A DNA stretch of 64,000 bases from Stutzerimonas stutzeri (GTDB taxonomy: Bacteria > Pseudomonadota > Gammaproteobacteria > Pseudomonadales > Pseudomonadaceae). Position 1 is the first letter of the stretch, and each line of letters begins with the position of its first letter. The notes beneath the pieces were generated by a model. It was not told where the DNA came from. It worked only from the letters and a program-made list of their open reading frames with translations, and did no database searches. This document shows, in pieces, positions 1 through 64,000 of the stretch. The position numbers and the translations under genes are program-made. The stretch is from NCBI RefSeq assembly GCF_000219605.1, contig NC_015740.1, forward strand, positions 3,968,001 to 4,032,000, in the 5' to 3' direction.

Positions 1-1
1 C

Positions 2-472
2 GGCATCGCCTATGTGCCGCAGGGGCGCGAGATCTTCGGCCGCCTGACCGTCGAGGAAAACCTGCTGATGGGCCTGTCCCGTTTCAGCGCCAGGGAAGCC
101 AAGGAAGTACCCCAGTTCATCTACGAGCTGTTCCCGGTTTTGCAGGAAATGAAGCACCGCCGCGGCGGCGACCTCTCCGGCGGCCAGCAACAGCAGCTCG
201 CCATCGGCCGAGCGCTGGCGAGCAAGCCGCGCCTGTTGATCCTCGATGAACCCACCGAAGGCATCCAGCCCTCGGTGATCAAGGAGATCGGCGCGGTGAT
301 CAAGAAGCTCGCGGCCCGCGGCGACATGGCGATCCTCCTGGTGGAGCAGTTCTACGACTTCGCCGCCGAACTGGCCGACCAGTACCTGGTGATGAGCCGC
401 GGCGAGATCATCCAGCAGGGCCGCGGCGAAAACATGGCCGCCGAGGGTGTGCAACGCCTGGTGGCGATCTAG
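2..472 (+). CDS. urtE: Urea ABC transporter ATP-binding protein UrtE, 3' part
   Basis: This is the last 156 residues of an ABC ATPase whose start lies before the window. The visible part has the signature motif LSGGQQQ, Walker B with LLILDEPTEGIQPS, and the ILLVEQ switch region usual in LivF/UrtE-type ATPases. The phrase TEGIQPS is typical of UrtE, one of the two ATPases of the high-affinity urea importer UrtABCDE, which acts at the inner membrane. The urease genes downstream support urea as the substrate. The Walker A motif is outside the window. A branched-chain amino acid LivF is the alternative but is less likely in this context. Confidence 0.9.
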   Translation, partial: GIAYVPQGREIFGRLTVEENLLMGLSRFSAREAKEVPQFIYELFPVLQEMKHRRGGDLSGGQQQQLAIGRALASKPRLLILDEPTEGIQPSVIKEIGAVIKKLAARGDMAILLVEQFYDFAAELADQYLVMSRGEIIQQGRGENMAAEGVQRLVAI

Positions 473-482
473 CCTTGCTGCA

Positions 483-500
483 GCGCCCCCACGGGGGCGC
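483..500 (+). terminator. GC-rich hairpin after urtE
   Basis: GCGCCCCC and GGGGGCGC form an 8-bp perfect inverted repeat just after the urtE stop. No T-run follows, so it may be a weak terminator or an mRNA 3'-end stabiliser rather than a classical intrinsic terminator. Confidence 0.5.
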
Positions 501-508
501 CTGATCGG

Positions 509-547
509 TGTCAATGTCCGGCTCTCCCGCCGGGCCGATGATTGACA
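509..547 (+). promoter_or_regulatory. Inverted repeat in leader of the P-type ATPase fusion gene
   Basis: TGTCAAT (509-515) and ATTGACA (541-547) are perfect inverted arms, and between them CCGGC and GCCGG can also pair. The structure ends about 28 bp before the start of the ATPase fusion gene, so it could be an operator or a leader RNA structure. Function is inferred only from position. Confidence 0.35.
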
Positions 548-575
548 GCGTTGGCGCCAGCAGGGGGTGCACGGC

Positions 576-3500
576 ATGCACGATGCGTTCGACTCTTCCG
601 CCCCGGCCGAACATGCCAGGCCGCTGATCTGGCTGTCCTGGCTGTTGGGCGCGGCCATGCTCGGCGTGCTGGTGGTCGGCGTCCTGCAGCTGGCCGACGC
701 CAGCCACTTCGCCCTGGTTCTCAGCCAGGCCGAGCCGGCCTGGCTGCTGGTCGCCATCGCGCTGCAGGGGTTGACTTACGTCGTCCAGGGTCAGCTGTAT
801 CGCCAGGTACTGACGGCCGCGGGCACGTCGCTGCCGTTGTGGGACGCCACCAAGCTCAGCCTGACCAAGCTGTTCATCGACCAGGCCCTGCCTTCCTCCG
901 GATTCAGCGGCGCGGTGGCGGTGGTCGCCCTGCTGCAGCGTCGCGGCATCGCTGTGTCTCAGGTTTCCAGCTGCTTCATCGTCAGCGTGTCGGCCTATTT
1001 CGTGGCCTACCTGCTGGCGCTCGGCGCCGCCCTCTTCATCGCGATCGACAGCGGCCATGGCAGTCTCGCCGTGATCGCCACCAGCGCAGCCTTCATGCTG
1101 TTCTGCGGCCTCATGGCGATCGCCGCACCGCTGATCGCCGGGCTGCCGCAGGGCGCCCTGGCCAGGCGCCTGCAACACGTGCGCTGGATGCAGCGCCTGC
1201 TGGCGATGGTGTTCGCGGCCGAGCCCCGGCTCACGCGCAATCCGCGCCTGCTGAGCTGGGCTAGCGGCTATTCCCTGCTGATCGTCCTGCTTGACGCCCT
1301 GACCCTCTGGGCGCTGCTTCACGCGGTCGGCCACGCGGCGCCCTTCGCCGGCATCTTCGCCAGCTTCATGCTGGCCAGCGTGTTGCGCAGTGTCGGCATC
1401 GTGCCGGGTGGGCTGGGTGCGTTCGAGGCCGCCGCGGTGGCGACCCTCAGCTGGGCCGGCGTGCCGCTGGCGGCCGGCCTGTCGGCAACGCTGCTGTTTC
1501 GCGTATTGAGCTTCTGGCTGCCGATGCTGCCCGGCTTCTGGCTCTCCCGGGACGCCTTGCGGGCCGGCGCCGCAGACCACCACGAGACTGTCACGCCGGA
1601 CTACTGGAGCCAGCCGCTGGATGAGCTCTACGCCAGCCTGAAGAGCGGGCCGAACGGGCTCGCCAGCGACGCTGCCGCCGCGCGACAGCCGTCGGTCAGG
1701 CGTACGTACCGGCCGAACCTGGCGCGGCAGGTCGGCGCCTCGCTGCTGCGCCAGCTGTCCAGCCCGCTGGTGCTGATCCTGTTGATCGGCGCGCTGGTGG
1801 CGCTGATCGCCCATGACTGGCTGGATGCCCTGATCGTGCTGGCCATCGTCATCGCCAGCGCGCTGGTCGGCAGCCTGCACGAGGTCCGCTCCAACCGCGC
1901 GATTGCGCGCCTGCGTGAACAGGTGGCCAGCCGCGCCGATGTCTGGCGCGACGGGCGCCTGCAGAGCCTGGCCGCGGATGAAGTGGTGCCCGGCGATATC
2001 GTCGAGCTCTCGGCAGGCAGCCTGATTCCGGCCGATGGCCGGCTGGTCGAGGCGCGCGACTGCTTCGTCAACCAGGCCCTGCTGACCGGCGAGACCTTTC
2101 CGGTGCAGAAGCAGGCGAGCCGGATCGCCAGCGACGCCGCCCTGTCGCAGCGCGACAACTGCCTGTTCCGCGGCACCTCGCTGCGCAGCGGCACGGCGCG
2201 CCTGCTGGCCGTGCGCTGCGGCCTGCATACCGAGCTCGGCCATATCGAGCGCTCGCTGGTGCTGCGCCCGCCGGAAACCGAGTTCGAGCGCGGCCTGCGC
2301 CAGTTCGGCGGTCTGCTGCTGCGGGTGATGCTGGTGATGGTCACGGCGGTGCTCGGGCTCAACCTGTTCCTCGACCGACCGCCGCTGGACACCCTGATGT
2401 TCGCCATCGCCCTGGCCGTCGGGCTGTCGCCGGAGCTGTTGCCGGCGATCCTCAGCGCGACCCTTTCGGCCGGCGCGCGACGCATGGCGGGGCGCGGCGT
2501 GATCGTGCGCCATCTCAACGCTATCGAGAATCTCGGCGCGATGGACACCCTCTGCACCGACAAGACCGGCACCCTGACCCGCGGCGTAGTGGCCTTCGAC
2601 GGGGCGCTGGACGCCGACGGCCAGCCCAGCACCACGGTGCTGCGCATGGCCTGGCTCAACGCGTCGCTGCAGACCGGCCTGCGCAACCCGCTGGACGAGG
2701 CGACCGGCGACTACGCCCGCGACAATGCGCCGGCCATGACTGGCGCCGACAAGCTCGATGAAATTCCCTACGACTTCGTCCGCAAGCGCCTGAGCGTGCT
2801 GCTGCGCGACGCTAACGAGCCCACGCCACGGCTGATCTGCAAGGGTGCGCTGGATAACGTGCTGCAGGTGTCGGCGTTCGTGCAACAGGGCGATGCCGTG
2901 CTGCCGTTGACCGCCGAGCGGCGTGAGGCGCTGGCGGCCCACTTCGCCGCCTGGAGCGCCGCCGGCTATCGGGTGCTCGGCCTTGCCTGGCGCTCCATGG
3001 AAGGCGAGCGCTGTACCGTCGATGATGAGCAGGCGCTGGTCTTCGCCGGCTTCCTGCTGTTCTTCGACCCACCCGAGCCCGGTGTGCGCGAGGAACTGGC
3101 CGCGCTGCGCGAGCTGGGCGTGGCGGTGAAGATCATCAGCGGCGACAACCGCCTGATCGCCCGGCAGGTGGCCGAGAGCGTCGGCATCGATGTCGAGCGC
3201 GTCATCACGGGCGCCGAGATCGGGCAGATGCGCGACGAGGCGCTGATCAACCTGGCGCCGCGGGTCAGCCTGTTCGCCGAGGTCGATCCCAACCAGAAGG
3301 AGCGCATCATCCGCGCGCTGCAGAAGACCGGCCACGTGGTGGGCTTTCTCGGCGACGGCATCAACGACGCGCCGGCACTGCATGCCGCGGACGTCGGCAT
3401 CTCGGTGGACAACGCGGTGGACGTGGCCAAGGAGGCGGCCGATTTCGTCCTGCTGCGCCACGAGCTGGGCCTGGTCCGTCAGGGCATCGACGAAGGCCGG

Positions 3501-4124
3501 CGTACCTTCGCCAACACGCTGAAGTACATCTACCTGACCACCAGCGCCAACTTCGGCAACATGATCAGCATGGCCGTGGCCTCGTTCTTCCTGCCCTTCC
3601 TGCCGCTGCTGGCCAAGCAGATCCTGCTCAACAACTTTCTCTCCGACATCCCGGCCATCGGCATCGCCGGTGACCGCGTCGATGCCGACTGGTCACGCAC
3701 GCCGCATCGCTGGGACATCGGCGAGGTGCGCCGCTTCATGATCCTGTTCGGCCTGATCAGCTCGGCCTTCGATCTGCTCACCTTCGGCGTGCTGCTGTAC
3801 CTGGTGGGCGAGCAACCGGAGCTGTTTCGCAGCGGCTGGTTCGTCGAATCGCTGATCACCGAACTCGCCATCATCTTTGTGGTGCGCACGCACAAGCCGT
3901 TCTACCGCAGCCGGCCGGGGCGCTTCCTGCTCGTCAGTTCACTGCTCATCGCGCTGCTGACCGTGCTGCTGCCCTACACGCCGGTGGGCGGCTGGTTCGC
4001 CCTGCAGCCACTGCCGGCCACGGTGCTCGGGGCGGTTCTGCTGATCACGCTGCTCTATGCGGCCTGTTCGGAATGGACCAAGCAGCGCTTCTTCGCCCGG
4101 CTCGGCGCATCCCGTCAGCCCTGA
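576..4124 (+). CDS. Flippase-like (LPG-synthase TM) domain fused to MgtA-type P-type ATPase
   Basis: A 1182-residue membrane protein with two parts. Residues 1 to about 340 are a multi-helix domain with the PGGLGAFE motif seen in the UPF0104/lysylphosphatidylglycerol-synthase membrane family. From about 345 to the end it is a P-type ATPase: TGE loop (LLTGETF), phosphorylation motif DKTGTLT with D662, hinge GDGINDAP (926-933), and an M4 motif GLSPELLP that matches MgtA-type Mg2+ importers (family IIIB). The C-terminal RRFMILFG and SGWFVESL segments are also MgtA-like. ATG at 576 is chosen because AGGGGG lies 8 nt upstream; GTG at 567 is the alternative. Ordinary MgtA is about 900 residues and lacks the first domain. 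Substrate and the role of the N-terminal half are not known. It separates urtE from ureD, but nothing in it links it to urea. Confidence 0.88.
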
Positions 4125-4181
4125 GCAAGAGCGCAGCAGGCGCACCACGAAAGGGCGTAGCGAACCGGGCGGCAGCAGATC

Positions 4182-4196
4182 GCACCGTAACGGTGC
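4182..4196. promoter_or_regulatory. NtrC-type binding site upstream of ureD
   Basis: GCACCGTAACGGTGC is a perfect 7-bp inverted repeat around one base. It fits the NtrC enhancer consensus GCAC-N7-GTGC. Its centre (4189) is 76 bp upstream of the GG of a sigma-54 promoter. The same 15 bases recur upstream of ureE with the same spacing. Confidence 0.75.
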
Positions 4197-4263
4197 ATAT
4201 CCCCACGGGTCTCGTCGTCGACGAGGCCTCACACGCCCCGAAGCTGCGCATACCGTTGGGTGG

Positions 4264-4279
4264 AGGCACGACTATTGCT
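4264..4279 (+). promoter_or_regulatory. Sigma-54 (-24/-12) promoter of ureD
   Basis: AGGCACGACTATTGCT matches the RpoN consensus TGGCACG-N4-TTGCW at all but the first position, with GG (4265-4266) and GC (4277-4278) exactly 10 bases apart. The predicted transcript start is near 4290, about 23 bp before the ureD ATG. It would make ureD and the following urease genes dependent on sigma-54 and NtrC, that is, on nitrogen limitation. Confidence 0.75.
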
Positions 4280-4312
4280 GTCTGCCCAGTCAACTACCAC
4301 CGGCAGCCGCGC

Positions 4313-5146
4313 ATGACCGTTCTGACTCACCCCTTCACCCCGCACTGGCAGGCCGAGCTCGAGCTCGGCTATACCCGCATCGGCGACGCGACGCGCCCGG
4401 TGCTGCGCCGCCATAGCGGACCGCTACGGGTGCAGAAGCATCTGTATCCCGAAGGGTCGGAAGTCTGCCAGCACATCATCGTCCACCCCCCGGGCGGCAT
4501 CGCCGGCGGGGATCGGCTGGACATCAGCGTCACGCTCGGCCCCGGCGCCTGGGCGCAGCTGACCAGCCCTGGTGCAGCCAAGTGGTATCGCGCCGCCAGC
4601 CCGGCCTTTCAGGACCTGCAACTGCGCGTCGAAGCCGGTGCCACGCTGGAATGGCTGCCGCAGGAGACCATCGTCTATTCCGCGGCTCAGGCCGAGCTGA
4701 ACACTCGCATCGAGCTGCACGGCGACGCCCGGCTGTTCTACTGGGACATCGTCGCCCTCGGCCGGCCGGCGGCAGGCGAGCGCTTCGACGCCGGGCATTT
4801 CCAGGCGCGCCTGGATATCCGTCGCGACGACCGGCTGATCTGGCACGAGCGCCAGCGCATCGCCGGCGCCGATGCGTTGCTCGACTCACCGATAGGCCTC
4901 GACGGGCGTTCGGTGTTCGCGACCCTCATCGCCAGCGGCGAGCTCGACGCGGACCTGCTGGAACGCTGCCGTGAACTGCCCAGCCGCGTGCGCGGTGACC
5001 TGACGCAACTGCCGGGGCTCATCGTGGCGCGCTGTCTGGCCGACGAGGCGCTGCACGCCCGTGCCTGGCTGATCGACCTGTGGCGGCTGTTGCGCCCCGC
5101 ACTGCTGGGCCGCGAAGCGGTACCGCCGCGAATCTGGAGTACCTGA
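4313..5146 (+). CDS. ureD: Urease accessory protein UreD
   Basis: A 277-residue UreD/UreH-family protein, the scaffold that binds apo-urease and recruits UreF and UreG during nickel insertion. Family features include HHIIHP-like text ([15 protein letters not shown]), [11 protein letters not shown], and the WLPQETIVY segment. The reading frame stays open about 240 bp further upstream, but that part contains the sigma-54 promoter and has no UreD similarity, so ATG at 4313 (start MTVLTHPF) is preferred. It is the first gene of the structural urease block, and 140 bp separate it from ureA. Confidence 0.93.
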
Positions 5147-5243
5147 ATGATCGGTGGGCACGGCTGCGCCGCTGCCCTCCCTACGCCGGCGCGCCTGCGT
5201 GCACGTCGCCCTGAACAACGCTGCGTGGTCTCGACCACCGGCC

Positions 5244-5275
5244 GGTGGATACGAAGAGCGACATCCACCCTACGA
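5244..5275. repeat. Short palindromic repeat between ureD and ureA
   Basis: GGTGGAT (5244-5250) and ATCCACC (5263-5269) form a hairpin followed by CTACG. It is a degenerate relative of the GTAGGGTGG...CCACCCTAC element found between ureB and ureC. It probably represents a REP-like intergenic repeat. Confidence 0.5.
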
Positions 5276-5286
5276 CTGGAGCGGTT

Positions 5287-5589
5287 ATGGATCTGTCACC
5301 AAGAGAGAAGGACAAGCTGCTGATCTTCACCGCCGGCCTGGTGGCCGAGCGCCGGCTGGCCCGCGGTGTGAAGCTCAACTACCCGGAGGCCATGGCCTAC
5401 ATCTCCGCCGCGCTGCTCGAAGGCGCGCGCGACGGCCAGACGGTCGCCGAGCTGATGCACTACGGCACCACCCTGCTCAGCCGCGAGCAGGTGATGGAAG
5501 GCGTGCCCGAGATGATTCCGGAAATCCAGGTCGAGGCGACCTTCCCGGACGGCACCAAGCTGGTCACGGTGCATCAACCAATCGCCTGA
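5287..5589 (+). CDS. ureA: Urease gamma subunit
   Basis: A 100-residue protein beginning [12 protein letters not shown] and containing [19 protein letters not shown] and the [18 protein letters not shown] end, all typical of UreA. It forms the (alpha-beta-gamma)3 urease trimer in the cytoplasm with UreB and UreC, which hydrolyses urea to ammonia and carbamate. ATG at 5287 has GGAGCG just upstream; the frame opens 14 codons earlier but those have no family similarity. Length equals the usual 100 residues. Confidence 0.97.
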
Positions 5590-5645
5590 AATATCGGTCA
5601 ATGTCTACTGCCCACGACCTTGAACCGTTCTTGAAGGAAACCAAC

Positions 5646-6155
5646 GTGCAGATACGCGACGCCCTGGACACCGACCTCGCAGGCATCCTGCGGATCTACA
5701 ACGATGCCGTGCAGAACAGCACGGCAATCTGGAACGACCGGATCGTCGACCTCGACAACCGCCGCGCCTGGCTGGCCGAACGCCACGATCAGGGTTACCC
5801 GGTGCTGGTGGCCATCGACGAGCTGGGCCGCGTGGCCGGCTATGCCTCCTTCGGCCCCTGGCGCCCCCACGACGGCTTTCGTCATACCGTGGAGAACTCG
5901 GTCTACGTCAGCCCCGACCATCGCGGCAGCGGCATCGGCCGCAGCCTGATGAAGGCACTGATCGAGCGCGCCCGCATGCTCGACAAGCATGTGATGGTTG
6001 CCTTCATCGAAAGCGAGAACCGCGCCTCGGTGCATATGCACCAGCAACTGGGCTTCATCCATGTCGGCCAGATGCGCCAGGTCGGCTGCAAGTTCGGCCG
6101 CTGGCTGGACCTGACCATGATGCAACTGACCCTGAACAGGACATCGAAACCATGA
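5646..6155 (+). CDS. GNAT acetyltransferase, phosphinothricin/methionine sulfone type
   Basis: A 169-residue GNAT protein starting [11 protein letters not shown], with the acetyl-CoA loop [14 protein letters not shown] and the late [15 protein letters not shown] segment found in phosphinothricin/methionine-sulfoximine N-acetyltransferases. GTG at 5646 follows AAGGAAA at good spacing; an ATG at 5601 in the same frame has no Shine-Dalgarno. It lies between ureA and ureB, and its stop overlaps the ureB start by 4 bp, so it is translated with urease. The same placement is known in P. aeruginosa (PA4866). It likely detoxifies glutamine-synthetase inhibitors or related amino acid analogues; it is not a urease subunit. 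Confidence 0.9.
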
Positions 6156-6457
6156 TTCCCGGCGAATACCAGATCCAGGACGGCGACATCGAGCTCAACG
6201 CCGGCCGCCGCACCCTGACCCTCTGCGTGGCCAACAGCGGCGACCGACCGATTCAGGTCGGTTCGCACTACCACTTCTTCGAAACCAACGACGCGCTCAC
6301 CTTCGATCGCACCGCCTCGCGCGGCATGCGCCTGAACATCCCGGCCGGCACCGCGGTGCGCTTCGAACCGGGCCAGAGCCGCGAGGTGGAGCTGGTCGAG
6401 CTGGCCGGCGAGCGCCGGGTGTTCGGCTTTGCCGGGCGGGTAATGGGCGCGCTCTAG
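6152..6457 (+). CDS. ureB: Urease beta subunit
   Basis: A 101-residue UreB: MIPGEYQI at the start, [11 protein letters not shown] and [16 protein letters not shown] in the middle, and a GFAGRVMG end. It packs against UreC in the urease trimer. It starts inside the stop of the acetyltransferase gene (ATGA overlap), indicating translational coupling. 120 bp with a palindromic repeat separate it from ureC. Confidence 0.97.
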
Positions 6458-6485
6458 GGCACAGCCGCAAGCGACAAGCAAGCTT

Positions 6486-6561
6486 CGTAGGGTGGAAAAC
6501 GCCGAAGGCTTTTCCACCACCCAGATTGCCGGTGGACAAGCTTCGCGTTGTCCACCCTACG
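6486..6561. repeat. Compound palindromic repeat between ureB and ureC
   Basis: Outer arms CGTAGGGTGGA (6486-6496) and TCCACCCTACG (6551-6561) are perfect inverted repeats. Inside are two more hairpins: GGTGGAAAA with TTTTCCACC (6491-6518) and GGTGGACAA with TTGTCCACC (6531-6556). The layout of two adjacent hairpins is that of REP/BIME-type mobile palindromes. It may attenuate or stabilise the ureB-ureC mRNA. Confidence 0.7.
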
Positions 6562-6577
6562 GACAGGATGAGATGCA

Positions 6578-8278
<1,701 letters not shown>

Positions 8279-8321
8279 TCTTCACGGAAAGCGCGGCAGC
8301 CGACAGGCCGCAGCGCCAACG

Positions 8322-8355
8322 AAAAGCCCAGGCTTATCCGCAAGCCTGGGCTTTT
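8322..8355 (+). terminator. Intrinsic terminator after ureC
   Basis: AAAAGCCCAGGCTT and AAGCCTGGGCTTTT form a 14-bp perfect stem with a 6-base loop ending in a T-run. It closes the ureDABC transcription unit. Confidence 0.85.
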
Positions 8356-8390
8356 CATATCCGTGCCCCCGCTCCCGGCCGACACTGATG

Positions 8391-8405
8391 GCACCACCTT
8401 GGTGC
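8391..8405. promoter_or_regulatory. NtrC-type binding site upstream of NCS1 permease gene
   Basis: GCACCACCTTGGTGC has perfect 6-bp arms (GCACCA/TGGTGC) around three bases, a full match to the NtrC consensus. It lies about 200 bp upstream of a weaker -24/-12-like sequence. Between ureC and the permease this and the two sites below are the only signals seen in the 367-bp gap besides the terminator. Confidence 0.65.
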
Positions 8406-8487
8406 GCTACATCTTTTGATGTGCATACCCGCGATGCTTCCGCAAAGTCGACGGCAATGAATTTCTGATCTGAAATTCGCATCAATC

Positions 8488-8497
8488 TTGTATACAA
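8488..8497. promoter_or_regulatory. TTGTATACAA palindrome, candidate GntR-family operator
   Basis: TTGTATACAA is a perfect 10-bp palindrome in an AT-rich part of an otherwise GC-rich gap, and a half-like GCATACAAAA recurs at 8608-8617. Such TTGTATACAA boxes are typical GntR-family operators. No GntR gene is adjacent, so the regulator would be elsewhere. Confidence 0.45.
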
Positions 8498-8594
8498 ATT
8501 TTCCTGCACGATGCCTCGGAGCGCCTAGACTCGAGGCATCGGGCGCAACCGCCTCAGTGATCGTCGCCTGATAATTCGCGAGCTCTGTCGTACG

Positions 8595-8610
8595 CGGAAC
8601 AAGAACTGCA
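8595..8610 (+). promoter_or_regulatory. Possible sigma-54 promoter of NCS1 permease
   Basis: GG (8596-8597) and GC (8608-8609) are 10 bases apart and the -12 part reads TGCA, but several other consensus bases are missing. It sits about 25 bp from a plausible transcript start and 36 bp from the ATG. The NtrC-type site upstream raises its plausibility. Confidence 0.4.
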
Positions 8611-8645
8611 TACAAAAATCCACAGTCTTGCTCAGAGCGCATCCC

Positions 8646-10118
8646 ATGAATCACGACGACTTTCAGATCAAGCAGATCGACCCCAGTCTCTATAACGCGG
8701 ATCTCGCGCCGCTCCCCCCGGCTGAACGCAAATGGGGCTGGTTCGAGATCTTCAACGTGTGGTCCAACGACATACAGAGTCTGTTCGGCTACACGCTGGC
8801 CGCCACGCTTTTCATCAGCTACGGGCTCAATGGCTGGGCGGTTCTGACGGGTATCGTCCTGGCCGGCTTTATCGTGATGGGGCTGGTGCACCTCACCGGA
8901 AAACCGAGTGTGAAGTACGGCATTCCGTTCCCCGTCATGGCGCGGGCGAGCATGGGCGTACGCGGCGCTAACTTCCCGGCGGTCGTCCGCGGCATCGTCG
9001 CGATCTTCTGGTATGGCGTGCAGACCTACTTTGCTTCGACTGCCGTTGCGCTGCTGCTCCGGGCCTTCATGGGCACCGATCCACAGGCGGCGACACTGCT
9101 CGGCCTGACTGCCATCGACTGGGCCGCCTACGTGATGGTCTGCGTGTTTCAGGTAGCGCTGTTCGTTCGCGGCGTCGACTGGGTAACGCGCTTTCTCAAC
9201 TGGGCCGGCCCGCTAGTCTACCTGGTGATGATCGTGCTGATGATCGCCATCTGGTATCAGGCCGGCCCGAGCCTGCTGGGCGCCCTTGGCGACATCTTCA
9301 GCGGCAGCGGCGAACATGCCGGCGGTCCGATTGCAGCATTCGCGGCAGTGGTCGGCACCATGGTCGCCTACTTCGCCGCGGTGGTAATCAATTACGGCGA
9401 TTTCGCCCGCTTCGTGAAAGATGAGCGGCAGATGCGCATCGGTAATTTCTTCGGCCTGCCTGTGAGCCTGGCGGTTTTCTCGATGATCGCGCTGGTGATC
9501 ACCGCCGGCACCGTGGTCGTATTCGGAGAGACGCTGACCAACCCGACCGACATCGTGGCACGCATCGACAATGTCACCCTGACGGTGGTCGCCGCGATCA
9601 CCTTCTTCGCCGCTACGGTGGGCATCAACCTGGTCGCCAACTTCATCCCTCCGGCCTACGACATCGCCAACCTGGCCCCCGCCAGGATCAGCGCCCGGAC
9701 CGGTGGCTTCATCACTGCCGCCATCGCCTTTTTCATCGGCGCGCTGTGGGTGGCCTTCATCAGCGAAGTGGGCATCGCCGCCTTTGTCGATACGCTGGGC
9801 GCGGCGCTGGCGCCGCTGTACGGCATCATCGTGGCGGACTACTACCTGGTCCGGCGTCAGCGTCTGGATGTACAGCAGCTGTTCTGCGCCGAACGTACCG
9901 GCATCTACCACTTCAACGCTGGCTGGAACCGCAAGGCAATGATCGCGTTCGGTGTGAGTGCCGTGTTCTCCGTGGCCTCGGTATGGACGCCCGGACTGGA
10001 GAGCCTGTCCGGTTTCGCCTGGCTGCTGGGCGCACTGTTTGGCGGGACGCTGCACTATGTGCTGATGCGCAGGCAGCCCCTTCTTGTCACCCCGGTACAA
10101 CCCGCGCCGCTGGGGTGA
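8646..10118 (+). CDS. NCS1-family nucleobase/hydantoin/allantoin permease
   Basis: A 490-residue, roughly 12-helix permease of the nucleobase-cation-symport-1 family. The N-terminal DPSLYNADLAP, the NVWSNDIQSLFGY segment of helix 1, and WYGVQTYFAS in helix 3 match NCS1 members such as Mhp1, in which the corresponding W and Q contact the substrate. Exact substrate cannot be read from sequence; hydantoin, allantoin, uracil or cytosine are possible. Location between two urease blocks and an NtrC-type site favour a nitrogen source, perhaps one degraded to urea. ATG at 8646 is preferred over an upstream in-frame codon because MNHDDFQIKQ begins the family-like part. Confidence 0.88.
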   Translation: MNHDDFQIKQIDPSLYNADLAPLPPAERKWGWFEIFNVWSNDIQSLFGYTLAATLFISYGLNGWAVLTGIVLAGFIVMGLVHLTGKPSVKYGIPFPVMARASMGVRGANFPAVVRGIVAIFWYGVQTYFASTAVALLLRAFMGTDPQAATLLGLTAIDWAAYVMVCVFQVALFVRGVDWVTRFLNWAGPLVYLVMIVLMIAIWYQAGPSLLGALGDIFSGSGEHAGGPIAAFAAVVGTMVAYFAAVVINYGDFARFVKDERQMRIGNFFGLPVSLAVFSMIALVITAGTVVVFGETLTNPTDIVARIDNVTLTVVAAITFFAATVGINLVANFIPPAYDIANLAPARISARTGGFITAAIAFFIGALWVAFISEVGIAAFVDTLGAALAPLYGIIVADYYLVRRQRLDVQQLFCAERTGIYHFNAGWNRKAMIAFGVSAVFSVASVWTPGLESLSGFAWLLGALFGGTLHYVLMRRQPLLVTPVQPAPLG

Positions 10119-10134
10119 GCGTCGCTGCAAACGA

Positions 10135-10165
10135 GGCCGGGCATGCTAGAGTGTCCGGCCTTTTT
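10135..10165 (+). terminator. Intrinsic terminator after NCS1 permease
   Basis: GGCCGGGCA pairs with TGTCCGGCC (one G-T) and is followed by TTTTT. It lies between the permease and the histidine kinase gene, so the kinase may need its own promoter or read-through. Confidence 0.8.
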
Positions 10166-10184
10166 CATCGCTCAGGGCCTTGCG

Positions 10185-11369
10185 ATGGTGCGAACCCTCC
10201 TCGACGACCTGCTCACGGTGCAGCGTATCAGTGCCGTGCCGGCCATCCTGCAGGTCCTCAGCGAAACGACCGGCCTGCGCTTCGCTGCAGTTGCCCGCGT
10301 TACCGAGACGAACTGGACCGCCTGTGCCGTGTTCGATCGTATCGAGTTCGGCCTGAAGGTCGGCGGGGAACTCGACGTGACCACCACCCTGTGCAGCGAG
10401 ATTCACGCCTCCCATCAGCCGATCATCATCAGCCAGGTCAGCGCCGATCCGGACTACTGCCACCATCACACGCCGCAGATCTATGGGTTCGAAAGCTACA
10501 TCTCGGTCCCGGTGCTGCGCGCCGATGGCAGCTTCTTCGGCACGCTCTGCGCGCTGGACCCGCTACCCCGCGACCTGTCCAGCCCGGCGACGCGCGCAAT
10601 GTTCGAATCCTTCGCCCGTCTGCTGACCCTGCAGCTCGATGCCGAGGAGCAGCAGCAGAGCACGCGCGCCGCGCTGGCCGACGAGCGCCTCACCGGCCAC
10701 CAGCGCGAACAGTTCATCGCCCTGCTCGGCCACGACCTGCGTACCCCGCTGGCCTCGATCCAGGCGGCCAGCGACCTGCTGCTGCGCCGCTCGACGGAAG
10801 CCGGCACCCAGCAACTGGCCGAGCACGTGCGCACCGCCAGCCAGCGTGCCTCGCGCATGGTGGATGACCTGCTGGATTTCGCCCGCGGTCAGCTGGGCAA
10901 CGGCATTCCGCTGAACTGGACGACGCCACCGGAGCTCAATCGCACCCTGCGCCAGGTGACCGACGAGCTGCGCAATGCGCATCCGCGACGGGTGCTGCTC
11001 GAGCGGCTGTCGCCGCTGGAGATGTTCGAGTGCGATCCGGACCGCATCGCGCAGCTGCTCGCCAACCTGATCACCAACGCGCTGCATCACGGCGCCAGCA
11101 CCGGCCCGGTGATCGTGACGGCGCAGACCGACAACGGGCATTTCGAACTCGCCGTGCACAACCGCGGCACGCCGATTGCGGCCGAACACCTCGAGCGGCT
11201 GTTCCAGCCCTACTGGCAGGACCAGGGAGGCTCCAGCCGAGGAGGCCTGGGGCTCGGCCTGTTCATCGTCGACCAGATCGCCCGTGCCCACGGCGGCAGC
11301 ATGCGTGTCAGTTCCAGTGCCGAAGCGGGCACCACCTTCACTTTCTCGATGCCGATCCGCCGCGATTGA
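10185..11369 (+). CDS. GAF-domain sensor histidine kinase
   Basis: A 394-residue soluble histidine kinase. Residues about 15-150 form a GAF domain (SYISVPVLRADGSFFGTLCALD is typical). The dimerisation/phosphorylation helix has the H-box LLGHDLRTPLASI with H183. The ATPase domain shows the N-box NLITNALHHG and G-box GGLGLGLFIVDQIA. No transmembrane segment or receiver domain is visible and no response regulator gene is adjacent, so it is an orphan kinase. ATG at 10185 is chosen; the frame opens 14 codons earlier but across the terminator. Confidence 0.9.
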   Translation: MVRTLLDDLLTVQRISAVPAILQVLSETTGLRFAAVARVTETNWTACAVFDRIEFGLKVGGELDVTTTLCSEIHASHQPIIISQVSADPDYCHHHTPQIYGFESYISVPVLRADGSFFGTLCALDPLPRDLSSPATRAMFESFARLLTLQLDAEEQQQSTRAALADERLTGHQREQFIALLGHDLRTPLASIQAASDLLLRRSTEAGTQQLAEHVRTASQRASRMVDDLLDFARGQLGNGIPLNWTTPPELNRTLRQVTDELRNAHPRRVLLERLSPLEMFECDPDRIAQLLANLITNALHHGASTGPVIVTAQTDNGHFELAVHNRGTPIAAEHLERLFQPYWQDQGGSSRGGLGLGLFIVDQIARAHGGSMRVSSSAEAGTTFTFSMPIRRD

Positions 11370-11636
11370 TCAACGCAGCTGGCTGTCCTTGCTGCCGCGA
11401 CGGTTGTAGCCGCTGAACCTGGCATCTTCCTTGTCCTGCGCCGCCTGGCACTTGATGCACAGGCGTACACCCGGCACCGCCTGACGGCGCGCCTCGGGAA
11501 TCTTCTCTCCGCATTCTTCGCAGTGCTTCAGGCTTTCGCCCCGAGCGAGTCGGCTGCGGGCGCGCTGTACGGCATCTTCGACGGTGCTGTCGATCTGCTC
11601 CTGTACCGCGCCATCTCCTGCCCAACCGGTGGCCAT
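11370..11636 (-). CDS. DksA/TraR-type C4 zinc-finger protein (YbiI-like)
   Basis: An 88-residue protein with a DksA/TraR C4 zinc finger: CEECGEKIPEARRQAVPGVRLCIKC (cysteines in two CxxC pairs about 18 residues apart). The length and the ending match the small YbiI group, which lacks DksA's long coiled coil. GAGGAGG stands 7 nt before the ATG. Convergent with the histidine kinase, with no spacer between the stops. Members of this group may bind RNA polymerase; the function here is not known. Confidence 0.85.
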   Translation of the reverse strand: MATGWAGDGAVQEQIDSTVEDAVQRARSRLARGESLKHCEECGEKIPEARRQAVPGVRLCIKCQAAQDKEDARFSGYNRRGSKDSQLR

Positions 11637-11934
11637 CGCAACCTCCTCGGCCCGCCGGGCCAGTTCTTGGGTGTGCCTGCATTGGAACGGTATTCGCGCC
11701 GGGGGTTTCCAAAAAGCCGCGCCGTGAACCGCCGGATTTCCGTTAGGCCACGCACCGGCGCCGCCTGTCGATCCGCTGGCGCCAAATCGACGAGCGGGGC
11801 TCGCAGCCCGACCAGCTTGACTATCCTCGGCCCGGTTCAGGCAAGCCGTGGCAGCCAGCAGCGCTCCGGTCCGGTCTTGCCGCAGGTGGTCGTCACCGGT
11901 CGGCCGTTCAGTCTTCTCACCAGTGAAGCAGCAT

Positions 11935-12654
11935 ATGCACAGACGATATCTGCTCGCGCTGGCCATCGCGCTCGGCGGCTGCGCCAGCCAACCTGAAGTG
12001 GTGGAACGCGAGGTCGGCCAGTTCGACCTCAAGCTCGGCACCGCACCGACTCGCAGCATGGCCCAGGGTCTGGTGCAGCCCACCACGGCCGGCACCTTTC
12101 GTGGCGGCCTCGATCTGACCCACGCCAGTGGCGTCTACCTCGGCCAGTGGTCGCCCAGCGTCGGACTGCTCGACGGCAGTCAGCTGGAGCTCAACAGCTA
12201 TGTCGGTTACGCCCAGCCGCGGCTCGACGACTCGCTGGGTTACGAGCTCGGCGTGATCCGCTATAGCTTTCCCGAGCTGCAGGCCAGGAACCGCGAGGAG
12301 TACTACGCCGGCGTCAACCTGGGCAGCAGCCGGCTGGGTGGCGCGCTGAGCAGTTCGCTGGGGCGGACCGACAGCACGCTGTTTCTCGACCTGGGTGCGC
12401 TGCGGCCGTTCGACGTTGGGGTACGCCTGAAGTACGCCAGCCACACCCTGGACAGCCCGCTGTACTACCCCGGCGGCAGCGTGCGGGTGTTCAACGACTG
12501 GTCTCTGAACCTGTCGCGGCGCCTGCTCGGCATGCAGCTGGATCTGTCCTACACCGATACCAGCCTGCGCGGCGCGCAATGTGGCGTCTATTCCGGGCAG
12601 AACACCTATTGCGAAGGGTTCATGATGTTCAAGGCCGAACGCTCGTTCTTCTAG
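11935..12654 (+). CDS. Putative outer-membrane lipoprotein, TorF-like porin family
   Basis: A 239-residue exported protein. A short signal peptide ends in the lipobox ALGGC, followed by a region rich in alternating beta-strand patterns (GTFRGGLDLTHASGVYLGQW, ELNSYVGY, EYYAGVNLGSS) and ending in aromatic residues FF, as in outer-membrane beta-barrels. The GVYLGQW-type segment is seen in the TorF family of putative porins. Nothing nearby points to its substrate. The preceding 298 bp hold only the promoter regions of this gene and of the divergent zinc-finger gene. Confidence 0.65.
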   Translation: MHRRYLLALAIALGGCASQPEVVEREVGQFDLKLGTAPTRSMAQGLVQPTTAGTFRGGLDLTHASGVYLGQWSPSVGLLDGSQLELNSYVGYAQPRLDDSLGYELGVIRYSFPELQARNREEYYAGVNLGSSRLGGALSSSLGRTDSTLFLDLGALRPFDVGVRLKYASHTLDSPLYYPGGSVRVFNDWSLNLSRRLLGMQLDLSYTDTSLRGAQCGVYSGQNTYCEGFMMFKAERSFF

Positions 12655-12675
12655 CGTCGCCGACGTCTGCCGGCG

Positions 12676-13830
12676 CTATCCCTGTCGAAAGCGCAGCTGC
12701 GCATTGCCGACCGCCAGCAGGAAGGCCGCTGCGGCGAAGCCGTAGAGCAGCCCGAGATTGCCATCCTGAAACAGCCAGGAGCCCAGCACCGGGCCGGTGG
12801 CCATGCCCATGAAGCGGAAGAAGTTGTAGCTGCCCACAGCGGTGGCGCGGTTGTGCTGGTACAGGTCCATCAGCAGACTGGTCTGCACCGGCAGCGACAG
12901 CCCGAGAAACAGCCCGAACGCCGTTACCGCCACCACCAGCGCGACCAGCGACAGAGGCGCCACCGCCACAAACAGCAGCAGGCTGAGCGCATTGAGCAGC
13001 GCCGTGACCAGCAGCATCGGCCGCGGTCGCCAATGCCCGAGCAGCCGACCGCCGACGTAGCTGCCGATCACCACGGCCACCGACAGCGGCAGAAACACCA
13101 GTCCTTTTTCGCTGGCGCTCAGGCCGTAGACCGCATCCAGCACCCGCGGCATGAACACCAGGTAGTTGTAGAAGGCGTAGTACTGCACGAAGCTCAGCAG
13201 CATGATCGCCAGCCCTTGGCGGTTGCCCAGTACCTCCAGGTACTGCGCCGGATGAAAGGCGCGCGGCTCCCCGGCCGGCCGGGTTTCCCGCAGCCAGATG
13301 GCGTTGCTCAGCAGCGCGGCCGCGCCGACGAGGGCCAGCAGCAGGAACACGTAGTGGAAGTCCAGATGCTCGCCGACGAAACCGCCCACCACCGGGCCGA
13401 CCACCGGCCCCAGCGCCACCATCATCTGGAACGAACCCATCGCCCGGCCGCGCGCGGCGCCTTCGAAGCGATCGCCGATCACCGTGACCGCCACCACCGC
13501 TCCGGCGGCGATGCCGACCGCCTGCAGCGCGCGGAACGCCAGCAGTGTCTCGATGCGATCGGCCAGGAAACAGCCCAGGGAAGCGACGATATAGATTGCC
13601 AAGCCGGCCAGCAGGGTGCGCTTGCGCCCACTGCGATCCACCAGCGGCCCGTAGATGATCTGCATGAAGGCCAGCACCAGCGTGAAGATCGAGATGCTGA
13701 GGTTGATCAGAAACGGCGTGGTGCGCAGCGCACCACCGAGCTCCGGCAGGATCGGCGCATACACGGTCTGAGTGAACGGCCCGAGAAAGGCGGCGAAGGC
13801 GACCATGAAGGTCAACAGGCGTGGGCTCAT
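12676..13830 (-). CDS. MFS transporter (drug/metabolite efflux type)
   Basis: A 384-residue, 12-helix major facilitator protein. It has the loop 2-3 motif GPLVDRSGRKR and the motif-C-like GPVVGPVVGGF in helix 5, marking it as a drug/H+ antiporter-type efflux protein. ATG at 13830 follows GGAGCC; the frame runs 10 codons further upstream without family similarity. It is followed, on the same strand, downstream of the PEP-mutase-family gene. Substrate unknown. Confidence 0.88.
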   Translation of the reverse strand: MSPRLLTFMVAFAAFLGPFTQTVYAPILPELGGALRTTPFLINLSISIFTLVLAFMQIIYGPLVDRSGRKRTLLAGLAIYIVASLGCFLADRIETLLAFRALQAVGIAAGAVVAVTVIGDRFEGAARGRAMGSFQMMVALGPVVGPVVGGFVGEHLDFHYVFLLLALVGAAALLSNAIWLRETRPAGEPRAFHPAQYLEVLGNRQGLAIMLLSFVQYYAFYNYLVFMPRVLDAVYGLSASEKGLVFLPLSVAVVIGSYVGGRLLGHWRPRPMLLVTALLNALSLLLFVAVAPLSLVALVVAVTAFGLFLGLSLPVQTSLLMDLYQHNRATAVGSYNFFRFMGMATGPVLGSWLFQDGNLGLLYGFAAAAFLLAVGNAQLRFRQG

Positions 13831-13895
13831 CAAGGCTCCAGTGGCGGCGGTGTTGCCCACCCGGGCAGCGATGGCTGTCCGGGCGGGTCAGCGGC

Positions 13896-14759
13896 TTACT
13901 CCTTGACCTGCATGTACTCCTCGGCCCAGACGACATACTCGTCCGCGGTGGAATACTTGACCGACAACTGCGAGGCGTTGAGGTCCAGGGCGTCGACCTG
14001 ACGCTGCTCGCGCAGGCAGTCGTAGGTCGCCTTGATCGCTGCGAAGTAGGCTGCGTGGCCGTTGACCACGATGCGCACGCCGAGCGCGGCCAGCCGCGCG
14101 TTGTCGCGCAGGTTGGGGTTGCCGTAGGTGACCAGCATAAGCGGCTTGCTGAGCTGGCTGGCAATGCTTTCCAGATGATCGAAATCCTCGATGCCGACCA
14201 GGCAGATGGCATCGGCACCGGCCTTTTCGTAGGCCTGGGCGCGCGCAATGACTTCCTCGAAGCCGATCACGCCGGCGTTGGTGCGACCGATGATGGCCAT
14301 CTCCGGATCGACTCGCGCCTCCAGCGCCGCGCGAATCTTGCCGACGGCCTCGAACATGCCGATGAGGTCGGTGGAGCGGCGACCGAATTTGGGTGGCAGC
14401 AGGGTGTCCTCGATGGTCAGCGCGGAAATCCCGGCGCGTTCCAGTTCGGAAACGGTGCGCATCACGTTGAGCGCGTTGCCGTAACCGTGGTCGGCATCGG
14501 CCAGCACCGGCAACTGGGCGACGCGGCAGATGCGCGTGGCCTGCTCGACGAACTCGCTCAAGGTGATGAGGTTGAAGTCCGGCGCGGCCAGCACCTGCAG
14601 CGAGGCCACCGAGCCACCGAGAATGCCGACCTCGAAACCGAGATCGGCGGCGATGCGTGCCGACATCGGGTCGAACACCGACGCCGTGTGGAAGCAGCGG
14701 TCGGCGTTGAGCAGCTCGCGGAAGTTGCGGCGCAGGTCATGATGAGAGAGTCGCGGCAT
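13896..14759 (-). CDS. Oxaloacetate decarboxylase, PEP mutase/isocitrate lyase superfamily (PA4872-like)
   Basis: A 287-residue member of the isocitrate lyase/PEP mutase superfamily. [18 protein letters not shown] carries the metal-binding aspartates and the segment [11 protein letters not shown] the gating loop. The length and sequence fit P. aeruginosa PA4872, described as an oxaloacetate decarboxylase, which also lies near urease in that species. It should convert oxaloacetate to pyruvate and CO2 with Mg2+. GGAGCC lies before the ATG at 14759. Confidence 0.85.
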
Positions 14760-14870
14760 ATAGGCTCCGTTTGTTGTATGCGTTGCACGCAAGGGTCGAA
14801 TCGCCCTGTCTGTTCATTTCAATATCGATGCTGAGAAGCTGTTCGGCCATCCGAATGGCACATCTGCCGT

Positions 14871-15755
14871 TTATCCGCCGGCGGCGGGCTGGCGGCGCTG
14901 CACATAGGCCATGCACAGCCCGCTGGCGATGATCACCGCCATGCCGATCAGGGCGCCGGCATCCGGTGCGTGATCGAAGGCGAGGTAACCCACCACCCCG
15001 GCGAACACGATCTGGCTGTAGGTGAACGGCGCCAGCGTCGCCGCGCTGGCGAAGCGGAAGGCGTTGGTCAGCAGCAGATGGCCGAGCATGGCCATGCCAC
15101 CGAGGGCGCCCATCAGCAGCGCGTCGTGCAGCGTCGGCGTGCGCCAGTTGAAGATCACCAGCACGCTCAGGGCCACGCAGCCGACCAGGCTGGTCAGGTA
15201 GTTGCTGGTCACCGGATGGTCGGTTCCGGCCAGGCGCCGCGTGATCAGCTGATAGACCGTGAACGACAGCGCCGCGCCCAGCGGCAGCAGCGCTGCCGGA
15301 GTGAACAATGCCGACCCCGGACGAACGATGATCAGCACGCCGAGCAGACCGAACCCCACCGCGATCCACTGGCTGGGATTGATTCGCTCACCGAGCAGCG
15401 CCGAGGCGACGGTCACCAGCACCGGCGTCAGGAAGATCACCGCGGTCGCCTCGGCCAGCGGGATGAAATGCAGGCCGTTGATGAATAGCAGGCTGACGCT
15501 GACCAGGCTCAATCCGCGCAGCAGCTGAGGCCAGGGCCGCAGGGTGCGGAACACGCGCTGCCCCATGCGCGGCACGAACAGCGCCGTCATCAGCACCGTC
15601 TGCGCCACGTAGCGGGCCCAGATGACCAGAAAGACGGGGTAGATCTCCAAAAGGTGTTTGGCCAACCCGTCATGGCTGGCCAGCAGCAGACCCGACAGCA
15701 GTATCAGCAGAACGCCATAGAGCGGGTGGTGATGATCGTTCAACGCTCGCCTCAC
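14871..15755 (-). CDS. EamA/DMT-family transporter
   Basis: A 294-residue protein with ten predicted helices arranged as two EamA repeats (LLILLSGLLLASHDGLAKHL in the first and LLPLGAALSFTVYQLITRRL opening the second). It is an inner-membrane drug/metabolite exporter or importer; the substrate cannot be told. The start at 15755 is GTG with no clear Shine-Dalgarno, so a slightly shorter protein is possible. Confidence 0.85.
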   Translation of the reverse strand: MRRALNDHHHPLYGVLLILLSGLLLASHDGLAKHLLEIYPVFLVIWARYVAQTVLMTALFVPRMGQRVFRTLRPWPQLLRGLSLVSVSLLFINGLHFIPLAEATAVIFLTPVLVTVASALLGERINPSQWIAVGFGLLGVLIIVRPGSALFTPAALLPLGAALSFTVYQLITRRLAGTDHPVTSNYLTSLVGCVALSVLVIFNWRTPTLHDALLMGALGGMAMLGHLLLTNAFRFASAATLAPFTYSQIVFAGVVGYLAFDHAPDAGALIGMAVIIASGLCMAYVQRRQPAAGG

Positions 15756-15926
15756 TTGTTAGCAGACTAAGCATTATGCCTGCCAAGGCCTGCGGATGCT
15801 CCATCAATCGGCTGACTGGTGCTGCCACGGCGACGAGCCGGCTGGCCAGTTGACACCGGCTGACCTCGGACCTGTACACCCGCCCCGCAGGCCGTCCGCT
15901 GGCAAGCAAAACACCGCCGTTTCGCG

Positions 15927-15932
15927 TATAAT
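15927..15932 (+). promoter_or_regulatory. -10 element TATAAT upstream of GNAT gene
   Basis: TATAAT followed by CGCCGGC lies 55 bp upstream of the acetyltransferase ATG. The -35 region is poor. The same TATAATCGCCGG stretch precedes miaB. Confidence 0.5.
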
Positions 15933-15986
15933 CGCCGGCTTTTTGCCGGGCCGCGTGGCGTTTCGCGGCATTCGAGTGTAGTCGTG

Positions 15987-16490
15987 ATGTACCAGTTGAG
16001 AGCGATGCGGGAGCGCGATATCCCTGCCGTCCTGGCGATCCAGGAAGAATCCTATGCTGCCGAGGTACTGGAAGACGAAGCGGTGATTCGCTCGCGCCTG
16101 GCGGCCTGCCCGCACCTGGCCTGGGTAGCCGAGGACGCCGAGGGGGTCTGCGGCTACCTGTTCGCCTACCCGTCCCGCCTAGGCAAGGTCACGCCGCTGG
16201 ACGGTGAATTCCACAGTGACGGTGAAGCCGATTGTCTGTACCTGCATGATCTGGCCGTGGCCCGTCGCGCCGCCGGTCGCGGCATCGGTCCGGCGCTGGT
16301 ACGCCACAACCTGAAGCAGGCCAGCAGCATCAGGCTGCGCTATTCGGCGCTGGTCTCGGTACAGGATTCGACCGGCTTCTGGTCGCGCCTGGGCTACCAG
16401 GCCCATGACGAACTCGAGCCGCCACAGGCCGGCAACCTGGCTAGCTACCAGATCCCGGCGGTGTACATGGTGCGCAGCCTGCACCAGTAA
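15987..16490 (+). CDS. GNAT-family N-acetyltransferase
   Basis: A 167-residue GNAT protein. MYQLRAMRERDIPAVLAIQEESY is the usual first strand and helix; YLHDLAVARRAAGRGIGPALV is the acetyl-CoA binding loop, and DSTGFWSRLGYQ the closing strand. ATG at 15987 or the overlapping GTG at 15984 may start it. Substrate unknown. It ends 31 bp before the NtrC-type site of the ureE module and is not clearly part of that operon. Confidence 0.88.
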   Translation: MYQLRAMRERDIPAVLAIQEESYAAEVLEDEAVIRSRLAACPHLAWVAEDAEGVCGYLFAYPSRLGKVTPLDGEFHSDGEADCLYLHDLAVARRAAGRGIGPALVRHNLKQASSIRLRYSALVSVQDSTGFWSRLGYQAHDELEPPQAGNLASYQIPAVYMVRSLHQ

Positions 16491-16521
16491 GGCGCACGCC
16501 TGCGTCACGACCGCACCGCGC

Positions 16522-16536
16522 GCACCGTAACGGTGC
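16522..16536. promoter_or_regulatory. NtrC-type binding site upstream of ureE
   Basis: GCACCGTAACGGTGC, identical to the site before ureD and here extended to 8-bp arms (C...G). The centre (16529) is 76 bp from the GG of the sigma-54 promoter below, the same spacing as at ureD. Confidence 0.75.
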
Positions 16537-16602
16537 GCGACAGGCCCCAATATCTGGCACAAAGATCCCTGTAGCCGCCACCAGCCCTGTCCGGACGCCC
16601 GA

Positions 16603-16619
16603 TTGGCAAGCCCCTTGCT
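16603..16619 (+). promoter_or_regulatory. Sigma-54 (-24/-12) promoter of ureE
   Basis: TTGGCAAGCCCCTTGCT matches YTGGCACG-N4-TTGCW with one mismatch; GG (16605-16606) and GC (16617-16618) are exactly 10 bases apart. The expected transcript start is near 16630, about 24 bp before the ureE ATG. Confidence 0.8.
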
Positions 16620-16653
16620 CTGCTTCGGCAAACGATCCGACCGGAACAATGCA

Positions 16654-17154
16654 ATGCTGGTGATTCGCCAACGCATCGCGGCCCGCCCTGAATGGCAGGC
16701 CGAACTCGAACTGACCTACGACGCGCGCAGCAAGAGTCGCCTGCGCTGCTTCAGTACCAGCGGCGAAGACGTCGGCCTGTTTCTCGAACGCGGCCAGCCG
16801 CCGCTCGCCGACGGTGAGTGCCTGCTGGCAGCCGATGGCCGTGTGGTGCGCGTGCGCGCCCGCCCCGAACAGCTGTTGCACGTCACCTGCGCCAGCGCCT
16901 TCGAGCTGACCCGCGCGGCCTACCACCTGGGCAACCGCCATGTCGCCCTGCAGGTCGGCGACGGCTGGCTGCGCCTGCTCGACGACTATGTACTCAAGGA
17001 CATGCTCTTGCAGCTGGGCGCCCAGGTCGAACACATCGAGGCGCCCTTCCAGCCGGAGCATGGCGCCTACGGTGGCGGCCATCATCATTCCCACGCCGGC
17101 GAGGCGGAGTTCAGCTACGCACCGCGCCTGCACCAGTTCGGCGTACGCCCGTGA
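16654..17154 (+). CDS. ureE: Urease accessory protein UreE (nickel chaperone)
   Basis: A 166-residue UreE. The N-terminal peptide-binding domain begins MLVIRQRI; the C-terminal metal-binding domain includes AYHLGNRHVALQVG with the conserved dimer-interface histidine, and the tail GGGHHHSH is His-rich for nickel storage or delivery to UreG. ATG at 16654 is used; the frame extends upstream through the sigma-54 promoter but without similarity. It overlaps ureF by 4 bp. Confidence 0.95.
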   Translation: MLVIRQRIAARPEWQAELELTYDARSKSRLRCFSTSGEDVGLFLERGQPPLADGECLLAADGRVVRVRARPEQLLHVTCASAFELTRAAYHLGNRHVALQVGDGWLRLLDDYVLKDMLLQLGAQVEHIEAPFQPEHGAYGGGHHHSHAGEAEFSYAPRLHQFGVRP

Positions 17155-17843
17155 ACGCGACGGGCGCGCCCGTCCCGGCCTGGGCCCTGCTCCGGCTGGC
17201 CAGCCCGCAGCTGCCGATCGGCGGCTACAGCTATTCCCAGGGGCTGGAGATGGCGGTGGAGAACGGCCAGGTGAACGACCCGGACAGCGCCCGGCGTTGG
17301 CTGGAGGATCAACTGCTGCTCAACCTTGCCCGCTTTGAGGCGCCACTGCTGCTCGTGCATTGCCAAGCGGCGGCACAGGACGACTGGCCGCGCCTGTTGC
17401 ATCTGGCTGCCGAACACCGCGCCAGCCGCGAAACCCGCGAGCTGCAGCTGGAAAGCCGGCAGATGGGCTATTCCCTCGCGCAGCTGCTCGACGGCCTGCC
17501 GGAACTCGACCAGCCTGGGCGTGACTGCCTGGCCGCGGCCGACGAGCCCGGCTTGGCCCTGGCCTGGGCACTGGCCGCCCGCGCCTGGCGGATCGAACCC
17601 GCCGATGCACTGGCCGCCTGGCTGTGGGGCTGGCTGGAAAATCAGCTGGCGGTGCTGATGAAGACCCTGCCGCTGGGGCAGCAGGCGGCGCAGCGGTTGA
17701 CCTCGCAGCTGTTGCCGGTCCTGAGCCAGGCGCAGCGGGAAGCGAGTCAGCTGCCGGAAGCGGCCTGGGGCAGCGCGCCGTTTGGATTGGTGCTGACCAG
17801 CATGGCGCATGAGCGGCAGTACAGTCGGTTGTTTAGGTCATGA
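17151..17843 (+). CDS. ureF: Urease accessory protein UreF
   Basis: A 230-residue all-helical Ure[22 protein letters not shown] near the start is the family hallmark, and [17 protein letters not shown] the central helix. It bridges UreD and UreG in the activation complex. GTG at 17151 overlaps the ureE stop (GTGA), showing coupled translation. A 413-bp structured spacer follows before ureG. Confidence 0.94.
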
Positions 17844-17872
17844 GGTTCACAAGCTTTCAGGCAACTCGGACC

Positions 17873-18128
17873 CCAACCCCCGTCAGGAGGCCGAGCGCAG
17901 TTGCCGTGGAGGGGGTTGAGCGGCATGGATGCCGCGCGAGCTGCGATGGGCCAGGGATGGCCCTTCGCAGCGTGCCTCCGGAGCGGCGATGGAGTGAGGG
18001 CACCCTTCGCGCAGCGAAGGGCCGGATGCCGGGGTCGCCTTCTCTTTGGTTACTTTCTCTTGGCGAGACAAGAGAAAGTGACGCGCCGTGCAAGGCGCAA
18101 CCAGTAGTCCCAGCCGAGGAAAGCGCGG
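17873..18128. repeat. Structured intergenic repeat between ureF and ureG
   Basis: The 413-bp ureF-ureG gap (17844-18256) holds no gene but at least four hairpins: CAACCCCC/GGGGGTTG (17874-17918), CTGCGA...CGCAG (17941-17970), CCCTTCGC/GCGAAGGG (18003-18021) and the perfect 11-bp ACTTTCTCTTG/CAAGAGAAAGT (18052-18079). The last block, with TTGGTTACTTTCTCTTG, resembles an intergenic repeat common in Pseudomonas and relatives. Right boundary is uncertain. Spurious small peptides in it (ending like QEKVTRR) are not counted as genes. Confidence 0.6.
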
Positions 18129-18256
18129 CGCCTGACAACACTGCGTACGCCACCATCGATCACCCAAGGATTTCTATTCCCCCCTGCCCCAATCGGCAGC
18201 AGCACCCTTCGCATCAACCCCGAGGCACCCACACTGCCTCCCAGAGGAGACCACCC

Positions 18257-18871
18257 ATGAGCACACAACCCCTGCGCGTCGGCATTGGCGGGCCGGTCGG
18301 TTCCGGCAAGACCGCCCTGACCCTCGCCCTGTGCCAGGCCCTGCGCGACCGCTACAACCTCGCCGTGGTGACCAACGACATCTACACCCAGGAAGACGCC
18401 CAGTTCCTCGTGCGTAACGAGGCCCTGGCGCCCGAGCGGATCATCGGCGTGGAAACCGGCGGCTGTCCGCACACGGCGATTCGCGAGGACGCCTCGATCA
18501 ACCTCGAGGCCGTGGAGCAGCTCAACCGGCGCTTTCCCGGCCTGGATCTGATCATCGTCGAGTCCGGCGGCGACAACCTCTCGGCCACCTTCAGCCCGGA
18601 GCTGTCTGACCTGACCATCTACGTGATCGACGTGTCCGCCGGCGACAAGCTGCCGCGCAAGGGCGGCCCGGGCATCTGCAAGTCCGACCTGCTGGTGATC
18701 AACAAGATCGACCTCGCACCCATGGTCGGTGCCTCGCTGGAGGTAATGGATCGCGACGCCCGCAAGATGCGCGGCGAGCGCCCGTTCGTCTTCAGCAACC
18801 AGAAGGTCGGCCAGGGTCTCGAGGAGATCATCGCCTTCATCGAAAAACAGGGAATGCTCAGCGCCGCCTGA
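18257..18871 (+). CDS. ureG: Urease accessory GTPase UreG
   Basis: A 204-residue SIMIBI-class GTPase. P-loop GGPVGSGKT (11-19), the metal motif CPH in [15 protein letters not shown], and the NKID guanine motif are all present. It hydrolyses GTP to drive nickel transfer into urease with UreD, UreF and UreE. GAGGAGA lies before ATG 18257. Although separated from ureF by the structured repeat, it is in the same direction and is followed 29 bp later by the nickel permease. Confidence 0.97.
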
Positions 18872-18899
18872 CGTCCGCCCGACCACCCAAGGAGTCTCT

Positions 18900-19472
18900 A
18901 TGAACCTGCGCAAACCACTGCTCGCCACCCTTCTGCTGCTCAGCCCGACCCTGGCACTGGCACACCCCGGCCACGATCACGCCGGCGTGCTGTCCGGTAT
19001 CGCTCACCCCGTCTTCGGTCTCGATCACCTGCTGGCGATGGTCGCCGTCGGGCTATGGGCGGCCCAGCAGACCGGCAAGGCGCGTTGGGCGCTGCCGCTG
19101 ATCTTCGTCGCCACTATGCTGCTGGGCGGCCTCGCCGGCTTTGCCGGTATCGAGATGCCGCTGATGGAAACCGGCATTGCCGGCTCGGTATTCGCACTGG
19201 GCTTGCTGGTGGCACTGGCGGTACGTCCGCCTCTGCCGGTGGCCGCCCTGCTCACTGCGCTGTTCGCCATCAGCCACGGCGTCGCCCATGGCCTGGAACT
19301 GCCGGAGCTGTCCAGCCCGTGGGGTTATGCCGCCGGCTTCGTGCTGGCCACGGCCGCCCTGCACGCGGCCGGTTACGCAGCGGTGCGCTACCTGCCGCAG
19401 ACCGCCGCGCCGCTGGTGCGCATCGCCGGTGCCGCCTCGGCGCTGACCGGCGCCTGGCTGCTGGCCAGCTGA
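18900..19472 (+). CDS. ureJ: HupE/UreJ-family nickel permease
   Basis: A 190-residue membrane protein with a signal peptide followed by the HPGHDH histidine motif and about six to seven helices, including FGLDHLLAMVAVGLW, the HupE/UreJ signature. It is thought to import nickel for urease. AAGGAG stands before the ATG. It closes the ureEFGJ unit and is convergent with the DUF2789 gene. Confidence 0.88.
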   Translation: MNLRKPLLATLLLLSPTLALAHPGHDHAGVLSGIAHPVFGLDHLLAMVAVGLWAAQQTGKARWALPLIFVATMLLGGLAGFAGIEMPLMETGIAGSVFALGLLVALAVRPPLPVAALLTALFAISHGVAHGLELPELSSPWGYAAGFVLATAALHAAGYAAVRYLPQTAAPLVRIAGAASALTGAWLLAS

Positions 19473-19485
19473 GTACGGCGATGCG

Positions 19486-19728
19486 TCAGTGATAGTGCCG
19501 TCGCAGCGCTACGTTGAGGCGATCGACCACCTCGGCCCAGTCGGCATCCTCGAGGATCTCCTCACGCAGGAAGCTCGCCTGGGCCGGCGTCCAGAAGGGC
19601 GCGTCCGCCAGGTAGATGTCGTCCGCCAGGGGTGAGTGGGTTTCGATGAAGCGCCTGATCGACACGTCGTCGTTGGGCAGCCCCAACTGTTCGAACAGGT
19701 TGTGGAAGGCGTGAGTCGATGCGTCCAT
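19486..19728 (-). CDS. DUF2789 small protein
   Basis: An 80-residue protein (MDASTHAFHNLFEQLGLP...) belonging to the DUF2789 family, common in Pseudomonas. All-helical, acidic, no signal peptide. A GGAGGC precedes the ATG. Function unknown. Confidence 0.8.
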   Translation of the reverse strand: MDASTHAFHNLFEQLGLPNDDVSIRRFIETHSPLADDIYLADAPFWTPAQASFLREEILEDADWAEVVDRLNVALRRHYH

Positions 19729-19801
19729 GTTGAGCCTCCGATGCTGACGCGGGGATGAACCTCTTGAGTATCGTCCATCCCCGCGAAAGCGCCGGCGCGA
19801 A

Positions 19802-21274
19802 TCAGCGGAACGGCGGCTCGTCGAAGCTGCGCAGCTTGCGCGAGTGCAGCGAGTTCAGCTGGCTGCGCAACAGGTCGAGGGCGGCGATGCCGATCTTCAG
19901 GTGCTGGGTCACGGCGCGCTCGTAGAACGCATTGGCCGACCCGGGCAGCTTGATCTCGCTGTGCAGGGGCTTGTCCGACACGCACAGCAGCGTGCCGTAC
20001 GGCACGCGCAGGCGATACCCCTGGGCGGCGATGGTGCCGCTCTCCATGTCCACCGCCACCGCACGCGACAGGTTGATCAGCGGCCGCTCCTGGGCCCAGC
20101 GCAATTCCCAGTTGCGATCATCGTAGGTCAGCACGGTGCCAGTGCGCAGACGCTTCTTCAGTGCCTCGCCCTGCTCCCCGGTGATGCGTGCAGCCGCATC
20201 CTGCAGCGCCTGCTGCACCTCGGCCAGCGCCGGCAGCGGAATATGCGGCGGCAGCACGCGGTCGAGGATGCCGTCGCGGCGCATGTAGGCGTGGGCCAGC
20301 ACGTAGTCGCCGATGGACTGCGACTGCCGTAGCCCGCCGCAGTGACCGATCATCAGCCAGCAATGTGGGCGCAGCACCGCCAGGTGATCGGTGATGTTCT
20401 TGGCGTTGGACGGACCGACGCCGATGTTCACCAGCGTGATGCCGTGGCCGTCTTCGGCGATCAGGTGATAAGCCGGCATCTGGTAGCGGTGCCAGAGCAC
20501 ACCGCCGATGATCGCCTGCGCCTCGCCCTCCTCCATGCCGCGCTCGATGACCACGTTGCCCGGCAGCACCATGCGGGTGAAACGGGTGTCGTCACGCAGC
20601 ATATCCAGGCCGTGGCGGATGAACTGGTCGACGTAGCGGTGGTAGTTGGTCAGCAGGATCCAGGGCTGCACATGGCGCCAGTCGCTGCCGGTGTAGTGCA
20701 CCAGCCGGCGCAGCGAGAAGTCCACCCGCGCGCCGTCGAACAGCGCCAGCGGATAGGGATCGGCGTGCTCCCAGTCGTAGAGCCCGTCGGCGATATCGTC
20801 GGTCGCGGCGGACAGGTCGGTGCTGGGAAATACCCGCGCCAGCTCGGCCGCAGTTACGCCGGTACCGGCCAGCTCGTCGCCCTGTTCGATCACGTAGGGA
20901 TAGGGAATGTTGCGGTCGCTCATGCCGACCTCAACGGTGACGTTGAAATCCTGGATCAGCGGCTTGAGCTGATCGAGCAGGTAGGCGCGGAACGCGGCCG
21001 GGTGCGTGACCGTGACGCTGTACACGCCGGGCGCCTGCACCTTGGCATAGGCGCGGGTCGAAGCCGGCACTTCGCCGTGGCATTCATAGGTCAGGCGCAG
21101 CTGCGGATAGCGGAACAGGCTGCGCTCCTGCAGGCTCGGTTCGGTGCGGCTGGTCACGTAACGTTTGAGCGCCTGGTTGAGCGCCGTGGTGGCGCGCGCG
21201 TGCAGTTCGGCAAGGTAGTCCACTGCAGCTTCTGCGCTGGTGGCAATGCGGAAAGTATCACCGGCTGGATTCAT
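19802..21274 (-). CDS. amn: AMP nucleosidase
   Basis: A 490-residue Amn: an N-terminal domain and a C-terminal nucleoside-phosphorylase-like domain with NIGVGPSNAKNITDHLAVLRPHCWLMIGHCGGLR and DMESGTIAAQGYR. It hydrolyses AMP to adenine and ribose 5-phosphate in the cytoplasm. AAGGAA lies before the ATG. It is 14 bp from the MocR-type gene on the same strand, but their functions are not obviously linked. Confidence 0.95.
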   Translation of the reverse strand: MNPAGDTFRIATSAEAAVDYLAELHARATTALNQALKRYVTSRTEPSLQERSLFRYPQLRLTYECHGEVPASTRAYAKVQAPGVYSVTVTHPAAFRAYLLDQLKPLIQDFNVTVEVGMSDRNIPYPYVIEQGDELAGTGVTAAELARVFPSTDLSAATDDIADGLYDWEHADPYPLALFDGARVDFSLRRLVHYTGSDWRHVQPWILLTNYHRYVDQFIRHGLDMLRDDTRFTRMVLPGNVVIERGMEEGEAQAIIGGVLWHRYQMPAYHLIAEDGHGITLVNIGVGPSNAKNITDHLAVLRPHCWLMIGHCGGLRQSQSIGDYVLAHAYMRRDGILDRVLPPHIPLPALAEVQQALQDAAARITGEQGEALKKRLRTGTVLTYDDRNWELRWAQERPLINLSRAVAVDMESGTIAAQGYRLRVPYGTLLCVSDKPLHSEIKLPGSANAFYERAVTQHLKIGIAALDLLRSQLNSLHSRKLRSFDEPPFR

Positions 21275-21288
21275 GCTGGATTCCTTGT

Positions 21289-22698
21289 TCAGTCGTTGGA
21301 AACATCTTGCCTGCTCATCGATGACAGCGATAGCGCCGCAGACACCTCATCCGTTGCTCGCCTCACGCCAAGCCCCTCGGCCAATGCCTGCAGCGCCTGC
21401 TGCAATGGCACCAGCCCGGGCGCCGCACTCAGGCTGAGGCGAAGCGCATCCGGCGCATCGGGGCCGACGGCAAACACCTGTGCCGCCGCGCACTCGATGG
21501 AAGCGGCGTGGGCAATGCCGGCCAGGCCGATCTCGCCATCCGTGGCCGTCAACCAAAGGTGCGGCGAAGCGGGCCCCGTCACCCTTGGTCCTAGCAGCTT
21601 GCGCGCCATCTTCCAGCGCCGCTCGATCTGGCGACGCTGCCAGGCCAGCCGACGCAGCGCCGTGCCGTCCTCGATCCACTCACTTGCCAGGCGCAGGCAC
21701 AGCGGCGAGAGCGCCCAGCCGGTGGCCTGCGCTTCCGGATCGATGCGCCCCAGCCATGACCCTGGCGTGGCAATGAAACCGAAACGCAGCCCGGGCGCGA
21801 CGGTCTTCGACAGGCTGCCGACCAACACGCTGCGCTCACCCAGCAACGTCGCCAGCGGTGGTTCGTCACCGAGGGCTCCGTAGACATCATCCTCGATGAT
21901 CAGCAGATCGTGCCGACGCGCCAGTTCCGCGATCGCCTCGCGCCGCTCGCGGTCCATGCTGACGCCCGTGGGATTCTGCAGGCAGGGCGTCAGCACCGCG
22001 ACCCGCGCACCGGTGGCCCGAGCCTGTCGATCGAACGCCTCGGGCACGATGCCGTGCTGATCGAGCGCCACACCATGCAGAGGCAGGCGCAGCTGACGCG
22101 CAGCGGCCTTGATGCCGGGCGAGGTCAGCGCCTCGACCAGCACCGGTTCGCCCGGCGCGCACAGGCCCAGCATGGCGGCAAACACACCCTGCTGTGCACC
22201 GGCACAGAGCAGGATCTGCCCCGGCGGCAGCTCCAGCCCGCGACGCTGCAACCAGCGGCTGACCGCGACGCGCCCACGCTGCAGCGCCGAGGCCGAGGGG
22301 TAGCCCTGCAACCGCGCAAGCTCTGACGATGCTCCCAGCGCCGCCAGGCTGCGGTGCAGATCCCGATCGTCCGCGTCCAGCACCGGCAAATTGGTCGACA
22401 GGTCCAGGCGCGCCGGCACGGCCTCCGGCTGCTTGAGCAGGAACAGGCTGGCCTCGCGGCTGCTTGCCAGCACGAAGGTGCCGCGGCCGACCTCACCGCC
22501 AACCAGATGCCGTCGCGCGGCCTCGCGATAGGCCTGCATGGCCGTGCTCGGATTGAGCCCCAGCGCCCAGGCCAGCCGGCGCTGCGGAGGCAGGCGATCG
22601 CCCGGCTTGAGTTCGCCGCGCTCGATTGCCACGGAGATCGCATCCACCAGCGCCAGATAGCGCGGTTGATCGTTATCGCTAAGCTTCGGAAGCCACAT
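21289..22698 (-). CDS. MocR-type regulator (GntR DNA-binding plus aminotransferase fold)
   Basis: A 469-residue protein. The first ~75 residues are a GntR winged helix (ALVDAISVAIERGELKPGDRLPPQR, LGLNPSTAMQAYREA). The rest is an aminotransferase class I fold, with the PLP lysine in VGSLSKTVAPGLRFG and IIEDDVYGAL. Such MocR proteins use PLP as co-effector. It is divergent from a PLP-dependent lyase gene, with two direct repeats between that could be its operator. The start at 22698 (MWLPKL) is preferred over earlier codons because it begins the DNA-binding part. Confidence 0.9.
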   Translation of the reverse strand: MWLPKLSDNDQPRYLALVDAISVAIERGELKPGDRLPPQRRLAWALGLNPSTAMQAYREAARRHLVGGEVGRGTFVLASSREASLFLLKQPEAVPARLDLSTNLPVLDADDRDLHRSLAALGASSELARLQGYPSASALQRGRVAVSRWLQRRGLELPPGQILLCAGAQQGVFAAMLGLCAPGEPVLVEALTSPGIKAAARQLRLPLHGVALDQHGIVPEAFDRQARATGARVAVLTPCLQNPTGVSMDRERREAIAELARRHDLLIIEDDVYGALGDEPPLATLLGERSVLVGSLSKTVAPGLRFGFIATPGSWLGRIDPEAQATGWALSPLCLRLASEWIEDGTALRRLAWQRRQIERRWKMARKLLGPRVTGPASPHLWLTATDGEIGLAGIAHAASIECAAAQVFAVGPDAPDALRLSLSAAPGLVPLQQALQALAEGLGVRRATDEVSAALSLSSMSRQDVSND

Positions 22699-22704
22699 TG
22701 CCTG

Positions 22705-22734
22705 CCATGCAATATAAGGATTTACCCATACAAT
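22705..22734. promoter_or_regulatory. Direct repeats, candidate MocR operator
   Basis: CCATGCAAT (22705-22713) and CCATACAAT (22726-22734) are direct repeats 21 bp apart, two helical turns, in the 77-bp intergenic region between the MocR-type gene and the divergent PLP lyase. This is the arrangement MocR proteins often bind. Confidence 0.5.
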
Positions 22735-22775
22735 GATCCGACCTAGGCTCTCCGTCAAACCACTGAGGAGCCGCC

Positions 22776-23747
22776 ATGTTCGATCTCACCGCACTGCGCC
22801 AGGCCGCCGAACTGATCGGCCGGCATGTTCCGCCGACCCCACAGTACAACTGGCCGCTACTGTCGCAACGCCTCGGCTGCGAAGTCTGGGTCAAGCACGA
22901 AAACCACACGCCGGCCGGTGCATTCAAGGTTCGCGGCGGCCTGCTCTACGTGCATGAGCTGCTCGGGCGCGAGCCACGACTGCCCGGCATGATCAGCGCC
23001 ACCCGCGGGAATCACGGCATCAGCCTGGCGATGGCCGCGCGACAGACCGGCGTGCCGCTGAAAGTTCTGGTACCGCAGGGCAACTCGGCGGAAAAGAATG
23101 CGGCGATGCGCGCCTGCGACGCCGAAGTCATCGAACACGGTGAGGATTTCGACACGGCGCGCCAGCAAGCCGCCGAGCTGGCGAGACAGAGCGGCTGGCA
23201 TTTCGTCCCCGCGCTGCATCCGGACCTGATTCGCGGGGTCGCTACCTATGCCCTGGAGCTCTTCGAGGCCGCGCCGCCGCTGCGCCGCGTCTACGTGCCC
23301 ATCGGCATGGGCTCGGGCATCTGCGGCCTGATTCGCGTCCGCGACCTGCTGGGGCTGGACTGCGAAATCGTCGGCGTCGTTTCCAGCGCAGCGGACGCAT
23401 ACGCACAGAGCTTCGAGCAGGGGCGGATCGTCTGCACCGAAACCGCCGATACGTTCGCCGATGGCATGGCCTGCCGGATGCCTGCTGCCGAAGCACTGGA
23501 GATCATTGCCAAAGGTGCCGCACGCATCGCGCGTGTCGATGACGGCGAAATCCGCCGGGCGATCGTCGCGCTCCACGAAGACACCCACAACACCGCGGAG
23601 GGCGCCGGCGCCGCCGCACTGGCTGCCGCCATTCAGGAACGCGCGCTTAACACGGGGGAACGCATTGCCGTCGTGCTCAGCGGCGCCAACATCGATCGCC
23701 GTGTGCTGACGGAGATACTGGCTGACCACGTGCGGTATTCCGACTGA
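22776..23747 (+). CDS. PLP-dependent threonine/serine dehydratase-like lyase
   Basis: A 323-residue fold-type II PLP enzyme. The PLP lysine K51 lies in HTPAGAFKVRGG and the phosphate loop in GMGSGICGLIRV. It probably deaminates threonine, serine or a related hydroxy-amino acid; no C-terminal ACT domain, so it is not the biosynthetic IlvA. Controlled, by inference, by the divergent MocR-type protein. GAGGAG lies before the ATG. Confidence 0.85.
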   Translation: MFDLTALRQAAELIGRHVPPTPQYNWPLLSQRLGCEVWVKHENHTPAGAFKVRGGLLYVHELLGREPRLPGMISATRGNHGISLAMAARQTGVPLKVLVPQGNSAEKNAAMRACDAEVIEHGEDFDTARQQAAELARQSGWHFVPALHPDLIRGVATYALELFEAAPPLRRVYVPIGMGSGICGLIRVRDLLGLDCEIVGVVSSAADAYAQSFEQGRIVCTETADTFADGMACRMPAAEALEIIAKGAARIARVDDGEIRRAIVALHEDTHNTAEGAGAAALAAAIQERALNTGERIAVVLSGANIDRRVLTEILADHVRYSD

Positions 23748-23915
23748 CGTGTGCGATGCCAGCAAGGCAGAAGGCTGCCTGTTAAATCAGGAAACGAGTC
23801 CGTCGCCGCAGGCAATTCCCGTCTGGCCCGCGCAACGCCATACTCGCGCCCGCCCGGCTCAGCGCGCGCCTGCGAGGCGCCGGCCGGGGCATCGATCGAC
23901 AGACAGGTAGGCATC

Positions 23916-24755
23916 ATGCAGGTAGCACATCCGGAAACGAGCCGCAGTCGCCTCGGCCAGTTCATCGAACGGCCAGCGTTCCAGCGCGGCATTCTGCTGC
24001 TCATCGTGATCAACGCGGCGATTCTCGGCATGCAGACCTCGGCCGCGCTGGTGGCGCGCTGGGGCGAGGCGCTGGTACTGCTGGATTCGCTGATCCTGGC
24101 GGTATTCGTTGCCGAGATCGCCGCGCGCATCTATGTCCACCGTGCAGCGTTCTTCCGCGATCCCTGGAGTCTGTTCGACTTCAGCGTGGTCGCCATCGCC
24201 CTGGTGCCGGCCAGCGGTCCGTTCAGCATCCTGCGTGCCTTGCGCGTGTTGCGGGTGATGCGCATGGTGACCATGGTGCCGTCGATGCGCCGCGTGGTCG
24301 GCGCACTGTTGTCGGCAATTCCCGGGCTGGGCTCGATCGCCATGGTGCTGGCGCTGGTCTTCTACGTCTCGGCGGTGATCGCCACGGGCCTGTTCGCCGC
24401 CGACTTCCCCGAGTGGTTCGGCAGCCTTGGTCGTTCGGTGTACACCCTGTTTCAGGTCATGACCCTGGAAAGCTGGTCCATGGGCATCGTGCGCCCGGTG
24501 ATGGAAATCTTTCCCTATGCCTGGGTGTTCTTCATCCCGTTCATCCTGATCGCCACCTTCACCATGCTCAACCTGTTCATCGCGATCATCGTCAATGCGA
24601 TGCAGACGGTCACCGACGCAGACCGCGAAGCCACCCAGGCGAGCATCGAGGCGGCGCGCGAGCATATCGAAACCGACCTGCACGACGAGGTCCGTGCCCT
24701 GCGCGGGGAGATCGCCGAACTCAAGGAATTGCTGCGCCAGCAGCCTCGTCCCTGA
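23916..24755 (+). CDS. Voltage-gated sodium channel homologue (NaChBac/NavAb family)
   Basis: A 279-residue, six-helix channel subunit expected to form a tetramer in the inner membrane. S4 carries the gating arginines R107, R110, R113 and R116 in LRALRVLRVMR. The pore has the selectivity filter TLESWSM (183-189), identical to that of NavAb, with E185 the key glutamate, followed by S6 FILIATFTMLNLFIAIIV. A charged C-terminal helix (about 235-275) is a likely coiled coil. The preceding 168 bp show no clear signal. Function in Pseudomonas is not known; possible roles are motility or pH/salt response. Confidence 0.92.
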   Translation: MQVAHPETSRSRLGQFIERPAFQRGILLLIVINAAILGMQTSAALVARWGEALVLLDSLILAVFVAEIAARIYVHRAAFFRDPWSLFDFSVVAIALVPASGPFSILRALRVLRVMRMVTMVPSMRRVVGALLSAIPGLGSIAMVLALVFYVSAVIATGLFAADFPEWFGSLGRSVYTLFQVMTLESWSMGIVRPVMEIFPYAWVFFIPFILIATFTMLNLFIAIIVNAMQTVTDADREATQASIEAAREHIETDLHDEVRALRGEIAELKELLRQQPRP

Positions 24756-24797
24756 CGCAGCAGGCCCGACGGCAAGGGGCTGCCGCCGGACAAGGGC

Positions 24798-26444
24798 TCA
24801 TAGATGCGGTGCGCTGCGCGCCAGCAGCGCGGCGATATCCAGCCCCCTCGGCAGGGTGCCGTGCACCCGCCCGTGGCCATCCAGCCGGCTGGCGATGAAG
24901 GCATCCGATACCGCGGCATCGCCCGCTTCGAGCAACAGCTTGGCCTGCAGCGCCACGGCCACCTCTTCGGTCAGCTGACGGGCGCGGTACTGGATGTCCT
25001 CGGTGTCGCCGAAGGCCGCCTTCAGTCGCTGGATATGCGCCTTCAGGCGCGCGTCACCGTGGCCATCGCCGAGTTCGGCGAACAGCACCTCCAGCACGCC
25101 GGGCTCTTTGGACAGCGCGCGCAGTACATCCAGGCATTGCACGTTGCCGGAGCCTTCCCAGATGGAATTCACCGGCGCCTCGCGATAAAGCCGCGGCAGG
25201 ATGGTTTCCTCGACATAGCCGGCGCCGCCGAGGCATTCGCTGGCCTCGGCGATCATGGTCGGGGCGCGCTTGCAGATCCAGTACTTGCCGATGGCGGTGA
25301 CCAGGCGGGCGAACTTGTCTTCGTGCTCGTCATGGCGGTGGTCCTGGGCGCGGCCCATGCGCAGGGTCAGCGCCAGCGCTGCCTCGCTTTCCAGGGCAAG
25401 GTCGGCCAGCACGTTCTGCATCAGCGGCTGATCGAGCAGGGCGCGCCCACCTACCCGGCGGTGCGCGCAATGATGCATGGCCTGTGTCAGCGCCTGACGC
25501 ATCAGCGAGCTGGAGCCGATCATGCAGTCGAAACGGGTCGAGGCGACCATCTCGATGATGGTCGGCACGCCGCGGCCCTCCTCGCCAACCATCCAGGCCA
25601 GCGCGCCGCGGTACTCGACTTCGCTGGAAGCGTTGGCCCAGTTGCCCAGCTTGTTCTTCAGCCGCTGGATATAGAAGGCGTTGCGCGTGCCGTCCGGGCG
25701 ATGGCGCGGCAGCAGGAAACAGGACAGCCCCTTGTCGGTCTGCGCCAGGGTGAGGAAGGCGTCGCACATGGGCGCCGAGCAGAACCACTTGTGGCCGATC
25801 AGCTCGTAGGCCTGCCCCGGCCCGCCAGCACCGACCGCAAAGGCACGGGTCGTGTTGGCACGCACGTCGGTGCCGCCCTGCTTCTCGGTCATGGCCATGC
25901 CGATGGTGACGCCGGCCTTCTGCTCCATCGGCACGTTGCGCGGGTCGTATTCGCGGGCGAGGATCTTCGGCAGCCAGCGTTCGGCAAGGTCAGGCTGCAG
26001 ACGCAACGCCGGCACGCTGGCGTAGGTCATGGTCAGGGGGCAGCTGCTGCCGGCTTCGGCCTGGTTGTGCAGGTACATCAGCGCCGCACGCGCCACCTGC
26101 GCGCCGGGCTGGGGATCGGTCCAGGGCAGCGAGGGAATGCCATGCTCGACGGCGGTGCGCATCAGCTCGTGATAGGCCGGATGGAATTCCACCAGATCGA
26201 TCCGATGACCGTAGCGATCATGGCTCTTGAACACCGGCCTGTTCTCGTTGGCGAGAAAGCCGGCCTGCATCAGTGGCCCACCGGCCAGCGCGCCATAGAC
26301 ATCCAGCCGCCCCTGGGCCCAGCCGGCATGATAGCGCTGCGTCCACTGTTGCAACGGCAGGTCGAGGCGGTAAAGGTTGGCGCCTTCGAGCGGCGGCACC
26401 TGGTTGATGACCTCGTGGGTTTCGGCACAGGTCTGCGGAATCAT
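24798..26444 (-). CDS. aidB: AidB-like acyl-CoA dehydrogenase
   Basis: A 548-residue flavoprotein of the isovaleryl-CoA dehydrogenase type. It aligns along its length with E. coli AidB: AALMYLHNQAEAGSSCPLTMTYA, IGMAMTEKQGGTDVRANTTRA, LSCFLLPRHRPDGTRNA and LYREAPVNSIWEGSGN. AidB is part of the adaptive response to DNA alkylation and may bind DNA or destroy alkylating agents. No ada, alkA or alkB gene is beside it here. A fatty or branched acyl-CoA dehydrogenase role cannot be excluded. Confidence 0.85.
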   Translation of the reverse strand: MIPQTCAETHEVINQVPPLEGANLYRLDLPLQQWTQRYHAGWAQGRLDVYGALAGGPLMQAGFLANENRPVFKSHDRYGHRIDLVEFHPAYHELMRTAVEHGIPSLPWTDPQPGAQVARAALMYLHNQAEAGSSCPLTMTYASVPALRLQPDLAERWLPKILAREYDPRNVPMEQKAGVTIGMAMTEKQGGTDVRANTTRAFAVGAGGPGQAYELIGHKWFCSAPMCDAFLTLAQTDKGLSCFLLPRHRPDGTRNAFYIQRLKNKLGNWANASSEVEYRGALAWMVGEEGRGVPTIIEMVASTRFDCMIGSSSLMRQALTQAMHHCAHRRVGGRALLDQPLMQNVLADLALESEAALALTLRMGRAQDHRHDEHEDKFARLVTAIGKYWICKRAPTMIAEASECLGGAGYVEETILPRLYREAPVNSIWEGSGNVQCLDVLRALSKEPGVLEVLFAELGDGHGDARLKAHIQRLKAAFGDTEDIQYRARQLTEEVAVALQAKLLLEAGDAAVSDAFIASRLDGHGRVHGTLPRGLDIAALLARSAPHL

Positions 26445-26592
26445 CTGACGGCCCTCGTTTCGTTACCGATGCGCGGCGGCTGTCAGCAAGCGTAGTCGGC
26501 GCATGCGAGCAATGGGCGGCGCGGTTGGATCAGCAGTGAAACACGCAGCGGCAGGGCGCTTGAAGCGAGGTATCGGCCAAAAGGTCCGCGCC

Positions 26593-28593
26593 TCAGGCAA
26601 TCGGCGCGGACGGCGGATTGCCGTTCGGTTGACTCGCGAGCATCTGTTCGGGGCCATGCAGCGGGAAGCGCACGCGGATGCAGAAGCGACTGCCCAGGCC
26701 GGGCCGCGACTGCTGGCTCAGCTGCCCGCCGAACACTTCGATCAGCCCGCGGCTGATCGCCAGGCCGATGCCGAGCCCGCCGTAGCGTCGGGTCATGGAG
26801 CCATCCACCTGGCGGAACTGGTGATAGAGGTAGGCCTGATCGGCGTCGCTGAAACCGATGCCGCTGTCGATCACTTCTACCTCGAGCTGCACCTGGCGCT
26901 GTTCCATCGCGCCGCCGAAGCGCAACGTCACGGCGCCCCGCGAGGTGAACTTGACCGCGTTGTCGAGCAGATGACAGATGCTTTGCTCGAACTTCTCGCC
27001 GTCCCCGTACACACGGTCCGGCAGCTTGCCGTCGAATTCCAGATCGAAGGCCAGCCCCTTGGCGCGCGCCTGGGGGCCGAACTGCTGCTCCAGCCGCACC
27101 GCCGTGTCGCGCAGGCTGAAGCGCTGGGCCTGCAGGCGCAGCTTGCCGGCGCGCAACTCGCTGAGCACGAGGATGTTGTTGACCAGGCGCATCATGTCCC
27201 GCGCCGAACCGGTGGCGATGTGCTGGTACTGCTGGAGTTCCTCCGGGGTTTCCGACGCCGGCAGCAGCTCCAGCGCGCCCATCACGCCCATCATCGGCGT
27301 GCGCAGCTCGTGGCTGATGTTGGAGAGAAACTCGTCCTTGAGCCGGTTGCTCTCGGCCAGCTCGCGGTTCAGCTGTTCCAGGTCGGCGCGGGCGTTCTCC
27401 AGGATCTTTGCCCGCTCGTCCTTCAGCGCGTTGATGCGATCGGCCAGCGCCATCGAAAGCAGCACCACCTCCAGCGCGGCCCCCAGCTGGCTGGCGTACA
27501 TCGTCAGGAAGTTGTGCGGCAGGTGGCCCAACACCATCAGGGTGTTGATCTGCCCTCCGACCAGCAACGCGCTCCAGGCAATGATGAAATAGCGCGCCAC
27601 ACGCATGCCGCGCAGCCAGGCCAGGATGCCGGCGGCGAACACCGCCAGGGTGAAGAGCAGCGCCAGCGCGGTGGCCAGGCGCAGCGACAGGCCATAGTCG
27701 GTGGTCAGCGCCAGCACCATGACCACCACCGAAAAACCGATGATCAGCCGCAACAGCCGGTCCATCCAGCGGCTGTGCTCGGCGGTGCGCAGGAAGCTGC
27801 GGGTGAACAGGCAGCCGAACAACCCTGTGGCGCCGATCAGAAGGGGGGTCGCAGCGTTGGCCCACCACGGCCGATCCGGCCAGAGAAACTGCACCCCGGC
27901 GCCGTTCACCGAGACCTGATAGAGGCCAAACGCGGCGATGTAGAGAATGTAGAACAGGTAGCTCTGGTCGCGGATGCTGATATAGATGAACAGGTTGTAG
28001 ACCAGCATCGCCAGCAGCACGCCATAGATCATGCCCAGTACGTAGATGCGTCCCGGCTGCGCCTCCAGATAGGCGTGCTGCGACCAGAGGCTCAGCGGCA
28101 CCTGAATCGAGCCTTCGCTCTCCACCCGCAGGTAGACGCGCTGCGGCTGCTCGGGCTGGAGCTCGAGTTCGAACAGGTAGTTGCCCTGACGGATCTCGCG
28201 ACTGGCCCAGGGCCGGGTGTCGCCGGTATCCCTGGCGAGGCGGTAGCCACCCTGGCCGTCGGACAGATAGAGCTGCAGGCTGTCCAGTGGCGGATACGCC
28301 ACTTCCAGCAACCAGCGCCTCGCCCCTTGGGCGATCTGCGGCCGGTAGCTCAGATCGATGCGAACCCAGTGCACGGAGCGTGAATAGCCGGCATTGAACA
28401 CCGGCGTGCGATTGCGCTGGAAATGGCTTTCGAATGCGGGCGACGCGATGTCCTCTATGCCGATCTCCCCGCGCGGGTCCTCGAACACTTCCATCATCTG
28501 CCCGAGCGGCAAATGACGGGTGTGTTCGTCGAGCTCGACGGCGGCGGCCAAGGCAGGCAGAACAGCCAGGAAGAAGAGGAAGACGTACCGCAT
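26593..28593 (-). CDS. 7TM-DISM sensor histidine kinase
   Basis: A 666-residue sensor kinase. Signal peptide, then a periplasmic 7TMR-DISM extracellular domain (about 25-170: VHWVRIDLSYR, YLFELELQPEQPQRVYLRVES), a seven-helix membrane domain (about 175-380), a coiled coil, H-box FLSNISHELRTPMMG, and ATPase domain with NAVKFTS, GGLGIGLAISRGL. No receiver domain or adjacent response regulator. The extracellular domain probably binds a carbohydrate-like ligand. ATG at 28593 starts a good signal peptide and follows GAGGC. Confidence 0.92.
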   Translation of the reverse strand: MRYVFLFFLAVLPALAAAVELDEHTRHLPLGQMMEVFEDPRGEIGIEDIASPAFESHFQRNRTPVFNAGYSRSVHWVRIDLSYRPQIAQGARRWLLEVAYPPLDSLQLYLSDGQGGYRLARDTGDTRPWASREIRQGNYLFELELQPEQPQRVYLRVESEGSIQVPLSLWSQHAYLEAQPGRIYVLGMIYGVLLAMLVYNLFIYISIRDQSYLFYILYIAAFGLYQVSVNGAGVQFLWPDRPWWANAATPLLIGATGLFGCLFTRSFLRTAEHSRWMDRLLRLIIGFSVVVMVLALTTDYGLSLRLATALALLFTLAVFAAGILAWLRGMRVARYFIIAWSALLVGGQINTLMVLGHLPHNFLTMYASQLGAALEVVLLSMALADRINALKDERAKILENARADLEQLNRELAESNRLKDEFLSNISHELRTPMMGVMGALELLPASETPEELQQYQHIATGSARDMMRLVNNILVLSELRAGKLRLQAQRFSLRDTAVRLEQQFGPQARAKGLAFDLEFDGKLPDRVYGDGEKFEQSICHLLDNAVKFTSRGAVTLRFGGAMEQRQVQLEVEVIDSGIGFSDADQAYLYHQFRQVDGSMTRRYGGLGIGLAISRGLIEVFGGQLSQQSRPGLGSRFCIRVRFPLHGPEQMLASQPNGNPPSAPIA

Positions 28594-28816
28594 GATGCCT
28601 CGTGCAGGCCAGGCGACTACTGCGAACCCACCGTCGGTGAACTCCGTCGCCCGGTCCGAAAACCAAAGTGCCAGCAATCTACCACAGCGGCGTGCGCACC
28701 CGGAAAAAGCCGATTCGCCAGGATGACTTGGCCGATGACCGGTGCGCGCGGCGGTGGCGGATAGACGCACAACTGCCGCGTCCCGCCAGCGCGGTTTGGT
28801 GATAAGCTCGCACGCC

Positions 28817-29611
28817 ATGAAAAACTTCACTTCCCGTCCCGTCGTCCTCTGCCTGTCCGGCCACGATCCCAGTGGCGGCGCCGGCCTGCAGGCTGACATC
28901 GAAGCCCTGCTGGCGCAGGCCTGCCACGCCGCGCCGACCGTCACCGCGCTCACCGTGCAGGACACCGTCAACGTCACCGACTTCCGTGTGCTCGACCGTG
29001 ACTGGGTACTGGCCCAGGCCCGCGCCGTGATCGCCGATATGCCGGTCGCCGCCGTCAAGCTGGGCATGCTTGGCTCGGTGGAGATGGTCGAGACGGTGCT
29101 CGAGATCATGGCCCGGCTGCCGGGCGTGCCGCTGGTCTGCGACCCGGTGCTGCGCGCCGGCGGTGGCGGTGCGCTGGGCAAGGAGGATGTCGGCTACGCC
29201 ATGCGCGAGTGGCTGTTCCCGGTTTCCACCATCGCCACGCCGAATCTGCCGGAAGCTCGGATCCTTGCCGAACTGCCGGAGGGCAGCGCCGACGAGTGTG
29301 CCGAGCGCCTGCTGCCGCATATCCGCCACCTGCTGATCACCGGCGGCCATGGCGACGAGAGCGAAGTGCACAACCGCCTGTATTGCCGCGACGGCAGTCG
29401 TCACGATTTCACTTGCGCGCGCCTGCCGGGCAGCTATCACGGCTCCGGCTGCACGCTTGCCAGCGCCCTGGCCGGTCGTCTGGCACTGGGCGAGGAGCTG
29501 ACCAGCGCGGTCCGCTCGGCGCTCGACTACACCTGGCGCACGCTGCGCGATGCCGAGGCCCCCGGCCACGGCCAGTACGTGCCGCGCCGCCTGCCCCTGG
29601 ACCTGGCCTGA
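28817..29611 (+). CDS. thiD: Hydroxymethylpyrimidine/phosphomethylpyrimidine kinase
   Basis: A 264-residue ribokinase-fold Thi[16 protein letters not shown] at the substrate end, [11 protein letters not shown] in the middle, and the ATP/anion-hole motif [17 protein letters not shown] near the end. It phosphorylates HMP and HMP-P for thiamine synthesis. It is 14 bp upstream of thiE, which uses its product. Confidence 0.95.
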
Positions 29612-29625
29612 CTGGAGACCAGCGC

Positions 29626-30267
29626 ATGAAGGAATCGTCCCGCCTGCGCGGCCTGTACGCCATCACCGACAGCAAGTTGCTGGCCGATGGCCGCCTGCTG
29701 CCCTATGTCGAGGCGGCACTGAAGGGCGGCGCCCGCCTGCTGCAATATCGAGACAAGACCAGCGACGAGGCGCGGCGGCTGCGCGAGGCCGATGCGCTGC
29801 AGGAGCTCTGCGCCCGCCACGGTGCTCAGCTGATCATCAACGATGATGCCGAGCTGGCCGCGCGCCTGGGCGTCGGCCTGCATCTGGGCCAGGAAGATGG
29901 TTCGCTGGCAGCCGCCCGGGCCCTGCTCGGCCGCCAGGCGATCATCGGTGCCACCTGTCATGCGCAACTGCCGCTGGCCGAGCAGGCGGCACGTGATGGC
30001 GCCAGCTACGTCGCCTTCGGCCGTTTCTTCCAGTCCCACACCAAACCCGGCGCACCGGCAGCCAATCACGAATTGCTGCGTGAAGCCCGCGCCCGTATCG
30101 GCCTGCCCATCGTCGCCATCGGTGGCATCACGCTGGACACCGCGCCATCACTGATCGCTGAAGGCGTGCAGATGATCGCCGTGATCCACGCCCTGTTCGC
30201 CGCCGACAGCGCCGCCGAGGTCGAGCGCCGCGCCCAGGCCTTCAGCCAACTGTTCAACACGCCCTGA
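29626..30267 (+). CDS. thiE: Thiamine phosphate synthase
   Basis: A 213-residue TIM-barrel protein: GLYAITDS start, [13 protein letters not shown] (pyrophosphate/pyrimidine site), [20 protein letters not shown]-like [11 protein letters not shown], and [10 protein letters not shown] near the end. It joins HMP-PP and thiazole phosphate to give thiamine phosphate. GGAGACC lies before the ATG. It is followed 53 bp later by hemL. Confidence 0.95.
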
Positions 30268-30320
30268 TTCCGCCACGGTGGGTCGCTGATGCCGGCCCGC
30301 CCCTGTTTTGCGAGGCCCGC

Positions 30321-31604
30321 ATGTCCCGTTCCGAAACCCTCTTTGCCAGCGCCCAGACCCACATCCCCGGCGGCGTCAACTCGCCGGTTCGCGCCTTCCG
30401 CAGCGTCGGCGGCACCCCGCTGTTCCTCAAGCACGCCGAAGGCGCCTATGTCATCGACGAGGACGACAAGCGCTACGTCGACTACGTCGGCTCCTGGGGC
30501 CCGATGATCCTCGGCCACAGCCACCCGCAGGTACTGGATGCCGTGCGTCGCCAGCTCGAGCACGGGCTGTCCTACGGCGCACCGACCGCGATGGAAACCG
30601 AGATGGCAGAGCTGGTCTGCCGCCTGGTGCCGTCCATGGAGATGGTCCGCATGGTCAGCTCCGGCACCGAGGCAACCATGAGCGCGATCCGCCTGGCCCG
30701 TGGTTACACCGGTCGCGACGCCATCATCAAGTTCGAGGGCTGCTATCACGGCCACTCCGACAGCCTGCTGGTGAAAGCCGGCTCCGGCGCCCTGACCCAG
30801 GGCGTACCAAGCTCAGCGGGCGTGCCGGCGGACTTCGCCAAGCACACCCTGACCCTGGCCTACAACGACCTCGACGAAGTCGAAGCCACGCTGAAGGAAA
30901 AGGGCGAGCAGGTCGCCTGCATCATCGTGGAGCCGGTGGCCGGCAACATGAACTGCGTGCCGCCGGCGCCGGGCTTCCTCGAGGGCCTGCGCCGCCTGTG
31001 CGACGCGCACGGCGTGGTGCTGATCTTCGACGAGGTGATGACCGGTTTCCGCGTCGCCCTCGGCGGTGCCCAGGCCTACTACGGCGTGACGCCGGACCTT
31101 TCGACCTTCGGCAAGATCATTGGCGGCGGCATGCCGGTGGGCTGCTTCGGCGGCAAGCGCGCCATCATGGAACGCATTGCCCCGCTCGGCCCGGTCTACC
31201 AGGCTGGCACGCTGTCGGGCAATCCACTGGCCATGGCCGCTGGCCTGACCACCCTGGAGTTGATCAGCCGCCCAGGCTTCCATGACGAACTGGGTGCCTA
31301 CACCAGCCGCATGCTGCAGGGCCTGCAGGATCGCGCCGATGCCGCCGGCATCCCCTTCGTCACCACCCAGGTGGGCGGCATGTTCGGTCTGTATTTCAGC
31401 GGCGCTGACGACATCGTGACCTTCGCCGACGTCATGGCCAGCGATGCCGACCGCTTCAAGCGCTTCTTCCACCTGATGCTCGAGGGCGGCGTTTACCTGG
31501 CGCCGAGCGCGTTCGAAGCCGGCTTCACCTCCATCGCCCACGGCGATAAAGAGCTGGCCATCACCCTCGACGCCGCCGAGCGCGCCTTCGCCAAGCTCAA
31601 GTGA
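30321..31604 (+). CDS. hemL: Glutamate-1-semialdehyde 2,1-aminomutase
   Basis: A 427-residue PLP enzyme of tetrapyrrole synthesis, converting glutamate-1-semialdehyde to 5-aminolevulinate. It has [15 protein letters not shown], the [10 protein letters not shown] aspartate region and the PLP lysine K265 in [12 protein letters not shown], at the same number as in E. coli. The stop overlaps the next gene by 4 bp. Confidence 0.97.
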
Positions 31605-32224
31605 ACGCGCCGATGGAACTGCTGCAGTCCCTGCTGCTGACGCTTGCCGCTGCTGCCAGCGCGATCCAGATCGGTCGCGCCCGGCGCCGTTACGGCGAAA
31701 CGGATCAACCGGCGCTGTTCAGCGCGATGCTCGCCTTCATCCTCGCCGCGGCCAGCGGGGCGACCGGCCTCGGCGGCGGATTGGCCGAGGCCCAGCAGTG
31801 GCTGGAACGCGCCACCCTGCTGCTCGGTCTGCCGCTGCTCGCGCTGGCTGCGCTGACCCTGGCACGACGCTGGGTCTGGAGCCGGCCGAACTGGGGCCGG
31901 GTGGTGCTCGGCCTGTGCGTGTTCTTCGAACTGGCACGACAGCTGGGCTGGAGCGAGCCCTATGCGCTCGGCCTGCTGCTCGCCAGCGCGCTGCTGGTGA
32001 TCTATGCGGCGGTGCTGCAATGGCCGGACCGCTTGCCGAGCGGTGCTGGCGTCGCGGCCGGCGTGCTGTTGCTGCTCATGCTGCCGATACCCAGCGGCAG
32101 TGCTATCGACAATCCGCTGGCCGGGGCAGAGCCACTGCTGCTGGCCATCGCCAGTCCGCTGCTGGCGCTGCTGTTGCTGCGGTTGCCGGGCAGCACAGGC
32201 GAACAACAGCCAACCGCGACATAA
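31601..32224 (+). CDS. Hypothetical multi-pass membrane protein
   Basis: A 207-residue, very hydrophobic protein with about six helices ([76 protein letters not shown] and two more). GTG at 31601 overlaps the hemL stop (GTGA), so it is co-translated with hemL. No known family recognised; a heme/thiamine link is only positional. Confidence 0.7.
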
Positions 32225-32251
32225 AAAGCCGATGGCAGGCGGTTAAAGGCT

Positions 32252-32280
32252 TTGTAAGCAGACTGCAGCTTATCCATAAT
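32252..32280 (+). promoter_or_regulatory. Sigma-70-type promoter of Sel1-like gene
   Basis: TTGTAA (32252-32257), 17-base spacer, CATAAT (32275-32280). The spacing is ideal and the gene starts 61 bp downstream. Confidence 0.55.
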
Positions 32281-32341
32281 GTGACGGCTGGCTCGTTCCA
32301 GCCTTTCATTATCGCCCTGCTCCTCGAGGCGCCAGATTTTC

Positions 32342-32878
32342 ATGATCCGCACCGGCCGCATCCTGTCTTTGGGCTGTCTGCTGCTTCTCTCGCCTCTCAC
32401 GGCCCTGGCCGGCGGGAACACCCTGCTGATCCCGGCGACCGCCCGTTGCGCGCTCAACACGCTCCCCGAAGAACTCCCCGAGGCGCTGCGCAGCTGCCAG
32501 CAGGCCGCCAGTGAAGGCGACGTGCAGGCCGCCTACGAACTGGGCGAATTCCACTACGATGGCCGCCGCGCACCGCGCGACCTGGCCAAGGCGCTGTACT
32601 GGTTCGAACAGGCATCGCTGCGCGGCCATGCGGCGGCGCAGCACCGCCTCGGCGTGATGTTCTTCCGGGGCGAAGGCGTCAAGGCGAACAACGTCCAGGC
32701 CTATATCGTGCTGAAGATGGCTGCGGTCAACGGCGAGGACGAGGCGCTGGACACCGCCGACCGCGTCTCCGCGCAGATGCGCCGCGACGAACTGGAGATC
32801 GCCACTCAGGTGCTCGGCCAGATCTTCCGCGACTATCTCATGCAGCTGCAGGCCGCCGACGCGCCGCTCATTCCCTGA
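32342..32878 (+). CDS. Exported Sel1-repeat protein
   Basis: A 178-residue exported protein with a signal peptide (ends near ALAGG) and two to three Sel1-type helical repeats: GDVQAAYELGEFHYDGRRAPRDLAKALYWFEQA and GHAAAQHRLGVMFFRGEGV. Periplasmic adaptor proteins of this kind are common in Pseudomonas. Partner unknown. Confidence 0.8.
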   Translation: MIRTGRILSLGCLLLLSPLTALAGGNTLLIPATARCALNTLPEELPEALRSCQQAASEGDVQAAYELGEFHYDGRRAPRDLAKALYWFEQASLRGHAAAQHRLGVMFFRGEGVKANNVQAYIVLKMAAVNGEDEALDTADRVSAQMRRDELEIATQVLGQIFRDYLMQLQAADAPLIP

Positions 32879-32940
32879 AGCCTGGCGAGGCAGCCGCCCT
32901 GCGGCATCCGTCCGCGCTTTCCCCTGCCCGGCGGTGGGCA

Positions 32941-32946
32941 TATAAT
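32941..32946 (+). promoter_or_regulatory. -10 element TATAAT upstream of miaB
   Basis: TATAAT followed by CGCCGG, 36 bp before the miaB ATG; the -35 is not evident. Confidence 0.45.
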
Positions 32947-32981
32947 CGCCGGTCATTTTTTGCACAACGCCGGCCCGTAAC

Positions 32982-34295
32982 ATGACCCGCAAGCTTTTCA
33001 TCGAAACCCATGGCTGCCAGATGAACGAGTACGACAGCTCGCGCATGGTGGACCTGCTGGGCGAACACCAGGCCATGGAGATCACCGAGAATCCGGCAGA
33101 AGCCGACGTGATCCTGCTCAATACCTGCTCGATCCGCGAAAAGGCCCAGGAAAAGGTCTTTTCCCAGCTGGGCCGCTGGCGCGAACTGAAACAGGACAAT
33201 CCGCAGCTGGTGATCGGCGTCGGTGGCTGCGTCGCCAGCCAGGAAGGCGCGGCGATCCGCGACCGCGCGCCCTATGTCGATGTGGTCTTCGGCCCGCAGA
33301 CACTGCACCGCCTGCCGGAAATGATCGATGCCGCGCGCACCACCAGGACGCCGCAGGTGGATATTTCCTTCCCCGAGATCGAGAAGTTCGACCGCCTGCC
33401 CGAGCCGCGCGTCGACGGCCCCAGCGCCTATGTCTCGGTCATGGAAGGCTGCAGCAAGTACTGCACCTTCTGTGTGGTGCCCTACACCCGCGGCGAGGAA
33501 GTCAGCCGGCCGCTGGCCGATGTGCTGGCGGAGATCGTTCACCTGGCCGAGAACGGCGTCAAGGAAGTCACCCTGCTGGGGCAGAACGTCAACGGCTATC
33601 GCCACGACGGCCACGACTTCGCCGACCTGCTGCATGCAGTGGCAGCGATCGATGGCATCGGACGCATCCGCTACACCACCAGCCATCCGCTGGAATTCTC
33701 CGACGCCATCATCCAGGCCCACGCGGACATCCCGCAGCTGGTGAAATACCTGCACCTGCCGGTGCAGGCCGGTTCCGACCGCATCCTCGCAGCGATGAAG
33801 CGCAACCACACCGCGCTGGAGTACAAGTCGCGCATCCGCCGCCTGAAGGCCGCGGTCCCGGACATCCTGATCAGCTCGGACTTCATCGTCGGCTTCCCCG
33901 GCGAGACGGACAAGGACTTCGAACAGACCATGAAGCTGATCGAGGACGTCGGCTTCGACTTCTCCTACTCCTTCGTCTACAGCGCTCGTCCCGGCACCCC
34001 GGCGGCGGACCTCGCCGATGACACACCGGAGGAGGTCAAGAAACAACGCCTGGCGATCCTGCAGCAGCGCATCAACCAGCAGGGCTTCGAGAACAGCCGA
34101 CGAATGGTCGGCACCACGCAGCGCATCCTGGTCAGTGACTACTCGAAAAAGGACCCCGGCATGCTGCAGGGCCGTACCGAGCACAATCGCATCGTCAACT
34201 TCCGCTGCGACAACCCGCGACTGATCGGCCAGTTCGTCGACGTTCACATCGACGATGCGCTGCCACACTCGCTGCGTGGCAGCCTGCTATCTTGA
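32982..34295 (+). CDS. miaB: tRNA-2-methylthio-N6-dimethylallyladenosine synthase
   Basis: A 437-residue radical-SAM methylthiotransferase. The N-terminal UPF0004 domain carries three cysteines ([29 protein letters not shown]), the radical-SAM domain [12 protein letters not shown], and a C-terminal TRAM domain. It adds the ms2 group at A37 of tRNAs reading UNN codons. First gene of a conserved group with phoH-like, ybeY, corC and lnt. Confidence 0.97.
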
Positions 34296-34302
34296 GAGTG
34301 AC

Positions 34303-34339
34303 GGTCGCGGGCCCGTGTGATTGCATCGGCGCCGCGACC
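34303..34339 (+). terminator. Hairpin between miaB and phoH-like
   Basis: GGTCGCGG (34303-34310) and CCGCGACC (34332-34339) are perfect arms with a long loop and no T-run; partial termination or mRNA processing is possible. Confidence 0.35.
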
Positions 34340-34426
34340 GGCTGCCCGACTGTGCTTTCCGCATTGCGCCCGCAGCGCTATTCTTTCCCTCACCACTTCG
34401 CCGATCACGGCCACATATAAAAGCCC

Positions 34427-35434
34427 TTGAACGCACCCATAGAACCGCATCGTTTCACCCTCGAACCCTTTGAAGCCCGTCGCTTCGCCAACCTCTGCGG
34501 CCAGTTCGACGAGCATCTGCGCCTGATCGAACAACGCCTGGAGCTGGAAATCCGCAACCGCGGCAACCAGTTCGAACTGGTCGGCCCGAGCAACGTGGCC
34601 AAGTCCGCCGAGAACCTCCTGCGCCGCCTGTACCGCGAGACCAAGACCACCGAGCTGTCCCCGGACATGGTGCACCTGTACCTGCAGGAATCCGGCATGG
34701 AGGAATTGGCCAACCCGAACGCCCAGCAGGGCGTGGCGCTGCGCACCAAGAAGGGCATGATCCGCCCGCGTGGCGCCAACCAGCAGCGCTACGTCAAGGC
34801 CATCCTCGACAACGACATCAATTTCGGCGTGGGCCCGGCCGGTACCGGCAAGACCTACCTGGCGGTCGCCTGCGCGGTGGACGCGCTGGAACGTGAGCAG
34901 GTGCGCCGCATCCTGCTGGTGCGCCCGGCGGTGGAAGCCGGCGAGAAGCTCGGCTTCCTGCCGGGCGATCTGGCGCAGAAGATCGACCCCTACCTGCGCC
35001 CGCTGTACGACGCGCTCTACGAAATGCTCGGCTTCGAGTACGTGGCGCGGCTGATCGAGAAGCAGGTGATCGAGATCGCTCCGCTGGCCTACATGCGCGG
35101 GCGTACGCTGAACAACAGCTTCATCATCCTCGATGAGAGCCAGAACACCACCCAGGAGCAGATGAAAATGTTCCTGACCCGGATCGGCTTCGGCTCCACC
35201 GCCGTGATCACCGGCGACATCACCCAGGTCGACCTGCCGCGTGGCACCAAGAGCGGCCTGGCGCACGTCATCGAGGTGCTCAAGGACGTCAACGGCATCA
35301 GCTTCACCCACTTCAAGCCCAAGGACGTGGTGCGCCACCCGCTGGTGCAGCGCATCGTCGAGGCGTACGAGTCGTTCGAGGATCGTCAGTCGCCGGCCAG
35401 CAAGCGCGCCGCGCAGGATGCCGCCGGTGATTGA
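34427..35434 (+). CDS. PhoH-like ATPase
   Basis: A 335-residue PhoH/YbeZ protein: an N-terminal KH-like part, then Walker [12 protein letters not shown] and Walker B-like FIILDESQN. It is often coupled with the YbeY RNase and may act on RNA as an ATPase or helicase. The start is TTG at 34427, giving [10 protein letters not shown], as in related pseudomonads; no better ATG occurs before the conserved region. Its stop overlaps ybeY. Confidence 0.92.
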
Positions 35435-35909
35435 ACTCGACCTGCAGTGCGCCAGCACTGGCGCCGCGCCCGCTGCGACGGACCTGCAACGCTGGTGCGA
35501 ACTGGCGCTGCGTCAGCGCAGTGGCGACTCCGAGCTGACCATTCGCCTGGTCGACGAGGAGGAAGGCCGCGAGCTCAACCGCACCTGGCGACAGAAGGAC
35601 TACGCCACCAACGTGCTGTCGTTCCCGGCCGATGTGCCGGACGAGTTTCTCGACATTCCGCTGCTCGGCGACCTGGTCATCTGCGTGCCGGTGGTCGAGC
35701 GCGAGGCAGCAGAACAGGGCAAGGCCCTCGACGCGCACTGGGCGCATCTGGTCATCCACGGTTGCCTGCATCTGCTCGGCTACGATCACATCGAAGATGC
35801 CGAAGCCGAGGAGATGGAAGCGCTTGAGCGCCAGCTGCTGGCTGAACTGGGGCACCCCGACCCCTATGCTGAAGATTCGCCCGAACCGGGCATTTGCAAG
35901 GACTCTTGA
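35427..35909 (+). CDS. ybeY: Endoribonuclease YbeY
   Basis: A 160-residue metal-dependent RNase for 16S rRNA 3' maturation and ribosome quality control. The zinc motif [15 protein letters not shown] (H-x3-H-x5-H) is intact, and [11 protein letters not shown] precedes it. GTG at 35427 (VIELDLQ) has GCAGG at good spacing and overlaps the PhoH-like gene by 8 bp; ATG at 35418 in the same frame is an alternative. Confidence 0.95.
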
Positions 35910-35918
35910 GTCAACGAC

Positions 35919-36761
35919 ATGAGCGAAGATCGATCGATCAGCGGGCAGAAGACCTGGCTGGAAAGAATCACCCAGGCTTTTGCCCATGAACCCAAGAATC
36001 GCCAGGAGCTGCTGGAGATCCTGCGCGAGGCCCACCAGAACAAGCTGCTCGACAACGAGGCGCTGGCCATCGTCGAAGGCGCCATCCAGGTCGCCGACCT
36101 GCAGGTACGCGACATCATGGTGCCGCGGTCGCAGGTGATCAGCATCAAGGCCGACCAGTCTCCACGCGAATTCCTCCCCGCCATCATCGCCGCCGCGCAT
36201 TCGCGCTATCCGGTCGTCGGCGAGAGCCTCGACGAGGTGATCGGCGTGCTGCTGGCCAAGGATCTGCTGCCGCTGATCCTCAAGGAGGACCAGCAGAACT
36301 TCGACATCAAGGACCTGCTGCGCCCGGCCACCTTCGTGCCCGAATCCAAGCGCCTCAATGTGCTGTTGCGCGAGTTCCGCGCCAACCACAACCACATGGC
36401 CATCGTCATCGACGAATACGGCGGCGTGGCCGGCCTGGTGACCATCGAAGACGTGCTCGAGCAGATCGTCGGCGATATCGAGGACGAGCACGACGTCGAG
36501 GAAGACAGTTATATCCGACCGTTGCCCAGCGGCGACTTTCTGGTCAAGGCGCTGACGCCGATCGACAGCTTCAACGAGTACTTCGGCAGCGCCTTCCCCG
36601 ACGACGAGTTCGATACCGTTGCCGGCCTGGTGATGAGCACCTTTGGCCATCTGCCCAAGCGCAACGAGGTGACCGAGATCGACGGTTTCCGCGTTCGCGT
36701 ATTGAACGCCGACAGCCGCCGCGTGCACATGCTGCGCCTGAGCCGTCTGGAAAGCGCTTGA
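35919..36761 (+). CDS. corC: CorC-type CBS/transporter-associated domain protein
   Basis: A 280-residue cytosolic CorC/YbeX: two CBS domains (VRDIMVPRSQVISIKAD; HMAIVIDEYGGVAGLVTIEDVLEQIVGDI) and a C-terminal CorC_HlyC domain. It is linked with Mg2+/Co2+ efflux and ribosome maturation. It sits 9 bp after ybeY, in the order known from E. coli. Confidence 0.93.
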   Translation: MSEDRSISGQKTWLERITQAFAHEPKNRQELLEILREAHQNKLLDNEALAIVEGAIQVADLQVRDIMVPRSQVISIKADQSPREFLPAIIAAAHSRYPVVGESLDEVIGVLLAKDLLPLILKEDQQNFDIKDLLRPATFVPESKRLNVLLREFRANHNHMAIVIDEYGGVAGLVTIEDVLEQIVGDIEDEHDVEEDSYIRPLPSGDFLVKALTPIDSFNEYFGSAFPDDEFDTVAGLVMSTFGHLPKRNEVTEIDGFRVRVLNADSRRVHMLRLSRLESA

Positions 36762-36768
36762 CCTGCGA

Positions 36769-36794
36769 CTTGCCGCCCGCCCGCGGGCGGCAAG
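36769..36794 (+). terminator. GC-rich hairpin between corC and lnt
   Basis: CTTGCCGCCCG and CGGGCGGCAAG form an 11-bp perfect stem with a 4-base loop; no T-run follows, so it may only pause or protect the mRNA. Confidence 0.45.
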
Positions 36795-36864
36795 CGATCG
36801 GCCAGCTTGCCGGATCGCCTCGTTGCCCTTAGCCTGCGCCGCAATCCCCGCCCAAGGAAACCCC

Positions 36865-38376
36865 ATGCACTGGTTCACCCGCCCCGGCTGGCCGGGCAAT
36901 CTGCTGGCGCTACTGGCCGGCACGCTGACCACGCTCTCTTTGGCCCCCTTCGACATCTGGCCGCTGGCCCTGTTGTCGGTGGCACTGCTCTACCTCGGCC
37001 TGCGCGAAACCGGGCCGAAACAGGCGGCGCAACGCGGCTGGTGCTACGGCTTCGGCCTGTTCGCCTCGGGCGTCAGCTGGGTCTATGTGAGCATCCATGA
37101 CTTCGGCGCGGCGTCGCCGCCATTGGCCGGGCTGCTGACGTTCGGCTTTGTCGCCGGCCTGGCGCTGTTCTTCGCCCTGCTCGGCTGGCTCTGGGTGCGG
37201 CTGCTGCGCAATCGCCATTCGGCGCTCGGTGACGCGCTGGCCTTCACCGCGCTCTGGCTGGCCTTCGACGCCCTGCGTGGCTGGCTGCTCACCGGCTTTC
37301 CCTGGCTCTATATCGGCTACAGCCAGCTCGACGGCCCGCTATCCGGCCTGGCGCCGGTGGGTGGTGTCTGGCTGCTGAGCTTCGCCATCGCCCTGAGCGC
37401 CACCCTGCTGGTCGCGCTGCCGCGACTGCGTGCCGACAAGCCGCGCCTGCTGGCTGGCGTCCTGTTGCTGATCGCCCCCTGGCTGACCGGACTGGCGCTC
37501 AAGGATCGCGCCTGGACCCAGGACAAGGGCAACCCCCTGAGCGTGGTTGCGGTACAGGGCAACGTCGAGCAGAGCATGAAGTGGGACCCCAAGAAACTGG
37601 AGATGCAGCTGCTGTTGTACCGCGACATGACCTTTCGCAGCCGCCCGGCGGACCTGATCGTCTGGCCGGAAACCGCCGTGCCGATCCTCAAGGAACACGC
37701 CGAAGGTTACCTGGCGATGATGGCTGGCTTCGCCGAGCAGCGCGGATCGGCGCTGATCACCGGTGTGCCGGTGCGCCAGCCCAACGCCGATGGCGAGCTG
37801 CGCTACTACAACGGCCTGACCACCGCTGGCGAGGGTGCCGGCACCTACCTCAAGCAGAAGCTGGTGCCGTTCGGCGAGTACGTGCCGCTGCAGGAACTGT
37901 TGCGCGGGCTGATCGCCTTCTTCGACCTGCCAATGTCCGACTTCGCCCGCGGCGAACCTGGCCAGCCGCTGCTGCAAGCCAGAGGCCTGCAGATCGCGCC
38001 CTACATCTGCTACGAGGTGGTCTATCCGGAGTTCGCCGCGGGCCTCGCGGCGCAGAGCGATCTGCTGCTGACGGTGAGCAACGATGCCTGGTTCGGCCGC
38101 TCTATCGGCCCGCTGCAGCATCTGCAGATGGCGCAGATGCGCGCGCTGGAGGCCGGACGCTGGATGATCCGCGCGACCAACAACGGCATCACCGTGCTGA
38201 TCGACCCCTATGGGCGCATCACCGAGCAGATTCCGCAGTTCGAACAGGCCGTGCTGTATGGCGAGGTCACGCCAATGCAGGGGCTTACGCCCTACCTGCG
38301 CTGGCGCTCCTGGCCGCTGATCGCGGTATGCGTGTTGTTGCTCGGCTGGGCACTGGTCAGACGCAAGTCCGCATAG
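36865..38376 (+). CDS. lnt: Apolipoprotein N-acyltransferase
   Basis: A 503-residue inner-membrane enzyme that adds the third acyl chain to lipoproteins. N-terminal helices are followed by a nitrilase domain with the triad E269 (WPETAVP), K330 (KQKLVPFGEYVP) and C382 (ICYEVVYPE). ATG at 36865 follows AAGGAAA; the frame is open 14 codons more but in non-similar sequence. Last gene of the miaB-lnt group; a hairpin AGGGACAC/GTGTCCCT (38375-38393) overlaps its end. Confidence 0.96.
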   Translation: MHWFTRPGWPGNLLALLAGTLTTLSLAPFDIWPLALLSVALLYLGLRETGPKQAAQRGWCYGFGLFASGVSWVYVSIHDFGAASPPLAGLLTFGFVAGLALFFALLGWLWVRLLRNRHSALGDALAFTALWLAFDALRGWLLTGFPWLYIGYSQLDGPLSGLAPVGGVWLLSFAIALSATLLVALPRLRADKPRLLAGVLLLIAPWLTGLALKDRAWTQDKGNPLSVVAVQGNVEQSMKWDPKKLEMQLLLYRDMTFRSRPADLIVWPETAVPILKEHAEGYLAMMAGFAEQRGSALITGVPVRQPNADGELRYYNGLTTAGEGAGTYLKQKLVPFGEYVPLQELLRGLIAFFDLPMSDFARGEPGQPLLQARGLQIAPYICYEVVYPEFAAGLAAQSDLLLTVSNDAWFGRSIGPLQHLQMAQMRALEAGRWMIRATNNGITVLIDPYGRITEQIPQFEQAVLYGEVTPMQGLTPYLRWRSWPLIAVCVLLLGWALVRRKSA

Positions 38377-38393
38377 GGACACTCTGTGTCCCT
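38375..38393. terminator. Hairpin between convergent lnt and ydcF-like genes
   Basis: AGGGACAC-TCT-GTGTCCCT, 8-bp perfect stem with a 3-base loop in the 40-bp gap; no T-run on either side. Confidence 0.5.
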
Positions 38394-38416
38394 GCGACTG
38401 GGAGAAAGCATTCCGC

Positions 38417-39190
38417 TCATTCGTTCGCCGAGCGATAAACCAGCGGGTACACCGCCATCCCCACCACTTCGTTGAGCAGCAGGCCGTTCTGCCAGAATGC
38501 CTTGGATTCCGGCAGCCAGCCATCGAGCGGACGCGCGTTGTGCCCGCCCATAAAGCCGACGGGCGCGGCGATCACCTCGATGCCGTTCTGCTCGAAGCAC
38601 CAGCGCGAGCGCGGCATATGTGCGGCCGAGGTGACCAGCACCACCCGCTCGACGCCGGCGGCGCGCAGCATCTCGGCGCTGAACAGGGCATTCTCCCAGG
38701 TGGTCCGGCTGCGCTCCTCGAGCCAGCGCGTGGCCACGCCGAAGTCGCGTTGCAACACCTCCGCACCGAGCATGGCCTCGCTGGGCGGCTGCCCGTAATG
38801 CAGACCGCCACTGGTGAGAATCGGCAGCCCGCTGGCCTTGGCCAGTCGTGCCGCATAGCGCAGGCGCTCCAGCGCGGTGTACCCCGGCTGATCGCCGCCC
38901 CAGGCCGGATCGTTCTGCTCCCGGCCCGCGCCCAGTACCACAATGGCCCCGGCTTGCCCGCTCAGTTGCGACCAGCGTGCCTCCACCAGTGCCGGCTCGC
39001 GCTCCACCGCGCGCGCCGTCCATTCGACGATGATCGGCAGGCTCATCAGCCAGAGCCCGGTGAAGCCGGTGACGAAACACAGCGCCGCCAGCCTTGGCGA
39101 GCGGCGGCGAAGCCACCAGCCCAGCAGCAACAGAAGCAACAGCACACCTGGTGGCAACAGCAGTTGCTTGAAGAAATAACGAATCGGCAT
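38417..39190 (-). CDS. YdcF/ElyC-type DUF218 membrane protein
   Basis: A 257-residue protein with two N-terminal helices and a DUF218 domain (AIVVLGAGREQNDPAW, SGLPILTSGG, VLVTSAAHMPRSRWCFEQNGIEVI). ElyC/SanA-like proteins affect envelope integrity and peptidoglycan or undecaprenyl-phosphate lipid use. Its exact reaction is not known. Confidence 0.88.
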   Translation of the reverse strand: MPIRYFFKQLLLPPGVLLLLLLLGWWLRRRSPRLAALCFVTGFTGLWLMSLPIIVEWTARAVEREPALVEARWSQLSGQAGAIVVLGAGREQNDPAWGGDQPGYTALERLRYAARLAKASGLPILTSGGLHYGQPPSEAMLGAEVLQRDFGVATRWLEERSRTTWENALFSAEMLRAAGVERVVLVTSAAHMPRSRWCFEQNGIEVIAAPVGFMGGHNARPLDGWLPESKAFWQNGLLLNEVVGMAVYPLVYRSANE

Positions 39191-39255
39191 CCCAGCTCTC
39201 CGGCAAAGGACGACACTCTAGCGGCTGTCAGCCGATTTGTCGGCGCAGGCTGAGC

Positions 39256-39708
39256 TCAATGCCGCGGGTAGGTGTGCAGCCGTTGCCGGGCACGCAGCAA
39301 CTGCGAACCGCATGCCGGGCATGCCGCAGGCCCGGCACCTTCCGGCCAGCTCACCTCGGCATTGCACAGGGCGCAGCTCAGAGTTTGCTGCAGATGCAAG
39401 GGGGCATGCCTCGGGCGCATGCCATGTCGCTGGCGACTGCCGCCGCGTACGGCGGGTCGCATTGCCTGGCGCGTGAGATGGGCCTGTTCCTCGGCGGCGG
39501 CATGCCAGCCGGAAAGCCACTGGGAATCGCGCTGCAGATAGGCACGGATCAACTCGAACTCGGCGGGGGTCAGCCCGCGCACCTCGAGCTCGCCGGCGAC
39601 ATCCGCCTCACCGGACGCGCTTCGCTCCGCCTCCTGCAGCGCCGACGTCAAACGCTGCAGCACCCGTGCATATAGACTGCTGTCCTCCGCTCGCGGCTCT
39701 CTGTCCAT
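39256..39708 (-). CDS. Zinc-ribbon protein, DUF1451/YbeL-like
   Basis: A 150-residue cytosolic protein with a helical N-terminal half (LYARVLQRLTSALQEAE) and a C-terminal zinc ribbon, LSCALCNAEVSWPEGAGPAACPACGSQ, with two CxxC pairs. This fits the YbeL/DUF1451 family. Divergent from leuS. Function unknown. Confidence 0.8.
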   Translation of the reverse strand: MDREPRAEDSSLYARVLQRLTSALQEAERSASGEADVAGELEVRGLTPAEFELIRAYLQRDSQWLSGWHAAAEEQAHLTRQAMRPAVRGGSRQRHGMRPRHAPLHLQQTLSCALCNAEVSWPEGAGPAACPACGSQLLRARQRLHTYPRH

Positions 39709-39823
39709 CTACCTCACCTCACGTTCGTCCCGCCCCTGGATCAAGCGTAGCTCAGCCTGGCCCGCTCAAGCCGGACACGACGGACGGAACCCAAGGCGCT
39801 GACGGCAAATCGGGTTTCCCTAG

Positions 39824-42577
<2,754 letters not shown>

Positions 42578-42620
42578 TTCGGTCCCGGCGCCTGCGCCGG
42601 GCCTGCAAGGGGATAACAAG

Positions 42621-43226
42621 ATGAACAAACGGAATCTGGTGGTGCTGGGTCTGACATTGCTGCTGAGCGCCTGCGGTTTCCAGCTGCGCGGCACCGGTGA
42701 TGTGGAGTTCGGTCTCAAGGAAATCGATCTGCAGGCCCGCAACAGCTATGGCGAGACGGTCCAGCAGCTCGAGAGCCTGCTGCAGAGCAATGGCGTGCGG
42801 GTGACCCCGAACGCGAAGTACAGCCTCAACCTGGCCCGCGAGCAGACCCGCCAGCGCACCGCCAGCTACACCAGCTCGGCACGCAGCGCCGAGTACGAGC
42901 TGACCAGCACACTCGATTACGAATTCCGCGGTCCGCAGAACCTGCTGTTGCTCGAAGACAGCATCGAGGTGCAGAAGGTCTACGTGCACGACAGCAACAA
43001 CCTGATCGGCTCGTCCCAGGAAGGCGACCAGCTGCGCCAGGAAATGCGCCGCGAACTGCTGCAGCAGCTCGCCCTGCGTATCCAGCGCATCACGCCGTCA
43101 CAGCTCGACCGCCTGCAGCAGGAAGCCGAAGCCAAGGCACGCGCCGAGGCGGAGGCCGTCGAAGCCGCCCGCCGCGCCCAGGACGCGCAACCGCAGCAGT
43201 CGCCCATCCAGCTACCCGTCCGCTGA
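42621..43226 (+). CDS. lptE: LPS-assembly lipoprotein LptE
   Basis: A 201-residue outer-membrane lipoprotein: lipobox LLSAC, then CGFQLRGTGDVEF, the start of LptE, and a C-terminal charged tail AEAKARAEAEAVEAARRA. It plugs and stabilises LptD for lipopolysaccharide insertion. 43 bp after leuS, as in other gammaproteobacteria. Confidence 0.93.
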   Translation: MNKRNLVVLGLTLLLSACGFQLRGTGDVEFGLKEIDLQARNSYGETVQQLESLLQSNGVRVTPNAKYSLNLAREQTRQRTASYTSSARSAEYELTSTLDYEFRGPQNLLLLEDSIEVQKVYVHDSNNLIGSSQEGDQLRQEMRRELLQQLALRIQRITPSQLDRLQQEAEAKARAEAEAVEAARRAQDAQPQQSPIQLPVR

Positions 43227-43232
43227 GCCTGC

Positions 43233-43254
43233 ACGGGGGCCGTAGCGCCCCCGT
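43233..43254 (+). terminator. Hairpin between lptE and holA
   Basis: ACGGGGGC and GCCCCCGT, 8-bp perfect stem with a CGTAGC loop, followed by CTTCT. Weak terminator that may reduce holA relative to lptE. Confidence 0.5.
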
Positions 43255-43263
43255 CTTCTGCCC

Positions 43264-44295
43264 ATGAAGCTCTCCCCCGCCCAACTCGGCAAGCACCTGC
43301 AAGGCAGTCTCGCGCCCGTCTACGTGGTCTGTGGCGACGAGCATCTGCTGTGCCAGGAAGCCTGCGATGCGATTCGCGCGGCTACTCGCGCACAGGGGTT
43401 CAGTGAGCGCCAGGTCTTTCATGTCGAGACCGGCTTCGACTGGGGCCAGCTCATCGAGGCTGGCGCCAGCCTGTCGCTGTTCGCGGAAAAACGCCTGATC
43501 GAGTTGCGCATTCCCAACGGCAAGCCAGGGGACAAGGGCGCCGCGGCGCTACTGGACTACCTGGCGCGCCCGGCCGACGACACGGTGCTGTTGATCAGCC
43601 TGCCCAAGCTTGATGGCAGTACGCAGAAGACCAAGTGGGCCAAGGCGCTGATCGAAGGCAAGGACGTGCAATTCCTGCAGATCTGGCCGGTGGATGCCGC
43701 GCAGCTACCGCAATGGATCCGCCAGCGATTGGCCCAGGTCGGCCTGTCCGCTGACCAGGAAGCCGTCGAGCTGATCGCCGCGAGAGTCGAAGGCAATCTG
43801 CTCGCCGCCGCACAGGAAATCGAGAAGCTGAAACTGCTGGCCGACGCCGGCCAGATCAGCGCCGATACCGTGCAAGCCGCCGTCACCGACAGCGCCCGCT
43901 ACGACGTCTTCGGCCTCATCGACGCGGCGCTCCAGGGGCAGGCCGCTCATGCGCTGCACATGCTCGAGGGCTTGCGCGGCGAGGGCGTGGAGGCACCAGT
44001 GATCCTCTGGGCATTGGCGCGCGAGCTGCGCCTGTTGGCCAACATCTCCCAGCAGTATGGTCAGGGCGTTCCGCTCGATCGCGCCTTCAGCCAGGCTCGC
44101 CCACCAGTCTGGGACAAACGACGCCCGTTGGTCTCCAAGGCACTGCAACGGCACGACGCCGCAGGCTGGAGCCGCTTGCTGATGGCTGCACAGCGCATCG
44201 ACGAGCAGATCAAGGGCCAGGCCGAAGGCGACCCCTGGATCGGGCTGGCCAATATCTGCCTGCAGCTAAGCGGCCGCCGGCTGGGCGCCGGGTGA
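43264..44295 (+). CDS. holA: DNA polymerase III delta subunit
   Basis: A 343-residue clamp-loader subunit HolA. It has the opening MKLSPAQLGKHLQGSLAPVYVVCGDEHLL, the PVDAAQLPQWIRQRL segment, and a C-terminal delta domain ending in LANICLQLSGR. It opens the beta clamp. It follows lptE in the usual gammaproteobacterial order. Confidence 0.95.
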   Translation: MKLSPAQLGKHLQGSLAPVYVVCGDEHLLCQEACDAIRAATRAQGFSERQVFHVETGFDWGQLIEAGASLSLFAEKRLIELRIPNGKPGDKGAAALLDYLARPADDTVLLISLPKLDGSTQKTKWAKALIEGKDVQFLQIWPVDAAQLPQWIRQRLAQVGLSADQEAVELIAARVEGNLLAAAQEIEKLKLLADAGQISADTVQAAVTDSARYDVFGLIDAALQGQAAHALHMLEGLRGEGVEAPVILWALARELRLLANISQQYGQGVPLDRAFSQARPPVWDKRRPLVSKALQRHDAAGWSRLLMAAQRIDEQIKGQAEGDPWIGLANICLQLSGRRLGAG

Positions 44296-44308
44296 CTTCG
44301 CCGCCTGC

Positions 44309-44336
44309 TGGACATTTTTTGTACAAGCCCTATGAT
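44309..44336 (+). promoter_or_regulatory. Sigma-70-type promoter of arfA
   Basis: TGGACA (44309-44314), 16-base spacer, TATGAT (44331-44336). The predicted transcript starts near 44343, about 30 bp before the arfA ATG. Confidence 0.6.
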
Positions 44337-44373
44337 GCCCTCGCCCGATGCCGGGCTGCCTGAGGGATACATC

Positions 44374-44532
44374 ATGAGCACACGCAAGAAGCGGCCGAAC
44401 AAGGCCAAACGGCTGGTCGCGCAACCGCTGTTCCGCCAGCGCCAGGAAACGCCCAAGAAAGGCAAAGGCAGCTACCGCCGCGAAGCCTCCCAGTCCACCA
44501 ACTGGGAGGCTTCGGTCCTTCTGACGGCCTGA
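44374..44532 (+). CDS. arfA: Alternative ribosome-rescue factor ArfA
   Basis: A 52-residue small basic protein. The core PLFRQRQETPKKGKGSYRRE, followed by NWEAS, matches E. coli ArfA (DPLFRQRVEKNKKGKGSY...GNWEAS). ArfA frees ribosomes stalled on stop-less mRNA together with RF2 when tmRNA fails. GAGGG lies 8 nt before the ATG. A strong hairpin (44481-44514) is inside the gene after codon 36; as in E. coli it may end or cleave the mRNA so that only a stop-less message, and hence a tmRNA-controlled protein, is made. Confidence 0.88.
   Translation: MSTRKKRPNKAKRLVAQPLFRQRQETPKKGKGSYRREASQSTNWEASVLLTA
44481..44514 (+). promoter_or_regulatory. Hairpin inside arfA coding sequence
   Basis: CGAAGCCTCCCAGT and ACTGGGAGGCTTCG form a 14-bp perfect stem with a 6-base loop (CCACCA), followed by GTCCTTCT. 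In E. coli arfA a comparable internal hairpin is cut by RNase III or terminates transcription, coupling ArfA level to trans-translation. Confidence 0.8.
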
Positions 44533-44594
44533 AAACCCAACACCCCGAAAGCGTGATAATGTCAGCGGCCGACGACACCTTTCGAGAGTGGTGC

Positions 44595-45893
44595 ATGTAT
44601 TACACCTTCGTTCCCGTTCTGCTGCTGCGAACGCTGGTCGCCGCCTCGGCGATGAGCCTGGTGGTCGCCTGTGCCGCCGAACCCCTCGCGCAGTCTTCTC
44701 TTGTCGGCAACGCGGCCGCCCCCTCCGGTCAGCGTAGCGACAATGCCGTCGTCGACGCGCCAGCAGAAGCCACGCATCTCAGCTTCAGCCAGTGGCGCGA
44801 GCAGTTCCGTGCAGAAGCCCTGGCAGCGGGCATTTCCGCCACCACCTTCGACCGCGCCTTCGCCGGGGTGCAGCCCGATCCGGCGGTGATCGAAGCCGAT
44901 CGCAGCCAGCCGGAGTTCACGCGCCCGGTCTGGCAATATCTGGAAAGCGCGATTTCGCCCCAGCGGGTCCGCAGCGGACAGCGCCTGTTGAACGAGCACG
45001 CCGCAACCCTGGACCGCATCGAGGCACGCTACGGCGTCGATCGCGAAACCCTGGTCGCCGTCTGGGGCCTTGAGAGCAGTTTCGGCCAGATCATGGGCGA
45101 CAAGTCGGTGATCCGCTCGCTGGCCACCCTCGCCCATGAAGGGCGCCGCCCCGCCTTTGCCAAAAGCCAACTGATCGCGGCGTTGGAGATCCTCCAGCAC
45201 GGCGACGTGTCACCGCAGCAGATGCGCGGTTCCTGGGCTGGCGCCATGGGTCAGACGCAGTTCATCCCGACCACCTACAACACCCATGCGGTGGACTTCG
45301 ACGGTGACGGCAAGCGCGACATCTGGAACAGCTCGGCCGATGCCCTGGCGTCCGCCGCACACTACCTGCAGGCCTCTGGCTGGAAGCAAGGTCAGCCCTG
45401 GGGCTTCGAAGTGCAACTGCCCAGCGGCTTCGACTACGCCCTGGCCGACAACGAGATCCGCAAGCCACTGGCCGAATGGCGCCGCCTCGGCCTACGCGGC
45501 CTGCCCGGCGGACGAGACGAAGCCAATGCCAGCCTGCTGCTGCCAGCCGGACACCGCGGTCCGGCATTCCTGATCATGGACAATTTCCGCGCGATCCTGC
45601 GTTACAACAACTCCTCGGCCTACGCGCTGGCCATCGGGCTGCTGTCCGAGAGCTTCCAGGGCAAGGGCCAGGTGGCGGGTAGTTGGCCGCGTGGCGAGCA
45701 GCCGCTCAGCCGTTCGGAGCGCCTGGAACTGCAGGAGCGCCTCGTCGCTCAGGGCTTCGACCCCGGCACCCCGGACGGCATCATCGGTGCCAATACGCGC
45801 AAGGCCATCCGCGGCTTCCAGCAGCGCCTCGGCTGGCCCGCCGACGGTCATCCCACCCAGGAACTGCTCGGCCGTCTGCGCGCGCAGCCCTGA
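44595..45893 (+). CDS. Lytic murein transglycosylase, MltB family, with PG-binding domain
   Basis: A 432-residue exported transglycosylase. A signal peptide with AC near residue 26 (possible lipoprotein) is followed by the SLT_2 catalytic domain, with the active-site glutamate in VAVWGLESSFGQIMGD and AGAMGQTQFIPTTY, VDFDGDGKRDIW. Residues about 370-430 form a peptidoglycan-binding domain (LVAQGFDPGTPDGIIGANTRKAIRGFQ). It cleaves glycan strands to 1,6-anhydro ends. A second, shorter member is in the elongasome cluster. ATG at 44595 gives the best signal peptide. Confidence 0.93.
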   Translation: MYYTFVPVLLLRTLVAASAMSLVVACAAEPLAQSSLVGNAAAPSGQRSDNAVVDAPAEATHLSFSQWREQFRAEALAAGISATTFDRAFAGVQPDPAVIEADRSQPEFTRPVWQYLESAISPQRVRSGQRLLNEHAATLDRIEARYGVDRETLVAVWGLESSFGQIMGDKSVIRSLATLAHEGRRPAFAKSQLIAALEILQHGDVSPQQMRGSWAGAMGQTQFIPTTYNTHAVDFDGDGKRDIWNSSADALASAAHYLQASGWKQGQPWGFEVQLPSGFDYALADNEIRKPLAEWRRLGLRGLPGGRDEANASLLLPAGHRGPAFLIMDNFRAILRYNNSSAYALAIGLLSESFQGKGQVAGSWPRGEQPLSRSERLELQERLVAQGFDPGTPDGIIGANTRKAIRGFQQRLGWPADGHPTQELLGRLRAQP

Positions 45894-45910
45894 CTAACCT
45901 CAGCCAACGA

Positions 45911-45946
45911 AAAAGCCCCGGCAGGTTATGCCGGGGCTTTTTTTTT
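45911..45946 (+). terminator. Intrinsic terminator after the transglycosylase gene
   Basis: AAAAGCCCCGGC and GCCGGGGCTTTT form a 12-bp perfect stem with a 7-base loop, followed by T's through 45946. The insertion sequence starts at the end of this T-tract. Confidence 0.9.
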
Positions 45947-47251
45947 GGTTCTTCGCGGACTCTGGGGGAAGAGCGAGTTGACAGTCAGGGAAGCAGGTAA
46001 ATTGGCAGTCGCCAAACACACCCTTCACCTGTCCCTGCTGTCGCCGTGCATCCTATTGATCTTGCCTCGTTCTGGCCAGGCTATGACGCCGTTGCCTGCC
46101 GTTCATCCGCCAACAACTCCCTTCTGATTGAGCTCGAGCCTCAAGCCGGTTCAGTGCCCAGGTGCGGGCGTTGTGGTCAGCTCAGTCCGTTGATTCACGA
46201 GCGCCGAATTCGTCTGGTGCGCGATCGTGATCTGTTCGATCAGCGCGTCTTGCTTCAACTACCCGTGCGCCGAGTCGATTGCCTGAACTGTGGTCGGGTG
46301 ACCGAGCGGATCGACTGGCTGGAGCCTGCATCTCGCCTGACCCGGCGGTTACAGGTCTGGCTCGAAAGCTTGCTGCGGCTGCTGCCGATCAGCCACGTCA
46401 GCCAGCTCACCGGCCTGCACTGGCACACCCTCAAGACGCTCGACAAGCGCCGCCTGCAAGCCGAGGTAGGCACCTTCTATTCAAGCGGTGTCCGCCGCCT
46501 GGTGATGGACGAGTTCGCCCTGCACAAGGGGCATCGCTATGCCACGGTCATCATGGACGCCGAGCGAACACGGGTGCTGTGGGTCGGCCACGGCAACAGC
46601 CGTGAGGCGATCCGCCCGTTCTTTGAATTGCTCGGCGAGCACTGCCAGCAGATTGAGGCGGTGGCCATGGACATGAACACGGCTTTCGACCTGGAGGTGA
46701 AGAAGCATTGCCCGCAGGCCGAAGTGGTGTACGACCTGTTTCACGTCGTCGCGCGCTACGGTCGGGATGTGATCGACCGAATCCGGGTCGACCAGGCCAA
46801 CCTTCTGCGCGAAGACAAGCCGGCACGAAAGGCGGTCAAGCAGAGTCGTTGGCTGCTGCTGCGCAACCGCGACAACCTGAAGGACGGACAGGCCGTGCAG
46901 TTACAGGAGCTGCTTGCTGCCAACCAGCCGTTGGCTACGGTCTATGTGCTCAAGGATGCGCTGAAGGATGTTTGGTACGCCCCCAGCGTACGAGAGGGTT
47001 GGCGACGCTGGCGAACCTGGCTGCGACATGCTCGCGAGAGCGACCTCGCGCCGCTGCAACGCTTCGCTCGCAACCTGCGCAAATACGCGCGAGGCATCCT
47101 TGCCAGTGCTCACTTCCACATGCATACCAGCGTCCTTGAGGGTGTTAACAACCGCATCAAGGTAATCAAGCGCATGGCCTATGGATTCCGGGACTCGGAG
47201 TACTTCTTCCTGAAAATCAAGGCCGCCTTCCCCGGGAAAGCGCGATGAACC
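45947..47251 (+). mobile_element. ISL3-family insertion sequence, 1305 bp
   Basis: Terminal imperfect inverted repeats start GGTTCTTCGCG on the left and GGTTCATCGCG on the right (19 of 25 bases match over a longer stretch). Eight T's directly flank each end (45939-45946 and 47252-47259), consistent with the 8-bp target duplication of ISL3 elements. It encodes one complete transposase. Confidence 0.85.
46046..47248 (+). CDS. ISL3-family transposase
   Basis: A 400-residue ISL3 transposase. N-terminal zinc-finger cysteines CGRCGQ and DCLNCG, then the catalytic domain with VMDEFALHKGHRYATVIMD, VAMDMNTAF and the C-terminal HTSVLEGVNNRIKVIKR holding the last acidic residue. The gene is intact, so the element may be active. 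Its stop lies inside the right terminal repeat. Confidence 0.95.
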   Translation: MHPIDLASFWPGYDAVACRSSANNSLLIELEPQAGSVPRCGRCGQLSPLIHERRIRLVRDRDLFDQRVLLQLPVRRVDCLNCGRVTERIDWLEPASRLTRRLQVWLESLLRLLPISHVSQLTGLHWHTLKTLDKRRLQAEVGTFYSSGVRRLVMDEFALHKGHRYATVIMDAERTRVLWVGHGNSREAIRPFFELLGEHCQQIEAVAMDMNTAFDLEVKKHCPQAEVVYDLFHVVARYGRDVIDRIRVDQANLLREDKPARKAVKQSRWLLLRNRDNLKDGQAVQLQELLAANQPLATVYVLKDALKDVWYAPSVREGWRRWRTWLRHARESDLAPLQRFARNLRKYARGILASAHFHMHTSVLEGVNNRIKVIKRMAYGFRDSEYFFLKIKAAFPGKAR

Positions 47252-47291
47252 TTTTTTTTGCGTTCAGCCTCTACGTGAGTGCCAGACGGCA

Positions 47292-47636
47292 TCAGTGCTT
47301 GATCGCGACTTCATAGAGGTAATCGGGAAGCGGATCGATCACCACCTGCTGCCCCTGGTAATGGGCCTTGACCGCTTCGCGCGGTACGACGCCATGGGGG
47401 ACCCGCTGGTCGCCGCCCAGCCGCTGGCGAGCACGGTAGTCGATGACGCAGCCATCGGCTTCGACCCAGAAGTGTGGCGCAACCACCTTACCGTCCAGCT
47501 CGACCTGCCCCAACATCGCACGGTACGGAATACGCTGCTTGGCCAGACGCGTCACGACCAGGCGGCTCATCGCGTCGCACTCGACCTTTGCGGCATCCAG
47601 ATCGTCAAGCAAGTCCTTCAACTGGGGTTCGTTCAT
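47292..47636 (-). CDS. Hypothetical protein
   Basis: A 114-residue protein beginning MNEPQLKDLLDDLDAAKVECD and ending GQQVVIDPLPDYLYEVAIKH. A helical first part is followed by a short beta-rich stretch (APHFWVEADGCVIDYRARQRLG). No family recognised; no signal peptide or helices crossing the membrane. GAGGG precedes the ATG. It stands between the insertion sequence and lipA. Confidence 0.6.
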   Translation of the reverse strand: MNEPQLKDLLDDLDAAKVECDAMSRLVVTRLAKQRIPYRAMLGQVELDGKVVAPHFWVEADGCVIDYRARQRLGGDQRVPHGVVPREAVKAHYQGQQVVIDPLPDYLYEVAIKH

Positions 47637-47770
47637 CTGCAGTGGCCCTCGGTTGGCCTCATGGTGTAAACGAGCGCCACTATAGACCAAAGTCTAATGC
47701 GGCGTAATGCCGCAATTTTCTTGCCAACGCTTCGCTGGCAAACCGAACGGATTCCGCCACGCGGGCAACA

Positions 47771-47808
47771 AAAAAGCCGCGGAGGCGATTCGACGCCTGC
47801 GCGGCTTT
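47771..47808 (-). terminator. Intrinsic terminator after lipA
   Basis: AAAGCCGC...AGGCG and CGCCT...GCGGCTTT form a long stem; read on the minus strand the T-run (the run of A's at 47769-47775) follows it. It ends the lipA transcript. Confidence 0.75.
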
Positions 47809-47837
47809 CCTTGGAACGACCGGACCGCCGGGTCCGA

Positions 47838-48807
<970 letters not shown>

Positions 48808-48815
<8 letters not shown>

Positions 48816-49464
48816 AAGCTTCGATTCCGCCCGCGAGGGTCTTCTGTTGCGCGTATCCGAGCTGCCGGACCAGATGATCACGCAGTCGATCGGCCACTTC
48901 AGAGATGTCGATCGGCCCGATCAGGTCACGCAACTGGGTCATGGGCAACCCTGCATAACCGCAGGGGTTGATGCGCCGGAAAGGTTCGAGATCCATGTCC
49001 ACGTTCAGCGCCAGGCCGTGGAAGGACCGGCCGTTGCGAATGCGCAGGCCCAGGGAAGCGATCTTCGCGCCGCCGACATAAACGCCCGGTGCATCGGGCT
49101 TGGCCACCGCCTCGACGTCGTACCCGGCCAGCAGATCGATCAGACTCCGCTCGATGCGGCTGACCAGCTCACGCACGCCGATGCCGAGCCGACGTACGTC
49201 CAGCAACAGGTAGCCGACCAGCTGACCCGGCCCGTGATAGGTGACCTGACCGCCGCGGTCCACCTGCACCACCGGAATCTCGCCCGGAAACAGCAGGTGC
49301 TCGGCCTTGCCGGCCTGGCCTTGCGTGAATACGGGCGGATGCTGCAGCAGCCAGATCTCGTCGCCGCTGTCGGCATCGCGCGTATTGGTGAAATGCTGCA
49401 TGGCCTGCCAGGCAGCCCGATACTCGATCAGCCCTAGCTCACGCACACCCACGTCGTGGGTCAT
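48808..49464 (-). CDS. lipB: Octanoyltransferase LipB
   Basis: A 218-residue Lip[21 protein letters not shown] is the octanoyl site, [11 protein letters not shown] has the catalytic lysine and INPCGYAGL the acyl-cysteine. It moves octanoate from ACP to lipoyl domains for LipA. Its ATG overlaps the ybeD stop (TGATG). Confidence 0.95.
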
Positions 49465-49748
49465 CACAGCACCATGTGGACACGACCGGTGGCCCGCAGG
49501 TCGACATGGATGGCCTGCAGCTGCTCGACACCGGTGGCGGTGATCAGCACCTGCAGCGAAAGGAAGCGTCCGTTGCGGCTGTCACGGGTGACCACGGTGG
49601 TCTCGTCGAAGTCCGGCGCATGGCGCTGAATGACTTCGATCACCACCTCGCGGAACCCCTCGCCGGCCTCGCCGATCACCTTGATCGGGTAGCGCTCGCA
49701 GGGGAAGTCGATCTTGGGTGCAGCGATATCGTCTTGGCTATTGGTCAT
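49464..49748 (-). CDS. ybeD: YbeD/DUF493 protein
   Basis: A 94-residue ACT-like fold protein (DUF493) with [22 protein letters not shown] and RVHMVL end. The same gene lies between dacA and lipB in E. coli. Function unknown, perhaps a small regulator of lipoate or wall genes. Confidence 0.9.
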
Positions 49749-49814
49749 GGCGTAACGGACTCGTGATCCGCACGTGCGCCGCGGCGGGGTCAGCCGGAGC
49801 GCACTCGAGCGTGG

Positions 49815-50972
49815 TCAGTTGAACAGGCTGTAGAAGAACAGGCGAATGCTATCCCAAAAACGGCGGAACAGCCCACCCTCTTCGACGGTTTCCAGCGCCA
49901 CCAGATCGGTGCTGCGCACGACCTTGTCGTCCAGCTTGACCTCGACCTTGCCGATCACGTCGCCCTGCTGGATCGGCGCGGTCAGCGTGCCGTTGAAGCT
50001 CATGACAGCCTGCAGCTTCTCCACCTGGCCGCGTGGCAGAGTCATGGTCAGGTCCTGAGCCAGACCGGCCTTGAGCTTGCTCTGCTGTCCCTTCCAGACC
50101 TGGGCTTCGGCCAGCTCGGTGCCTTTCTGGTAGAAGGTGCGGGTCTCGAAGAAGCGGAAGCCGTAGGTCAGCAGCTTCTGGGTCTCCGCGGCACGGGCCT
50201 GCTCGCTGTCGGTACCGAACACCACGGAGATCAGGCGCATGTTGTCACGCACGGCGGACGCCACCAGGCAGTAGCCGGCCTCTTCGGTGTGGCCGGTCTT
50301 CAGGCCGTCGACGGTCTTGTCGCGCCACAGCAGCAGGTTGCGGTTGGGCTGCTTGATGTTGTTCCAGAAGAATTCCTTCTGCGCATAGATCGCGTAGTGC
50401 GCAGGGTCTTCGTAGATGATCGCCCGCGCCAGCTTTGCCATGTCATTGGCCGAGGAGTAGTGCTCCGGATGCGGCAGGCCGGTGGCGTTGACGAAGTGAG
50501 TGTTGCTCATCCCCAGGCGCTGCGCGGTGCTGTTCATCATGTCGGCGAAGGCTTCTTCGCTGCCGGCGATGTGCTCGGCCATTGCGACACTGGCGTCGTT
50601 GCCCGACTGGATGATGATGCCGTGCAGCAGGTCATCCACCGAAACCTGGGTGTTGACCTGGATGAACATGCGCGAGCCGCCGGTACGCCAGGCCTTCTCG
50701 CTGACGGTGACCATGTCGTTGTCGCTGATCTGCCCTTTCTGGATCTCCAGGGTGGCGATATAGGCGGTCATCAGCTTGGTCAGGCTGGCCGGTGGCAGGC
50801 GTTCGTCGCCGTTGTGCTCGACCAGCACCTCGCCGCTGGCGGCGTCCATCAGCATGTAGGACTTGGCCGCCAGCTGCGGAGCCGACGGCAGGATCTGGAC
50901 CGCCCAGACGGTCGGAGCGACCGTCAGCAGAGTCAGGACAATGAAGCGTTGCACGAGGCTGGTGATGTTCAT
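49815..50972 (-). CDS. dacC: D-alanyl-D-alanine carboxypeptidase (PBP5/6 family)
   Basis: A 385-residue periplasmic enzyme anchored by a C-terminal amphipathic helix (RRFWDSIRLFFYSLFN). Signal peptide, then the motifs SLTK (nucleophile serine), SGN and KTG. It trims terminal D-alanine from pentapeptides. The gene corresponds to E. coli dacA/dacC; the exact letter is a guess. Confidence 0.92.
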   Translation of the reverse strand: MNITSLVQRFIVLTLLTVAPTVWAVQILPSAPQLAAKSYMLMDAASGEVLVEHNGDERLPPASLTKLMTAYIATLEIQKGQISDNDMVTVSEKAWRTGGSRMFIQVNTQVSVDDLLHGIIIQSGNDASVAMAEHIAGSEEAFADMMNSTAQRLGMSNTHFVNATGLPHPEHYSSANDMAKLARAIIYEDPAHYAIYAQKEFFWNNIKQPNRNLLLWRDKTVDGLKTGHTEEAGYCLVASAVRDNMRLISVVFGTDSEQARAAETQKLLTYGFRFFETRTFYQKGTELAEAQVWKGQQSKLKAGLAQDLTMTLPRGQVEKLQAVMSFNGTLTAPIQQGDVIGKVEVKLDDKVVRSTDLVALETVEEGGLFRRFWDSIRLFFYSLFN

Positions 50973-51019
50973 CCGAATCTCAAGTTAGTCAGGTAAAACA
51001 AGGCAGGGATTGCAAAGGC

Positions 51020-52012
51020 TCAGTCGGCCGCGACCCGCCGCGGCTGCCCGAGGTTGGCCAGGCGAACGCTCTGCTCGAGCTGCACGGCCTCATCCGGCGT
51101 GTCGATGGGCCCCAGCCGCACCCGGTGCAGGGTCTGCTGGTTGTGTACCACCGAGCTGATGAACACCGGTGCAGACACCACGCCGCTCAGCTTGTCCTTG
51201 AGCAGCTGTGCCGCATCCGGATTGGCGAAGGCGCCAACCTGGAGAAACAGGCCAGAGGCTGCGGGCGAAGCGTTTTTTTTTGCGTCGATTTCCAGCGGCA
51301 CCGTCGCCGCAGCGTGCTGCTGCGGCGGCGGGGTGTACTGTTCGATCGGCTGGGCGATGCTGGTGGCCGGCTTGCTCGCCGCCATCTGCGGCTGCGCCAT
51401 CATCGCCGGAACGGGGCGCCCCTGCGCCGCCCACCACTGCTGCGGATCGATGCCCTCGACCTTGACCCGCGCCGTGCCGGTCTCGGCGAACCCCAGTTTC
51501 TTCGCCGCGGCGAAGGACAGGTCGATGATCCGGTCGGAATAGAACGGGCCGCGGTCGTTGACGCGCAACGTCACGGTGCGTCCGTTATCCAGATTGGTGA
51601 CCTTGACGTAGGTGGGCAGCGGCAGGGTCTTGTGCGCCGCGCTCATGCCGTAGAGGTCGTACTTCTCGCCATTGGCAGTGGGCTGCCCGTGGAACTTGGT
51701 GCCGTACCAGGATGCCGTCCCGGTGGCCGAGTAACGATGGCCATCGCTGATGGGGAAGTAGGTCTTGCCCAGCACCGTATAGGGGTTGGCCTTGTACGGT
51801 CCGTAATGCGGCATCGGCACGGCGTCCGGGATCTGCGAGACGTCCACGTCCCACCAGGGCGCGCCATCCTTGTGCGGCCGCGCGTAATCGCCAGCGCCGC
51901 TACTGGTGGTGCTCTTGCTCGGCGTGGTGCTCGGCGCCGGGGTCGAGGAGCAGCTTGCCAGCAGGGCTCCCGTCACGCCCAAGGCGACCAGTCTTGTCCA
52001 GAGAGGGCTCAT
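51020..52012 (-). CDS. rlpA: Septal-ring lytic transglycosylase RlpA
   Basis: A 330-residue outer-membrane lipoprotein (LLASC lipobox). A double-psi barrel domain with GTASWYGTKFHGQPTANGE and VNDRGPFYSDRIIDLS, a proline-rich linker, and a C-terminal SPOR domain that binds denuded glycans at the septum. In P. aeruginosa it cleaves such glycans. It overlaps mltB by 4 bp. Confidence 0.94.
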   Translation of the reverse strand: MSPLWTRLVALGVTGALLASCSSTPAPSTTPSKSTTSSGAGDYARPHKDGAPWWDVDVSQIPDAVPMPHYGPYKANPYTVLGKTYFPISDGHRYSATGTASWYGTKFHGQPTANGEKYDLYGMSAAHKTLPLPTYVKVTNLDNGRTVTLRVNDRGPFYSDRIIDLSFAAAKKLGFAETGTARVKVEGIDPQQWWAAQGRPVPAMMAQPQMAASKPATSIAQPIEQYTPPPQQHAAATVPLEIDAKKNASPAASGLFLQVGAFANPDAAQLLKDKLSGVVSAPVFISSVVHNQQTLHRVRLGPIDTPDEAVQLEQSVRLANLGQPRRVAAD

Positions 52013-53028
52013 TGTTCGCCTCGCGCGTCAGCCAGCAGCTGGGACAGCTGATGTACGGCCATGGCGTACATCACGCTGCGGTTATAGCGGGTGATCACAT
52101 AGAAGTTGGGCAGGCCCAGCCAATATTCGTCGCCCTCGGCGCCTTCCAGGCGGAAAGCGGTCACGGCGGTCTGGTCTGCCACCGACTTGTCGAACTGCCA
52201 GCCAAGGGCGCGCATTTCTCCGGCGTTCTTCTGCGACTCGAGGCCGACGGTCAGGCCTTCCTCGAAGCGCTCGCCAGAGACCTTCGCCCGTGCCACTACA
52301 GGTTCACCGGCGGCCCAGCCATGCTGCTTGAAATAGCTCGCGGCGCTGCCGATGGCGTCGGTGGGGTTGTTCCAGATGTCGATGTGGCCGTCACCATCGA
52401 AGTCCACGGCATAGGCGCGGAAGCTGCTCGGCATGAACTGCGGCAGGCCCATGGCCCCGGCATAGGAGCCCTTGAGAGTCAGCGGGTCGACCTGCTCCTC
52501 GCGGGTCAGCAGCAGGAATTCCTTGAGCTGCTGGCGGAAGAAGGGCTGACGCGGCGGGTAGTCGAAGCCCAGGGTCGATAACGCATCGATCACGCGATGG
52601 CTGCCGGTGTTGCGACCATAGAAGGTTTCCACGCCGATGATCGCCACGATGATTTCGGCCGGCACGCCGTACTCGGCTTCGGCACGGGACAGCGCCGCCT
52701 CGTTCTCGCGCCAGAAGTCGACACCCTGGGCGACGCGCGAGTCGGTGAGGAAGATCGGCCGATATTCCTTCCACGGCTTGACCCGCTCGGCCGGCCGCGA
52801 AATGGCGTCGAGAATGGCCTGCTTGCGCTCGGCCTGCTTGAACAGATCACGCAGCTGTTCGCTGGCGAAACCGTAGTCGCGGGTCATCTCCGCGATGAAC
52901 TCGTCCACGTTGGCGCCGGTGTAATCCGCGGCCTGCAGCGGCACGCTCCCCAGCACAGCGCCGGCCAAGCCTACGCTACCCAGCATCCGTGCCACCCAGC
53001 CCCGCCGTAATGAAGTCAACAAAGTCAC
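52009..53028 (-). CDS. mltB: Lytic murein transglycosylase B
   Basis: A 339-residue MltB/SltB1: signal sequence, catalytic glutamate in VAIIGVETFYGRNTGS, and AGAMGLPQFMPSSFRAYAVDFDGDGHIDIWN. It cuts glycan strands in the wall elongation cluster. No strong Shine-Dalgarno is seen; GTG at 53028, 5 bp after the rodA stop, is chosen over GTG at 53052, which overlaps rodA. Confidence 0.92.
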   Translation of the reverse strand: MTLLTSLRRGWVARMLGSVGLAGAVLGSVPLQAADYTGANVDEFIAEMTRDYGFASEQLRDLFKQAERKQAILDAISRPAERVKPWKEYRPIFLTDSRVAQGVDFWRENEAALSRAEAEYGVPAEIIVAIIGVETFYGRNTGSHRVIDALSTLGFDYPPRQPFFRQQLKEFLLLTREEQVDPLTLKGSYAGAMGLPQFMPSSFRAYAVDFDGDGHIDIWNNPTDAIGSAASYFKQHGWAAGEPVVARAKVSGERFEEGLTVGLESQKNAGEMRALGWQFDKSVADQTAVTAFRLEGAEGDEYWLGLPNFYVITRYNRSVMYAMAVHQLSQLLADARGEQ

Positions 53029-53033
53029 TCTCG

Positions 53034-54179
53034 TCAAACCTGTGCGATCCACTTGCGATGGGTGTGGATCGACATCAAAACCCCGAACCCTGACAGCAGG
53101 GTCACCAATGAAGTTCCACCGTAACTGATGAAGGGCAAAGGCACCCCCACCACCGGCAACAGCCCACTGACCATACCGATATTGACGAAAACGTAAACAA
53201 AGAAGGTCATCGTCAACGCACCGGCCAGCAGTTTTCCGAACAGCGTCTGGGCCTGCACGGTGATCACCAGGCCGCGGGTGATCAGCAGGATATACACCAG
53301 CAGGAGCAGGCAGACTCCGACCAGACCGAACTCTTCGGCGAGCACGGCGATGATAAAGTCAGTATGGCTTTCCGGCAAAAAATCCAGGTGCGACTGGGTG
53401 CCGGCCAGCCAGCCCTTGCCGAACACCCCACCCGAACCGATCGCCGCCTTCGACTGGATGATGTTCCAGCCGGTGCCCAGCGGATCGCTTTCCGGATCGA
53501 GGAAGGTCAGCACCCGCTGCTTCTGGTAGTCGCGCAACACGAAGTACCACATTGCCACGGCGATCGGCACCACCGCCGTCACCGCACCGATGATCCAGCG
53601 CCAGCGCAACCCCCCGATGAACAGCACAAAGGCGCCGGAAGCCAGGATCAGCAACGCGGTACCCAGATCGGGCTGCTTCAGGATCAGCACGAAGGGCACC
53701 AAGATCAGTGACAGGCTGATCGCGGTGTGCTTGATGCTGGGCGGCAGGCTGCGCGAGGACAGGTACCAGGCGATCGTCATCGGCATGATGATCTTCATGA
53801 ATTCCGACGGCTGGAAACGAATCACGCCGGGGATGTTGATCCAGCGCGTCGCCCCCATCGCCGTGTGTCCGGCCACCTCGACCGCGACCAGCAACGCCAC
53901 GACGCCGAGATAGCCCAGCGGCACCCAGCGCGCCATGAACCGCGGCTCGAACTGGGCGATCACCAGCATGGCGCCGAGGCCGAGTCCGAAGGAGGTGGCC
54001 TGCTTGATGACCAGATCCCAGTTCTTGCCACTGGCCGAATAGAGGATGAACAGGCTGCCGGCGGCCAGTACCAGCAGCAGCACCAGCAGCAGCCCGTCGA
54101 TATGCAGGCGCTGCAACAGGCTGGCGCGGCGGCGCAACACGTCCTCGCGGGACAGGGTACGGTCGAAATTGCCGCTCAT
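53034..54179 (-). CDS. rodA: Peptidoglycan glycosyltransferase RodA
   Basis: A 381-residue SEDS protein with ten helices: GATRWINIPGVIRFQPSEFMKI, the long periplasmic loop with DPLGTGWNIIQSKAAIGSGGVFGKGWL, and LPFISYGGTSLV near the end. It polymerises glycan for side-wall growth with PBP2. It overlaps mrdA by 4 bp (ATGA). Confidence 0.97.
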   Translation of the reverse strand: MSGNFDRTLSREDVLRRRASLLQRLHIDGLLLVLLLVLAAGSLFILYSASGKNWDLVIKQATSFGLGLGAMLVIAQFEPRFMARWVPLGYLGVVALLVAVEVAGHTAMGATRWINIPGVIRFQPSEFMKIIMPMTIAWYLSSRSLPPSIKHTAISLSLILVPFVLILKQPDLGTALLILASGAFVLFIGGLRWRWIIGAVTAVVPIAVAMWYFVLRDYQKQRVLTFLDPESDPLGTGWNIIQSKAAIGSGGVFGKGWLAGTQSHLDFLPESHTDFIIAVLAEEFGLVGVCLLLLVYILLITRGLVITVQAQTLFGKLLAGALTMTFFVYVFVNIGMVSGLLPVVGVPLPFISYGGTSLVTLLSGFGVLMSIHTHRKWIAQV

Positions 54180-56065
54180 GGCTTCTTCCCTTCGGCAGTC
54201 AGCGGCGGCGCGAACTCGGCCTTGAGCTTGCCCTCCTCGTCGAGCAGCCAGGCATCCATCACCTGCTTGGCCACCGGTGCGGCGACGCCGGAACCGGACT
54301 CGCCGTTCTCCACCATCACCGCCACCGCGATCTTCGGGTCATGCACCGGGGCAAAGGCAACGAACAGGGCATGGTCGCGATGGCGCTCGGCCAGCTTGGC
54401 ACTGTCGTATTTCTCGCCCTGGCGGATCGCCACGACCTGTGCAGTACCGCTCTTGCCGGCGATGCGATAGACCGAGCTTTCGCCGACCTTCCGCGCCGTA
54501 CCCCGGGCGCCGTGCAGTACCTGCTCCATGCCGTGGGTCGCGTAATCCCAGAAGCGCGGATCGCGCAGCTGGATATCCGGCAGCGGTTCCGGATCCACCG
54601 GCGGCTCGCCACCGATGCTGCGCGCCAGGTGTGGGCGAATCCACTTGCCGCGGGTCGCCATCAGCGCCGTGGCCTGAGCCAGCTGCAGTGGCGTGGCCTG
54701 CATGTAACCCTGACCGATGCCGAGAATGACCGTCTCGCCGGGATACCAGGGCTGGCGATAACGCGCCCGCTTCCAGTCACGCGACGGCATCAGCCCGGCG
54801 GTTTCCTCGTACATGTCCAGCGACACGCGCTGGCCAAGACCGAAGCGGGTCATGTAGTCGTACATGCGATCGACGCCCAGCTTGTGCGCCATGTCGTAGA
54901 AATAGGTGTCGTTGGAACGGGCAATGGCCAGGTCGAGATCGACCCAGCCGTCGCCGCTGCGATTCCAGTTGCGGTACTTGTGCTGCACGTTGGGCAGCTG
55001 GAAGAAGCCCGGGTCGAAGACCCGGCTGGTGGGCGTGATCACCCCGGCATCGAGGCCGGCCACCGCCATCATCGGCTTGATGGTCGAGCCCGGCGGATAC
55101 AGCCCGCGCAGCACGCGGTTGTACAGCGGCCGGTCGATGGAGTCGCGCAGCTCGCCATAGTCCTTGAAGCTGATACCAGTGACGAACAGGTTGGGGTTGA
55201 AGCTTGGCTGGCTGACCATCGCCACCACCTCGCCGGTGTCCGGCAGCAGCGCGACGATCGCACCACGGCGCCCGCCCAGCGCCTCCTCGGCGGCTTCCTG
55301 CAGATCCAGATCGAGGGACAGGGTGATGTCCTTGCCGGGTATCGGATCGGTCCGCTTGAGCACCCGCAGGACCCGTCCGCGGGCGTTGGTCTCGACTTCC
55401 TCGTAGCCGACCTGGCCGTGCAGCTCGTCCTCGTAGAACTTCTCGATGCCGGTCTTGCCGATGTGGTGCGTGCCGGCATAGTTGACCGGGTCGAGCTGCT
55501 TGACCTCCTGCTCGTTGATCCGCCCGACGTAGCCTACCGAATGGGCGAAATGCGGCCCCTGCGGATAATGACGGACCAGCTGCGCCGCCACCTCGATGCC
55601 CGGCAGACGGAACTGGTTCACCGCGATACGGGCGATCTGTTCCTCGGACAGCTCGTACATGATCGGTACCGGCTCGAACGGCCGCCGCCCCTGCAGCACG
55701 CGCTTCTCGAACAGCCCGCGCTCCTCCTCGCCCAGCTCCAGAATCTCCACCACCGCGTCGAGCACGACCCGCCAGTCGCCAGCGCGCTCGCGGGTGACGG
55801 TCAGACTGAAGCTCGGGCGGTTGTCGGCGATGACCCGCCCCTGGCGGTCGAAGATCAGCCCGCGGTTGGGCGGGATCGGCTGCACGTGAACGCGGTTGTT
55901 CTCCGACAGCGTCGAGTGGTGCTCGAACTGCACGACCTGCAGGTAGTACATGCGCGCCACCAGCACACCGATCAGCAGCAGCACGAAAACGAGGCCCACG
56001 ATCACGCGTTGGCGCACCAGCACGGCGTCCTTTTCATGATCCTTGAGCTGAATCGGTTGCGGCAT
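54176..56065 (-). CDS. mrdA: Penicillin-binding protein 2
   Basis: A 629-residue class B PBP: one N-terminal helix (VIVGLVFVLLLIGVLVARMYYL), a pedestal domain, then the transpeptidase domain with PPGSTIKPM (nucleophile serine), SND and KSGTAQV. Partner of RodA in elongation. Confidence 0.97.
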   Translation of the reverse strand: MPQPIQLKDHEKDAVLVRQRVIVGLVFVLLLIGVLVARMYYLQVVQFEHHSTLSENNRVHVQPIPPNRGLIFDRQGRVIADNRPSFSLTVTRERAGDWRVVLDAVVEILELGEEERGLFEKRVLQGRRPFEPVPIMYELSEEQIARIAVNQFRLPGIEVAAQLVRHYPQGPHFAHSVGYVGRINEQEVKQLDPVNYAGTHHIGKTGIEKFYEDELHGQVGYEEVETNARGRVLRVLKRTDPIPGKDITLSLDLDLQEAAEEALGGRRGAIVALLPDTGEVVAMVSQPSFNPNLFVTGISFKDYGELRDSIDRPLYNRVLRGLYPPGSTIKPMMAVAGLDAGVITPTSRVFDPGFFQLPNVQHKYRNWNRSGDGWVDLDLAIARSNDTYFYDMAHKLGVDRMYDYMTRFGLGQRVSLDMYEETAGLMPSRDWKRARYRQPWYPGETVILGIGQGYMQATPLQLAQATALMATRGKWIRPHLARSIGGEPPVDPEPLPDIQLRDPRFWDYATHGMEQVLHGARGTARKVGESSVYRIAGKSGTAQVVAIRQGEKYDSAKLAERHRDHALFVAFAPVHDPKIAVAVMVENGESGSGVAAPVAKQVMDAWLLDEEGKLKAEFAPPLTAEGKKP

Positions 56066-56083
56066 ATCGAAGGCGTTCGCGTA

Positions 56084-56551
56084 CTACTTGTGATAGGGGT
56101 GACCGGACAGCAACGTCCAGGCGCGATAGATCTGTTCGCCGATCAGGATTCGTACCAGCGGGTGCGGCAGGGTCAGCGGCGACAGCGACCAGCGCTGCTC
56201 GCTGCGTGCACAGACCTCAGGTGCCAGCCCTTCCGGGCCGCCCACCATGAGGTTGACGTTGCGAGCATCGAGCCGCCAGCGTTCGAGTTCCGCGGCCAGC
56301 TGCTCGGTGCTCCAGGGTTTGCCGTGCACCTCGAGCGTGACGATACGCTCGCCCGGCTGGACCTTGCCCAGCATGGCCTCGCCTTCCTGGCGAATCAACC
56401 GTGCCACGTCAGCGTTCTTGCCACGGGTGTTGAGCGGGATTTCGTGCAGCTCCAGCGGCAGCTCGGACGGCAGGCGTTTGACGTATTCCTGCCAGCCGTC
56501 CTCGACCCAGCGCGGCATCTTCGAGCCGACCGCGACCAGCTTGATCCGCAC
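56084..56551 (-). CDS. rlmH: 23S rRNA pseudouridine-1915 N3-methyltransferase
   Basis: A 155-residue SPOUT methyltransferase Rlm[12 protein letters not shown] binds SAM in a trefoil knot and [28 protein letters not shown] is the conserved end. It starts with GTG, 3 bp after the rsfS stop. It works after 70S assembly. Confidence 0.95.
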
Positions 56552-56554
56552 GGT

Positions 56555-56914
56555 TTACTCCGGGTCGTGGGCGTGCTGCGCGCGGCTCTGCTCGGCGCCC
56601 TGCCACAGGCGCTCGAGGTCGTAGAACTGGCGAGTCGGCACCTGCATCACGTGGACGACCACATCGCCGAGGTCGAGCAGCGCCCACTCGCCGCCGTCCA
56701 GCCCTTCGCTGCCGAGCGGGCGTACACCCTGCTCCTTGGCCTTTTCCAGCACGTTCTCGGCCAGCGATTTGACGTGCCGGCTGGAGCTGCCGCTGGCGAT
56801 GATCATGTAGTCGGTGACGCTGGTCTTGCCCTGGACATCGATGGTGGTGATGTCCTGGCCTTTCAGATCTTCCAGGGCGGCGACCGCCAGCTGGACCAAA
56901 GCTTCAGTTTGCAT
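56555..56914 (-). CDS. rsfS: Ribosomal silencing factor RsfS
   Basis: A 119-residue Rsf[28 protein letters not shown] and [18 protein letters not shown] [14 protein letters not shown]. It binds L14 and blocks subunit joining in slow growth. Confidence 0.95.
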
Positions 56915-56929
56915 AACGTGAAAACAACC

Positions 56930-57589
56930 TCAGTTCGACGCCCGGTACAGTCCGTGCGCGTTGATATAAGCCAGTACGGCATCGGGAACCAGGAATCGGA
57001 CCGACTTGCCGCTGGCCAGCAATTGGCGAATCTGCGTGGCGGACACTTCCAAGGGTGTCTGCCAGACGAAGGCGATCTGTCCGCTGCCGCCGCTGAGCGC
57101 CTGCGGGTCCGGCACGCTGCGCGCGGCCAGCAGATCACGCAGTTCCTGCGGTGCCTCGCTACCGGCATCCGGTCGCTGCAGCACGAGGATGTGGCAGTAA
57201 TCGAGCAGCTCCTCCCAGCGATGCCAGGTCGGCAGCCCGCAGAAGGCATCCCAGCCCACCACCAGCAGCAACTGGTCATCCGCCGCCAGTTCGGCGCGCA
57301 GCGACATCAGCGTATCGATGGTGTAGGACGGCTTGTCCCGCTCCAGCTCGCGGGCATCGACGCACAGCGGCGGCAGATCCTGCACCGCCAGGCGGACCAT
57401 TGCCAGGCGATCCTGCGCCGAGCAGTTGGGCGTATCGCGGTGCGGCGGCCGCGCATTGGGAATCAGCCGCAGCTCGTCGAGCCCGAACATCTCGGCCACT
57501 TCCAGCGCGCCGCGCAGGTGACCGATGTGCACCGGATCGAAGGTGCCACCAAGTATGCCGATGCGCCGGGCGCCGCCTGCGTGATTCAT
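56930..57589 (-). CDS. nadD: Nicotinate-nucleotide adenylyltransferase
   Basis: A 219-residue Nad[19 protein letters not shown] is the HxGH nucleotide site, [13 protein letters not shown] the substrate part, and ISATQIR-like [13 protein letters not shown] the closing loop. It makes NaAD from NaMN for NAD. Its ATG overlaps the proA stop by 1 base. Confidence 0.95.
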
Positions 57590-58854
57590 CAGGTACGGAC
57601 GTGACCGTCGCCGAAGACCACGTACTTCTCGCTGGTCAGCCCTTCCAGGCCGACCGGACCGCGGGCGTGCAGTTTGTCGGTGGAGATGCCGATCTCCGCG
57701 CCCAGCCCGTACTCGAACCCATCGGCGAAGCGGGTCGAGGCATTGATCATCACGGACGCCGAATCCACCTCGGTGAGGAAGCGGCGGGCATCGGTGAAGT
57801 TCTCGGTGACGATCGCATCAGTGTGCTGCGAGCCGTAACGATTGATGTGTTCGATGGCCTCGTCCAGCGAGTCGAGCATGCGGATCGACAGGATCGGCGC
57901 GTTGTACTCGGTAGACCAGTCCTCTTCGCTGGCCGCCAGCACTTCGTTGCCGAGCAGCGCGCGCGTGCGCGGGCAGCCCCGCAGCTCGACGCCCTTGTCG
58001 CGGTAGATGGCGGCCAGCGGCGGCAGCACCTGCTCGGCGATGCCCTGGTGCACCAACAGCGTTTCCATGGTGTTGCACGGCGCGAAGCGCTGGGTCTTGG
58101 CGTTGTCGGCGATGCGGATGGCCTTGTCCACATCCGCCGCAACGTCGACATAGACGTGGCAAATGCCGTCCAGGTGCTTGATCACCGGAATCCGGGCGTC
58201 GCGGCTGATGCGCTCGATCAGGCCCTTGCCACCACGCGGCACGATCACGTCGACATAGTCCGGCATGCTGATCAGCGCGCCGACTGCGGCGCGGTCGGTG
58301 GTATCCACGACCTGCACGGCAGCAGCCGGCAGACCGGCTTCGGCGAGGCCGAGCTGGATGCAGCGGGCAATCGCCTGATTGGAATGGATCGCCTCGGAGC
58401 CGCCGCGCAGGATGGTCGCGTTGCCCGACTTCAGGCACAGGCTGGCCGCGTCGATGGTCACGTTGGGCCGCGATTCGTAGATGATGCCCACCACGCCCAG
58501 CGGTACCCGCATCTTGCCGACCTGGATGCCGGATGGCATGTAACGCATGTCGCGAATCGCGCCGATCGGATCAGGCAGCGTGGCGACCTGGCACAGGCCC
58601 TCGATCATGCCGTCGATCACCTTTGGCGTCAGCGCCAGACGATCGAGCATGGCGGCGTCCAGGCCATTGGCACGACCGCCGGCCAGGTCCAGCTCATTGG
58701 CCCGCACCAGTTCGTCGCGAGCGGCATCGAGCGCCGCGGCGGCGGCCTGCAAGGCGCGGTTCTTCTGCGCCGTGCTGGCGCGCGCGAGCACCCGCGAGGC
58801 CTCGCGCGCGGCGCGGCCCAGGCGGGTCATGTAGTCGAGTACGGACTCGGTCAT
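57589..58854 (-). CDS. proA: Glutamate-5-semialdehyde dehydrogenase
   Basis: A 421-residue ProA of the aldehyde dehydrogenase superfamily, reducing glutamyl-5-phosphate to the semialdehyde in proline synthesis. The catalytic cysteine lies in [13 protein letters not shown], and [14 protein letters not shown] and [15 protein letters not shown] [11 protein letters not shown] are present. First gene of the long minus-strand cluster. A TATAAT box (58890-58895 on the minus strand) is 36 bp upstream. Confidence 0.96.
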
Positions 58855-58889
58855 GGATCTAGCTGGCCTGACTGAAGGGAAAGCGGCTG

Positions 58890-58895
58890 ATTATA
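58890..58895 (-). promoter_or_regulatory. -10 element upstream of proA
   Basis: ATTATA on the plus strand reads TATAAT toward proA, 36 bp from its start. The -35 region is poor. The 215-bp gap to the divergent DedA gene shows no other signal. Confidence 0.4.
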
Positions 58896-59069
58896 GCCAC
58901 GCTGCGCGCCCGCGCACAGCGGCGCCCGGCGAAAGGCATGCGGTGGCGCACGGCATTCGTCCGCCGCGACGGCAGCGTACGCATGGCAGTCCCGGCGAGT
59001 ATGCTTTGCCGAGGAAACCCCGCGCCCTCTGGCCGGGTCGAAAGGCGGTCTTGCTTCAAGGAAACCGGC

Positions 59070-60389
59070 ATGGGCCAATGGCTCGAAACCCTTACCCAAT
59101 GGCTGGCCGCCAACCCCCAATGGCTGGGGCTGGCGCTCGTGATCGTCGCCTGCATGGAGTGCCTGGCGGTAGTCGGGCTGATCGTGCCGGGGACGGTGAT
59201 GGTCTTCGCCATCGCGGTGCTGGCCGGCAACGGCGTGCTGACCCTGGGCGAAACCCTGGTGCTGGGCTTCATCGGCGGGCTGCTCGGCGACCTGCTGTCC
59301 TACGCCCTGGGCCGCCGTTATCACCAGGGCATCCGCAGCCTGCGCGGCCTGCGCGACCATCCCGAGTGGCTGCTACGTGCCGAGCATTACTTCCAGCGCT
59401 ACGGCGTTGCCAGCCTGCTGGTCGGTCGCTTCATCGGCCCGCTGCGGCCGATGCTGCCGATGACCGCCGGCATGCTCGACATGCCGTTCGGGCGCTTTCT
59501 GCTGGTCAGCCTGTGCGCCGCCGCCGGCTGGTCGATGGCCTATCTGCTGCCCGGCTGGAGCGCTGGCGCGGCCATGCGTCTGCCGCTGGAGGAAGGTTTC
59601 TGGAGCGAGGCGGCGGTGGTCGTCGGCGCGTTGCTGACGCTGATCGCCACCACTGCCTTCGGCAGTCTGCGCCAGCTGCGCTGGGTCACTGCACTGGCGA
59701 CCGGCCTGAGCATCGCGATCCTGCTCGGACTGTTTCTGGGCTGGCCGCACCTCAAGGAGCTCGACGAAGGGCTGCTTGCGGTGATCCAGGGCGAACGCAG
59801 CATCACACTCGATCGGGTCATGGTGCTGATCACACGCGTGGGCGACTTCCAGACCCAGCTCTGGGCCGGCGTATTGCTGTGCGTGCTGCTCCTGGTCCTG
59901 CGCCAGTGGCGTGCCGCGATCTTTTCCATCCTTACCTTGCTGGGCACGGCCATGGCCAACGGCGCACTCAAGGCCTCCTTCGCCCGTGTCAGGCCGGAGG
60001 TGCTGATGGAGCCGCTGAGCAGCTACAGCTTTCCCAGCGGGCACAGTTCGGCCGCGTTCGCCTTTTTTCTCACCCTGGGCGTACTCGCCGGCCGCGATCA
60101 GCCGCCGCGCCTGCGCCTGGCCTGGCTGGTGCTGGCCAGCCTGCCGGCCACGGCGATAGCGCTTTCGCGGGTTTACCTGGGGGTGCACTGGATGACCGAC
60201 GTCACCGCCGGCGCATTGCTCGCGGCGAGCATCTGCGCACTCAGCCTGACCCTGGTGCAATGGCGCGCACCGATGGCGGCGCTGCCGGCCAAGGTGTGGT
60301 GGCTGATCCTGCCGGCCTGCCTGGGCCTGCTCGGTGCGTTCAGCGTCTGGGCGCTACCGACGGCGATGCAGATGTATCGCTATCAGTAG
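59070..60389 (+). CDS. DedA domain fused to PAP2 phosphatase
   Basis: A 439-residue membrane protein. Residues 1 to about 210 are a DedA/SNARE-associated domain (LIVPGTVMVFAIAVLAG, GLLGDLLSYALGR, VGRFIGPLRPMLPMTAGM). The second half is a PAP2 phosphatase with KASFARVRPE, SYSFPSGHSSAAFAF and SRVYLGVHWMTD, the three catalytic motifs intact. It may dephosphorylate a lipid such as undecaprenyl diphosphate and help flip or recycle it. ATG at 59070 follows CAAGGAAA. Both activities in one protein are inferred from the domains. Confidence 0.92.
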   Translation: MGQWLETLTQWLAANPQWLGLALVIVACMECLAVVGLIVPGTVMVFAIAVLAGNGVLTLGETLVLGFIGGLLGDLLSYALGRRYHQGIRSLRGLRDHPEWLLRAEHYFQRYGVASLLVGRFIGPLRPMLPMTAGMLDMPFGRFLLVSLCAAAGWSMAYLLPGWSAGAAMRLPLEEGFWSEAAVVVGALLTLIATTAFGSLRQLRWVTALATGLSIAILLGLFLGWPHLKELDEGLLAVIQGERSITLDRVMVLITRVGDFQTQLWAGVLLCVLLLVLRQWRAAIFSILTLLGTAMANGALKASFARVRPEVLMEPLSSYSFPSGHSSAAFAFFLTLGVLAGRDQPPRLRLAWLVLASLPATAIALSRVYLGVHWMTDVTAGALLAASICALSLTLVQWRAPMAALPAKVWWLILPACLGLLGAFSVWALPTAMQMYRYQ

Positions 60390-60405
60390 TACGACGGCTC
60401 CACCG

Positions 60406-60990
60406 CTACGCGCCTTCCTGCAGCTGCTCGAGCAGGTTCTGAATCTGCGCCAGTTGCAGCTCCGGGTCATCCAGCCCAAGCAGCTCGACCTTCTGCCGGG
60501 CCTCGAACGGCAGCAGATAGGCCAGCTGGCTGGCCAGCGCGGCCTGATCGCGCACCGGGCCGCCGAGCCCCAGAGTCTTCACCATGGGGTGCTGACCGAG
60601 CGCCTCGAGCAGCACCAGCAGGTCGGCGTGTTCGTCCGCCAGCGGCAGGGCATCGCCCTCGTTGCGCCAGGCGACCTGAGCGACGGTCAGCTGATCGCGC
60701 AGCACCTCGAAGGTCTGGACATCGAAGCGGCGCCCACCCTCGACCCGGATGCCGAGCAGACCATTGGGCAGTTGCTGCCAGTCGCGAATCAGCGCTTCGC
60801 AGCCGACGCGCGCGAAGGACGCCGGCGCCGCGCCGACCTCACTGCCGTCGAGGATATGCACGACACCGAAGCCGTGGCCGGCCTTGAGGCACTGGCTGAC
60901 CATGTCGAGGTAGCGCGCCTCGAATATCTGCAGATCAAGCATGCAACCGGGGAACAGCACGGTATCCAGCGGAAACAACGGCAACTTCAT
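60406..60990 (-). CDS. Lon-type N-terminal substrate-binding domain protein
   Basis: A 194-residue protein with a lone LON substrate-binding domain: MKLPLFPLDTVLFPGCMLDLQIFEARYLDMV. No ATPase or protease domain follows. It may be a substrate adaptor. It lies 10 bp after the LrgB gene and is in the same direction. Confidence 0.9.
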   Translation of the reverse strand: MKLPLFPLDTVLFPGCMLDLQIFEARYLDMVSQCLKAGHGFGVVHILDGSEVGAAPASFARVGCEALIRDWQQLPNGLLGIRVEGGRRFDVQTFEVLRDQLTVAQVAWRNEGDALPLADEHADLLVLLEALGQHPMVKTLGLGGPVRDQAALASQLAYLLPFEARQKVELLGLDDPELQLAQIQNLLEQLQEGA

Positions 60991-61000
60991 GCGGACTCCA

Positions 61001-61720
61001 TCACAGCAGCAGGGCGACCGCCAGCGGCAGCAGTACCGCCGTCATCACCCCCATCAGGCTCATGGCCAGCGCCGCGAAGGCACCGCATTCGTCGCTTTCC
61101 TGCAGCGCCTGCGCGGTACCCACGGCGTGGGCGGTCAGCCCCAGCGCAATGCCGCGGGCCGCAGGATGCTGAACGCCAAACCGGCGCAACAGTTCCGGAC
61201 CGAGAATCGCGCCGAGCACGCCGGTGATCATCACGAACACCGCTGCCAGCGCCACCACGCCGCCGATCTGCTCGGCCACCAGCATGGCGATCGGCGAGGT
61301 CACCGACTTGGGCGCCAGGGTCATCAGGATCATCTCGTCCGCGCCGAACGCCCAGGCCAGCGCCATGCCCAACGCCGTGGCGAACACACCGGCGACGAGC
61401 AGGGTGATCACAATCGGCCCGAACAGCTCGCGGATGCGCCGCAGGTTCAGGTACAGCGGCACGGCCAGGGCCACGGTGGCCGGCCCCAGAAGCAGCGTCA
61501 GCCACTGGGCGCTGATGCGGTACTCCGCATAGTCGATGCCGCACAGCAGCAGAATGCCGACCACAAGCAGCATCGATACCAGCACCGGCTGCAGGAACAC
61601 CCAGCGCGTCTTCTCGTAGGCGGCGAACGCCAGCTGGAATGCCGTCAGGGTGATGCCGACGCCGAACAGTGGATGATGAATGAGCGCCTGCCAGGCCGCG
61701 TGCCAGTGCAATTCCATCAT
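61001..61720 (-). CDS. LrgB/CidB-family membrane protein
   Basis: A 239-residue LrgB/YohK family protein with several helices (LLLGPATVALAVPLYLNL, LAPKSVTSPIAMLVAEQIGG). With LrgA it is thought to modulate murein hydrolase export, lysis, or metabolite transport. It overlaps the preceding LrgA-type gene by 4 bp. Confidence 0.92.
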   Translation of the reverse strand: MMELHWHAAWQALIHHPLFGVGITLTAFQLAFAAYEKTRWVFLQPVLVSMLLVVGILLLCGIDYAEYRISAQWLTLLLGPATVALAVPLYLNLRRIRELFGPIVITLLVAGVFATALGMALAWAFGADEMILMTLAPKSVTSPIAMLVAEQIGGVVALAAVFVMITGVLGAILGPELLRRFGVQHPAARGIALGLTAHAVGTAQALQESDECGAFAALAMSLMGVMTAVLLPLAVALLL

Positions 61721-62079
61721 GCGCCCTCCTGGCGGCGCTGTTTGCGCCGGATCAGTGCCTGCATCAGCCAGCCGGTGAAAACCAGCGAGATCAGCAACGA
61801 AATCACCAGCACACCGACGATGGCCCAGAAGTCGTCGAGAATCGCCTCGGTATAAGCCATCACGCCGACTGCCGGCGGCACCAGCAGCAACGGCAGGTAG
61901 CGCAGCAGGCTACTTGCCGCCAGCTGCAGCGATTCGCTGGCGCGGCCGCGCGCCAGCAGGCCGGCGAACAGCAGCACCATGCCGATGATGGGTCCCGGCA
62001 GCATGGGCAGCAGCAACACGTTGAGAACGGTGCCGAGCAGCTGGAACGCGACCAGCCAGGTCAGGCCTCTGAGCAGCAT
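61717..62079 (-). CDS. LrgA/CidA-family holin-like protein
   Basis: A 120-residue, four-helix holin-like protein (LPGPIIGMVLLFAGLL, LLPLLLVPPAVGVMAY). Partner of the LrgB-type protein; their genes overlap by 4 bp. GGGAGG lies before the ATG at 62079. Longer upstream reading in the same frame is not supported. Confidence 0.9.
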   Translation of the reverse strand: MLLRGLTWLVAFQLLGTVLNVLLLPMLPGPIIGMVLLFAGLLARGRASESLQLAASSLLRYLPLLLVPPAVGVMAYTEAILDDFWAIVGVLVISLLISLVFTGWLMQALIRRKQRRQEGA

Positions 62080-62283
62080 GGGAGCCTCCCGCAAAATGGC
62101 GACAGTATAAGGGGCAACGCGCACAGGCGCCCGCGCTGCGCTATGACGGCCCATTCGCACTGCCGATGCTGGTTTGCCAGGGCTGCGCGCCGTGCTGATC
62201 TAGCCCGGTGCCAGGACGCGCTTCGGCGCGTGCCGCTCCCTACAGCCTTCCATGCTGGATCACAAGAACAATCCGGAGGACAC

Positions 62284-62739
62284 ATGCCACAGGTACCCGT
62301 CGCGCAACTCAAGGACTACATCGGCAAGGAACTGGGCCATTCCGAATGGCTGACCATCGATCAGCAGCGCGTGGATCGGTTCGCCGACTGTACCGGCGAC
62401 CACCAGTTCATCCATGTCGACCCCGAGAAGGCCGCCCAGACACCCTTCGGCGGCACCATCGCCCACGGTTTCCTCTCGCTCTCACTGCTGCCGATGCTCT
62501 CCGGAGACCTGCTGGTCGTGCCCGAGGGCACGCGCATGGGGGTCAACTATGGCCTGGACAGCCTGCGTTTCATTCAGCCGGTGCGCGTTGGCTCGCGGGT
62601 TCGGCTGGGGCTGACGCTGATCGATGCCCACGAGAAGAATCCCGGCCAGTGGCTGCTCAAGGCCCGCGCAGTGATGGAGATCGAAGGCTCGGAGAAACCG
62701 GCCTACATCGCCGAAACGCTGGCCCTGTGCATCCTCTGA
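62284..62739 (+). CDS. MaoC-family hotdog dehydratase
   Basis: A 151-residue hotdog protein: SEWLTIDQQRVDRFADCTGDHQFIHVDPEKAAQTPFGGTIAHGFLSLSLLP is the MaoC hydratase-2 motif with catalytic D and H. It hydrates 2-enoyl-CoA to (R)-3-hydroxyacyl-CoA, or a related acyl-CoA. GGAGG lies before the ATG. The gap upstream (62080-62283) has a repeat-like inverted stretch near 62220. Confidence 0.88.
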   Translation: MPQVPVAQLKDYIGKELGHSEWLTIDQQRVDRFADCTGDHQFIHVDPEKAAQTPFGGTIAHGFLSLSLLPMLSGDLLVVPEGTRMGVNYGLDSLRFIQPVRVGSRVRLGLTLIDAHEKNPGQWLLKARAVMEIEGSEKPAYIAETLALCIL

Positions 62740-62816
62740 GCAGCGCGCCTGCGCGGATGTCGCAGGCCGTTGGGTTTGCGGCATACTGCGGGCCTCCTGC
62801 CTGAGCGGATGCCCGC

Positions 62817-64000
62817 ATGCTGCGCCTCGTTCCCCTGCTGTTGATCGGCCTGCTCACCGCCTGCGGTGAGGGCGAGCCATTCACCCCTGCCGATGCGGTG
62901 CTGCCCGACGGCGGCCGCTACCGCGGGGAGATCGTCGACGGCCTGCTGCAGGGCAGCGGACGTATCGACTACCCGAACGGCAGCTACTACTTCGGCGAGT
63001 TCAAGGACGGCCAATGGCACGGCTTCGGCACCTGGAACGGCGCCACCGGCGATCGCTACGAGGGCGAGTTCAAGCACGGCCTGTTCGACGGCCTCGGCCG
63101 TTTCAGCTACGCCGAAGGCGGCGTCTATCAGGGTGAATTCCATGCCGGCCGCATGCACGGTCACGGTCGCTTCAGCCAGGACGGCACCGTCTACGAAGGC
63201 GAGTTTCGCAACAACCTCTACCACGGCATGGGCCGCCTGGACTATGCCGACGGCCTCAGCCATCGCGGCCAGTTCAGCCAGGGTCAGCCGGAGGGGCCGG
63301 GCATCCGCCGCGACGCCGACGGCGAGCTCAGCGGCCACTTCAGCGCCGGTAGCCTGAACGGCGCCGGCAGCTACGTGACCGGCCAGGGCGAGCGCTACAG
63401 CGGCGAGTTCGAGAATGACCAGTTCCATGGCCAGGGCCGCTACGAGGATCTCGACGGCAACCTCTGGAGCGGCACCTTCGTCCGTGGCGAGCTCAATGGT
63501 ACCGGCAGCCACATCGCCAGCGATGGCAGCCGCTACGTCGGCCAGTTCCGCGGCTGGCGCTATCACGGCCAGGGCCGCCTCGATCGCGCCGACGGCAGCT
63601 TCTATACCGGCGGCTTTCGCCTCGGACGCTTCGACGGTGAAGGCGTGCTGACCGCTGCCGACGGCAGCGAAATGCGCGGCACCTGGCGCAACGACCGACG
63701 CGTACGCGACGAACAGGGCCGTGCCCTGCCCGATCCGCTGGAGATCGCCTTGCTGGAGCAGGGCGACCTGCTCGGCAGGGCCATCGACGCCCTGCCGCCG
63801 TCCACGCCGGCGGCGGAACTCTATACGCTGACGCTCGCCGGCGATGGTCGCCAGAGCGTGTTCATGCGCGAAGCGGACTACGTGCAACGGCTGCTGGCCG
63901 AACGTTTCGATGCCCACGGCCAGCTCAGCCTGGTCAACCATCGCGACCACCTGGCCGACCGCCCACTGGCGACCCGGGAGAACCTGGCACGTGCCATCCG
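62817..64000 (+). CDS. MORN-repeat lipoprotein with start of C13-type peptidase domain, 3' end outside window
   Basis: An open frame of at least 394 residues that continues past the window. MLRLVPLLLIGLLTAC is a lipoprotein signal with lipobox LTAC. About twelve MORN repeats of roughly 23 residues follow (units such as YEGEFKHGLFDGLGRFSYAEG) to about residue 300. Then a linker and LYTLTLAGDGRQSVFMREADYVQRLLAERF resembles the start of the C13 (legumain-like) peptidase family, known joined to MORN repeats in Pseudomonas. The catalytic His and Cys would lie beyond the window. Likely outer-membrane or periplasmic. Confidence 0.85.
   Translation, partial: MLRLVPLLLIGLLTACGEGEPFTPADAVLPDGGRYRGEIVDGLLQGSGRIDYPNGSYYFGEFKDGQWHGFGTWNGATGDRYEGEFKHGLFDGLGRFSYAEGGVYQGEFHAGRMHGHGRFSQDGTVYEGEFRNNLYHGMGRLDYADGLSHRGQFSQGQPEGPGIRRDADGELSGHFSAGSLNGAGSYVTGQGERYSGEFENDQFHGQGRYEDLDGNLWSGTFVRGELNGTGSHIASDGSRYVGQFRGWRYHGQGRLDRADGSFYTGGFRLGRFDGEGVLTAADGSEMRGTWRNDRRVRDEQGRALPDPLEIALLEQGDLLGRAIDALPPSTPAAELYTLTLAGDGRQSVFMREADYVQRLLAERFDAHGQLSLVNHRDHLADRPLATRENLARAI

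Follow-up and report, generated by a model that had tools for sequence, protein, structure and literature searches.

The urease genes of the window, by which we mean the whole stretch of 64,000 nucleotides of Stutzerimonas stutzeri DNA analyzed here, are preceded by two promoters with the architecture of NtrC-activated sigma-54 promoters, one upstream of ureD and one upstream of ureE. Each carries a pair of NtrC-type sites, and the two promoters share an identical 15-base palindrome at the same distance from the sigma-54 element. The explanation that we favor, with a probability of roughly 0.7, is that these are paired-site NtrC-sigma-54 promoters that were inherited separately, and that the exact match between them is mainly a coincidence.

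Table 1. Urease genes and predicted control elements in the window.
Feature	Sequence	Position	Strand	Basis or remark
Distal NtrC-like site, ureD promoter	GCACCACGAAAGGGC	4142..4156	+	2 mismatches; 40 bp upstream of proximal site
Proximal NtrC-type site, ureD promoter	GCACCGTAACGGTGC	4182..4196	+	Predicted from motif
Sigma-54 -24/-12 element of ureD	AGGCACGACTATTGCT	4264..4279	+	Exact GG-N10-GC
ureD, first gene of structural block		4313..5146	+	Pfam UreD in frame 4073-5146
ureC, last gene of structural block		6578..8278	+	Pfam Urease_alpha and Amidohydro_1
Distal NtrC-like site, ureE promoter	GCACCAGTAAGGCGC	16481..16495	+	1 mismatch; 41 bp upstream of proximal site
Proximal NtrC-type site, ureE promoter	GCACCGTAACGGTGC	16522..16536	+	Predicted from motif
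Element between enhancer and promoter of ureE	GCCCCAATATCTGGCAC	16544..16560	+	Alignments of genus promoters
Sigma-54 -24/-12 element of ureE	TGGCAAGCCCCTTGCT	16604..16619	+	Exact GG-N10-GC
ureE		16654..17154	+	Pfam UreE_N and UreE_C in frame 16603-17154
Open frame with ureF		16818..17843	+	Pfam UreF at residues 152-298; true start further in
Open frame with ureG		17840..18871	+	Pfam cobW/HypB/UreG; nucleotide-binding domain at residues 147-317
hupE/ureJ		18900..19472	+	Pfam HupE_UreJ

The palindrome at ureD and ureE is exactly the same sequence, and the distance from its center to the first G of the -24 GG was measured as 76 bp at both promoters (4189 to 4265 at ureD and 16529 to 16605 at ureE). 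In both respects the original prediction was borne out. The separation of about 8 kb that it gave fits the gap counted from the end of ureC (8278), but the two modules themselves lie 12.3 kb apart (4182 to 16522). Each enhancer is a pair of sites, a point absent from that prediction. Measured from the -24 GG, the sites are found at 76 and 116 bp for ureD and at 76 and 117 bp for ureE. The distal ureE site covers the stop codon (16488-16490) of the GNAT gene ahead of it, and a site of this type was found at 116-117 bp in close relatives. The two mismatches in the distal ureD site count against the strength of the pair model.

The motif GCACC-N5-GGTGC, which we take to be of the NtrC type, occurs three times in the window compared to 0.23 expected, and none of 100 shuffles reached three. 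Genome-wide there are 31 such sites, and the spacer GTAAC is found solely in the ureD and ureE pair. For the sigma-54 element the consensus TGGCAC-N5-TTGC was used. Allowing one mismatch, the plain consensus was matched nine times in the window against 8.58 expected, which is not above chance, and such matches are therefore weak evidence alone. With a consensus weighting of our own, only the ureD and ureE elements had a score of 20 or more when both strands of the window were searched; promoters of relatives were called at a score of at least 19. The composite pattern GCACC-N5-GGTGC-N(50-80)-GGCA-N6-TTGC was found exactly twice in the 4.55-Mb genome, both times at urease genes. It was matched in 24 of 56 genomes of the genus, while a reversed control pattern was matched in none of the 56.

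By Pfam the structural block contains ureD, a GNAT gene and ureC, with ureA and ureB placed in between by position alone, and the accessory block contains ureE, ureF, ureG, and hupE/ureJ. Just upstream of ureD, positions 567-4124 form a single open frame with a lysylphosphatidylglycerol-synthase membrane domain and a P-type cation ATPase; this region is present in relative G025 and partly in G029 and G036, and no alignment was obtained there in G017, G007, and G031. Both NtrC (TIGR01818, 795 bits against a curated cut-off of 558.6) and RpoN (TIGR02395, 522 bits against 277.35) are encoded in the genome. With a sigma-54 element, upstream site pairs, both proteins and an architecture conserved among relatives (see below), these four features of an NtrC-activated sigma-54 promoter were found. 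Binding of the sites by another activator of the NtrC family would be very unlikely. The genome does hold further proteins of this family, all scoring below the NtrC cut-off, but the motif is presumably that of NtrC, and urease expression drops upon loss of ntrC or ntrBC in published mutants, as far as the accessible text of those reports goes.

No sigma-70 promoter was found near ureE, and no terminator was called near its palindrome, in the interval 16250-16700. The latter result bears on a reading of this palindrome as a terminator of transcription, or an RNA hairpin, after the GNAT gene. The palindrome starts 32 bp past the end of the GNAT stop codon and in this strain folds into a GC-rich stem of 9 pairs, both of which would suit a hairpin. 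However, the folding is no better than that of shuffled versions, 23 of 200 of which do equally well (z -1.12), and some relatives have an altered left half (GCACT) with the right half unchanged. Based on the lack of a terminator call and the shuffle-level folding the hairpin was ruled out as a candidate, and we consider it extremely improbable.

We compared 99 ureE and 98 ureD upstream regions. Distant matches to UreE and UreD were removed, for either search in 14 genomes that belong to other families of the order, and so were those in 12 and 13 genomes of the family and second weak matches within a genome. Two of the promoters kept were short at a contig edge (ureE of G013 and ureD of G110), and one stretch (L124), a repeat of region L092, was left out of the counts. 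Genomes G184-G189 of the genus were searched for the ureD block only, and of these the promoters were compared for G187 alone. Statements on spacing exclude promoters with a sigma-54 score below 19 (4 of 99 for ureE and 39 of 98 for ureD).

The sigma-54 element (score of at least 19) was present at ureE in 95 of 99 promoters (44 of 44 in the genus and 51 of 55 in other genera of the family). At ureD the numbers were 41 of 43 for the genus and 18 of 55 for the other genera. Within 58-160 bp, 34 of 44 ureE and 31 of 43 ureD promoters of the genus had an NtrC-like site with no more than one mismatch. Among 80 named ureE loci, 78 had the sigma-54 element, which was missing from two Azotobacter loci, and 38 had a site at 58-130 bp that deviated from the motif by no more than one base. 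Conservation of the palindrome near ureE had been proposed as a check on the original prediction; across the relatives an NtrC-type site near ureE was found to be conserved, but the exact palindrome was not.

Exact distances from site to promoter varied among relatives, and 18 of 44 ureE and 7 of 43 ureD promoters of the genus had a site at 74-77 bp with no more than one mismatch. When sites with up to two mismatches were counted, most ureD pairs were separated by 29-30 bp (22) or 40 bp (20), and the separations within ureE pairs were 15 bp (26), 30 bp (24), 41 bp (21), and 20 bp (8). The 15-bp separations come largely from ureE promoters in another genus of the family, such as L126, L127, and L129, where three abutting 15-bp NtrC-like units are located 76, 91, and 106 bp from the -24 GG; this set was present in 11 of 95 ureE promoters. 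Site-promoter distances from 108 promoters in 45 clusters suggested helical phasing, the best period being 10.5 bp with a resultant length of 0.36 (p 0.015 relative to uniform distances, period scanned). We do not use this as a main argument, because the signal is weak and shifts with the choice of cluster representatives.

The claim that the structural and accessory blocks are controlled together agrees both with the conserved sigma-54 elements at ureE and ureD and with published mutants of relatives. In P. stutzeri A1501 an ntrC mutation lowers the ureE and ureC transcripts and abolishes growth on urea, and a putative NtrC site has been reported at ureE (PMC8443478). In P. aeruginosa PA14 the expression of ureD, ureA, ureB, ureC, ureE, ureF, and ureG is reduced in ntrBC mutants (PMC7214821). 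A survey of sigma-54 regulons also includes urease genes, predominantly of the alpha and beta classes (PMC12316311). All of this is taken from the accessible parts of the three papers. NtrC control of both urease blocks is thus sound and already in print. By analogy with these relatives, for which the dependence is published, the predicted sites in the window would be bound by NtrC and expression would depend on it.

Since the palindrome and the 76-bp spacing are the same and are oriented alike toward the gene, one promoter could have been copied in front of the other block, with only motif and spacing surviving. This was part of the original prediction, and little remains of it, since outside the motifs the two flanks are unrelated. 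Between site and promoter, ureD and ureE agree in register at 12 of 67 positions (local-alignment p 0.45 against shuffles), and upstream of the sites at 28 of 100 (p 0.65). These alignments are no better than those of shuffles and give no hint that the control region was copied. In addition, the ureD and ureE promoters of the window each align with their respective orthologues in the genus, no other of the 41 genomes of the genus with both sigma-54 promoters has this spacer at this distance, and the nearest relatives of the two regions differ. We assign duplication next to no probability.

The difference in nearest relatives was seen at several levels. UreD of the window was found to be closest to those of G025 (98%) and G029 (97%), while UreE is 98% identical to those of G017, G007, and several others, compared to 89% for G025 and 86% for G029. 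Positions 1-4000 of the window are 96-99% identical to G025 in every 500-bp bin and 96-100% identical to G029 where aligned. In contrast, rpoN of G025 and G029 is 82 and 83% identical to that of the window, and the aligned bins of these genomes at 12-17 kb are 73-87% identical. The ureD promoter has 205 of 212 bases in common with that of G029, and the ureE promoter 168 of 174 with that of G187, a genome that is 73% complete with 4% contamination. Neither of the two has the other promoter of the window: G029 ureE has no NtrC-like site with up to two mismatches, and G187 ureD has a different geometry, with sites at 121 and 150 bp and another at 14 bp. The palindrome GCACCGTAACGGTGC occurs singly in relatives, at ureD of G029 and at ureE of G036, G044, and G187. 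Judged from these sequence comparisons, the two promoters appear to have been inherited separately and to have different histories. This is to be read with some caution, as ureA-ureC are alike in many lineages, and the ends and direction of an exchanged tract are blurred by a 95-96% similarity to G017 of positions 1-470 and of about 7 kb before the window.

How far the identity goes beyond chance was assessed within and between genomes. Of the 41 genomes of the genus with both sigma-54 promoters, 24 had a site with at most one mismatch at both. The spacer was equal at ureD and ureE in two of the 41 (G000 and G016), the site distance in one (G000), and sequence and distance were exactly identical in one. 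The match is therefore mainly a coincidence on a preferred geometry. With the GCACC half-site only, the distance was the same in five of 41 genomes and differed by at most 1 bp in seven, so a position near 75 bp is common. Some observations do count against coincidence. In 206 ureD-ureE pairs of perfect sites taken from different genomes the spacer was shared in 5, the distance in 35, and both in only one, and in 1030 pairs of one-mismatch sites the numbers were 9, 63, and one. Moreover, the two urease promoters of G016 share one 17-mer, CGCACCATAAAGGTGCA, whose distance to the -24 GG is 98 bp at ureD (L120) and 102 bp at ureE (L111).

The original prediction also offered strong selection as an explanation. 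Selection might keep the two NtrC sites alike within each genome, for instance if both are tuned to the NtrC of the strain or must respond at an equal level of NtrC-P, with the window as an extreme case. This would fit the NtrC dependence of both blocks in published relatives, and G016 would be a second example. For one-mismatch sites the best spacer match between the two promoters averaged 2.62 of 5 within genomes compared to 2.18 for shuffled pairings (24 genomes, p 0.001). The resemblance held without the window (2.52 compared to 2.15, p 0.005) and after related promoters had been collapsed (median p 0.002-0.010 with 10-17 representatives), and it speaks both against pure coincidence and for co-selection. 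However, several mismatch thresholds were tried, and with two-mismatch sites the effect faded or disappeared (p 0.034 over the full set of 38 genomes, 0.091 without the window, and 0.08-0.22 after collapsing); perfect sites left four genomes and a p of 0.165. Equal distances were not in excess within genomes (one compared to 1.67 expected from shuffled pairings), relatives keep different geometries at the two genes (e.g., 97/137 or 122/151 bp at ureD and 75/116 bp at ureE), and the two window promoters differ in history. Strong selection in the original sense fits poorly with an identity kept so rarely, although the within-genome resemblance of spacers leaves room for some co-tuning. It could stem from base composition, from the NtrC preference of the strain, or from co-selection. 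Altogether we hold co-selection as the source of the match to be unlikely.

In relatives, the ureD promoters usually have a third NtrC-like site. Centered 10-14 bp upstream of the -24 GG and with up to two mismatches, it was present in 48 of the 59 ureD promoters with a sigma-54 element; by group, with 9-14 bp searched, it was found in 30 of 41 promoters of the genus and in all 18 others. It is of the GCACCGCNGTGGCGC type (e.g., L055, L051, and L052). None of the 95 ureE promoters with a sigma-54 element had such a site at 9-14 bp. In E. coli, low-affinity NtrC sites near the glnAp2 promoter have been proposed to act as a "governor" (PMC3870243, from the part of that paper accessible to us). 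By analogy we infer that the third ureD site may serve as a brake. The window promoters lack clear examples of weak NtrC sites of the glnAp2 governor type near the promoter. At ureD the best candidate at 9-14 bp has five mismatches, and a three-mismatch site is located at 23 bp; at ureE no site with up to two mismatches was found at 9-14 bp.

A more elaborate scenario can be built on this. The ureDABC genes of the family would normally be braked by a governor-like site that is absent from ureEFG, the lineage of the window would have swapped in a brake-less ureD promoter with the geometry of ureE through exchange of a urease tract, and the NtrC sites would be co-tuned in each genome. If the loss of the brake were real, both operons would rise together at high NtrC-P and the structural operon would no longer be capped. 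We look upon this scenario as speculative and rather improbable.

Two other elements were observed near the urease blocks. The element between enhancer and promoter of ureE was matched, as a loose pattern, in 35 of 44 ureE promoters of the genus and in none of the 41 ureD promoters of the genus with a sigma-54 element. Genome-wide, its pattern GCCCC-N6-GGCAC had 2 exact and 27 one-mismatch occurrences. Because this total of 29 is only about twice the 13 found with a reversed control, the case for a regulon motif is not clear. At 8391-8405 stands another NtrC-type site, GCACCACCTTGGTGC, the third of the window, 198 bp upstream of a weak sigma-54-like sequence, CGGAACAAGAACTGCA (8595-8610), which precedes a gene for a cytosine/purine-type permease and is identical in G017, G007, and G044. 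A site with at most one mismatch was found before the permease gene in three of four relatives checked. As a further sigma-54 target the site at 8391-8405 was rejected, since there is no strong sigma-54 element (best score 16.5).

In the reading that we prefer, that of separately inherited paired-site promoters, each palindrome would be the one of two paired NtrC enhancer sites that lies closer to the promoter. One pair would drive the structural block from ureD to ureC and the other the accessory block of ureE, ureF, ureG, and hupE, each through its own sigma-54 promoter. Going by what is known of the NtrC family, NtrC-P would bind each pair during nitrogen limitation, oligomerize, contact RNA polymerase with sigma-54 across the spacer of about 75 bp, and open both promoters together. 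The ureD and ureE promoters would be separate orthologous lineages with a shared preferred geometry rather than copies. That of ureD is probably part of a tract that was recently shared with lineages such as G025 and G029, and that of ureE probably belongs to the lineage of close relatives, G187 above all. The weak likeness of spacers within genomes may have helped the exact match to arise. More generally, two promoters of one pathway can come to be strikingly identical in sequence with no duplication involved, if independently evolved promoters with a shared preferred geometry are joined by gene exchange.

The enhancer sites of E. coli glnAp2 are spaced about 32 bp apart, compared to 40-41 bp for the pairs in the window. 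The resemblance to glnAp2, as described in the accessible part of its account, lies in a sigma-54 promoter acted upon by two enhancer sites upstream of it, and the downstream governor sites of glnAp2 resemble the third site that relatives have at ureD (PMC3870243). Unlike glnAp2, the window promoters have no clear governor-like site. P. stutzeri A1501 and P. aeruginosa PA14 have the same urease genes as the window, likewise split in two blocks. The accessible parts of those two accounts make no mention of site pairs, spacing, a site at ureD, or a comparison of one promoter with the other. To the NtrC control of split urease genes known from these strains, the present analysis adds a concrete anatomy: pairs of sites, their spacing, a possible brake at ureD, and a hint of co-tuned spacers.
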